In this document: positions 1 to 39,080 of the stretch, one piece after another
Layout: every line of letters starts with the position of its first letter
Position numbering within the stretch: position 1 is the stretch's first letter
Assembly: GCA_001512995.1 (NCBI GenBank)
Contig: LFRY01000043.1
Location: 26,669-65,748 of the forward strand
Length of the DNA stretch: 39,080 nucleotides
Direction: 5' to 3'
Origin: Acholeplasmatales bacterium DTU067
GTDB lineage: Bacteria; Bacillota_I; Bacilli_A; ML615J-28; CAG-698
Program-made: the position numbers and the translations under genes
Notes under the pieces: generated by a model
Told to the model about the DNA's origin: nothing
Database searches by the model: none
Seen by the model: the letters and a program-made list of their open reading frames with translations, nothing else

Positions 1-2
1 CG

Positions 3-902
3 GACACGAACCTGCGCCAGCTCTATTTCCCGAAGGAAGCCCTGCTTTTGGAAAACAAACTGGGAACGGCACCGGGGGCGATTGTGGAGCAGGGAGGAAA
101 AACATACATTTTCCTCGTCGGCCCCTTTCGGGAAATGGAAGCGATGTTTAGGGCGCAAGTCCTGCCCTTTTTGAGGAAACTATCAGGCGAGGATGAATTC
201 GTGAATGAATTCATCGCCATGGGAAAGGGCGAATCGGAGTTTGAGGAATACCTGGGCGGGCTCTACCGCTCCCATCCAGAAGTGAATTTTGCGAGCTATC
301 CCGAAGAAGGGCAGATCCGTTTTGTGCTCAGAAGCAAGGATGCAAGGGCCCATCGGGAGGCGCTTTCGGAATTCAGAGAGTTGATGAGGGACTACATCAT
401 CAGCGAGGAGGGCGAAAGCATCGAGGGAGCCGTCGTTGCTTTGCTGAAGGCGGGGGGCTTGCGGGTGAGCGTTGCGGAAAGCTGCACGGGTGGCATGCTC
501 GCTTCCATGTTGGTGAACGTGCCCGGCGCATCAGCTGTTTTTGAGGAGGGTTTCGTGACCTACTCGGACGGAGCGAAAATGAAATATCTCGGCGTCCGGG
601 AAGGGACCCTCGCCGAATACGGCGCCGTTTCGGAAGCAATCGTTTTGGAAATGATTGCGGGGCTTCGTCGGCTGAACGGAGCGGAGGTCCGGATCGCGGT
701 GAGCGGCATTGCCGGACCCGGGGGCGGGACCCCAGAAAAGCCCGTGGGGCTCGTCCATTATGCCATCGGGATTGAGGACGATGCGTTTTCGGAAGCGAAA
801 ACATTCAAAGGCAATCGGGAACAGATACGCAGGAAAACCTGTCTTTGGGTTTTGTATCGGCTGCACAGCCTGCTCAAAGAGCGGCTCGGTTCCAAGACAT
901 AA
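3..902 (+). CDS. cinA: CinA-like competence/damage protein with NMN deamidase domain, 5' end cut by window
   Basis: The open frame runs in from the left edge, so the true start lies outside the window; the visible 299 codons are the middle and C-terminal part. The first codons read DTNLRQLYFP and ENKLGTAPG, the conserved end of the MoCF-like (COG1058) domain. The C-terminal part is the PncC nicotinamide mononucleotide deamidase domain (COG1546), recognised from AESCTGG, VPGASAVFEEG, KYLGV and SGIAGPGGGTPEKPVG. In this family the enzyme converts NMN to nicotinic acid mononucleotide in pyridine nucleotide recycling. In many Bacillota cinA sits near recA; here tex follows after 22 bases, probably in the same transcript. 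A TTG at 48 is internal to the protein and not a start. Confidence 0.93.
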   Translation, partial: DTNLRQLYFPKEALLLENKLGTAPGAIVEQGGKTYIFLVGPFREMEAMFRAQVLPFLRKLSGEDEFVNEFIAMGKGESEFEEYLGGLYRSHPEVNFASYPEEGQIRFVLRSKDARAHREALSEFRELMRDYIISEEGESIEGAVVALLKAGGLRVSVAESCTGGMLASMLVNVPGASAVFEEGFVTYSDGAKMKYLGVREGTLAEYGAVSEAIVLEMIAGLRRLNGAEVRIAVSGIAGPGGGTPEKPVGLVHYAIGIEDDAFSEAKTFKGNREQIRRKTCLWVLYRLHSLLKERLGSKT

Positions 903-924
903 TTAGTTGTAACGGAGGATTAAA

Positions 925-3153
925 ATGGTAGAAAACAATTACATCAACGAGCAATTGTTGAAAAAGATTTCGGATGAACAGAATGTGAAAATCGCACAAA
1001 TCAAGGCGGTTCTGAAATTGATCGAGGAAGGGGGAACCGTGCCTTTCATCGCCCGTTATCGGAAAGAGGCAACCGGCGGACTTGACGAAGAGCAAATCCG
1101 CGCCATTTACCAGGAATGGGATTACGGGCAGAAGCTTGCGGAAAGGAAAGAAGCGGTCATGCGCCTGATCGAAGAAAAAGGCAAACTGACCGAAGAGATA
1201 AAAAGGGACATCATCAACGCAACGAAGCTTGCGGAAGTGGAAGACATTTACCGTCCCTACAAAGAAAAGAGAAAAACGCGGGCGACGGAAGCGAAGCGAA
1301 AGGGTTTGGAGCCGCTTGCGGATTACCTGCTTTCATTTCCGAAAGAAGGGGATGTTCTCGAAGAAGCGAGAAAATATGTCACGGCTGAGGTCACCGAGGA
1401 ACTGGAAAAAGAGGGCCTGGTCGTGAAGGACGAAACGGAAGCTTTGCAGGGAGCGAAGGACATCATTGCCGAGATCGTTTCCGACAATCCCCGTTACCGG
1501 AAATGGATCAGGGGTTTGTTTGAAAGAGATGCGAACATCGTTTCGACCGTCCGCGACGAGAAACTCGACGAAAAACGGGTTTATGAGATGTACTATGATT
1601 ATTGCGAACCCGTGGGCGCGATCAAACACCATCGCGTGCTCGCGCTCAACCGCGGGGAAGCGGAAAAAGTGCTCAAGGTGGGAATCGAAGAAGACGTCGA
1701 GCGCGTGCTCCGCTTTTTGAACCGGCGCGTCATCAAGGACAATGAGTCAATCACCGCTCCCTATGTCATGGAGGCGATTGAAGACGCCTATAAACGTTTG
1801 ATCAAGCCCTCCGTGGAAAGGGAAATCCGCGCCGAACTGAAGGAAAAGGCAGAGGACCAGGCAATCCAGGTCTTCATGGAAAATCTGAGAAACTATCTTT
1901 TGACTCCGCCTTTGAAGGGGAAAACCGCGCTCGGAATCGACCCGGCCTACAGAACCGGCTGCAAGCTCGCTGTCGTGGATGAGACCGGGAAGGTTCTGGA
2001 CAAGGGCGTGATTTTCCCGAATCAGACGCGTAAGGGCGCGGAAGTCAAAGAAGAAGACGTGGACAGGAGCGCAGAGACGGTTCTACGCTTGATCGACAAA
2101 TACGGCGTGGAAGTGATTGCCATCGGGAACGGAACCGCGAGCAGGGAAACGGAAGCATTCGTTGCGGAAACATTGAAACTCACGGACAAGGACGTGAAAT
2201 ACGTTATCGTGAACGAAGCCGGGGCTTCTGTCTATTCCGCCAGCGAGCTTGCGCGCGAAGAATTCCCCGATTTCCAGGTTGAGGAAAGATCGGCAGTCTC
2301 GATTGCAAGAAGGCTCCAGGATCCGCTTGCTGAGTTGGTGAAAATCGATCCGAAATCGATCGGCGTCGGCCAATACCAATATGACGTCTCCCAATCGAAG
2401 TTGAGCGAATCCCTCGATTTCGTCGTCATGAGCGCCGTGAACAAGGTTGGCGTCAATCTCAACAGCGCCTCCGTGCCGCTTTTGCAGCGGGTTTCCGGCC
2501 TGAATGCCCGCAGCGCGAAACTGATTGTCGAATACAGGAACGAGCACGGAAGCTTCAAGAACCGCGAGGATCTGAAGAACATCAAGGGCATCGGGCCCAA
2601 AACCTTGGAACAGGCTTATGGTTTCCTCAGGATACCCGACGGGGACGAGAAACTCGACATGACGGGCATCCATCCGGAAAGCTATGAGGTTGCGGAGAAG
2701 ATTTTGGAAAGGCTTGGCTTCACCAAAGAAGACATCGGCAGCGAGGAACTTGTGGAAGCGGTCAAGAAAGCCGACCGCAAGCAGCTCCGCGAAGGACTCG
2801 ATGTCGGGGAATACACTTTCAATGACATCCTCGACGCCTTCGTCGCGCCCCTCCGCGATCCCCGTGACGACTTTGATAAACCCCTTCTGAGAAGCGACGT
2901 TCTGAAACTCGAGGACCTGAAACCGGGAATGGAGCTCCAGGGCACGGTCAGAAACGTCGTCGACTTCGGGGCTTTCGTCGACTGCGGCGTCAAGGAAGAC
3001 GGCTTGGTCCATCTTTCGCGCATGAGCGAGGATTACATCAACCATCCGCTCAATGTCGTGAGCGTGGGCGAAATCGTCAAGGTTTGGGTCGTTTCGGTCG
3101 AACCCCAAAAAGGCCGAATCGAATTGTCAATGATACCCCCGCATAAAGAATGA
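925..3153 (+). CDS. tex: Tex family RNA-binding transcription accessory protein
   Basis: 742 residues, the usual length for Tex. The N-terminal helical region carries GGTVPFIARYRKEATGGLDE, a Tex signature. A YqgF/RNase H-like domain begins near residue 335 (GIDPAYRTGCKLAVVD). Helix-hairpin-helix repeats lie near residues 500-560 (LNSASVPLL, IKGIGPKTLEQ). A C-terminal S1 domain lies near residues 650-720 (GTVRNVVDFGAFVDCG, GLVHLS). Tex is a cytoplasmic nucleic-acid-binding protein linked to transcription and RNA turnover; its exact role varies between species. The ATG is preceded by GGAGGAT 5-10 bases upstream. A U-tailed hairpin directly follows the stop, so this ends the cinA-tex unit. Confidence 0.96.
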   Translation: MVENNYINEQLLKKISDEQNVKIAQIKAVLKLIEEGGTVPFIARYRKEATGGLDEEQIRAIYQEWDYGQKLAERKEAVMRLIEEKGKLTEEIKRDIINATKLAEVEDIYRPYKEKRKTRATEAKRKGLEPLADYLLSFPKEGDVLEEARKYVTAEVTEELEKEGLVVKDETEALQGAKDIIAEIVSDNPRYRKWIRGLFERDANIVSTVRDEKLDEKRVYEMYYDYCEPVGAIKHHRVLALNRGEAEKVLKVGIEEDVERVLRFLNRRVIKDNESITAPYVMEAIEDAYKRLIKPSVEREIRAELKEKAEDQAIQVFMENLRNYLLTPPLKGKTALGIDPAYRTGCKLAVVDETGKVLDKGVIFPNQTRKGAEVKEEDVDRSAETVLRLIDKYGVEVIAIGNGTASRETEAFVAETLKLTDKDVKYVIVNEAGASVYSASELAREEFPDFQVEERSAVSIARRLQDPLAELVKIDPKSIGVGQYQYDVSQSKLSESLDFVVMSAVNKVGVNLNSASVPLLQRVSGLNARSAKLIVEYRNEHGSFKNREDLKNIKGIGPKTLEQAYGFLRIPDGDEKLDMTGIHPESYEVAEKILERLGFTKEDIGSEELVEAVKKADRKQLREGLDVGEYTFNDILDAFVAPLRDPRDDFDKPLLRSDVLKLEDLKPGMELQGTVRNVVDFGAFVDCGVKEDGLVHLSRMSEDYINHPLNVVSVGEIVKVWVVSVEPQKGRIELSMIPPHKE

Positions 3154-3157
3154 AAAG

Positions 3158-3184
3158 AACGGAACCTTTTTGGTTCCGTTTTCT
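3158..3184 (+). terminator. Intrinsic terminator after tex
   Basis: A 9-base perfect stem, AACGGAACC (3158-3166) and GGTTCCGTT (3172-3180), closes a TTTTT loop and runs into T residues (TTTTCTT). Confidence 0.9.
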
Positions 3185-3212
3185 TGGCTTATGGAGAATT
3201 TTATTGTATAAT
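3184..3212 (+). promoter_or_regulatory. Sigma-A promoter for the nucleotidyltransferase-dagK unit
   Basis: TTGGCT (3184-3189), a 17-base spacer and TATAAT (3207-3212). It sits directly after the tex terminator and just before the ribosome binding site at 3217-3223. Confidence 0.7.
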
Positions 3213-3228
3213 AAATGAGGTGGTATGA

Positions 3229-3993
3229 TTGGAACAGTATAAGATTGTAGAAGCGGTGTCGGAGAAGATCATTTCCGAAGAAAAATGTGAAGCAATTTAT
3301 CTTTTGGGGGAAATCGCCCGCCAGGAGCACGACCAGTTTTCGGACGTGGATTTGTTGGTTTTGGTTGCTTTAAAAAACTACGACCGTTTCCTGGATGAAA
3401 GATTGAGGTATGCGGAAGAGTACCAGCCGGTATTGTTCCATAAATACGAATTCCGCACCTATCCTGTTCTGCTCTGCGTTTATGAAAACGGTCATCGCCT
3501 CAATCTCTATGCGGCCAATGACCAAAACTTCATTCAAACGGGGGATTATTATACGATCTACGATCCGAAGAAGAAGCTTGCGGAATATGAAAAAATCCCT
3601 TTAAACTTAGCTGCGGCGGAAATCAAGGAACTCCTCGATGCCTTTTCCCTGCGCGCGAAGGAATACCATGTCGCCGCCAAACGGAGCGATGACATTCATG
3701 CTTTTTCGCTTGCGACGGCGCTCTTTGACCTTTTCGGAACCCTCTTCCGGATCGGTTATGACGCGGAAAACGCAAAAATGGGGATGAAAAATTTGCTTAA
3801 GAAAGCGGATTATGAATCCCGAAAAACGGTCAGGGAGATCGCTACGTTTTTGAATCTGGAAAGGCATGCGGACGCAGTCAGATTGATGTATGTGGCGCTC
3901 GATCGGCTGCTCGGGAGCTTTCCGTTGAAAATTGTGGAAATGTTGAATTTTGATTTTTATACCCACACAAAAAATCTCATCATGAGCATATAA
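3229..3993 (+). CDS. Nucleotidyltransferase-like protein of unknown substrate
   Basis: 254 residues. Near residues 26-47 it has GEIARQEHDQFSDVDLLVLV, which matches the G-S-x-A-R-G-x-x-x-x-S-D-h-D-L pattern of the DNA polymerase beta-like nucleotidyltransferase fold. The two Asp of SDVDL would bind metal; the usual GS is GE here. The rest is mostly helical and gives no substrate clue; candidates are small-molecule adenylyltransferases (antibiotic-type) or a toxin-antitoxin MNT-like protein, but no HEPN partner gene is adjacent. The start is TTG at 3229, chosen because GAGGTGG lies 5 bases upstream; the ATG at 3225 is in another frame. The lipid kinase gene follows after 10 bases, so the two are probably co-transcribed. 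Confidence 0.72.
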   Translation: MEQYKIVEAVSEKIISEEKCEAIYLLGEIARQEHDQFSDVDLLVLVALKNYDRFLDERLRYAEEYQPVLFHKYEFRTYPVLLCVYENGHRLNLYAANDQNFIQTGDYYTIYDPKKKLAEYEKIPLNLAAAEIKELLDAFSLRAKEYHVAAKRSDDIHAFSLATALFDLFGTLFRIGYDAENAKMGMKNLLKKADYESRKTVREIATFLNLERHADAVRLMYVALDRLLGSFPLKIVEMLNFDFYTHTKNLIMSI

Positions 3994-4003
3994 GAGAGGG
4001 TTT

Positions 4004-4933
4004 ATGAAACACATTTTCATCATCAATCCGAAAGCCGGGAAACGGGACCAAACAGAAAAGGTAAAGGAAATCGTGCGGCAGGAACTGCCTGAGGAAGAGG
4101 TCGTTTTTTATGTGACGGAGGGGCCCTTGGCGGCACGTGATTTCGTGAGCAATTATTGCCGGGAGCATGGGGACGAAGAGAAGCGTTTTTACAGCTGCGG
4201 AGGTGACGGAACTTTGAACGAGGTCGCCAACGGCGCGGTCGGTTTCTCAAAGACGGAGATTACCTGTTTTCCGGTTGGCTCCGGTAATGATTTCGTAAAG
4301 AACTTCGGGAAAATCCAGGATTTTCGGAGTCTGCCGGATTTGATTAGGGGTGTTCCCGTCGACATCGACGTCCTGCGTTTCAACGACCGCTATTTGATCA
4401 ACATTTTCAACCTGGGCCTCGATGCCGATGTCTGCGAAAGGATGTTCAAATACAAACGCCTTCCCCTGGTCACGGGCAAGGGGGCGTACATTCTTGGGCT
4501 CATCGTCAGTTTCTTTTCGAAGTATACGAAGAAACTGAGGATTCTGATTGACGGCGAGGAGTTTTTCTCCGGGGAAGCGTCGCTTTGCGCGGCGGCGAAC
4601 GGAATCTGCTACGGCGGCGGGTTTTATTGCGCACCCCGCGCGCGAACTGATGACGGGCTGATGGATGTAGTCGTCGTCAAGAAAATATCCCGGATCAAGT
4701 TTTTGAAATTCGTGAAAAAGTTCAAGGACGGAAAGCATCTGGATCTTCCCGAGTTGCAGAAATACATCTCCTTCAAACGCGGGCGGCTTGTGGAAATAGA
4801 GGCGGCAATGCCCATCAATTGCTGCTATGACGGAGAAATCTCCAAGGACGATCGGATCAAAATCGAGGTTCTTCCGAAACTCTTGAAATTCGTCGTTCCG
4901 GAGAGGCTTTTTAAGCAAGTTGACAATTTTTAA
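4004..4933 (+). CDS. dagK: Diacylglycerol/lipid kinase (DagK/YegS/BmrU family)
   Basis: 309 residues. The N-terminal INPKAGK and the nucleotide-binding CGGDGTLNEVANG (about residues 65-77), followed by FPVGSGNDFVKNFG, are the hallmarks of the DAGK catalytic domain; the C-terminal beta-sandwich contains YGGGFYCAP, DDGLMDVVVV and CYDGE. Family members phosphorylate diacylglycerol or related lipids with ATP at the cytoplasmic membrane face, returning diacylglycerol to phosphatidate. The substrate here is inferred only from family membership. The gene lies 10 bases after the nucleotidyltransferase gene, and the -35 element of the acyl carrier protein promoter overlaps its 3' end. Confidence 0.88.
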   Translation: MKHIFIINPKAGKRDQTEKVKEIVRQELPEEEVVFYVTEGPLAARDFVSNYCREHGDEEKRFYSCGGDGTLNEVANGAVGFSKTEITCFPVGSGNDFVKNFGKIQDFRSLPDLIRGVPVDIDVLRFNDRYLINIFNLGLDADVCERMFKYKRLPLVTGKGAYILGLIVSFFSKYTKKLRILIDGEEFFSGEASLCAAANGICYGGGFYCAPRARTDDGLMDVVVVKKISRIKFLKFVKKFKDGKHLDLPELQKYISFKRGRLVEIEAAMPINCCYDGEISKDDRIKIEVLPKLLKFVVPERLFKQVDNF

Positions 4934-4948
4934 ATTTTTGTATATAAT
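4920..4948 (+). promoter_or_regulatory. Consensus sigma-A promoter for acpP
   Basis: TTGACA (4920-4925), a 17-base spacer and TATAAT (4943-4948): full consensus at both elements. The -35 overlaps the last codons of dagK. This fits the high expression expected of acyl carrier protein. Confidence 0.88.
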
Positions 4949-4974
4949 TAAAGAAATCTTAGGAGGAATGGATT

Positions 4975-5196
4975 ATGGTATTTGAAAAAGTTAAAAAAAT
5001 AATCGCAAAAGAATTGAATCTGAAAGAGGAAGACATCAAGCTCGAATCCCGGCTTGCGGAAGATTTGGGCGCTGATTCCTTGGACGCCGTCGAACTGATT
5101 ATGGCCATCGAAGAGGAATTCGACATCCAAGTGAGCGATGAAGCCGCGCAGGGCATCAGAACGGTCGGCGACATAGTCGAGTATTTGGAAAAATAA
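4975..5196 (+). CDS. acpP: Acyl carrier protein
   Basis: 73 residues, the standard ACP length. The motif [19 protein letters not shown] holds Ser35, which takes the 4'-phosphopantetheine arm that carries growing acyl chains in fatty acid synthesis. AGGAGG lies 8 bases before the ATG, behind a consensus promoter, and a strong terminator follows, so it is a single-gene transcript. No fatty acid synthesis genes adjoin it, but the lipid kinase upstream is also lipid-related. It could serve another carrier role if the genome has a second ACP. Confidence 0.93.
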
Positions 5197-5203
5197 AAAG
5201 CGA

Positions 5204-5236
5204 AAAAGACTTTAAACTTCGGTTTAAAGTTTTTTT
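5204..5236 (+). terminator. Intrinsic terminator after acpP
   Basis: Perfect 9-base stem, ACTTTAAAC (5209-5217) and GTTTAAAGT (5222-5230), with a TTCG tetraloop and TTTTTT. Upstream A residues can extend the stem against the T run. Confidence 0.93.
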
Positions 5237-5286
5237 CATTTCTAAACCCCCTTTTTCCGTATATAATGATATGGGGGGGTAAAACG

Positions 5287-5517
5287 ATGGATAGAATCAG
5301 GATTTTGAAGAAACTGGAAGCAGGAGAAATCAGCGCGGAAGAAGCGGATAGGCTGCTCAAGGAACTGGGAAGCCAGAACGGTTTCCGGAAACAAAAAGAA
5401 GAATTTGAAGAAAAACTCAATGCTTTCGTTGCGGATTTGGGAAATTTTCTGAAAACAGCGGTGCGGTTTGTGGAAGCGAGAATCGAAGAGGTTTTTCCGG
5501 GCGAAAAAGCAGAATAA
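5287..5517 (+). CDS. Small SHOCT-like protein (YvlB/LiaX N-terminal-type)
   Basis: 76 residues from the ATG at 5287, which follows GGGGGGG by 7 bases. An upstream in-frame ATG at 5266 overlaps the TATAAT at 5262-5267 and is unlikely. Residues 1-25 (KKLEAGEISAEEADRLL) match the short helical motif found at the N terminus of YvlB/LiaX-type DUF4097 envelope proteins and in SHOCT-like domains. Here it stands alone with a charged C-terminal helix and no beta-helical DUF4097 part. No signal peptide or membrane segment is visible. A small regulatory or oligomerisation role is only a guess. The metal exporter follows with its own probable promoter. Confidence 0.7.
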   Translation: MDRIRILKKLEAGEISAEEADRLLKELGSQNGFRKQKEEFEEKLNAFVADLGNFLKTAVRFVEARIEEVFPGEKAE

Positions 5518-5529
5518 TAATCGATGGGC

Positions 5530-5558
5530 TTGCGAAAATAATAAAAAAAGAGTAAAAT
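5530..5558 (+). promoter_or_regulatory. Sigma-A promoter for the CDF-pgcA-pepP unit
   Basis: TTGCGA (5530-5535), a 17-base spacer and TAAAAT (5553-5558), 28 bases before the ATG of the CDF gene. Confidence 0.6.
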
Positions 5559-5586
5559 AAATACATTGGAATAACAACAGCATATT

Positions 5587-6747
5587 ATGGGAAAATTACT
5601 TGCAAAAATTTTCATCAAGAACCATCGGGATTTTGAGGACCCGAAAGTCCGCGCCGCTTACGGGATTTTGTCAGGGGCGGTCGGCATCGTAAGCAATTTG
5701 TTGCTTTCCGGAGCGAAGATTGTATTCGGAATTTTGATCGGCAGCATTGCTGTGCTTGCGGACGGCATCAACAATCTATCCGATGCCGGGACCTCGCTGA
5801 TTACCTTGATCGGTTTTAAAATGTCGAGCCGACCCGCCGACAAAGACCATCCCCACGGTCATCAACGGCTTGAATATGTGACGGGATTGATTTTGACACT
5901 GGCCATCATAGCCGTCGGGGGAGCGCTTTTAAAATCTTCGGTGGAAAAAATCATCCATCCTACGGATTTGAACGTCGACTTGTTCACGCTCATCATGTTG
6001 GGGGCGGCGATTTTGGTCAAACTCTGGCAGAGCTTTTTTTACCGTGCGAACGGAAAGTTGATAAAATCAAGAACGCTGTTCGCGGCAGCCGCGGACAGCA
6101 GGAACGACTGCCTGCAAACGGCAGCCGTTCTCTCAGCCTGTCTTGTGTTTCGCTTCTTCGGAGTGAACATCGATGGATATGTCGGGCTTCTCGTGTCGGC
6201 ATTGATCATTTTCGGAAGCGCAAAATTGATAAAGCAAATGGCGTCCGCGCTCATTGGCGAAGCCCCGCAGTCGGAATTTGTGGAAAGGGTGCGGGAGGAA
6301 ATTCAGTCCTATTCCGGAATACTGGGGGTCCACGACATCATCATCCACAGTTACGGTCCGAAAAAGGCCTATGTCACCGCGCATGCGGAAGTGGATGCTG
6401 CCGTCGATGTCCGGGAAAGCCATTATCTGCTCGATCAAATCGAGCGGGATTTTTTGGAAAGGCACGGCTTAGATTTGCTGCTCCACCTGGATCCGGTCGA
6501 CACCGACAAGGAAACCGAACGCTATCGGCAACTCACCGAAGAGGTTTTGAAAACCATTGACGAAAGGCTTGATTACCATGACTTTCGGATTTCCAAAGAA
6601 GAAGGGGAAACAAAGCTATTTTTCGACGTCGTCATGCCCAGCGGGCTTCAGATGGGGGAGAATGAGCTGAGGGTAGAAATCAGCAAAAGGCTGAAAGAGC
6701 GCGACGACAGTTTAAATCCGATCATCACGATTGATTTACATTTCTAG
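5587..6747 (+). CDS. Cation diffusion facilitator family metal exporter
   Basis: 386 residues. It has the CDF transmembrane domain (six predicted helices over about residues 25-220) and a cytoplasmic C-terminal domain. Conserved marks are ADGINNLSDAGTS in TM2, DKDHPHGHQRLEY in the TM2-3 loop and ADSRNDCLQTAAVL in TM5. CDF proteins export divalent metal in exchange for protons. Aligned with FieF, the first DxxxD of the transport site becomes NxxxD (NNLSD) while TM5 keeps DxxxD. I recall that pattern from Mn-exporting members, so manganese is a reasonable inference and zinc or iron remain possible. The ribosome binding site is weak (GGA about 15 bases upstream). pgcA follows after 14 bases. Confidence 0.88.
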   Translation: MGKLLAKIFIKNHRDFEDPKVRAAYGILSGAVGIVSNLLLSGAKIVFGILIGSIAVLADGINNLSDAGTSLITLIGFKMSSRPADKDHPHGHQRLEYVTGLILTLAIIAVGGALLKSSVEKIIHPTDLNVDLFTLIMLGAAILVKLWQSFFYRANGKLIKSRTLFAAAADSRNDCLQTAAVLSACLVFRFFGVNIDGYVGLLVSALIIFGSAKLIKQMASALIGEAPQSEFVERVREEIQSYSGILGVHDIIIHSYGPKKAYVTAHAEVDAAVDVRESHYLLDQIERDFLERHGLDLLLHLDPVDTDKETERYRQLTEEVLKTIDERLDYHDFRISKEEGETKLFFDVVMPSGLQMGENELRVEISKRLKERDDSLNPIITIDLHF

Positions 6748-6761
6748 AATGCGGAGGATAT

Positions 6762-8438
6762 ATGGATACATTAAGAAAGTGGCAAGAATACGCAGATTTA
6801 GACCCAGAACTGAAAGAAGAACTGAATCAACTCAGCGAAGAAGAATTGCAGGAAGCCTTTTATAAGGATTTGGAATTCGGGACCGCGGGCATGCGCGGCA
6901 TTATCGGTCCCGGAACCAACCGCATGAACATCTACACCTTAAGGAGAGCAAATTACGGGTATGGAAAATACCTGTTGAATAAATATACAAAGCCATCCGT
7001 CGTCATCGCCTATGATTCGCGTCACAAGTCGAAGGAGTTTGCGGAAGAGTGCGCCAAGGTTCTCGGAGAGATGAAAATCAAGGTGTACTTGTTTTCCAAA
7101 ATCACGCCGACGCCGGAACTATCTTTTGCGGTGCGCCATCTTCGGGCTCAGGGCGGAATCATCATCACCGCGAGCCACAACCCGCCCAATTTCAATGGCT
7201 ATAAAGTCTACGATGAATACGGCTGCCAATTGGTTCCGGAACTGCTCGATGAGGTTTTGGAAGAGTTGGAACAGGCTCCCGACGCTTTTACTATCCCCAC
7301 GGGGAATTTTCAGGAATTGCTGGAAAAAGGTTACATCAACATCATCGGCGATGATTTCGACGAAATCTATCTTTCCGAAGTGCGGAAGGTTGCCGTCAAT
7401 CCGCATTTGAAAAAGGATGGCTTTTTGGTTGTGTTCACGCCCCTGCACGGAACGGCGGCGCATCACGGCGAAAGGCTCCTGAAAGATTTAGGTTATGATT
7501 ACCGGGTCGTTGAGGAGCAGATGGTGCCGGATCCGGATTTCCGAACCGTGAATTACCCAAATCCGGAAGACCCCGACGCTTTTGCTTTGGCGATCGCATA
7601 CGGAAAAAAATACGGCGCGGACATCCTGCTTGCGACGGATCCCGATGCGGACCGGATCGGCATGGCGGTTTTTGACGGCAAGAACTATGTGCTGCTTTCC
7701 GGAAACCAAACGGGAGCGCTTTTGTTGCATTATCTGATTAACGAGAAAAAGCCGAAGAAAAGTTCTGTCGTCTTCAAAACCATCGTCACATCCGACCTTG
7801 GTGAAAAAATTGCCCGCGCGGCCAGCCTTGAGGTCGTCTCCACGCTCACCGGGTTCCGGTACATCGGCGAGCAGGCCAGGCTTTTGGAAGCCACTGACAA
7901 GGAATTCTTCTTCGGGTATGAAGAATCCTTCGGATATGTGATTAAACCCTTTGTCCGCGACAAGGATTCTCTGCAGGCCCTGGTTCTGTGCTGCGAAGCG
8001 GCGAATTTCTATAAACTCCGAGGTAAAAACTTGCTCGACGTTCTGGAGGACATCTACCGCGAATACGGTTACCACGAGGATGGAATCGTCAATCTTCAGT
8101 TTGCGGGCAGAGAGGGCGCGGAAAGGATAGAAGCGATCATGGAATATTTTCGAAGCAACCGCTTCACTCATATCGGAAGCTCCAAACTGATTGCGACTGA
8201 GGATTATCTGGAACGCGTCCGCCGCGAAGGGGAAGTGACATCAGTTCTCACGCTCCCCGCCTCCGATGTGATCAAATTTTTTCTGGAAGACGATGCCTGG
8301 GTGGTGCTCCGTCCGAGCGGAACGGAACCGAAACTGAAAATCTATTTTTCCGCAGTTTCCGAGGACAGGGATGCGGCTGAGGAAAAAGTGGAGGAACTGA
8401 AATCAGTCATCTTAAGCATGATAGAAAAGGCAGGTTAA
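6762..8438 (+). CDS. pgcA: Alpha-phosphoglucomutase / phosphohexomutase
   Basis: 558 residues, close to Bacillus PgcA. Motifs in order: GTAGMRGIIGPGTNRMN near residue 40; the phosphoserine loop TASHNPPNFNGYKVY with Ser138; the metal loop ATDPDADRIGM; the sugar-binding FGYEESFGY; and the phosphate-binding RPSGTEPKLKIYF at the C terminus. It interconverts glucose-1-phosphate and glucose-6-phosphate through an enzyme phosphoserine in the cytoplasm. That links it to the maltodextrin island downstream, where glycogen phosphorylase makes glucose-1-phosphate. Phosphomannomutase activity cannot be excluded from sequence. The start is well set by GCGGAGGA 5 bases upstream. The aminopeptidase gene begins one base after its stop. 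Confidence 0.93.
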   Translation: MDTLRKWQEYADLDPELKEELNQLSEEELQEAFYKDLEFGTAGMRGIIGPGTNRMNIYTLRRANYGYGKYLLNKYTKPSVVIAYDSRHKSKEFAEECAKVLGEMKIKVYLFSKITPTPELSFAVRHLRAQGGIIITASHNPPNFNGYKVYDEYGCQLVPELLDEVLEELEQAPDAFTIPTGNFQELLEKGYINIIGDDFDEIYLSEVRKVAVNPHLKKDGFLVVFTPLHGTAAHHGERLLKDLGYDYRVVEEQMVPDPDFRTVNYPNPEDPDAFALAIAYGKKYGADILLATDPDADRIGMAVFDGKNYVLLSGNQTGALLLHYLINEKKPKKSSVVFKTIVTSDLGEKIARAASLEVVSTLTGFRYIGEQARLLEATDKEFFFGYEESFGYVIKPFVRDKDSLQALVLCCEAANFYKLRGKNLLDVLEDIYREYGYHEDGIVNLQFAGREGAERIEAIMEYFRSNRFTHIGSSKLIATEDYLERVRREGEVTSVLTLPASDVIKFFLEDDAWVVLRPSGTEPKLKIYFSAVSEDRDAAEEKVEELKSVILSMIEKAG

Positions 8439-8439
8439 T

Positions 8440-9684
8440 ATGGACAAATCATTCTATATCAGCAACCGAAACAAGTATTTTGAAAAAATCGAAAACCATT
8501 CGCTTTCATTGTTTTTCTCCGGGCAGACCTACCCCAAGTCCGCGGATGAGGATTTTGAATTCGAAGTGAACAAGAATTTCTATTATCTGACGGGCATCAA
8601 TCAGGAAAACGTAATCCTTGCGCTTGTGAAACGGGAAGAGCCGGAAACCGTGCTTTTCATCGAAAAGAATGACCCCGTTCTCAGCAGATGGGTGGGAAAG
8701 AAACTGGAAAAAGCTGAGGCCAAGGAGATTTCGGGGATCGAGGACGTCCGCTACTTGGATGAATTCGAGGATTTTCTCTTCAATCTTTTCAACGCCCACA
8801 GGAATTATCGAAAAAAACCCGAAACTCTCTATCTCGATTTGAAGAGGCGTCGACATCATGTAAGCAAGGAAATCCTCTTTTCCAGGAAATTCAGGCATGA
8901 CTATCCGGATATTGCCATCAGGAATGCCTATGACATCGTCGTTGCCCTCAGAACAATCAAAGCTCCCGAAGAGATCGAACTGATCAGGGCAAGCATCGAA
9001 ACGACGAAGGGCGGCTTGGAAGCGATGATGAAAGCGGCCCGGCCGGGCATGTACGAATACCAACTCGAAGCCTATTTCGATCAACATATCAAAATGCACG
9101 GTCAGAAAACCCATGCGTTCAAAACCATCTGTGCATCCGGAAAAAATGCCGCCATTCTCCACTATGTGAAAAACAACGAAATCATGGAGGCGGACGAATT
9201 GGTGCTCTTCGATTTGGGCGCGCGGACCGATTTCTATGTAAGCGACATCTCGCGGACGATTCCCGTGGGCGGGAAATTCACGCCCAGGGCGCGGGAGGTC
9301 TACCAGGAGGTTTTGGACGTAAACAAAAAATGCATCGCTTACCTGAAACCCGGCATCACCTGGAAGGAATTCAACGAATATGCTAGGGAATTGCTTACGG
9401 AAAGCGCGGTGCGTCTCGGCCTGATCAAAGACAGGAGCGAATTGCATAAATACTATTGGCACAGCATCGGTCATTTCATCGGCCTCGACACCCATGATCC
9501 CGGGGCTTATGAGGAAACCTTCAAGCCAGGTATGGTGCTCACGGTCGAACCCGGCCTCTACATTGAAGAGGAGGGCATCGGCGTCAGGATCGAGGACGAT
9601 GTTCTGATTACCGAAGACGGGGCTCTGAATCTGAGCGCCGACATCATCAAAGAAATCGAAGACATAGAAAACTTCATGGCTTAA
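8440..9684 (+). CDS. pepP: Xaa-Pro aminopeptidase (aminopeptidase P, M24B)
   Basis: 414 residues. The N-terminal aminopeptidase P domain (about residues 1-135) has FSGQTYPKSADEDFEFEVNKNFYYLTG in broken form across that span. The C-terminal pita-bread metallopeptidase shows the metal ligands in FDLGARTDFYVSDISRT (two Asp), HSIGHFIGLDTHD (His), TVEPGLYIE (Glu) and RIEDDVLIT (Glu). It removes N-terminal residues preceding proline from peptides, using two manganese or similar ions in the cytoplasm. It starts one base after pgcA, with its ribosome binding site (GGCAGG) inside the end of pgcA, so translation is likely coupled. Its stop codon overlaps the terminator stem. Confidence 0.93.
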   Translation: MDKSFYISNRNKYFEKIENHSLSLFFSGQTYPKSADEDFEFEVNKNFYYLTGINQENVILALVKREEPETVLFIEKNDPVLSRWVGKKLEKAEAKEISGIEDVRYLDEFEDFLFNLFNAHRNYRKKPETLYLDLKRRRHHVSKEILFSRKFRHDYPDIAIRNAYDIVVALRTIKAPEEIELIRASIETTKGGLEAMMKAARPGMYEYQLEAYFDQHIKMHGQKTHAFKTICASGKNAAILHYVKNNEIMEADELVLFDLGARTDFYVSDISRTIPVGGKFTPRAREVYQEVLDVNKKCIAYLKPGITWKEFNEYARELLTESAVRLGLIKDRSELHKYYWHSIGHFIGLDTHDPGAYEETFKPGMVLTVEPGLYIEEEGIGVRIEDDVLITEDGALNLSADIIKEIEDIENFMA

Positions 9685-9710
9685 TGCGGATTTTTCCGCA
9701 TTTTTTCTTT
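9683..9710 (+). terminator. Intrinsic terminator after pepP
   Basis: AATGCGGA (9683-9690) and TCCGCATT (9695-9702) form an 8-base stem with a TTTT loop, followed by TTTTCTTT. The pepP stop codon overlaps the left arm. Confidence 0.88.
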
Positions 9711-9720
9711 AACGGAAAAA

Positions 9721-9752
9721 TACCTCCGTCCGCTAATATATTGTTGGAGGTA
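9721..9752 (+). promoter_or_regulatory. Inverted repeat that could mask the ribosome binding site of the secreted-protein gene
   Basis: TACCTCC (9721-9727) is an exact complement of GGAGGTA (9746-9752), which holds the Shine-Dalgarno site for the ATG at 9756. In RNA that starts upstream the site would be paired. A possible -10 (TAATAT, 9734-9739) lies in the loop, but I see no good -35. Confidence 0.45.
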
Positions 9753-9755
9753 GTT

Positions 9756-10394
9756 ATGAAAAAGATTTTCATTGCTTTTGCGTTCATGTTGTTCATGGTT
9801 TGTTTTTCGTCCTTGGAAATCCGTGCCGCAAGCGGTCATCAGGGCTTTCCGGAAATCATCATAACGGGAAACGGAAAGCTGCTTGAAAACATGACGGATG
9901 AAGAAATCGCGGCCGGTTACAATGCCCTGGGGAGGAGAAAGCTTTTCGGTTGGAAGCACTATTATTTCAACCAAGGCGTGGACGCCACTTACCGCGGGGA
10001 GATCATCTTCGCAAAAGTCAACCGCACGGCCTACCCGCTTGAGATCAATTATGTGCTCCAGGAAAAAGAATACAGCGAAAACAGTTGGAAGGTGAAAGGT
10101 TCAATATCCGGAAAAATCCAGGGGAAGATCAAAAAGAGCGACCTCGCTTTGAATGTGGAAGGGGAGGCAGAAAAAAAGGATACCGAATCCTTCACGCGTT
10201 TTGAGGAAACGAAATTTAAAGTCCTGGTGGAGCCCAATCACCGCATCGTCCTGCAGATCACCGGGGAATGCACGGTCACCAACGGGGTAAGCAAGCACTA
10301 CATCTTCGGTATCGTCTCCAAAAAAGGAGCTTGGGAGTTGGTGGAGGTGGTGACCAGGTATTATGAGCTCAGGACTTCGGAGATTGAAGAATGA
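9756..10394 (+). CDS. Secreted protein of unknown function, first gene of an ABC-linked unit
   Basis: 212 residues from the ATG at 9756, preceded by GGAGG with 5 bases between. The frame is open further upstream, but the extra 24 codons run through the pepP terminator and lack a binding site. Residues 1-29 form a signal peptide (MKK, a hydrophobic core, then IRAAS, a likely signal peptidase I site). The mature part is rich in beta-type alternation and polar residues, for example KVKGSISGKIQGKIKKS, which suggests a beta-structured extracellular protein. I do not recognise the family. Its stop overlaps the next start (ATGA), and the following genes encode a membrane-anchored protein and an ABC transporter, so a joint role at the envelope is likely. 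Confidence 0.72.
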   Translation: MKKIFIAFAFMLFMVCFSSLEIRAASGHQGFPEIIITGNGKLLENMTDEEIAAGYNALGRRKLFGWKHYYFNQGVDATYRGEIIFAKVNRTAYPLEINYVLQEKEYSENSWKVKGSISGKIQGKIKKSDLALNVEGEAEKKDTESFTRFEETKFKVLVEPNHRIVLQITGECTVTNGVSKHYIFGIVSKKGAWELVEVVTRYYELRTSEIEE

Positions 10395-11338
10395 AGAAAT
10401 TCGTTCTGATTTTTTCTGGAATCATCATCCTCTTGGGAATCGGCGCCGGGCTGATGCTTAAAAAAGATAAAAGAGCGGTCAGTTTTACCGCTTTTCCCCA
10501 AGCCCATGGTTATCTTGCCCCGTACCCGGAAAAAGAAGAAATTGAGTTTGAAATCTTCTTCAACAGCTCCGATTCGCTTTTTACGGAAGCGAAAGCCCTA
10601 CGCGAAGCTTGGATCGGGAATCCGGAAAAGGAGGAACTCCTGCCTCTGGAATTGCTGGAAATCAGGAAAACTGATAATCGATTCCAAGCGAAGGGAGAAA
10701 CCTTCCGGGGGTTTTGCTTCTCCTTCCTGGTTCCCCTGCTTTCGGAAGAGGATTTGGAGTTAACGCTTCCGGAAGCGCATTTGTTTCTGCTTTATCGCGG
10801 AAACAAGGAAATCTCGCTGCCCGTGGGGAGTTTCGCTTTTCAGAAAATCCCCGCTTTCGGGAGCGCGGAACTCTATGTTACCCGCCTCCAGGGAATCGTG
10901 AACGAAATCGGGGGATGCAAGACCCTGACCGGCATCTGCATGAGTTTCAGAAACAAAACGGCGGAGGAAATCATCATCAAAAACATCGAAATCGTCTCCG
11001 CAACCATCAGGGGTGAAGCCGGGAAGGCCGTCTTACTCGGCGAGGAAGAGATTCCTTCCGGAACCGACATCCGCGAGCTTCTTCCCTCCTATGAGCCCTT
11101 TGTCCATGAGGCAGGCGCCGCTTCCATTGAACTTCCTTCCCACGGGGAGATAAGAATCCTCCTGCCCGTCAAATATTCGGAACTTCACCCTGCGAACCGC
11201 CTTGCTTTCCGGATCGATTATTTGCATCTGGGGGAAGAAAAAAACTATTATTTCAATGAATTCACTTTCTTCACCGACCGCCGCCATTCAAAAGAAAGGA
11301 TCGCTGCCCTTTTAATCCAAACCGATGAAGATTATTGA
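10391..11338 (+). CDS. Membrane-anchored extracytoplasmic protein of unknown function
   Basis: 315 residues. One N-terminal hydrophobic segment (about residues 4-23, FVLIFSGIIILLGIGAGLML) followed by KKDKR fits an uncleaved signal anchor or a signal peptide; there is no lipobox. The remainder has short beta-like stretches and paired cysteines (GGCKTLTGIC). No family is recognised. The start overlaps the previous stop by ATGA and its 3' end overlaps the ABC ATPase by 14 bases, so all are probably translationally coupled. It may be a substrate-contacting or accessory subunit of the ABC system, which is inference from context only. Confidence 0.7.
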   Translation: MKKFVLIFSGIIILLGIGAGLMLKKDKRAVSFTAFPQAHGYLAPYPEKEEIEFEIFFNSSDSLFTEAKALREAWIGNPEKEELLPLELLEIRKTDNRFQAKGETFRGFCFSFLVPLLSEEDLELTLPEAHLFLLYRGNKEISLPVGSFAFQKIPAFGSAELYVTRLQGIVNEIGGCKTLTGICMSFRNKTAEEIIIKNIEIVSATIRGEAGKAVLLGEEEIPSGTDIRELLPSYEPFVHEAGAASIELPSHGEIRILLPVKYSELHPANRLAFRIDYLHLGEEKNYYFNEFTFFTDRRHSKERIAALLIQTDEDY

Positions 11339-11888
11339 AGCAAGGAACATCCGGAAAAGCTTCCGCAGGGAAGTGGTTCTGAAAGATTTTGATTTCGAGG
11401 CGCGGAAGGGCGAGTTCATATTGCTGGTCGGAGCCAACGGTTCCGGAAAGACGACTTTTCTGAAGGGCCTCCTGGGCCTGCTGCGCTTTGATTCCGGAAG
11501 CCTTTCCGTCCGGAGCAACAAAATTGCCTATGTTCCGGAAAGGTTTTTCTTTCCCGAGTTCATCACCCTGGAAAGCTTCTTGAAATTGTTCTTGGAGAAA
11601 ATGGACCAGGAAATGTTTCGGGAATGGGGGCTGTCGGAAGCGCGGAAGAAAGAGATGGGGAAGTTTTCGAAAGGCATGCGCCAAAAAGCGCTCCTGATGC
11701 AGGCTCTGCATGCGGATGCGGAGGTGTATGTTTTTGACGAGCCCATGAGCGGTCTGGACGAAGCCGCGAAAGAAACATTCTTAAACAAATTGGCAGCTTT
11801 AAAAAATGAAGGGAAAACGGTGCTTTTGTCAACCCACAATCCCGAGCATTTTCGGATGCTTGCGGACAGGACGGTGGGGATGGGATGA
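11325..11888 (+). CDS. ABC transporter ATP-binding protein
   Basis: 187 residues, at the short end for an ABC ATPase but with every core motif: Walker A GANGSGKT (residues 36-43), a Q-loop region near AYVPERFFFPEF, a signature-like FSKGMRQKALL, Walker B VYVFDEPMSGLDE and the H-loop LLSTHNPEH. It would power the membrane subunit encoded next. The type resembles two-component export ABC systems of Bacillota (ATPase plus one hydrophobic subunit). It overlaps the genes on both sides (14 bases and ATGA). The substrate is unknown. Confidence 0.88.
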   Translation: MKIIEARNIRKSFRREVVLKDFDFEARKGEFILLVGANGSGKTTFLKGLLGLLRFDSGSLSVRSNKIAYVPERFFFPEFITLESFLKLFLEKMDQEMFREWGLSEARKKEMGKFSKGMRQKALLMQALHADAEVYVFDEPMSGLDEAAKETFLNKLAALKNEGKTVLLSTHNPEHFRMLADRTVGMG

Positions 11889-12574
11889 GGAAGGTTTTTC
11901 GCGCGCACCTCGCCTACCTCTTGACCAAAACCAACCTCCTGATTCTTTTTTTCGTGCTGTTGCTTTCGTTCCTTGGGTTTTCGGAAGCGGGGCTTGCCCT
12001 GGATGCTGAGGAACTTCCCCGGATGAACAATCTATATTTTTTCGAAAATTCCTTCTTCCTTCTGAAACTCATCGCCGCTTTCACATCAATCTTCACCTTT
12101 TCCCATGCCTTTTCCAAGCGTTCCGATCAATACAGTGAGCTGTTTTTTGTGAGAGGGGTTTCCAGAAGCGGGCATTTCTTTTCAAAAATCATTATTTTGT
12201 CGGTGTATGTCGTTTATTTTTTGTTGCTTGAGTTTGCGCTCTATCTTGTTTCCGGTAGCATTTTTTTGGAGCGTTTTTCTCCATATGCCCGGCCTTTTAT
12301 CAGGCTTTATTGGTTAAGCCTTTATTACGGTTTTCTTGGACTTGCGTTCATGCAAATCTTCAAAAATATCTATTCCGTCATCCTCCCTTTCATCCTCTTC
12401 ATCGCCGGGATGATTATCAATGAAAACGAGGGCAAGTTCCGTTCTTTTTATAATTTGCTGTTTCCGAATTTTCTTTCCGATAAGCCTGAATTCTTACACG
12501 GATGGCTGCATATGCTAATGCTGGCAAGTTTATTGCTCTTTAATTTATGGCTTTATTTATCCCGGGATTCATAA
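11885..12574 (+). CDS. ABC transporter membrane subunit (putative)
   Basis: 229 residues with about six hydrophobic segments, including LLILFFVLLLSFLGF, IIILSVYVVYFLLLEFALYL and VILPFILFIAGMII. Such proteins pair with a single ATPase in ABC-2-like exporters. The stretch FTFSHAFSKRSDQYSELFFVRGVSRSGHFFSKI resembles the ABC-2 pattern in which a cytosolic motif precedes the third helix; I cannot place it in a named family. It is the last gene of the four-gene unit. No terminator is visible before the infC promoter 15 bases later. Confidence 0.7.
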   Translation: MRKVFRAHLAYLLTKTNLLILFFVLLLSFLGFSEAGLALDAEELPRMNNLYFFENSFFLLKLIAAFTSIFTFSHAFSKRSDQYSELFFVRGVSRSGHFFSKIIILSVYVVYFLLLEFALYLVSGSIFLERFSPYARPFIRLYWLSLYYGFLGLAFMQIFKNIYSVILPFILFIAGMIINENEGKFRSFYNLLFPNFLSDKPEFLHGWLHMLMLASLLLFNLWLYLSRDS

Positions 12575-12589
12575 AAAAAGAAACTTTGC

Positions 12590-12618
12590 TTGACAAAAAT
12601 GGATAAATGTTATATAAT
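12590..12618 (+). promoter_or_regulatory. Consensus sigma-A promoter for infC-rpmI-rplT
   Basis: TTGACA (12590-12595), a 17-base spacer and TATAAT (12613-12618): a full consensus match, as expected for a ribosomal protein operon. Transcription should begin near 12625. Confidence 0.9.
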
Positions 12619-12624
12619 AAACGA

Positions 12625-12769
12625 GTAATTTATAATCGGTAAAAGAAGAAGTGCCCACTTCTCACCCGCTCGATTGCGCATTGACGGGTTAGGAATTTAA
12701 TATTCGGAAATTTGATGTGGGTGCCTTTTTGCGCTCACTTTTCTTTTACTGTGATGCCATAATAAAAAT
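12625..12769 (+). ncRNA. L20-type leader RNA with attenuator upstream of infC
   Basis: The untranslated leader of about 145 bases lies between the infC promoter and its ribosome binding site. GTGGGTGC (12717-12724) and GCGCTCAC (12731-12738) form an 8-base stem followed by TTTTCTTTT, an intrinsic terminator. GTGCCCAC (12651-12658) can instead pair with the same GTGGGTGC along its whole length (with two G-U pairs), giving a competing antiterminator. This arrangement and the GTGCCCACTTCTCACCC stretch match what is known of the L20 leader family, in which ribosomal protein L20 represses infC-rpmI-rplT in low-GC Gram-positives. The family call is from recall, not a covariance search. Confidence 0.8.
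12717..12747 (+). terminator. Attenuator terminator in the infC leader
   Basis: 8-base stem GTGGGTGC/GCGCTCAC with a CTTTTT loop and a TTTTCTTTT tail, placed 37 bases before the infC start. It is the conditional terminator of the leader. Confidence 0.82.
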
Positions 12770-12783
12770 AGGAGGTGCTATAT

Positions 12784-13332
12784 ATAAGTAGAAATTTTGA
12801 ACGCAGGTCGGAAGCATTGATCAACGAAAACATCAATGCGCCTGAAGTCTTGGTCATCAATGAAAAAGGAGAGTCATTAGGGGTTAAACCAATTGCAGTT
12901 GCACAACAAATGGCGGACGAAGTTGGTTTAGACTTGGTCTGTGTCGCTCCGAACGCTAAGGTCCCCGTTTGCCGTTTTTTGGATTACAGCAAATTCCGTT
13001 ATGAACAGCAGAGAAAGGCGCGGGAGTCGAGGAAGAATCAAAAAATCATCAATGTCAAGGAAATCTGGCTTACTCCCGTCATCAGCCCCAATGATTTTGA
13101 GACCAAGTTGAGACGAGGGCGTCAGTTCCTGATGGACGGAAATAAACTGAAAGTGACACTTCGCTTCGGGCGTCGGATGCGCATGCTGTCGAATGAGGCC
13201 GATGCCGATTTGATGTTGGATAAATTCATCGAAGGCACTGCCGACATCGCGGTTGTGGAAAGCAGATCGGCTTTGGAAGGCAGGAACATGACGCTGATGC
13301 TCAGCCCGAGAAAAGACAAAAAAACGAAATAA
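12784..13332 (+). CDS. infC: Translation initiation factor IF-3, apparent AUA start
   Basis: 182 residues. Both IF-3 domains are present: the N domain (LINENINAPEVLVINEKGE, LDLVCVAPNAKVPVCRFLDY), the basic linker with KFRYEQQRKARESRKNQK, and the C domain (VKEIWLTPVISPNDFETKLRR, KVTLRFGRRM, MTLMLSPRK). IF-3 binds the 30S subunit and checks start-codon pairing. No ATG, GTG or TTG is sensibly placed: the GTG at 12775 overlaps the AGGAGG (12770-12775) itself. The ATA at 12784 lies 8 bases after it, the ideal distance. infC is known for non-canonical start codons (AUU in Escherichia coli) that let IF-3 limit its own synthesis, so AUA fits. It is the first gene of infC-rpmI-rplT. Confidence 0.92.
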   Translation: MSRNFERRSEALINENINAPEVLVINEKGESLGVKPIAVAQQMADEVGLDLVCVAPNAKVPVCRFLDYSKFRYEQQRKARESRKNQKIINVKEIWLTPVISPNDFETKLRRGRQFLMDGNKLKVTLRFGRRMRMLSNEADADLMLDKFIEGTADIAVVESRSALEGRNMTLMLSPRKDKKTK

Positions 13333-13345
13333 GGAGTGAATTAGT

Positions 13346-13546
13346 ATGCCAAAAATGAGGACTCATAGAGCCACGAAGAAGAGACTGGAGATTACCGGAA
13401 CCGGCCTTGTCATGCGGGGAAGACCTGGCAACAGCCATCTTGCTCCTGCGAAAAACCAGAAGCGAATCCGGCATCTTCGCAAAAAATCTAGAGTCAGCGC
13501 CGCTGATATGAAGCGCCTTAAAAAACAAGTTGCAAATTTTAGATAG
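13346..13546 (+). CDS. rpmI: 50S ribosomal protein L35
   Basis: 66 residues, the usual size of L35, starting MPKMRTHRATKKR and containing HLAPAKNQKRIRHLRKK. It is a basic protein of the large ribosomal subunit. AAGGAG lies 8 bases before the ATG. It lies between infC and rplT in the standard order and is expressed under the leader attenuator. Confidence 0.97.
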   Translation: MPKMRTHRATKKRLEITGTGLVMRGRPGNSHLAPAKNQKRIRHLRKKSRVSAADMKRLKKQVANFR

Positions 13547-13558
13547 GAGGTAATGCAC

Positions 13559-13918
13559 ATGCCACGCACAAAGGGCGGATACGTCACCAGAAGAAGACGG
13601 AAAAAAATTCTGAAACTGGCCAAAGGCTATTTCGGATCCAAACATACATTGTACAGGACTGCACATGCTCAGGTTATGAAATCCTTGACTTATGCTTATC
13701 GGGACCGTAGGCGGAGAAAAAGGGATTTCAGAAGGCTTTGGATTGCGAGAATCAATGCCGGAGCGAGGCTGAACGGGCTTTCATACAACAAATTGATGTT
13801 CGGTTTGAAGAAAGCCAATATCGCAATCAACAGAAAGATGCTTGCGGATTTGGCGGTGAACGATGCCAAGAGCTTTTCGCTGCTCTGCGAAAAAGCCAAA
13901 AAAGCAGCAAGCAAATAA
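13559..13918 (+). CDS. rplT: 50S ribosomal protein L20
   Basis: 119 residues, starting [18 protein letters not shown], with [18 protein letters not shown] and [15 protein letters not shown]: typical L20. It binds 23S rRNA during early large-subunit assembly and, in low-GC Gram-positives, represses its own operon by binding the leader. Two in-frame ATGs exist (13553 and 13559). The second is 8 bases from AGGAGG and gives the canonical N terminus; the first is only 2 bases away. A U-tailed hairpin ends the operon. Confidence 0.97.
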
Positions 13919-13920
13919 AG

Positions 13921-13947
13921 AGAGAACCCCGAGAGGTTCTTTTTTTT
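13921..13947 (+). terminator. Intrinsic terminator after rplT
   Basis: AGAACC (13923-13928) and GGTTCT (13935-13940) form a stem extended by flanking A/T pairs, followed by TTTTTTT. Confidence 0.88.
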
Positions 13948-13950
13948 GTC

Positions 13951-13979
13951 TTGACTAAGGGGCGCAATTATATTAAAAT
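13951..13979 (+). promoter_or_regulatory. Sigma-A promoter 1 for the uridine-kinase-like gene
   Basis: TTGACT (13951-13956), a 17-base spacer and TAAAAT (13974-13979), immediately after the rplT terminator. Confidence 0.6.
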
Positions 13980-13993
13980 ACTTTTACCCGAGG

Positions 13994-14035
13994 ATGACCG
14001 ACCGGAATTTATGGTATAATATGTATGTCGGTCAT
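13994..14035 (+). promoter_or_regulatory. Extended -10 promoter inside a 9-base inverted repeat (putative operator)
   Basis: TGGTATAAT (14012-14020) is an extended -10 element. It is flanked by ATGACCGAC (13994-14002) and its exact reverse complement GTCGGTCAT (14027-14035), with 24 bases between the arms. The right arm falls at the predicted transcription start. This looks like a repressor site or a 5' stem in longer transcripts; the regulator is unknown. Confidence 0.5.
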
Positions 14036-14053
14036 TTTAGAAAGGAGTAATGG

Positions 14054-15688
14054 ATGTTTACCGTAAAATATCAGGGTCAGGAATACCAGTTTTCCGAAAA
14101 AATCACGTTGAAGGAATTGGCGAAACAATTCGGGGTCAAATGCTATGTCGCGACCGTGAACAACCGTTTGCGGGAGCTTGATTATTATATAAATTATGAT
14201 TGCGAGGTGGAATTCCTCGATCTGTCCAACTTTGATGCTGTGCGGGTGTATGAGACAAGTTTTCGGTATCTGCTGCTCATGGCCTTGGAAAAGCTCTGTC
14301 CCGGAGTCAAATTCAGATTCGGCCAATGCGTTTCCCGTTCCATCTGCTGCCTGCCGCTCAACAATTCTGTGAAGGTCGACGATAAATTTCTGCAGAAACT
14401 GAACGAAGAAATAAAGGAATTGGTGGAAGCCGATTTGCCGATCAGAAGAAGCAAAATGACCAAGGACGAAGCGTTTGCGTTCTATCGCAGCAAGGGTTAT
14501 GAAGACAAAATTGAAATCCTGAAGTACAGGCCCGAGGATTATGTCAATGCCTATCGCTGCGGCGATTATGTCAATTACATGTTCGGCTACATGGTGCCCT
14601 CGACGGGGTATCTGAAAAAATACATCCTGCGTCTCTATTATCCGGGTTTTCTAATCCAATTTCCGCGCGCCGAGGAAGATGGGGAGATTCCGGAATTCGA
14701 AGACTCCCCCGCCTTCGGAAGGATGCTCAAGGAGGCGCTGGATTGGTCGCTTCTCTGTGGGGCGGACACGGTTGCCCATCTGAACAAGCAGGTCGAAAGC
14801 GGTTCCGTGGTCGATTTGGTCAACATGTGCGAAACGAAGCACAATAACATGCTTTCCGAATTGGGGTTGAGAATCAAGCAGGACATCGCCAACATCCGCT
14901 TGATTGCGATTGCCGGGCCCTCATCATCGGGAAAGACCACGTTTTCCAACAGGCTTAGAATCGAATTGATGACGAGGGGGATTTTCCCGATCAAAATTTC
15001 GATGGACGATTATTATTTGGACCGGTCCGAAGCTCCCTTGGATGAAAACGGCGAACCGGATTTGGAGGACATCGCCGCCTTGGACATCAGGCTTTTCAAC
15101 GAACAGCTCTTGGCTCTGATCCAGGGCGAGGAAGTTGAGATGCCGAGATTTGATTTTAAACTCGGGAGAAGAGTGAAGGGGCCGAAAATCAAAATTTCGA
15201 AGGACACGCCGGTCATCATCGAAGGAATACATGCTTTGAACGAGGTATTAACAAAGTCAATCCCAAAACATCAGAAATTCAAAATCTACATCAGCCCGAC
15301 CCCCCAAATCAACATTGACAACCACAGCCCGATTCCAGCTTCGGAAATCCGGATGCTGCGCAGGATTGTCCGCGATGCCCGTTTCCGGAAGACGCCGGCT
15401 TCGGAGACAATCGCGATGTGGCCTTCGGTCAGGCGGGGGGAATTCAAATGGATCTATCCCTTTCAGGAACAGGCGGATTTTGTTTTCAACACCGAACTTA
15501 CTTATGAACTTGGAGTCATGAAAAAATACGCTCTGCCAATCCTGGAGGAAATCGGCAGGAACGACGAATACTTCATTCAGGCCAACAGGCTTGTGAAGTT
15601 TTTGAAATACATCAAGGACATTGACGACCGCTATGTTCCCTGCAATTCTTTGCTCAGGGAATTCATCGGCGGAAGCTGTTTTTACTAA
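14054..15688 (+). CDS. TGS-domain nucleoside (uridine) kinase-like protein
   Basis: 544 residues. The N-terminal 60 residues are a TGS domain. Residues of about 60-260 resemble the threonyl-tRNA-synthetase second additional domain. The C-terminal half is a P-loop kinase of the uridine kinase/phosphoribulokinase class, with Walker A AGPSSSGKTT near residues 287-296, ISMDDYYLDRSEAP, IEGIHALNE and RRIVRDARFR. Proteins of this build are annotated as uridine kinases or nucleoside kinases in Thermotoga and many Bacillota. They would phosphorylate a nucleoside with ATP or GTP in the cytoplasm; the substrate is not certain. It has its own promoter region with an inverted repeat. A flavin-reductase-like gene follows after 8 bases. 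Confidence 0.85.
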   Translation: MFTVKYQGQEYQFSEKITLKELAKQFGVKCYVATVNNRLRELDYYINYDCEVEFLDLSNFDAVRVYETSFRYLLLMALEKLCPGVKFRFGQCVSRSICCLPLNNSVKVDDKFLQKLNEEIKELVEADLPIRRSKMTKDEAFAFYRSKGYEDKIEILKYRPEDYVNAYRCGDYVNYMFGYMVPSTGYLKKYILRLYYPGFLIQFPRAEEDGEIPEFEDSPAFGRMLKEALDWSLLCGADTVAHLNKQVESGSVVDLVNMCETKHNNMLSELGLRIKQDIANIRLIAIAGPSSSGKTTFSNRLRIELMTRGIFPIKISMDDYYLDRSEAPLDENGEPDLEDIAALDIRLFNEQLLALIQGEEVEMPRFDFKLGRRVKGPKIKISKDTPVIIEGIHALNEVLTKSIPKHQKFKIYISPTPQINIDNHSPIPASEIRMLRRIVRDARFRKTPASETIAMWPSVRRGEFKWIYPFQEQADFVFNTELTYELGVMKKYALPILEEIGRNDEYFIQANRLVKFLKYIKDIDDRYVPCNSLLREFIGGSCFY

Positions 15689-15696
15689 GGTGAGAT

Positions 15697-16200
15697 ATGA
15701 AAGAAAAAGACATTGCGACTTTTAACGAGAATTTTTTTGACTTGATGGAAAAGGATTATGGGTTGCTGACCGCCGGGACAATCGATAATTTCAACGCGAT
15801 GACGATTTCCTGGGGCGCAATCGGGACGCTCTGGAGAAGGAACACCTTTACGGTTTATGTCCGTCCATCGCGCTTCACGTATCATTTTTTGACCAAACAG
15901 GATTATTTCACAATTTCATATTTTCCGAAGAGTTTCCATGATAAGTTAACTTATCTTGGAACGAAGAGCGGGCGCGATGAGGATAAGATCAAAAAATGCA
16001 ATCTGACCCCGATTGCAGTGAAGAACAACGCGGTGACTTATGAGGAAGCGCGGCTGACCTTTGTCTGCCGGAAGCTTTATGAAGCCGATTTTCTGCCGGA
16101 TTCGATTCCGGAGACGGTAAAAAACCGTTTCTATCTCCAGAAGGATTATCACAGGCTTTTCATCGGCGAGATTGTACAAGTGCTCAGTTCGGAAGACTGA
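15697..16200 (+). CDS. Flavin reductase-like FMN-binding protein
   Basis: 167 residues, matching the small flavin reductase-like split-barrel family: GLLTAGTIDNFNAMTISWGAIG near the N terminus, then VYVRPSRFTYHF, FTISYFP and LGTKSGRDEDK. Members bind FMN and reduce flavins or act as flavoproteins of unknown partner. It begins 8 bases after the uridine-kinase-like gene with AAGGTGAG just upstream, so the two share a transcript. The physiological substrate cannot be read from the sequence. The gene ends at a two-way terminator shared with the LacI gene. Confidence 0.82.
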   Translation: MKEKDIATFNENFFDLMEKDYGLLTAGTIDNFNAMTISWGAIGTLWRRNTFTVYVRPSRFTYHFLTKQDYFTISYFPKSFHDKLTYLGTKSGRDEDKIKKCNLTPIAVKNNAVTYEEARLTFVCRKLYEADFLPDSIPETVKNRFYLQKDYHRLFIGEIVQVLSSED

Positions 16201-16205
16201 GGCTC

Positions 16206-16235
16206 AAAAAAAAGGCGGATTTCCGCCTTTTTTCA
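16206..16235. terminator. Bidirectional terminator between the flavin reductase and LacI genes
   Basis: AAAGGCGG (16211-16218) and CCGCCTTT (16223-16230) with an ATTT loop, flanked by an A run on the left and a T run on the right. It therefore works for the rightward gene and for the leftward lacI-type gene. Confidence 0.9.
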
Positions 16236-17204
16236 TTTGGTAGTTTCTCTTTCCCGGAGCGTTACCTGGATGATTTTGTGCTGTTCGGGAAGTTCTTTTC
16301 CGCCAAAGAGTTTCAAAAGCGTCGCCATCGCTTCAACGCCGATGTATTTGATCGGCTGGGAAACGACGGTGAGCGCAGGATAAATCCATTTGGAAATCGG
16401 GAGACCGTCAAAGCTGACCAGGAAGATGTCCTCGCCGAGTCTGCGTCCGATTTTGTTTAAGATGCCGGCGGTAATCACGCCCAATGTGTCGGACAGGGTG
16501 AAAATGCCGTTGATTTGGGGGTTGTTTAAGAGGTAGTTGAACATGAATTTATAATCCGGATTGAGCAAATCAAAATCATAGTACTCATAAGGAAAATCAT
16601 GTTTCTTCACCGTTTCCACAAACCCCAAAGTCCTTTCGGAGGTCGTGATTAAAAACGAGGGCCCGCGGAAGAGCACGAAATTATTGGCCCCGCTCCTAAT
16701 CAAAGCCTCGGCCGCCATTCTGCCCCCCCCGATGTTGTCCGTGGTGATCGAGGGTATGTTCGGGTCGATGATGTGGTCGACGGTGACGGTGGGAATGTTC
16801 AGGGCGATTAGTTTTTCCGGGTTCAGGAGATTGGAACAGACAATCAGCCCGTCGATCCTGTATTGCTCAAAGATGCGGATGTATTCGAGTTCTCTGTCCG
16901 AATCATTGTTGGTGATGCAGAGCATGACCTTGTAACCATTGTTCAGGGCTTCCTGTTCGATGCCCCCAATCATTTCGCTGATGAAGGGGGAATCGATGTG
17001 GGGGATGATGATGCCGATGATGCCGGACTGCATCTTTAGAAGCAACCTGGCCAATTGGTTCGGCGTGTACCCCATTTCCTTAACGACTTCATCGACGATT
17101 TTCTTTGTTTCCGGGTGGACATAGCCCTTGTTGTTGATCGCTCTGCTCACGGTGGCGACGCTCACGTTCGCCCTTTTTGCAATATCCCTAATCGTTACTT
17201 TCAT
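16233..17204 (-). CDS. LacI/GalR-family transcriptional regulator, probable maltodextrin regulator
   Basis: 323 residues from the ATG at 17204, which follows GAGGAGAGG; an upstream in-frame start at 17219 lies at or before that site. The N-terminal helix-turn-helix reads VTIRDIAKRANVSVATVSRA (residues 3-22) with the usual hinge helix, and the rest is a periplasmic-binding-protein-like ligand domain (IIGIIIPHIDSPFISEMIGG, DGLIVCSN, FDGLPISKW). Regulators of this class bind palindromes centred on CG and respond to a sugar. Its place downstream of a neopullulanase gene and among amylolytic genes suggests control of the maltodextrin island (MalR/MdxR-like role). The residues before the hinge do not prove which operator it binds. 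Confidence 0.85.
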   Translation of the reverse strand: MKVTIRDIAKRANVSVATVSRAINNKGYVHPETKKIVDEVVKEMGYTPNQLARLLLKMQSGIIGIIIPHIDSPFISEMIGGIEQEALNNGYKVMLCITNNDSDRELEYIRIFEQYRIDGLIVCSNLLNPEKLIALNIPTVTVDHIIDPNIPSITTDNIGGGRMAAEALIRSGANNFVLFRGPSFLITTSERTLGFVETVKKHDFPYEYYDFDLLNPDYKFMFNYLLNNPQINGIFTLSDTLGVITAGILNKIGRRLGEDIFLVSFDGLPISKWIYPALTVVSQPIKYIGVEAMATLLKLFGGKELPEQHKIIQVTLRERETTK

Positions 17205-17223
17205 ATGACCTCTCCTCAAGGAA

Positions 17224-17251
17224 ATTATACCATAGGACGCACTTTTTTCAA
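17224..17251 (-). promoter_or_regulatory. Possible internal promoter for the LacI-family gene
   Basis: On the minus strand TTGAAA (17251-17246), a 16-base spacer and TGG-TATAAT (-10 at 17229-17224) overlap the 3' end of the neopullulanase gene. This would give the regulator a second, independent promoter. Confidence 0.4.
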
Positions 17252-19003
17252 AATCCTATAGCCGTAGGGGTTGATTTTTATTTCTTCTTTCTGCTTTCCC
17301 GTTTCCAAATCCGAAAGGGTTTCCTCAAAGCGGAAAACTCTTTCCGCCGGGGAATTGTTAATGATGATGATTGTGTTTTGTTTCCGGAAGGCGAGGCAGT
17401 CATCCGTGCTGATCCAGATGAGGTCGGGAGCAGTGAAATCGGGGTTTTCTTTTCTGATGCTAATCAGCCTCTTAAAAAAGGCGAACAATTCCCGGTCCTG
17501 CCCCTCCCCCCAAATCATGCAGCGCCGGCAGTCGGGATCGCCCCCGCCGGTGAGTCCGATTTCGTCCCCGTAGAAAAGCGCGGGGCTTCCGGTGAAAGCG
17601 AAGAGAAAGACGAAGGCAAGTTTCAGTTTCTCCTTGTTATCCCCGACCCGCTTAAGCATCCGCATCGTGTCGTGCGAATCCAGCAAATTGTACATGTAGG
17701 GCGCAACATTCTTTGGGTATTTTACAAGCAACTCATTGATTCGCAGAGAAAATTCTTCGCCGTCGATTTCCCCGGAGAAAAATTTCCAAAGCGGATGGGC
17801 AAGTTCATAATTCATCACCGCGTCGAATTGGTCCCCTCGGAGCCAGAGATTGGCGTCGTCCCAGTTTTCGCCGACGATGTAAGCGTCAGGTTTTACGGCT
17901 TTCACGGTTTTCCGGAACTTCCGCCAGAATTCATGGCTGATTTCGTTGCTGACGTCGAGCCGCCAGCCGTCGATGTCGAACTCTTCGATCCAGTAGCGGG
18001 CAACCCTGAGAAGATACTCTTCCAGGAAGGGATGGGCCGTGTTCAGCTTCGGCATCAGCGCCGTTTTCCCGAAAGTGCGGAATTTCAGGCGATGGTTTTC
18101 CGGAACGAGGGGAAGGCCAGAGGAGGAAATCGGAAAGTCGATGAAGTTTTCATCCTCGATGAAAAAACAATCCCAATAAGGAGAAGCCTTTTTCCTTTTG
18201 ATCACGTCCTGGAAGAAGGGGTGGAACCAACCGCAATGGTTGAAGACCGCATCGAGGATGATTCTGATCCCCAAACTGTGGCATTCCCGGACAAGCTCCC
18301 TAAAGTCGGCTTCGGTTCCGAACTGAGGATCGATTTTGAAATAATCGATCGTGTCATATTTATGCGCGGAAAAAGCTTCAAAAATCGGTGTGAGATAGAT
18401 GCCGGTGATGCCCAAATCCGCAAGGTAAGGCAGTCTTTCCCTGATGCCCGCAAGATTCCCTCCGAAAAGATGATGGTTGGTGATCCCTTCACGGACCGAA
18501 TCCCAGGGAAGATGGGAGCCAGCCGGACCCTTCCGCGCGAATCTTTCCGGAAAGATTTGGTACCAGACGGTGTTTTTTGCCCACTCGGGAAAAGTCGGCA
18601 AATCCTCCTTCGGGATGTCGGGATAATTGAAATATTCGAAGGGATCGTAGAGATTGAACCCCTCTTTGATTTCAGAAATCCTCCTTGGGCCGTAGAAATA
18701 TCTGCTTCCCTCCGCATGGAGGATGAAGGCATATTTGGTGCGCTTGCTCGGGGCCTTCACTTCCAGAAACCAATAATCCAGATGGCGGCCGGAATAGAGT
18801 TTTTCCATGGCCAAGTTTTTCTCAGAGCTGGGGCGCCAACGATATTTGCCCTCGAGCTTTATGTAATCAAAGGGATCCCCCGCGATCAATTCCGCTTTCT
18901 GGAGATCGTCCTTCGCTGTTTCAAGGTAGATGTGCAGCGTTTCTTCGTCTTGGGCATAGGCCATGGGGCTTTTCGGAATGTGTCTGACAGCAGCGAAATT
19001 CAT
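17225..19003 (-). CDS. Neopullulanase/cyclomaltodextrinase-type GH13 enzyme, cytoplasmic
   Basis: 592 residues with no signal peptide. An N-terminal beta domain (about residues 1-120) precedes a GH13 barrel starting near NTVWYQIFPERF. Conserved regions: I DAVFNHCG, II GWRLDVSNE with the nucleophile Asp350, III VGENWDDANLW with the general acid Glu, IV LLDSHDTMR, and MPKLN, the mark of the neopullulanase subfamily (GH13_20). These enzymes hydrolyse alpha-1,4 and some alpha-1,6 bonds in imported maltodextrins, cyclodextrins and pullulan fragments. The ATG lies 13 bases from GGAGG, a longer gap than usual. An extended -10 (TG-T-TATAAT) is present just upstream. lacI-type regulation follows in the same transcript. 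Confidence 0.9.
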   Translation of the reverse strand: MNFAAVRHIPKSPMAYAQDEETLHIYLETAKDDLQKAELIAGDPFDYIKLEGKYRWRPSSEKNLAMEKLYSGRHLDYWFLEVKAPSKRTKYAFILHAEGSRYFYGPRRISEIKEGFNLYDPFEYFNYPDIPKEDLPTFPEWAKNTVWYQIFPERFARKGPAGSHLPWDSVREGITNHHLFGGNLAGIRERLPYLADLGITGIYLTPIFEAFSAHKYDTIDYFKIDPQFGTEADFRELVRECHSLGIRIILDAVFNHCGWFHPFFQDVIKRKKASPYWDCFFIEDENFIDFPISSSGLPLVPENHRLKFRTFGKTALMPKLNTAHPFLEEYLLRVARYWIEEFDIDGWRLDVSNEISHEFWRKFRKTVKAVKPDAYIVGENWDDANLWLRGDQFDAVMNYELAHPLWKFFSGEIDGEEFSLRINELLVKYPKNVAPYMYNLLDSHDTMRMLKRVGDNKEKLKLAFVFLFAFTGSPALFYGDEIGLTGGGDPDCRRCMIWGEGQDRELFAFFKRLISIRKENPDFTAPDLIWISTDDCLAFRKQNTIIIINNSPAERVFRFEETLSDLETGKQKEEIKINPYGYRILKKVRPMV

Positions 19004-19030
19004 GATGAAATTTGTTCCTCCATGATAATA

Positions 19031-19039
19031 ATTATAACA
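19031..19039 (-). promoter_or_regulatory. Extended -10 promoter for the neopullulanase-lacI unit
   Basis: On the minus strand TG-T-TATAAT (19039-19031) lies about 28 bases before the ATG. No good -35 is seen, which extended -10 promoters tolerate. Confidence 0.5.
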
Positions 19040-19091
19040 TATTCCCCTTCTGAAAAGGTTTTCCTATTTTGGAAGGGGGGAAGTCCCTTGA

Positions 19092-19120
19092 TTGACAAAA
19101 GGCCAAGAAATAAGTAAACT
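19092..19120 (+). promoter_or_regulatory. Sigma-A promoter for the RDD-amylase-DUF1189 unit
   Basis: TTGACA (19092-19097), a 17-base spacer and TAAACT (19115-19120), 29 bases before the RDD gene. It is divergent from the neopullulanase promoter. Confidence 0.65.
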
Positions 19121-19149
19121 TAGAATAGAATCAAAGAGGAGAGAAGATT

Positions 19150-19647
19150 ATGGTTTTTGACAGGCGCCTGCGCGCTTACTCCATCGACACTTCCCTGGCC
19201 TTTTTGCTTGTTATCCTGGTCATATTCACGGTTTATGATTTAAAAATGCCCGAATGGGCCAAAAACTCCATTGTTGCTGCAATCTATCTGGGCGTCTACA
19301 TCATTCCCAATCTGATATCGCCCGGGCAGACCTTCGGAAAAAGAGTGCAAAAACTGAAGGTGATCAAAAACAGCGGTTATGAGGGCAGGGAATACCGCGT
19401 CCCCTCGCGTTTCTTTTTGGTCCTGCGCGAGCTTCTCAAAGCCGCTTGTACAATCCTCACTTTCGGTTTCTACCTGCTGATTGCCGGCATCGTCAGCAAC
19501 AACCGCCGCGACGGGAGGACCGTGCACGATTTCGTGTTCGGGACCAGGGTGATTCCGCTCACTCGTTTCAGCGACGAAAGAACGGAAAGGTTCGTTGTCG
19601 GGGAAGAAATGAAAGAAGCTTTGAAAGGAACCAGCCACCATGATTAA
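19150..19647 (+). CDS. RDD-family membrane protein
   Basis: 165 residues with about three transmembrane segments (near residues 15-30, 40-60 and 95-120). The family signature is visible: RRLRAYSIDTSLAF near the start (Arg and Asp of the RDD pattern), SPGQTFGKRVQKLKVI in the middle and RRDGRTVHDFVFGTRVI near the end. Functions of RDD proteins are mostly unknown; some have been tied to ion transport or stress. AGGAG lies upstream of the ATG. It overlaps the alpha-amylase lipoprotein gene by 8 bases, which ties it to extracellular starch breakdown, perhaps as a membrane partner, though that is only context. Confidence 0.83.
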   Translation: MVFDRRLRAYSIDTSLAFLLVILVIFTVYDLKMPEWAKNSIVAAIYLGVYIIPNLISPGQTFGKRVQKLKVIKNSGYEGREYRVPSRFFLVLRELLKAACTILTFGFYLLIAGIVSNNRRDGRTVHDFVFGTRVIPLTRFSDERTERFVVGEEMKEALKGTSHHD

Positions 19648-21217
19648 AAGATGCTTGTTCATTCTTTTGGCACTGCTTGCGCTTGTTTTCTCGGGTTGCG
19701 AAAGGGAAGGGGATGAGCTGCGCGCGGCCAATCCCCGCAATGAAATCATATATCAGGTTTTCGTGCGGAGTTTCGCGGATGCGGACGGGGACGGAATCGG
19801 GGATCTGGCCGGACTTGCTTCGCGGCTTGATTATTTTGAAGAGCTCGGCGTGACCGCGCTCTGGCTGATGCCGATCTTTCCGAGCCCCACTTACCACGGC
19901 TATGACGTGACCGACTATTATGGCATCAACCCCGATTACGGAACCATGGATGATTTCAAAAATTTGGTTTCGGAAGCCGGAAAGAAGGGCATGAAAATCA
20001 TTCTCGACATGGTCTTCAACCACACGTCCTCCGAGCATCCCTGGTTCCAGGCGGCGCTTTCGGGCGATGAAAAATATCGGGCTTATTATAATTTCCATGC
20101 AACGCGTCCTTCGGGGGCAGGTTCCTGGAACCAAAACATTTGGCATGGCAGCCCCGGAAATTACTATTGCGGCTATTTCGACCATACGATGCCGGATCTG
20201 AACATGTATAATGAAGAAGTTCTGGAAGAGATCTTTGCGATCAGCCGGTATTGGATCGAACTCGGCGTCAAAGGGTTCCGGCTCGATGCCGCTCAACATT
20301 TTTTCGGACACAATGAATACCCGGGGGCGCATTATGATTATTACGAAAACATCATTTTCCTAAAGAGACTGAGAAATAAATGCTTAGAAATCGATCCCGA
20401 GTTTTACTTGCTCGGAGAAATCAACGTGACGATTGATTCGGTCGTCGGCGAATATTTCCAGGGCATCCATTCCGCCCTTGATTTTCCGATTTCCCAAAAA
20501 ATCCTGGACAGCGCCGTCAGTAACTCCCGGAACTATGTCATCAAGATCCTCCAAAGCTATGACAAATACAGGGATTACAATCCGCAGTTCATCAGCGCTC
20601 CCTTCCTCACCAATCACGATGAGGACAGGGTCGCGGATTTGGCGAGCGGGGACCTGCGGAAGTTGAAACTTGCCGCGGAGATGCTGCTGACGCTGCCGGG
20701 CTCTCCGATTATCTACTACGGCGAGGAAATCGGCATGCATGGCGTAAAGTCAAACGGCGAGAAGGTGGACGGCAGGGAAATTTGGGACGAAACGAGGCGG
20801 CTGCCCTTTAAGTACGGGGATGGGATGGACACCGATTGGTTCAGCGATGAGAGTTTTCCGAGCGTCGCAAAAAACAAAGCCATAGAAAGCGTTCTGGAAC
20901 AGCAAGAAGATCCTTCCTCCCTTTGGCATACATACCAGAAGTTAATCGAGCTGAGAAAAGCTTTCCCAGCGCTGAGGTACGGAAACTCCATCTCTCCCTA
21001 TGAAGGGAACACCTCCAATCTCCAGGGTTTTTACAGGACTTATGAATATAAAGACTTTTCGCAAAAAATCTTGGTTCTGCACAATTTTTCCAATTCCGAA
21101 TTGGACTTGCCACCTTACTCCGGAAAGATTATCTACGCCAGCGAGGGCGATGATTACGAAAACCTGGAGAAAATCGGCCCGCGCTCGACCGTGATCATCG
21201 AGGTTGAAGATGTTTAA
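19640..21217 (+). CDS. Alpha-amylase family (GH13) lipoprotein
   Basis: 525 residues. A lipoprotein signal (MIKR, hydrophobic core, VFSGC with the lipid-bearing Cys at about residue 20) puts it on the outer face of the membrane. The GH13 barrel begins with IIYQVFVRSFADADGDG. Catalytic regions are DMVFNHTS, GFRLDAAQHF with nucleophile Asp216, LLGEIN with Glu260 and FLTNHDEDR. MPDLN is the motif of the group between oligo-1,6-glucosidases and neopullulanases (GH13_36). The calcium-loop-like DADGDGIGD also fits. It would cut alpha-1,4 links in starch or maltodextrins outside the cell, giving oligosaccharides for the MalEFG importer. It overlaps RDD upstream (8 bases) and the DUF1189 gene downstream (8 bases). 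Confidence 0.92.
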   Translation: MIKRCLFILLALLALVFSGCEREGDELRAANPRNEIIYQVFVRSFADADGDGIGDLAGLASRLDYFEELGVTALWLMPIFPSPTYHGYDVTDYYGINPDYGTMDDFKNLVSEAGKKGMKIILDMVFNHTSSEHPWFQAALSGDEKYRAYYNFHATRPSGAGSWNQNIWHGSPGNYYCGYFDHTMPDLNMYNEEVLEEIFAISRYWIELGVKGFRLDAAQHFFGHNEYPGAHYDYYENIIFLKRLRNKCLEIDPEFYLLGEINVTIDSVVGEYFQGIHSALDFPISQKILDSAVSNSRNYVIKILQSYDKYRDYNPQFISAPFLTNHDEDRVADLASGDLRKLKLAAEMLLTLPGSPIIYYGEEIGMHGVKSNGEKVDGREIWDETRRLPFKYGDGMDTDWFSDESFPSVAKNKAIESVLEQQEDPSSLWHTYQKLIELRKAFPALRYGNSISPYEGNTSNLQGFYRTYEYKDFSQKILVLHNFSNSELDLPPYSGKIIYASEGDDYENLEKIGPRSTVIIEVEDV

Positions 21218-22040
21218 GATTTTTAGAAAATCCTTTCGCTTCCGGGACATTTTCTCCCTGAAGGACGAATCCCTCGGGAAATTCATCCTCTATTTCCTGA
21301 TGATGATTCTGGTCGCATCCTTCCCCTTGAATTATCAGATTTTCCGTAGCGACGGTTTCGACGGCCTGACGCGTTTCACCCAATACCTGAGGAACCATCT
21401 CGAACTCGAATTCATCGACTCCCTACCGAGCGGGGGCTCGCTTTCCCCCAACGGGTTTTCTGTCTTCCCGGACAAGGAATACCGGTACGTCACAGAAACG
21501 GAGCAGGGGGAATTCATACTGGTTTTGAATCCGAAAGAAGAGGGTGAGTTACGGAACGCCATCCTCTTATACAAGGACAGAACCGTCTTCTATGACTCCG
21601 ACGGCAATCACATCGTCGGAAGTTACGGGAGACTGGATAAGGGGCTTGATTTTGGGGATTTGAAAAGCATGGACCGCGTGGAAGCGAGGGATCTCTTCTT
21701 TTCCGCCATCGACTCAACCTTCAATAAATACGGCGTCTTCTATTCGCTCGCGGTCAACACCGGCCTCCAATATCTGATGAACGCGCTCCTGGTTTTGGTG
21801 CTGGCGTTATTGATGCTGCTTGTGAAGATCAATTACGAAAGGATCACGGGTTTTTCCGAGAATTTAAAAATCGTCATCGCATCGATGACGATTCCTTCGA
21901 TACTGAGTTTTGTTGCTGCGCTGCTCCATTACAAGGCGTTGAACACCTTCTTCGTCGTGATCTTTCAGTTCCTGACGCCAATCATTGCCGTGCTCACTCT
22001 TTATAAGGGCAGCAAAAAACCGCAAAAGAAGATATTATGA
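21210..22040 (+). CDS. DUF1189 membrane protein, MalA/YvdJ-like maltodextrin-utilisation protein
   Basis: 276 residues from the ATG at 21210, 6 bases after GAGG; a TTG at 21204 touches the binding site. Topology: one transmembrane helix near residues 22-42, an extracellular beta-rich domain (about 45-180), then three hydrophobic segments (about 190-265). This layout and the sequence fit DUF1189. Members of that family occur in maltodextrin operons, such as MalA of Streptococcus and YvdJ of Bacillus subtilis; their biochemical role is not settled. Being coupled to the amylase lipoprotein supports a role in maltodextrin use. The gene overlaps the amylase stop. Confidence 0.78.
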   Translation: MFKIFRKSFRFRDIFSLKDESLGKFILYFLMMILVASFPLNYQIFRSDGFDGLTRFTQYLRNHLELEFIDSLPSGGSLSPNGFSVFPDKEYRYVTETEQGEFILVLNPKEEGELRNAILLYKDRTVFYDSDGNHIVGSYGRLDKGLDFGDLKSMDRVEARDLFFSAIDSTFNKYGVFYSLAVNTGLQYLMNALLVLVLALLMLLVKINYERITGFSENLKIVIASMTIPSILSFVAALLHYKALNTFFVVIFQFLTPIIAVLTLYKGSKKPQKKIL

Positions 22041-22067
22041 AAAGCGACCCCCGGCGGGCCGCTTTTT
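22040..22067. terminator. Two-way hairpin between the DUF1189 and pullulanase genes
   Basis: AAAAGCG-A-CCC (22040-22050) pairs with GGG-C-CGCTTTT (22056-22066) with one mismatch and a CCGGC loop. Short T runs lie on both sides. It probably ends both convergent transcripts, though the tails are weak. Confidence 0.6.
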
Positions 22068-22083
22068 GAATAAGGGAAGTCTA

Positions 22084-24861
22084 TTAGCTTGTGAAGAATT
22101 CGTCCCTCTTTCTGAAGGCATAGAATGCGAACAGGAAGGGTGCGGCAAACCCGGAGAAAAGCCTGAGGCAGCCTTTTTTCTTGGCGGCCTTTTTCTGATG
22201 GTAGAAAATCAAGGTTTCGTGTTCCAAAATGTTGACTGTCTGCCCGCTTTCATAGGTTCTGATGCCCTCTTCGTCAATCCTTCTGCTGTTGGCAATCAAA
22301 ACCCATTCGCCCTCCACCTGGGGCAGTTGCAGTTGTTTCAACAGCCCGTTGTTGTGAATGACGAGGGTTTTACCCCAGGTTTCGCCCTCGATTGACCAGT
22401 CGAGATTGTCGATTTGGAAGGCGATGATGTTTTCTTCGTCTTCATAGAGGAACGAGAGTTTTTCCAATACTTCCTCTGCGCTTCCGAGGCGGAAGGCGGG
22501 ATGCGCCTTTCTCAGGGCGATGAGGCCCTTGTAGTAATTGAAAACTTCGACGTGTTCCGCTTTCAGATCCCAGCGAAGTTGGTTGACCGTGTCGGGGGAT
22601 TCGTAGGAATTGCTGTCATAGCCGCTCTTGGCGGGTTTCGAACGCATGAATTCCGCCCCCGCATGGATGAAGGGGACTCCCTGCGCCGTGAGGACAATCG
22701 CATTCGCCTGCTTTTGCATCGCCTCCAAAAATTCCCTTTCGGAGAAGGAAATCGAAAGCATCAGTTTGTCATGGAGGGTGTGGTTGTCGTGGGCACTCGC
22801 GTAATTTATGCTCTTGCCCGGCTCCGTATGCCAGAATTTCTTTCCTGAAAGCTTGTCTTTGTTTATGCCGGGGTATTCGATTCCGCCCACGATGCCGTAT
22901 TTGAGCCTGTGGATGACCCCTTCATCGTATTTACCCTGCACGAAGCCCTTGTCGCTGGCGGTGAAGACCGAACCCTTGATGGCGTCCCGGAAATCGTCGT
23001 TGAAGGCGCCGACCGCGGGGATTTTGTCAAGATTGGCTTTATCGGCGGCGATTGCCGGATCCAGCGGCGTCGAGCCCCCAGTCCAGGGTTCCCCGTAAAC
23101 CAGGATGTTTTCGTCGATTTCTTTCAGCGCTTCAAAAACCGCGTTCATCGTGTCCACGTCATGGAGGGCCATCAGGTCAAAACGGAAACCCGAGAGATTG
23201 TATTCCTTCGCCCAGAAAGTGACGGAATCGACGATGAATTTCCTGACCATGTAGCGTTCCGAGGCGGTTTCGTTGCCGGTTCCGGATCCGTTGGAGAAGG
23301 CGCCGTCCTGCGTCAGGCGGTGGAAATAACCGGGGATAATCAGATGGAAATTGGAGTCCCCGCTCAGGCCCGTGTGGTTATAAACGACGTCCATGATCAG
23401 GCCGATGTTGTTTTTTGAAAAAGCGGTTGCGACCTGCTTCAGTTCCGAAATCCGCTTGTTTCCGTCATAAGGATCGGTTGAATAAGAGCCCTCCGGAACA
23501 TTGAAGTTGAGCGGCATGTAGCCCCAATTGAAGACATTGTAATTTTGGTCATTGAGTCGGGTTTCGTCGACGACGCCGAAATCGAAGAAGGGCAGCAATT
23601 GCACATGGGTCACGCCCAGTTCCTTGATGTGATCGAGGCCGGTGGAGACGCCCTCATAGCTCGTGCCTTCGACCGTGAGCCCCAGGAATTTTCCCCTGTA
23701 TTCTTCGGGGCCGTTCCAGCTTTGATGGCTGGTGAGATCGCGGACATGGAGTTCGTAGATGATGGCGTCGGTCGCTTTTTTGATGTTATTCGGCCTGTCA
23801 CCATAGACGAAGCCTTCCGGATTGACCCGGGAGAAGTCCACGACCATGCCCCTGATGCCGTTGACGCCCGCGCTCTTCGCATAGGGGTCAATCACTTCGT
23901 TTTGGGAAGCGCCGTTGGTGACGGTATAGGTATAGTATGTTCCGTGCAGGTTTTCATTGAAGCTGAAGAACCAGATCCCCTTCTCGCCCTTTTGCATTTC
24001 ATGGCTTGTTTTTGTGTCGTTTCCGCCGTAAAGGGCCGGGGTTCCGGTGTCGTAAATATTGAGGACGACTTTGTCGGAAATCGGCGCCCAGAGCTTGAAA
24101 GTGGTCTTTCCGTCGGTGACGACTGCGCCCAAATCATCCCCTTCGTAAGCAAAAGCAGCCTCGAATTCCGGAGAATCGTAAATGCCGTCAAAAGTGACGT
24201 TGTAACTCCTGTTTCCAGATTCGAAAGCGGCTTCGAGACGGTATTTCTTTGAAAAATCCAGCTCCTTGTTCAGGGTGAGGGTGCCCGTCGTGCCGCTGAT
24301 TTCCGCTGTGAAGGGAATTTCCTGCTCCCCTTCGAATAATTTCAGATCATCTTTTGAAACTTCCGTGGTGGTTTGGAAATAAATCTGGTCGGTTTTCAAA
24401 AAATAAGCGCATTTGATTTTGTCGCTCTTGTCGGGGCCGTTCGGATCGTCGGGGGAATATCCCATTCTCTCATCTCCTTCTACAAAATACACATGCAGAA
24501 TTCCGTCCTCTGTCTTGGCCGGCACTTCAATGTAACGGTCTTTCCCAATGTCTTTTTCAAGCCAGTTCCCCCTCCTGAACAAAATCCCGATCCGGCTTTT
24601 GTTTTGGTAGGGTGTTCCGGCGAGCTTCACGGTCGCGACGACTCCGAAATCGTCCTTGATTAATTCGCCCCCTTCCTGATCGAAATGGATTTCCTTTCCA
24701 TTCTGTCCCTCGGGCCAAAGCCAAATGTTCCAGTCCTCGTAGTAATTTCCGTAACGGTAATAGTGAATCTTTAAAACTTCAACCGGTTTTTCATTTGCTT
24801 TGACGTTTGCGGAGAAGGCGACGAAGAAAACCGCAAATAACAGAATCAAAAACTTCCTCAT
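22084..24861 (-). CDS. pulA: Secreted, C-terminally anchored type I pullulanase
   Basis: 925 residues. Order: signal peptide (1-22, ending ANVKAN); a CBM41/PUD starch-binding module (about 27-130, KIHYYRYGNYYEDWNIWLWP, DDFG); a beta domain (about 150-230); CBM48-like region (TTFKLWAPISDKVVLNIY); then the GH13_14 barrel. Pullulanase marks are NVFNWGYMP, DVVYNHTG, GFRFDLMALHD with nucleophile Asp562, YGEPWTGG and SAHDNHTL. It hydrolyses alpha-1,6 branch links of pullulan, starch and glycogen outside the cell. The C terminus is KKKGC (Cys898), a hydrophobic run to about 917, then RKRDE, which looks like a surface anchor and matches the neighbouring surface protein. AGAGGTGA precedes the ATG. The promoter is shared in a divergent region with that gene. 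Confidence 0.93.
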   Translation of the reverse strand: MRKFLILLFAVFFVAFSANVKANEKPVEVLKIHYYRYGNYYEDWNIWLWPEGQNGKEIHFDQEGGELIKDDFGVVATVKLAGTPYQNKSRIGILFRRGNWLEKDIGKDRYIEVPAKTEDGILHVYFVEGDERMGYSPDDPNGPDKSDKIKCAYFLKTDQIYFQTTTEVSKDDLKLFEGEQEIPFTAEISGTTGTLTLNKELDFSKKYRLEAAFESGNRSYNVTFDGIYDSPEFEAAFAYEGDDLGAVVTDGKTTFKLWAPISDKVVLNIYDTGTPALYGGNDTKTSHEMQKGEKGIWFFSFNENLHGTYYTYTVTNGASQNEVIDPYAKSAGVNGIRGMVVDFSRVNPEGFVYGDRPNNIKKATDAIIYELHVRDLTSHQSWNGPEEYRGKFLGLTVEGTSYEGVSTGLDHIKELGVTHVQLLPFFDFGVVDETRLNDQNYNVFNWGYMPLNFNVPEGSYSTDPYDGNKRISELKQVATAFSKNNIGLIMDVVYNHTGLSGDSNFHLIIPGYFHRLTQDGAFSNGSGTGNETASERYMVRKFIVDSVTFWAKEYNLSGFRFDLMALHDVDTMNAVFEALKEIDENILVYGEPWTGGSTPLDPAIAADKANLDKIPAVGAFNDDFRDAIKGSVFTASDKGFVQGKYDEGVIHRLKYGIVGGIEYPGINKDKLSGKKFWHTEPGKSINYASAHDNHTLHDKLMLSISFSEREFLEAMQKQANAIVLTAQGVPFIHAGAEFMRSKPAKSGYDSNSYESPDTVNQLRWDLKAEHVEVFNYYKGLIALRKAHPAFRLGSAEEVLEKLSFLYEDEENIIAFQIDNLDWSIEGETWGKTLVIHNNGLLKQLQLPQVEGEWVLIANSRRIDEEGIRTYESGQTVNILEHETLIFYHQKKAAKKKGCLRLFSGFAAPFLFAFYAFRKRDEFFTS

Positions 24862-24897
24862 GGCATGTCACCTCTTGAATTTTTTTCTCTCAATTTT

Positions 24898-24926
24898 ATC
24901 TTACAATATTTTACGGGAACATGCAA
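24898..24926 (-). promoter_or_regulatory. Sigma-A promoter for the pullulanase
   Basis: On the minus strand TTGCAT (24926-24921), a 17-base spacer and TAAGAT (24903-24898), followed by AAAAT. The divergent partner has TTGCAA-N17-TAAGATAAAAT, nearly the same elements. Confidence 0.6.
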
Positions 24927-24964
24927 TCAATAAAAATCTGTAAACTATTACATAATGAAAGGGC

Positions 24965-24993
24965 TTGCAAAAGGGTGTTTACTTTGATAAGAT
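24965..24993 (+). promoter_or_regulatory. Sigma-A promoter for the surface-protein-malEFG operon
   Basis: TTGCAA (24965-24970), a 17-base spacer and TAAGAT (24988-24993), followed by AAAATC. A 10-base palindrome AATGATCATT (25002-25011) sits just downstream, near the transcription start, and could be an operator. Confidence 0.6.
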
Positions 24994-25040
24994 AAAATCA
25001 GAATGATCATTTTCATCAAAAATCATATTGGGAGGAGAAA

Positions 25041-27494
25041 ATGAGAAAAAGTCTAATCTTGTTCTTTTTATCCGTCCTCGCTATGGTTTTCTTAGGCTAT
25101 GGCGTGGGGAATACAGCAAGGGCTGCGGATGAAGATTCGGCTTTGGTCGGCAAGGTTTATGTTCATTACATGAGCTGGGAAGCCGAGGAAAAAGAAGTCG
25201 GCATCCATGTATGGGGTAACGGAACGGATGCGCAAGCGGTTAGTCCTCCTTACAAGTATACGGGTAAGGATGATTTCGGATATGTCATGGAAGTCAATGT
25301 CATGTCCGACGCCAGCGACAACATCGGCATCATTGTCATCAAAGACAATGTGCTGTCCGATCCCTGGAATAACAAAGACTCCGCAGATATGTTCGTGAAT
25401 GTGAAGCCTTTGAAAGAAGGCATAACCGACCGCATCGATGTTTATTATTTCTCGGGCGGCGTGACGGAATATTTCGTTGCGGATCCGGAAATGGCGAATG
25501 TTTTCGCGCTCTATTATGACCCCTCGGGAAGTTATGAAGACAAACTCGGCGTCCATGCCTGGGGATTTGAAGATTTGGATTCAGAATGGGGAACACCGCG
25601 CGAAATTTTCAAAGACGGTTTCAAATCGCCCGGCGACACTCAGGGCAAAGTCGCGCACATGAAATACACCCCCGGGGATGACAAGGATCCGGGATTCCTG
25701 ATCTACGCGGGAAGCGATGCCAATAAGAAGCATGCGGCTTTCGGCGACATCAAAGAAGAAACCGTGCCTGGATTTTCGAAACTGAAGGCCGGGGAAATCA
25801 TGGTCATCTTCGTTACCGGAGGCAATGTCTTCGCGGGCGTGGACAAGAAAGGGGAATTTATTGAAGGCGCCTTCACCTTCGGTTTCCAGAAATTCCAAAT
25901 TTCCAGCCTGGCGGGAACGTTTGCGAAAAACCCGACCACGATTTTTGCGAGATTCACGCTAAAAATGAAAACCAAGAAAGTTGTCAGAAAAGAAGAGATC
26001 ACCGTGATCGAACATGTCCGCGACAACCCCGTCTTCGTTCCGAGTGGGAAGCTCCCGGACGACCTTCCGGAATTTGACGAATACGAGCCGGCGGATCTCC
26101 CCGATGGCGCGGAAGCAAAAGTTGTCTTCCATTATCACCGCTGGGACGGGGATTATACGGGAACCGGACTCTGGACCTGGAATTGCGGAACCGCGGGCAG
26201 CAGTGAAGCCGTAACCATGAAGGGCGTCGATGATTTCGGGGCCGTCATGGAAATCGTGATTGACATTGACGATGCAGAGGACACCATCGGCATCATCCCG
26301 ATTGCCCATGACATCGACAAGGATTCGCGTTGGGATCACCGCGAAACTCCCGCTGGCAAGGACATCAATCTTGACATTTCCAAACTGAAACTGAATGACG
26401 GGACGCTGACCGAACTCCATGTTTATTATTTCGAAGGCGGTCTGCAGAATGTCTTCATTGCGGACGCGACCAAAGCGAACGTGCTCATCCTTTATTATGA
26501 TCCCGAAGAAAATTACGAAGAGAACCTCGGTTTCCATACCTGGGACAATCAATGGACGAATGTTGAAAATGCGAATTGGGGAGAGCCGGTCAAGGTTTTT
26601 GTTGATGGCTTCAAATCACCGCTGGGCGTCACCGGCAAGGCAGCATTGCTTCAGACCGAACCGGGAACGGATGCGGAAACCTTAATTTATGCCGGCGATG
26701 ACGAAACCAAGAAGCATAAAGATCACGGAAATCTGAAGGGCTTCGAGGACATGGTTGCCGGCGAAGTGAGGGTAGTTTATGTTGCCATGCAGAAGGTGTA
26801 CGATGAGAGAACGGAATTCGCGCTCGAAGCTTTCGGCGGAACCATCATTTGGAAACCTGTTTTTGAAGAAGTGACCAAGGAAATCGACATCCTTGAATTG
26901 ATTGATTTCAAGAAATACTTCACGCTGAAAGAAGGCGATAAGGAAATTCCCATCAAAGCCATCTATTTCAACACCACCGCTGAAGAAATCAACGAGTTCG
27001 TTTTAGAACTTGACAAAGAAAATAAACTGGACAACAAAAAGAAATACACACTCTACTTCAACAACCAAGGCGAAGGCAATGAGCATTACCAGGTCGAAAT
27101 AGAACTCGACCTTGACACCCAAGCTCCGGTCATCACCCTGGTTACCGAAGATGATGTGGACGAAGTCATCATCACGATTCCTTTGGGCTCCGAATGGGAC
27201 AATTCTCTATTCCCGATTTATCGTGCGAGCGATGACAGAGACAAAAATCTTTCCTCAAAAGTCTATGTTCCGGAAGACAAAGGCTTCCTGTCCACAAAAG
27301 AAGCCGGAACATATGAGATCACATTGCAGGTTGAAGATGAATGGGGCAATGTAGGCACAGCCACTTTCAAGATTGTCGTTGCTCCTCGCAAAGGCTGTAA
27401 AAACAAAAGCGCAAACATCTTCCTCGGATTGGGAGTCCTGGGACTCGGTTTATTCCTGATCCGCAGAAGAAGGTTTGTATGGGGAAAGGAGTAG
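25041..27494 (+). CDS. Surface starch-binding protein with repeated PUD/CBM41-like modules, non-catalytic
   Basis: 817 residues. A signal peptide (1-29, ending ARAAD) is followed by a long repeat. The first copy runs from about residue 39 (VYVHYMSWEAEE) and the second from about 361 (VVFHYHRWDGDYTG). Each copy holds two PUD-like modules with W/DDFG-type motifs (DDFGYVMEV; DDFGAVMEI) and a second module (ALYYDPSGSYED; ILYYDPEENYEE), so four in all. Then come a beta domain like the one in the neighbouring pullulanase, an Ig/DUF5011-like domain (DTQAPVITLV) and a C-terminal RKGC (Cys786)-helix-RRRR anchor. No catalytic domain is present. It probably tethers polysaccharide at the surface. GGGAGGAG precedes the ATG; malE follows after 4 bases. 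Confidence 0.82.
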   Translation: MRKSLILFFLSVLAMVFLGYGVGNTARAADEDSALVGKVYVHYMSWEAEEKEVGIHVWGNGTDAQAVSPPYKYTGKDDFGYVMEVNVMSDASDNIGIIVIKDNVLSDPWNNKDSADMFVNVKPLKEGITDRIDVYYFSGGVTEYFVADPEMANVFALYYDPSGSYEDKLGVHAWGFEDLDSEWGTPREIFKDGFKSPGDTQGKVAHMKYTPGDDKDPGFLIYAGSDANKKHAAFGDIKEETVPGFSKLKAGEIMVIFVTGGNVFAGVDKKGEFIEGAFTFGFQKFQISSLAGTFAKNPTTIFARFTLKMKTKKVVRKEEITVIEHVRDNPVFVPSGKLPDDLPEFDEYEPADLPDGAEAKVVFHYHRWDGDYTGTGLWTWNCGTAGSSEAVTMKGVDDFGAVMEIVIDIDDAEDTIGIIPIAHDIDKDSRWDHRETPAGKDINLDISKLKLNDGTLTELHVYYFEGGLQNVFIADATKANVLILYYDPEENYEENLGFHTWDNQWTNVENANWGEPVKVFVDGFKSPLGVTGKAALLQTEPGTDAETLIYAGDDETKKHKDHGNLKGFEDMVAGEVRVVYVAMQKVYDERTEFALEAFGGTIIWKPVFEEVTKEIDILELIDFKKYFTLKEGDKEIPIKAIYFNTTAEEINEFVLELDKENKLDNKKKYTLYFNNQGEGNEHYQVEIELDLDTQAPVITLVTEDDVDEVIITIPLGSEWDNSLFPIYRASDDRDKNLSSKVYVPEDKGFLSTKEAGTYEITLQVEDEWGNVGTATFKIVVAPRKGCKNKSANIFLGLGVLGLGLFLIRRRRFVWGKE

Positions 27495-27498
27495 AGCG

Positions 27499-28842
27499 AT
27501 GAAAAAATATTTATCCATTTTCTTGTTCTTAAGTTTATTGCTGACTTTGGTGGCTTGCACGGCAGATTTCGACGCGAACGGCGTTGAGCTGAATTTCGGG
27601 CAAAGCCATGTGAAGCAAACCGTTCTGAAAGTCTGGTATGACGATAACGACGGATTTTTCATGGAAGAAGTCATCAAACTCTTTCAGCAGGAAAATCCGG
27701 GGATAATTGTGGAATTCACGCAGAAGGGATCGGTTCAGGCCCGCGAGGACCTGAAAACATACGGACGGACCGACCACGGCGCGGACGTTTTCCAATTCCC
27801 GCATGACCATATGGCGCAGGCGATTCTGGACGACCTCGTCTATCCGCTCCCCGATGAGCTTTTGGAAAGATTACAGGACAGAATCATTCCCGTCGCCCTC
27901 AACATCGCCACACTCTGCTATGATCCCGAAACCAATAGCTTCGAATGCACTGCCGGAGGCGGGGAAAAACTGTTTGCCGTTCCCCAATCCATCGAATCCG
28001 TTTTCCTCTTCTATAACAAAAATCTCGTTGACGAAAATAATCTGCCGGAAACTTTTGAGGAATTGATCCAACGGGCGAGGGATTATGAAGAAAAAATCAA
28101 AGAAACGAAGCCGGGCAACCGCTATTTCGGTTCATCTTCGCACTGGGCAGATTCCTATTATGTGCAATTCGTTTTCAGCGCTTTCGGTTGGACTCCCTTC
28201 GGTCCGGATTTGAATGACCCCACCGAAGTCGGTTTCCGGAAAGAAGAAATGGAGGCAGCGCTCCAGTGGTTGGTCGAAAACATCAAACCGATTACGACCG
28301 GAAACAACAATCACGATTCCGGAAAGAAAAAGGCCGATTTTGAAGACGGCGAACTCCCCTTCATCCTCGGAGGCCCATGGGATGTCGAAGGATTCAAGAA
28401 TGCGGAGGTCAATTTCGGCGCGATGACAATTCCGACAATCAAGATTAACGGCGAAGACAGGATGCCGCGCACTTATGCGGGAGCGCAGATGCTTGCGGTT
28501 TACAAATACACCAAGAACCCCGATGCCGCGATTAAGTTTGTGGAATTCTGTCAGACCGACAAAGTGAGCCAATTGTTGTATACAATCAAAGGCAAAGTGC
28601 CGGCGCTCAAACCTGAAATTCTTGAAAATATTAAAGGCATCAAGGATGACGTAATCGCGCAGGTCATGCTCGAACAACTCGAAACCTCCTATCCGATGCC
28701 GACGATTCCGGAGGTAACCCATTACTGGGGTCCGGCGGAAGCGTTAATCAAAAACATCTGGAATACAGGAAACAAGATTTCCTTCGAGGTCGAAAAGGCA
28801 GAAAAAGCTTATAAATCACTAAAAGATTTGGCGTCACGGTAA
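27499..28842 (+). CDS. malE: Maltodextrin-type ABC transporter solute-binding lipoprotein
   Basis: 447 residues from the ATG at 27499, after AAAGGAG; the in-frame extension upstream runs into the preceding gene. The signal ends LTLVAC, a lipobox, so Cys at about residue 18 is lipidated. The mature part is an extracellular solute-binding protein of family 1 (TVLKVWYDDNDGFFMEEVIKLF, ADVFQFPHD, GGPWDVEGFKN, NPDAAIKFVEF). It delivers oligosaccharide to the MalFG channel. The maltodextrin substrate is inferred from the surrounding amylase, pullulanase, malQ and glgP genes. A hairpin without a U run follows it, before malF. Confidence 0.87.
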   Translation: MKKYLSIFLFLSLLLTLVACTADFDANGVELNFGQSHVKQTVLKVWYDDNDGFFMEEVIKLFQQENPGIIVEFTQKGSVQAREDLKTYGRTDHGADVFQFPHDHMAQAILDDLVYPLPDELLERLQDRIIPVALNIATLCYDPETNSFECTAGGGEKLFAVPQSIESVFLFYNKNLVDENNLPETFEELIQRARDYEEKIKETKPGNRYFGSSSHWADSYYVQFVFSAFGWTPFGPDLNDPTEVGFRKEEMEAALQWLVENIKPITTGNNNHDSGKKKADFEDGELPFILGGPWDVEGFKNAEVNFGAMTIPTIKINGEDRMPRTYAGAQMLAVYKYTKNPDAAIKFVEFCQTDKVSQLLYTIKGKVPALKPEILENIKGIKDDVIAQVMLEQLETSYPMPTIPEVTHYWGPAEALIKNIWNTGNKISFEVEKAEKAYKSLKDLASR

Positions 28843-28850
28843 AAGCAATC

Positions 28851-28878
28851 GATGGCCTTATTGAAAAATAAGGCCATC
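28851..28878 (+). promoter_or_regulatory. Intercistronic hairpin between malE and malF
   Basis: A perfect 12-base stem, GATGGCCTTATT (28851-28862) and AATAAGGCCATC (28867-28878), with a GAAA tetraloop. The tail TCTTTCT is too mixed for a strong terminator. It more likely lowers read-through or protects the malE message, raising binding protein over permease. Confidence 0.7.
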
Positions 28879-28894
28879 TCTTTCTAAGGAGGAT

Positions 28895-31279
28895 ATGATG
28901 AATAGGATAAAACATCTCTTAAAAGCGTTGCTTTCCTCAGTCATCTGGGGATTGGGTCAACTCCTTAACCGCCAATATTTCAAAGCTCTGTTTTTCTTTG
29001 CCATGTTTTGCCTGTTCTTCGGAATCGAATTCGGGAGCGGAAGGTATTTTTCCGAATTTGATCCTTATTCGAAAATCGCCGGCGATGATTTGACCGACAC
29101 GCTCGCCAATAAATTCTACCGGGAATACCAGGCGGATCTTGAGAATCCTTACAGCGGCGTCCGGCCCTTCCCAAACTTCGACGAATATTTCGAAACTCAC
29201 AAAGCGGGCGGCTTAAGCATGGAAGAATTGATCGAGTTCACGGCAATGGATCTGCTTGCGGAAAACAAAGTCAAGTTCTACGTGCTTGAAGAAGAACTGC
29301 GCGCAAAAGAAGAAGATAGGGGCAAGGAGCGGGAGACGGATTTATATCCCGATCTCCATGAGGAAGAAGTCTCGAAACTGAAAAGCTTGATAACAATCTT
29401 TACCACTTACCAGGATTTGGAGACGCTTGAAGAATATTCAAGGGTCAATACGGGCACTTCCCTAAATCCCGTTTATGTCTTCGTAAACATTGCTGACGAA
29501 AGCGACATCCGGACCGAAATGACCAATTATCGGATTCTGGAGCGGAAGGGAAGTCTATATCGGACGGCGGATTACTCTGATTTTTACCTGCAGGTGGTGG
29601 ACGCAAGCGGAAACGCGGTCCGTTATGACAATGTCATACCCGAACGGGAGTCCCTTGCTGCGGATGATTCACGTGTGGCGGGTCTCATCAAACTGCCCAG
29701 AATTAACGACGCAATTTATTACAGCGAAGACACGGTTTACGGTTATTTCAATCCGGAAGGAAGGGACGGGCGCTATCGGCCTACACCCTTCACCCAATAT
29801 TTAAGCAGATTTTTCATTAATTCCAATCTAATATATCAGGGCAATGACCAGGATGATTTTGCGAAATTCAAGCTCAGGGTTTATTTCGCGATGCATCCGG
29901 ATCTCAAGGAAGATTTCGAAACCCGCTTCAACAATTTCTTCTATGACCGCGCCGGTTTCTTTTTGCGGGGACTCTGGGCCATCGTCACTTTGGGAACAAC
30001 GGAAGGAGCGGATTATTACCAGATCAGCAAATTGGAACAGGCGATTGATGTAAAAGATTTGGGAGGAACCGTCCTGCAGACCATAATCGTGCGCGGGCAC
30101 CAATCTGCCTTCCTGATGATCGAAGGCTTGATTTCCCTGCTGTTACTGTTGGTTTTCCTGATTTTCTATGTCTGGAACATCAGGGATGCATACAAAACGA
30201 GCAAGGAATTTGCTGCGACCGGCGTCAGGATTTCGGATAAGGTCTATTTCAAAAAGCTTTGGGAATCCTCCTTCGAATACATCGTTCTCTTCCCGGCTTT
30301 CCTTGCGCTGATCTTCATTTCCGTAATGCCGATTCTTTACGGTTTCCTGGTCGCTTTCACATCATATAGCGGCAGGCAGGCGGACATCAGCCTCTTCGAC
30401 TGGGTCGGGTTCAAGAACTTCCTGCAGATTTTCCAATTCGGAGAATCAGTCGGCATACCGTTTGGGAAAGCGTTCTGGAGCGTTCTTTTATGGACAATTA
30501 TCTGGGCGATCTTTTCCACCTTCACCGTGTTTTTCGGTGGCTTTTTCCAGGCTGTCGTCATCAATTCCGAAAGGGTTCCTTTCAAGAAATTCTGGCGAAC
30601 GCTCTTCATTCTTCCCTGGGCAATCCCGGCAATCATCACGCAGATGGTTTTTGCCAACATTTTCAACGATGACGGCGTCGTCAATCATTTCCTGGAAAAT
30701 CTGGGACTGTATGAAATTTTGAAAAACTGGAAGATGCTGGGGCTCAGTTTTGAGCAGTTCAAGGAGACCGGCCTGCCGAGAATCCTATACCTCGGGCATG
30801 ACGACATCCAATGGTTCGGAAACCCCCACAATAAATGGTTCGTGAGGATAAGCCTGATCGTTGTCAACATCTGGCTCGGTTTCCCGTATTACATGGCGCT
30901 GATGACGAGCACGATGACGGGAATCGACCGCACTTTCTATGAAGCGGCGGACATCGACGGAGCCAGCAAATGGCAGAAGTTTTGGAAGATTACTTTCCCC
31001 CTTGTCATGATGGCGACAGCACCGCTCTTGTTGATGTGTTTTTCCGGCAACTTTAATAACTTCGGAATGATCTACTTCACCACCCAGGGCGGGGCGAACA
31101 GCGATTACAGCAGCGCTTTCGCGGGGGACACCGACATTCTGATTTCCTGGATGTATAAGCTCACGGTTGATGAGAAGTATTACAACATGGCTTCGGTCTT
31201 TTCGATTTTAATCTTTGTGTTTGTCGGCTCGATCGCTGCTTGGAACTATTCGCGGACCAGAGCCTTTAAGGAGGATTGA
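28895..31279 (+). CDS. malF: Maltodextrin ABC transporter permease MalF with a very large extracytoplasmic insert
   Basis: 794 residues, far longer than a usual MalF (about 430-515). The N terminus (LLSSVIWGLGQLLNRQYFKALFFFAMFCLFFG) matches the start of other Gram-positive MalF proteins. Residues of about 47-400 are hydrophilic, with acidic stretches, and come before the next transmembrane helix at about 412-432. The normal permease core follows (about 470-790) with the EAA motif EAADIDGASKWQKFWKITFPL near 690, which contacts the ATPase. With MalG it forms the channel in the cytoplasmic membrane. The insert would face outwards, where MalE docks. AAGGAGG precedes the ATG, and malG follows 2 bases after the stop. 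Confidence 0.87.
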   Translation: MMNRIKHLLKALLSSVIWGLGQLLNRQYFKALFFFAMFCLFFGIEFGSGRYFSEFDPYSKIAGDDLTDTLANKFYREYQADLENPYSGVRPFPNFDEYFETHKAGGLSMEELIEFTAMDLLAENKVKFYVLEEELRAKEEDRGKERETDLYPDLHEEEVSKLKSLITIFTTYQDLETLEEYSRVNTGTSLNPVYVFVNIADESDIRTEMTNYRILERKGSLYRTADYSDFYLQVVDASGNAVRYDNVIPERESLAADDSRVAGLIKLPRINDAIYYSEDTVYGYFNPEGRDGRYRPTPFTQYLSRFFINSNLIYQGNDQDDFAKFKLRVYFAMHPDLKEDFETRFNNFFYDRAGFFLRGLWAIVTLGTTEGADYYQISKLEQAIDVKDLGGTVLQTIIVRGHQSAFLMIEGLISLLLLLVFLIFYVWNIRDAYKTSKEFAATGVRISDKVYFKKLWESSFEYIVLFPAFLALIFISVMPILYGFLVAFTSYSGRQADISLFDWVGFKNFLQIFQFGESVGIPFGKAFWSVLLWTIIWAIFSTFTVFFGGFFQAVVINSERVPFKKFWRTLFILPWAIPAIITQMVFANIFNDDGVVNHFLENLGLYEILKNWKMLGLSFEQFKETGLPRILYLGHDDIQWFGNPHNKWFVRISLIVVNIWLGFPYYMALMTSTMTGIDRTFYEAADIDGASKWQKFWKITFPLVMMATAPLLLMCFSGNFNNFGMIYFTTQGGANSDYSSAFAGDTDILISWMYKLTVDEKYYNMASVFSILIFVFVGSIAAWNYSRTRAFKED

Positions 31280-31281
31280 TT

Positions 31282-32319
31282 ATGTTTCTGAAAATCATCA
31301 TCGGCTATCTCTTGATTGTAATCTATCTCACAATGGTGGCGATTGGCGCCGAGATATATGAGAGAAAGGGCTATAAGAAAAGCACGGGCGCTTATTTGTG
31401 TCTGATTCCCATCTACGGCATCATCAAGGTTCTCCTGGCTCCGGCTTTGCGGGAGGTTTCGAAAGAGGCTTTAAGGAAATTTTATAAGCCCGGGGAGATT
31501 ATGATGAAACTCCTGACGTTCGCGCAGCTGACCCTGGTCGCGATTCTGATCATTCTCCCGGTGACCTACATGATTGGCTCTTCTTTCGCGAAAACAAGCG
31601 ATCTTCCCGAAACCTTCCTGCCCAAAAATTTCACTTTAAACAATTACAAACGACTTTTCCTTGAAACCGATTTTTGGCGCTGGTTGGTCAACACAGCCTC
31701 AATTGCCGTCATCACAATGGTAATCAGCGTCGTCTTCGTCACCGGAGCCGGATATGTTTTTGCACGCTTCAAATTCAAGGGTAAGAAAGTTGCTCTCCTG
31801 GGAATTTTGGTCCTGCAGATTTTCCCTTCCTTCATGAGCATGATTGCGCTCTTTACCCTGTATGAGATTTTCGGGCTCTTGGGACAGCCGCTCGCGCTCG
31901 TGATCATCTATGTCGGCGGTTCCATCCCCTTCAATGTCTGGCTGATCAAAGGATACTTGCAACAGATCCCCCGGGATCTTGACGAAAGCGCGATGCTGGA
32001 CGGAGCCAACAAATGGCAGATCTTTACAAAAATCATTCTGCCGCTGTCGGTCCCGGTTCTTTCTTTCGTCGCGGTGTCGCAATTCATGGCGCCCTGGATG
32101 GATTACATGCTTCCGCGCCTGCTCTTGGACATCAAGAGCACGAAGGAAAACTGGACGATCGCCCTCGGTCTCTTTGACATGATTTCCGGTCCGGATAAGC
32201 AGAATTACACGACCTTTGCTGCGGGATCGATGATCGTGGCCGTGCCGATCACAGTCCTCTACATGGTGTTCCAGAGATATCTGATCACGGGGATTATCGC
32301 CGGCGCGACCAAGGGCTGA
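31282..32319 (+). CDS. malG: Maltodextrin ABC transporter permease MalG
   Basis: 345 residues from the ATG at 31282, 7 bases after AAGGAGG; a TTG at 31276 is too close to it. An extra N-terminal hydrophobic stretch (about 1-70) precedes the MalG core of six helices. The EAA motif is DESAMLDGANKWQIFTKI in the C-terminal third. The ending QRYLITGIIAGATKG is the classic MalG tail. It pairs with MalF to form the maltodextrin channel. No ATPase gene follows; Bacillota often use a shared ATPase (MsmX/MalK) encoded elsewhere. The stop codon overlaps a CG-centred palindrome AAACGTTT. Confidence 0.91.
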   Translation: MFLKIIIGYLLIVIYLTMVAIGAEIYERKGYKKSTGAYLCLIPIYGIIKVLLAPALREVSKEALRKFYKPGEIMMKLLTFAQLTLVAILIILPVTYMIGSSFAKTSDLPETFLPKNFTLNNYKRLFLETDFWRWLVNTASIAVITMVISVVFVTGAGYVFARFKFKGKKVALLGILVLQIFPSFMSMIALFTLYEIFGLLGQPLALVIIYVGGSIPFNVWLIKGYLQQIPRDLDESAMLDGANKWQIFTKIILPLSVPVLSFVAVSQFMAPWMDYMLPRLLLDIKSTKENWTIALGLFDMISGPDKQNYTTFAAGSMIVAVPITVLYMVFQRYLITGIIAGATKG

Positions 32320-32330
32320 AACGTTTGCAT
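32319..32330 (+). promoter_or_regulatory. Possible LacI-family operator (AAACGTTTGC half-palindrome)
   Basis: AAACGTTT (32319-32326) is a perfect 8-base palindrome followed by GCAT, so the right half matches the GCAAACGTTTGC sites of MalR-type regulators. It lies between malG and malQ, with no clear promoter beside it. Confidence 0.35.
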
Positions 32331-32361
32331 CCTTTCATCCTAGATTTAAAGGAGTAGTTAT

Positions 32362-33825
32362 ATGAGAGGCAGTGGGATATTACTTCACATCAGTTCTTTG
32401 CCCGGTCCTCATGGAATCGGAACATTCGGAAAGGAAGCCTATGATTTCGTCGATTTTTTGGAAAAGGCGAAACAGAAATATTGGCAGATCCTACCCCTGG
32501 CTCCCACTTCCTACGGGGATTCTCCCTACCAGACACTTTCCGCCTTCGCCGGCAATCCTTATTTCATTGATTTTGAAACATTGAAAGCCGAAGGCCTGCT
32601 CGAGGAAGGGGATTTGCAGGGCCTTCCCCGCCGCAACGCGGGGAAAGTCGACTACGGTCTGCAGTTCCGCTTCCGTTTTGGGGTCCTGAAAAAAGCATAT
32701 CTGCGCTTTCGGGAAGACGGACCCTTTCGGAAGTTTTCCGAAACCCATTCCTGGTGGCTGGATGATTATGCCCTCTTCATGGCCCTGAAGGCCAAACACG
32801 GGCATGTGAGCTGGGAATTCTGGCCCGATGCATACAAATTCCGCGAACAGAAAGCCATGGGAGAATTCCGGAAGCGGGCAGCGGACGAGATTGGTTTTTG
32901 GAAATTCATTCAATATAAATTCTTCCAACAATGGGAGAAATTGAAGAAATATGCGAACGGCAAGGGCATCAAAATCATCGGCGACATCCCCATCTATGTC
33001 GCCTATGATTCCGCGGATGTCTGGTGCCAGCCCGGTTACTGGCAGTTGGACGATGCTTTGGTTCCGAAAGCAGTGGCAGGGGTTCCGCCCGATGCCTTCA
33101 CCCCCGACGGACAGCTCTGGGGGAATCCGCTCTATGATTACGGGGCAATGGAAAAAGATGGTTTTTCCTGGTGGCTCAAGAGAATCAAATTCAGTTTTCT
33201 TTTATACGACATACTCAGAATCGATCATTTCCGCGGCTTTGAGTCCTATTATGCCGTCCCCTACGGCGAGAAAACCGCCAGGAACGGAACCTGGGTCAAG
33301 GGTCCGGGCATTAAACTCTTTTCGAAAATCAAAGAAAAACTCGGGGATTTGGCGATAATAGCGGAAGACCTGGGATATCTCACGCCGGAGGTCCGTTCGC
33401 TCCTCCGCGAAAGCGGCTTTCCTGGCATGAAGATTTTCCAGTTCGGGTTCAATCCCGATTACGAAAGCGAATATGCCCCCCACAATTATACAAAGAATTC
33501 GGTTGTCTATCCGGGAACGCACGACAGTTCGACCCTGAGGGGCTGGGTGAAGTCGAGAACCCGCAGGGAATACCGCTATTACCGGGAGTATCTTGGATTC
33601 AAAAGAAAGAAAGATGCTGTCTGGAGCGGGATAGCGGAATGTTTCAAATCCGTGTGCGACACCTGCATCATCCAAATGCAGGACTACCTGGAGCTTGACG
33701 ATTCCGCCCGCTTTAACATCCCCTCCACATTGGGCGGAAATTGGATCTGGCGGGTCAAAAGCAAGCAGCTCACCGAAAAACTTGCGAAGAAAATCGCCCG
33801 CCTGGTGAAGATTTATTATCGGTAG
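32362..33825 (+). CDS. malQ: 4-alpha-glucanotransferase (amylomaltase, GH77)
   Basis: 487 residues, the usual MalQ length. It begins RGSGILLHISSLPGPHGIG. Other marks are PTSYGDSPYQTLSAFAGNPY, the catalytic RIDHFRGF with nucleophile Asp288, AEDLGYLTPEV with general acid Glu335, and YPGTHDSSTLRGW. It transfers glucan chains between maltodextrins, releasing glucose and making longer chains that phosphorylase can use, in the cytoplasm. AAAGGAG lies before the ATG. It is 42 bases after malG and 78 before glgP, so it is probably in the same transcript. Confidence 0.95.
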   Translation: MRGSGILLHISSLPGPHGIGTFGKEAYDFVDFLEKAKQKYWQILPLAPTSYGDSPYQTLSAFAGNPYFIDFETLKAEGLLEEGDLQGLPRRNAGKVDYGLQFRFRFGVLKKAYLRFREDGPFRKFSETHSWWLDDYALFMALKAKHGHVSWEFWPDAYKFREQKAMGEFRKRAADEIGFWKFIQYKFFQQWEKLKKYANGKGIKIIGDIPIYVAYDSADVWCQPGYWQLDDALVPKAVAGVPPDAFTPDGQLWGNPLYDYGAMEKDGFSWWLKRIKFSFLLYDILRIDHFRGFESYYAVPYGEKTARNGTWVKGPGIKLFSKIKEKLGDLAIIAEDLGYLTPEVRSLLRESGFPGMKIFQFGFNPDYESEYAPHNYTKNSVVYPGTHDSSTLRGWVKSRTRREYRYYREYLGFKRKKDAVWSGIAECFKSVCDTCIIQMQDYLELDDSARFNIPSTLGGNWIWRVKSKQLTEKLAKKIARLVKIYYR

Positions 33826-33903
33826 CTGGGGTCCCGAAATCCGGGCTGGAAGGTATGAAAGCGCCCTTTTAGGCTATGAAAATCACAACCGAGGTGTCAG
33901 GAA

Positions 33904-36222
33904 ATGGATTATTTAGATATCAGAAAAGATATTTCGGAAATTTTGGAGAAGAATTACGGAAAGGAATTGGGGGGAGCGGGACCGGAAGATTTGTTCCGCG
34001 CCTCCGCGCAACTCATTAATGAAATTCTGAAAAAGAAGAACGCACTTTTCTTAAAGAAAGCCAAGGATGCCAGAAAAGTGCATTATCTCTGCATGGAGTT
34101 TCTGGTCGGAAGGTCGCTCAGAAACAATCTTTACAATCTCGGCTTGGAAAAGGAATTCGCAAAGCTCTACGCGGAATGCGGATTCAGCCCGGAAGAAATT
34201 TTTGAACGGGAACCGGATGCGGGGCTCGGCAACGGGGGCTTGGGCAGGCTTGCCGCTTGCTTCCTGGACGCGCTCGCTTCCGGAAATTATCCGGCAGTCG
34301 GGCATTCCCTGCTCTATGAATACGGAATTTTCAGGCAAATAATTGAGGAGCATAACCAAAAAGAAGCGCCGGACATTTGGCTTCCGGGGGGCGGCGTCTG
34401 GCTCAGCCGGCGGGACGATTTGGTCTGCTCCGTGCGGTTTGGAGGCGACGAGATCGAGGCCGTTCCCTATGACATGCTCATCTCCGGGGCCGGAGGCGCC
34501 GTGAGCGTCCTCAGGCTCTGGCGGGCGCGGGACACGCGCAACTTCAATTTCCAGGCCTTTTCGGCGGGGAAATATTCGGAAGCGCTCAAGGGCGAAAACG
34601 AGGCGGCTGCGCTTACGAAACTGCTCTACCCGGCGGACGAGCACAGGGAAGGGAAACTGCTCAGGCTCAAGCAGCAGTATTTTCTGGTGAGCGTGGCGGT
34701 CCAGAACATCGTCACCGAGCATCTTAGGCGCCACGGGGAGATCAGAACCCTCCCCGAGCATGCCTTCATCCACATCAACGACACCCATCCTGCCCTTTCC
34801 GTTCCGGAACTTGTCCGGATTTTGGTCGCCGAGCACGGCCTCGCTTTTTCCGAAGCTTGGGAACTGACGAGAAGGACAGTCGCCTATACCAACCACACGG
34901 TAATGGCGGAAGCTTTGGAACGTTGGCGCGTGGACATGGTGCGGGAGCTTATGCCGAGGATTTACGAAATAATCTTGGAGATTGATGCCAGCTTCCGAAA
35001 GGAAACAGGCCTATCGGAAAACAAAATCAGAGAACTTTCCGTCATCGGCGGGAACGAAGTGCGGATGGCGAATCTTTGCGTTATCGCTTCCCGGAAGGTG
35101 AACGGGGTTTCGAAACTCCACAGCGAAATCATCAGGACGGAAGTCTTTGGGGGCTATTCCGAACTTTGGCCGGACAAATTCATCAATGTGACGAACGGCA
35201 TCGCCCACAGGCGCTGGCTTTGCCAAGCCAACCCGCGCCTTGCGTCCCTCCTGGAGAGCGCAATCGGCCCCGGGTTTAAAAAAGACGGGAGCGAGCTCCT
35301 GGGACTCCTTCCATTTCGGAATGACGATGGTTTCCTTGAGAAATTGGAAGAGGTCAAAGCGGAAAACAAAAGAGATTTTTCGGAATATGTCCACCGGAAA
35401 TATGGTCTGGCGATTGATCCCGCTTCGCGCTTTGACGTTCATGTCAAAAGATTCCATGAATATAAACGGCAGCTACTGAACGTTTTGAAAATCATCGTTC
35501 TCTTCATGGAACTTGAAGATGACCCGAGCTTGGAAAAAGTCCCGGAAACCTTTATTTTTGGCGGGAAAGCGGCTCCGAGCTACCGCCAGGTGAAGGAAGT
35601 GATCGAATTGATCTGCCATTTGCAGGAGGAAATATTCGGAAGGCCGGAAATCAGGGAAAAACTCAATATCGTCTTTTTGGAAGATTACAAAGTGAGTTTG
35701 GCTGAAAGGTTGATTCCCGCTGCGGAAGTGAGCGAACAGATTTCCCTTGCCGGCAAGGAAGCGAGCGGGACCGGCAACATGAAATTCATGATTAACGGCG
35801 CTCTCACTTTGGGAACCTTTGACGGGGCAAATGTGGAAATCTTTGAGGAAGTGGGAGCAGAGAACATCTTCATCTTCGGAATGCGGGCGGATGAGGCCAG
35901 GGGCCTGAAGGCGGAGTACCGGCCTGCGGCTTATCTGAGCAATCCCTTGGTCAAGAAAATCATCGACCGCTTAAACAAAGGTTTCAATAACAAAAGTTTC
36001 AGACACATTTCCGAATACCTGCTGAAAAATGACCGTTACATGGTGCTTGCCGATCTTGAGGATTATCTTGCGGCGCATCGGAAAATGGATGCCGCCTACC
36101 GGAACAGAAAACAATGGAACCGGATGGCGCTCGAAAACATCGCGCGCGCGGGGGTTTTCTCCGCTGACAGAAGCGTGCGGGAATATGCGGAAAAAATTTG
36201 GGGACTGAAGGCCATCGAGTGA
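33904..36222 (+). CDS. glgP: Glycogen/maltodextrin phosphorylase (GT35)
   Basis: 772 residues. It starts MDYLDIRKDISEILEK and includes HYLCMEFLVGR, DAGLGNGGLGRLAACF, KRFHEYKRQLLN and the pyridoxal-phosphate site EASGTGNMKFMINGA with Lys627, followed by GTFDGANVEI. It releases glucose-1-phosphate from alpha-1,4-glucans using inorganic phosphate. Beside malQ and malEFG it likely acts on imported maltodextrin, and it may also use stored glycogen; sequence alone does not decide. GAGGTGTCAGGAA precedes the ATG. PgcA (6762-8438) would take up the product. A terminator overlaps its stop codon. Confidence 0.94.
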   Translation: MDYLDIRKDISEILEKNYGKELGGAGPEDLFRASAQLINEILKKKNALFLKKAKDARKVHYLCMEFLVGRSLRNNLYNLGLEKEFAKLYAECGFSPEEIFEREPDAGLGNGGLGRLAACFLDALASGNYPAVGHSLLYEYGIFRQIIEEHNQKEAPDIWLPGGGVWLSRRDDLVCSVRFGGDEIEAVPYDMLISGAGGAVSVLRLWRARDTRNFNFQAFSAGKYSEALKGENEAAALTKLLYPADEHREGKLLRLKQQYFLVSVAVQNIVTEHLRRHGEIRTLPEHAFIHINDTHPALSVPELVRILVAEHGLAFSEAWELTRRTVAYTNHTVMAEALERWRVDMVRELMPRIYEIILEIDASFRKETGLSENKIRELSVIGGNEVRMANLCVIASRKVNGVSKLHSEIIRTEVFGGYSELWPDKFINVTNGIAHRRWLCQANPRLASLLESAIGPGFKKDGSELLGLLPFRNDDGFLEKLEEVKAENKRDFSEYVHRKYGLAIDPASRFDVHVKRFHEYKRQLLNVLKIIVLFMELEDDPSLEKVPETFIFGGKAAPSYRQVKEVIELICHLQEEIFGRPEIREKLNIVFLEDYKVSLAERLIPAAEVSEQISLAGKEASGTGNMKFMINGALTLGTFDGANVEIFEEVGAENIFIFGMRADEARGLKAEYRPAAYLSNPLVKKIIDRLNKGFNNKSFRHISEYLLKNDRYMVLADLEDYLAAHRKMDAAYRNRKQWNRMALENIARAGVFSADRSVREYAEKIWGLKAIE

Positions 36223-36237
36223 GCTTCGGTCCTTTTT
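36202..36237 (+). terminator. Intrinsic terminator after glgP, overlapping the stop codon
   Basis: GGACTGAAG (36202-36210) pairs with CTTCGGTCC (36224-36232), including one G-U pair, and TTTTT follows. The TGA stop lies in the loop. Confidence 0.75.
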
Positions 36238-36240
36238 AAA

Positions 36241-36266
36241 TTAAAATGATTCCTTTGCAGGAATCA
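36241..36266 (-). terminator. Probable terminator of the cotJ unit
   Basis: On the minus strand TGATTCC and GGAATCA (36266-36260 and 36253-36247) form a 7-base stem with TGCAAA loop, followed by TTTTAA. The cotJC stop codon is in the first arm. The U run is short. Confidence 0.5.
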
Positions 36267-36824
36267 AATTAAGTTCAAATTCTTGTATCGGTCATACAAT
36301 TGCCTGAACATCTCAAAATGGACAACTTCTCTTTCTCGGAGCCAAACCAGCGGGTCGATGATGGCCGGGTCGGTCGCAAGCTCGATCAGGTTTTCGTAGA
36401 CAGCGCGTGCTTTTTGTTCCGCAGCCATGTTTTCGGAAAGATCCGCGACCGGATCGCCCACGGCGCCGATGTAGGCGGCCGTCCAGGGATTTCCGAAAGC
36501 ATCGGTCAAAAACAAATCATTCCCTCTCTGCGCGAAGTGGCGGTCCATGCCCGCTTCCCGCAACTCTTCGATCGTCGCGCCCTTCATCAACTGATGGACC
36601 ATCGTCGCGACCATTTCCATGTGCGCGAGTTCCTCGGTTCCGATGTCGGTAAGGAGGGCTTTGCCGTTGTCGTCCGGCATCGAGTATCTTTGGTTTAGGT
36701 AGCGGAGTGAGGCCGATAATTCTCCGTCAGGACCGCCGTATTGTGTGATAATGGTCCTTGCCATCCACAGGTCCTTTTTCTTGATGTTGATGGGATATTG
36801 AAGCCTTTTCTCATAGCGCCACAT
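36264..36824 (-). CDS. cotJC: Spore coat protein CotJC (manganese-catalase-like)
   Basis: 186 residues, close to Bacillus CotJC. It starts MWRYEKRLQYPI and has the ferritin-like di-metal helix marks GTEELAHMEMVATM, EQKARAVYENLIELA and REREVVHFEMFRQLYDR, with the Glu and His that bind two manganese ions in Mn catalases. In Bacillus it is part of the CotJ coat complex and resembles manganese catalase, so it may remove hydrogen peroxide in spores. Its ATG directly follows the stop of the CotJA-CotJB gene, and GGGAGGGAG lies in that gene's end. The two are surely co-transcribed, in the mother cell by analogy. Confidence 0.93.
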   Translation of the reverse strand: MWRYEKRLQYPINIKKKDLWMARTIITQYGGPDGELSASLRYLNQRYSMPDDNGKALLTDIGTEELAHMEMVATMVHQLMKGATIEELREAGMDRHFAQRGNDLFLTDAFGNPWTAAYIGAVGDPVADLSENMAAEQKARAVYENLIELATDPAIIDPLVWLREREVVHFEMFRQLYDRYKNLNLI

Positions 36825-37265
36825 TTACATTACTCCCTCCCAAGGCCATTTTCCAACCGTCCAATTCCAGGGGGCGGTATCGAGATTCGCTGCTTCAATG
36901 TCGAGCGCGTCGTACCTCTTTTCATATTCCCGTTTTGCCTTGATGTAATTTCTTTGAAAATTGGTGAAAACATTGATCGCTTCCTGATCATCGGGGAAAT
37001 TGTCAAGATACATCCTCATTTCATGAAGGGCAAAATAATACTTGTTTACGTCATGGAGCATTCTTTCCCGTTCCGTCGTCGGGACCGGTCTAATGGGGGT
37101 CTGTTTTTTATAGGGTTCGTACAGGCCGCGAAAGATTGTTCCCCGTGCGAAGCCTTCGTCCGGCGGGAAGAGATTCAGGGTGCCGGTTGCGGGCATTTGG
37201 GGCATCATTCCGGGCTTCGGTTTGCTGTAGGGTCCCGTCGGGATGCTTTTATCTCGATAGTTCAT
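36825..37265 (-). CDS. CotJA-CotJB fusion-like spore coat protein
   Basis: 146 residues. Residues of about 30-55 (LNLFPPDEGFARGTIFRGLYEPYKK) resemble the core of CotJA, whose hallmark is an AL-x-x-GT-x-F-P-x-L-x-x-P-[YF] pattern. Residues of about 66-143 match CotJB: MLHDVNKYYFALHEMRMYLD, NFPDDQEAINVF, and the ending WNWTVGKWPWEG. In Bacillus and Clostridia these are two separate small genes, so one open frame holding both is notable. The N-terminal 29 residues are rich in Pro and Met. AGGAGG lies 5 bases before the ATG. cotJC follows with TAA-ATG contact. It would be a mother-cell coat component. Confidence 0.82.
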   Translation of the reverse strand: MNYRDKSIPTGPYSKPKPGMMPQMPATGTLNLFPPDEGFARGTIFRGLYEPYKKQTPIRPVPTTERERMLHDVNKYYFALHEMRMYLDNFPDDQEAINVFTNFQRNYIKAKREYEKRYDALDIEAANLDTAPWNWTVGKWPWEGVM

Positions 37266-37287
37266 TCATACCTCCTACAGTATTTTA

Positions 37288-37301
37288 TTCCCCATGGGGA
37301 A
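37288..37301. repeat. 14-base perfect palindrome between divergent cotJ and dacF
   Basis: TTCCCCATGGGGAA reads the same on both strands. It lies 23 bases upstream of the cotJ start codon and 75 before dacF, so it could be an operator or a short hairpin in the cotJ leader. Confidence 0.5.
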
Positions 37302-37375
37302 ATGCGTATGGGCAAAATGCGGAGTTCTCCTGTTCTTTTATTGATTGTTTTTTAATAAAATTAAATGGTGAGAAA

Positions 37376-38548
37376 ATGAAAAAAATTATCCAGATTGTAT
37401 TGTTTCTGGTCCTCATTCTGGTGATTGCGCTTCCCCAGGCAGGGGCGGAAGAGGAGGAACAGGAATTGGCGGTTGATGCCAGAAGCGCGATATTGATGGA
37501 GCCGACGACGCTGGAAGTGATATATGAAAAGAATCCTGATGAAAAACTCGCCCCCGCAAGTTTGACGAAAATCATGACTCTGATTTTGGTCTATGAAGCG
37601 TTGGAAAAAGGGCTCATAAGTAAAGATACGGTCCTCACCGCGAGCGAAAGCGTGAGGGGAATCGAGGGAACCAGGATTTTTCTTGATGTCGGCGAAAGAA
37701 TGAAGGTCGAGGATCTATTGAAGTCGATTGCCATCGGTTCCGCTAACGATGCGGCCGTGGTGTTTGCGGAAGCGTTGGGAGGAAACGTCGCCAATTTCGC
37801 GAAAATGATGAACAGGAAGGCAGAACAAATCGGGTGCAGGAACACCTCCTTCAAGAATCCGAACGGCCTTCCCGCCGAGGGTCATTACACGACCGCCCGT
37901 GACGTCGCCCTGATGGCTTCCTATCTTGTGAACAAATACCCAGATGTTTTGAACTATACGAAAGTGTACGAGGACTATGTCCGGGAAAACACGGAAAAGC
38001 GCTTTTGGCTCGTGAACACGAACAAACTGGTGAAGTTTGTGGAAGGGGTGGACGGCCTGAAAACGGGCTGGACTCCGGAAGCTGGGCACTGCCTCTGCGC
38101 GACGATGAAAAAGAACGGCATGCGTTTCGTCGCGGTGGTCATGAACTGCAGCAACAACGAGCGGAGGAATGCGGAAGCGTTGGCGCTTTTGAATTATGCG
38201 GTCGCCAATTACAATGTCGTTCCCTTGTTCAAAAGGGGTGAGGTCGTAAAAACATATGAGGACGTGAGTTTCTATCCGAAGTATTACCACATCGTCCTGA
38301 CCGAGGACGTCAATGTTTTGAGCAGGAAGGGCGAGCCCCTGAAAAAAGTGGCGACGGAAATCGCGATTGATTATGATAATCTCGCCTATGACAATAAAAA
38401 AGTCGGAACCTTCAAGGTTTACTATGACGGGAAAATTTTGAAGGAAGTGCAGCTTGCCGTCCGCGAAGAAATCAAGCGGGCCTCCTATTTCAACATCCTC
38501 TGCGAAGTTTTGAAAGAGATTTTTCTGGTCTCCGGCATAAAAACTTAA
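37376..38548 (+). CDS. dacF: D-alanyl-D-alanine carboxypeptidase, DacF-like
   Basis: 390 residues from the ATG at 37376, after GGTGAG. An open frame continues to 37136 but would run through the cotJ promoter region and lacks a signal; the ATG gives a clean signal peptide (about 1-23, ending QAGAEEEE). Penicillin-binding marks: ASLTKI with active Ser62 and Lys65, SANDAA (SxN) and LKTGWT (KTG). A C-terminal PBP5-like beta domain and amphipathic end follow. It trims D-Ala from peptidoglycan stem peptides. In Bacillus dacF precedes spoIIAA and acts in the forespore, and the same order is seen here. A strong terminator follows. Confidence 0.92.
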   Translation: MKKIIQIVLFLVLILVIALPQAGAEEEEQELAVDARSAILMEPTTLEVIYEKNPDEKLAPASLTKIMTLILVYEALEKGLISKDTVLTASESVRGIEGTRIFLDVGERMKVEDLLKSIAIGSANDAAVVFAEALGGNVANFAKMMNRKAEQIGCRNTSFKNPNGLPAEGHYTTARDVALMASYLVNKYPDVLNYTKVYEDYVRENTEKRFWLVNTNKLVKFVEGVDGLKTGWTPEAGHCLCATMKKNGMRFVAVVMNCSNNERRNAEALALLNYAVANYNVVPLFKRGEVVKTYEDVSFYPKYYHIVLTEDVNVLSRKGEPLKKVATEIAIDYDNLAYDNKKVGTFKVYYDGKILKEVQLAVREEIKRASYFNILCEVLKEIFLVSGIKT

Positions 38549-38563
38549 TCAACAATAAATCCG

Positions 38564-38602
38564 AAACTCTGGCATCTTCGGACAGAAGACCCGGGGTTTT
38601 TT
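38564..38602 (+). terminator. Extended intrinsic terminator between dacF and spoIIAA
   Basis: AAACTCTGG (38564-38572) pairs with CCGGGGTTT (38591-38599), with two G-U pairs. An inner stem TCTTC/GAAGA (38575-38579, 38585-38589) closes a GGACA loop. TTTTTT ends it. Confidence 0.75.
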
Positions 38603-38664
38603 GTCTTTTCCCGGAGGGTAGAATCATTTTTTGCTGTCGGATTTTCTGTTATTTTATGCATGCA

Positions 38665-38693
38665 TTGTTTGGGAAGGACCCTTATGTTAATAT
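38665..38693 (+). promoter_or_regulatory. Possible sigma-A promoter for spoIIAA
   Basis: TTGTTT (38665-38670), a 17-base spacer and TAATAT (38688-38693) with TG one base before it. A TGTCGGA (38635-38641), one base off the Spo0A box TGTCGAA, sits about 24 bases upstream of the -35. Confidence 0.45.
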
Positions 38694-38715
38694 ATAGCAG
38701 AAGGGGATGAGGAAT

Positions 38716-39063
38716 GTGCTCAATGTGCAGATTTTGATTAAGAAAAACATCATGTATGTGCGCTTGGAAGGTGAGCTGGACCAATATACGGTTGAGGATC
38801 TCCGCGTGCGGACGACGGAGTTGATCGAAAGGTACCAGATCCGTTACTTGGTTTTGAATTTCCATAAACTCGAGTTCATGGACAGCAGTGGCGTCGGCTA
38901 CATCATCGGCAGGTACAACCGCCTGAAAAAGAAGGCCGGGGGCGTGGTCCTCTGTTCTCTGAGCGAGTACATTTGGAAATTGGTGCTCCTTTCCGGCCTG
39001 CATAAGATATGCACGATCATGAAAAACGAGGATGAAGCCAACGAATATTTGGGGGTTGCTTAA
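38716..39063 (+). CDS. spoIIAA: Anti-sigma-F factor antagonist SpoIIAA
   Basis: 115 residues from the GTG at 38716, 9 bases after AAGGGG. An in-frame ATG at 38707 touches that site and gives a longer N terminus; the GTG puts the phosphorylated serine at 57, next to Ser58 of Bacillus. The STAS domain is clear: VRLEGELDQYT, then LVLNFHKLEFMDSSGVGYIIGRYNRLKKKAGG and LLSGLHKI. In known systems SpoIIAA frees sigma-F from SpoIIAB in the forespore and is switched by phosphorylation of that serine. The stop overlaps the next start as TAATG. Confidence 0.92.
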   Translation: MLNVQILIKKNIMYVRLEGELDQYTVEDLRVRTTELIERYQIRYLVLNFHKLEFMDSSGVGYIIGRYNRLKKKAGGVVLCSLSEYIWKLVLLSGLHKICTIMKNEDEANEYLGVA

Positions 39064-39080
39064 TGAAAAACTATTTGGAA
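39063..39080 (+). CDS. spoIIAB: Start of anti-sigma-F factor SpoIIAB, cut by window end
   Basis: Only six codons (MKNYLE) are visible. The call rests on position: the ATG overlaps the SpoIIAA stop, and SpoIIAB follows SpoIIAA in the conserved spoIIAA-spoIIAB-sigF operon. The MKN start also fits Bacillus SpoIIAB. SpoIIAB would bind sigma-F and phosphorylate SpoIIAA. Confidence 0.75.

Follow-up and report, generated by a model that had tools for sequence, protein, structure and literature searches.

A free-standing CBM41 protein tied to malEFG, and its probable role as a glycan holder, in Acholeplasma and related bacteria

Loci of Bacteroidetes are characterised by non-catalytic proteins dedicated to glycan binding. 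SusE and SusF of Bacteroides are non-catalytic proteins with starch-binding modules in tandem, encoded together with enzymes and a maltodextrin importer, and as outer-membrane lipoproteins they serve SusCD. In Gram-positive polysaccharide utilization loci (gpPULs), CBMs that form part of enzymes have instead been credited with polysaccharide binding (PMC5320581). Sas20 of the Ruminococcus bromii amylosome is non-catalytic and secreted, with two starch-binding regions of CBM26-like and X25 folds, and is docked through a dockerin (PMC9112005). Cgt of Actinoplanes is a secreted, non-catalytic starch binder for which binding has been demonstrated, and its deletion has no phenotype for growth on starch (PMC7275007).

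The window, by which we mean the whole stretch of 39,080 nucleotides analysed from Acholeplasmatales bacterium DTU067, holds the degrading enzymes (PulA and GH13), the ABC importer (MalEFG) and the LacI regulator of a gpPUL. To gpPULs as described it adds a dedicated non-catalytic binding protein, P0001 (Table 1). P0001 resembles SusE/SusF in being a non-catalytic protein with tandem modules of starch-binding type whose gene accompanies those for enzymes and a maltodextrin importer, and its function may be alike. However, we see no homology between them, and P0001 has no lipobox on inspection of its sequence, carries a C-terminal transmembrane anchor and belongs to an ABC-type MalEFG locus. 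Like Sas20, it is a secreted, non-catalytic Firmicute protein of starch-binding type and has two regions of that type, whereas P0001 has a direct membrane anchor, a malEFG-linked gene and, by Pfam scan, neither a dockerin nor a cohesin module. Cgt is likewise a secreted non-catalytic protein of starch-binding type from a Gram-positive host, but has a single CBM20 and no anchor; the absence of a growth phenotype on its deletion calls for caution over any benefit proposed for P0001. Tandem CBM41 modules are common to P0001 and the streptococcal pullulanases, but P0001 lacks GH13 and CBM48, its A-B unit is duplicated and its B modules have diverged past family recognition.

What appears to be new is a free-standing CBM41 protein tied to malEFG, gpPUL-type loci and the SusE/SusF and Sas20 analogues being known. 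A search of the open-access literature, outside which most subscription papers lie, returned no CBM41 protein without an enzyme and no characterised protein of this build, in agreement with the initial annotation. We consider it likely that P0001 is a dedicated glycan-holding component of the maltodextrin-import locus, tethering alpha-glucan beside PulA, the amylase and MalE.

Table 1. The malEFG locus and the parts of P0001 in the window (columns: feature, positions, strand, remarks)
LacI-family regulator	16233..17219	-	
GH13 maltodextrin glucosidase/cyclomaltodextrinase-like	17225..19003	-	
RDD-family membrane protein	19150..19647	+	
GH13 alpha-amylase-type lipoprotein	19640..21217	+	LVFSGC
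DUF1189 membrane protein	21204..22040	+	
Type I pullulanase PulA	22084..24861	-	divergent; own PUD module; tail GC + hydrophobic stretch + RKR
P0001, non-catalytic PUD/CBM41 protein	25041..27494	+	ATG start, 817 aa
P0001 signal peptide	25041..25127	+	read from sequence; ends ...NTARAA, without lipobox cysteine; helix 2-20 in model
P0001 module A1, CBM41/PUD	25140..25490	+	43.1 bits; platform motif HVW in place of WxW
P0001 module B1, diverged CBM41-like	25491..25895	+	19.4 bits (below cut-off)
P0001 module A2, CBM41/PUD	26106..26471	+	44.9 bits; canonical LWTW
P0001 module B2, diverged	26472..26855	+	H22, W24, W28, W36 conserved (module numbering)
P0001 module C, beta-rich	26856..27125	+	
P0001 Ig-like domain, PF16403	27126..27389	+	24.1 bits against cut-off 27
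P0001 C-terminal anchor	27390..27491	+	GC + hydrophobic helix + RRRR
malE, lipoprotein solute-binding protein	27499..28842	+	
malF permease	28895..31279	+	
malG permease	31276..32319	+	
malQ-like 4-alpha-glucanotransferase	32362..33825	+	assigned from translation; conserved neighbour in relatives
glgP-like glycogen/maltodextrin phosphorylase	33904..36222	+	assigned from translation; neighbour in relatives

Self-alignment of P0001 reveals two repeats of about 240 residues (37-278 and 359-598; 38% identity, E 9e-49), whose first modules start 322 residues apart. Each repeat runs A then B, giving A1-B1-A2-B2 overall. In a Pfam scan, PUD (PF03714) matches three stretches of the protein (whole-protein E 1.7e-26), and neither Pfam nor NCBIfam places a glycoside hydrolase or other catalytic family in it. 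The anchor helix spans residues 800-812 in the predicted model. The open reading frame, the self-alignment and the family searches thus bear out the signal peptide, duplicated repeats, C-terminal anchor and lack of an enzyme domain given in the initial annotation. The Ig-like domain proposed there has a family match, at residues 711-778, with a score slightly below the family cut-off. Inspection of the sequence finds no LPxTG motif, and no sortase gene was matched in the genome, which is about 90% complete. Module C was considered as a pullulanase N2 domain and rejected, since profile comparison gave no support. The malE Shine-Dalgarno sequence (GGAG) does lie, as had been annotated, inside the final codons of P0001 (GTA TGG GGA AAG GAG TAG), and 4 nt separate the stop codon from the malE ATG. 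Scanning the divergent pulA-P0001 region for promoters and terminators found nothing.

We find that the A modules are, by homology, true CBM41/PUD modules. In a six-frame scan of the genome both exceed the curated PUD cut-off of 25 bits, and all four PUD modules detected genome-wide fall in this window. An A profile searched against the PDB retrieves the CBM41 of Thermotoga maritima PulA (TmPulA, 2j71) at 4.7e-12, and also the streptococcal tandem CBM41s (SpuA/SpyDX; 2j43, 2j44, 2ya1). In a fold search with the full-length P0001 model (mean pLDDT 75; pTM low, 0.40), the leading hits are SpuA and its tandem CBM41, and TmCBM41 has a target-normalised TM of 0.77. By both sequence and fold, the nearest solved relatives of A1 and A2 are therefore these pullulanase modules. 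The A2 motif aligns to LWIW of 2j71 and keeps the W-x-W pair, which we take, from structure work on T. maritima, to be the CBM41 binding platform. The B modules have HxW, with His at the first platform position, and among homologues His and Trp alternate there. Counting against a tethering role are the His that A1 and B both carry where the first platform Trp would be, and the scores of B, which lie below every family cut-off.

The B modules are probably diverged CBM41. B2 scores 14.2 bits and, like B1, falls below the PUD cut-off; across 37 copies, His22, Trp24, Trp28 and Trp36 are conserved in nearly all, and PUD is weakly detected in 12. A sequence search of the PDB with B found no CBM. The isolated B2 model (pLDDT 87) has CBM25 and CBM20 starch-binding domains as its top fold matches, at an E of 0.04 that is not significant. 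By hhalign, B aligns to the A modules with 79.9% probability, and to the second modules of Izimaplasma-type homologues with 94.4%. These second modules are canonical CBM41s with the WxW pair at the B position, and B is read as a diverged CBM41 because it aligns to them. An A-to-B comparison from only six sequences gave no signal and a larger set was required. That B is an ordinary CBM41 was rejected: alone it is recognised by neither sequence nor fold search, and it is reached only through intermediates. Of the two PUD/CBM41-like modules per repeat that had been proposed, A is clearly CBM41/PUD in profile searches, whereas B is not recognised at any family cut-off. If B binds, it may be worth a CBM family of its own.

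To establish how widely the protein occurs, 84,980 species genomes were scanned, yielding 32 loci, 30 of them with a near-complete open reading frame. The place upstream of malEFG holds in related genomes, malE being the next gene in 29 of the 30 loci. The PulA gene is a divergent neighbour in 25, precedes the CBM41 gene on the same strand in 1, lies elsewhere in the locus in 3 and falls past the contig edge in 1. The hosts belong to Acholeplasmataceae and Izemoplasmatales or are unclassified Tenericutes or Bacilli MAGs, and named ones include Acholeplasma oculi, Peloplasma aerotolerans and Tenericutes bacterium MO-XQ. A long form of 806-840 aa with two A-B units is found in the window's family and in a second group, and a short form of 483-654 aa has one A-B unit. 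As CBM41 usually sits in pullulanases and P0001 lacks the catalytic domain, the gene could be a decayed pullulanase remnant without function; this is highly improbable, however, as some 30 homologues from several families have intact frames of 483-840 aa, gene order, the duplicated unit and the aromatic residues are all conserved, and an intact pulA adjoins. TAG codons had been reported inside three homologues; in L004, the one checked, TAG is a true stop that the search had read through, and recoding was rejected.

Anchoring was compared by scoring a transmembrane helix in the last 50 residues of the CBM41 protein and of PulA. The 29 scorable pairs come from the window and from 28 loci at which the PulA C-terminus was verified, L061 (PulA incomplete) and L079 (the frame picked is a different protein) having been left out. 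The anchor state agrees in 29/29 pairs, both proteins being anchored or both unanchored. On the MalF tree a single change accounts for the trait, and the agreement, although real, therefore reflects one or two events. Both the CBM41 protein and PulA lack a membrane anchor in the Acholeplasma-type clade (L067-L072, L074, L075, L077, L078, L080-L082). The designation "surface protein" thus fits the anchored forms and not the whole family, and a tether does not fit the species of that clade.

We also note that a tail of GC (or GCxxC), hydrophobic helix and RRK/RRR is common to P0001, PulA and another surface protein of the genome (L002:41-643, minus strand; PKGCKGCKDAAAPGTLAFMGLMGLAFFLIRRKRK). 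This tail is similar to sorting signals of the CTERM type that have an invariant Cys; in P0001 and PulA it gave no match to an NCBIfam model. An anchor-only match is also present in G010 (L028), and the PulA C-terminus in L075, L078 and L081 weakly matches the profile of the CBM41 protein's Ig-like domain.

Co-occurrence was assessed across 43 genomes from the order, including the window's own, with long MalF defined by an E below 1e-130. Long MalF is present in 7 of the 43, and the CBM41 protein in exactly those seven and in 0/36 of the others. Among these other 36 genomes, five have a single PulA-sized PUD frame (836-936 aa, assigned by size) and no CBM41 protein. The complete overlap with MalF, together with these PulA-sized frames, therefore indicates that its distribution tracks the importer and not the pullulanase.

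These data also bear on two other functions. First, P0001 might be chiefly a PulA scaffold, its Ig-like or C modules binding the pullulanase and glycan binding being incidental. The adjoining divergent pulA and the matched anchoring would suit such a role, which we hold to be quite unlikely: PulA has its own PUD module, the five genomes have PulA-sized frames and no P0001 homologue, and no interaction module of the dockerin or cohesin type was found in P0001. Second, it might be mainly an adhesin or coat protein that attaches cells to particles or neighbours by binding glycogen, storage granules or other alpha-glucans, with uptake secondary. Repeated CBMs, an Ig-like domain and an anchor are typical of adhesins, and some fold matches are Ig-like repeats of adhesins and cadherins, though these are generic beta-sandwich matches. 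The tight malEFG linkage and strict co-occurrence with long MalF point instead to uptake, and make a primarily adhesive role unlikely.

With respect to MalF itself, the window copy is long (794 aa) and has an extended N-terminal part with a weak DUF5683 match. Long MalF also lies downstream of the CBM41 protein in relatives, and the copy in G020 (L038) seems interrupted. No gene for a MalK ATPase was noted near malF. At the malG-malQ junction (32319-32362), the window is without an extra GH13 gene that close relatives carry there.

The description of P0001 as a Gram-positive counterpart of surface glycan-binding proteins is loose, its relatives being from Acholeplasma, Peloplasma and Izemoplasmatales MAGs. 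The group to which these belong, the mollicutes, is described as being without a cell wall (PMC7301438). There are two penicillin-binding transpeptidase matches in the window's genome. A membrane anchor fits either a wall-less or a walled envelope.

Under the glycan-holding role that we favour, P0001 would be secreted and kept in the cytoplasmic membrane by the helix at its C-terminus, with the four modules of starch-binding type displayed on a spacer that includes the Ig-like domain. The modules, for which binding is predicted from homology, would hold amylopectin, glycogen or a pullulan-like alpha-glucan on the cell surface, close to membrane-anchored PulA and the lipoprotein GH13 amylase. 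The lipoprotein MalE would capture the maltodextrins so released and MalFG would import them, with a predicted gain for hydrolysis or uptake. Support for such a tether comes from the CBM41 homology of A1 and A2, the position of the gene beside malE and pulA, the co-occurrence with long MalF, the matched anchoring, the conserved aromatic positions of B, the non-significant fold matches of B2 to starch-binding domains, and the lipoprotein nature of both MalE and the GH13 enzyme. A more specific proposal, which we put forward only tentatively, is a Sus-like ABC-importer arrangement in mollicute-related bacteria. Here the anchored glycan holder, with a B module functionally distinct from CBM41, would be displayed with the pullulanase through a shared GC-TM-RK signal and be the obligatory partner of one MalEFG type. 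A free-standing CBM41 protein conserved beside malEFG in Acholeplasma and Izemoplasma relatives would itself mean that the division of labour between enzyme and binder had also arisen around ABC importers, in a group described as wall-less. The homologues in the three named strains make these predictions testable.

Several relatives depart from the common architecture. L041:8893-10857 has an additional N-terminal stretch ahead of the PUD module, and the short form L042:9550-11391 carries an insert weakly matching X25_BaPul (PF22058, E 0.0034), which suggests swapping of starch-binding modules within this protein. In another family of the class, L052:8354-11974 and L053:5828-10285 encode proteins of 1206 and 1485 aa beside PulA that combine PUD with Ig-like or LTD domains and give no GH13 match; these are further non-catalytic PUD proteins.
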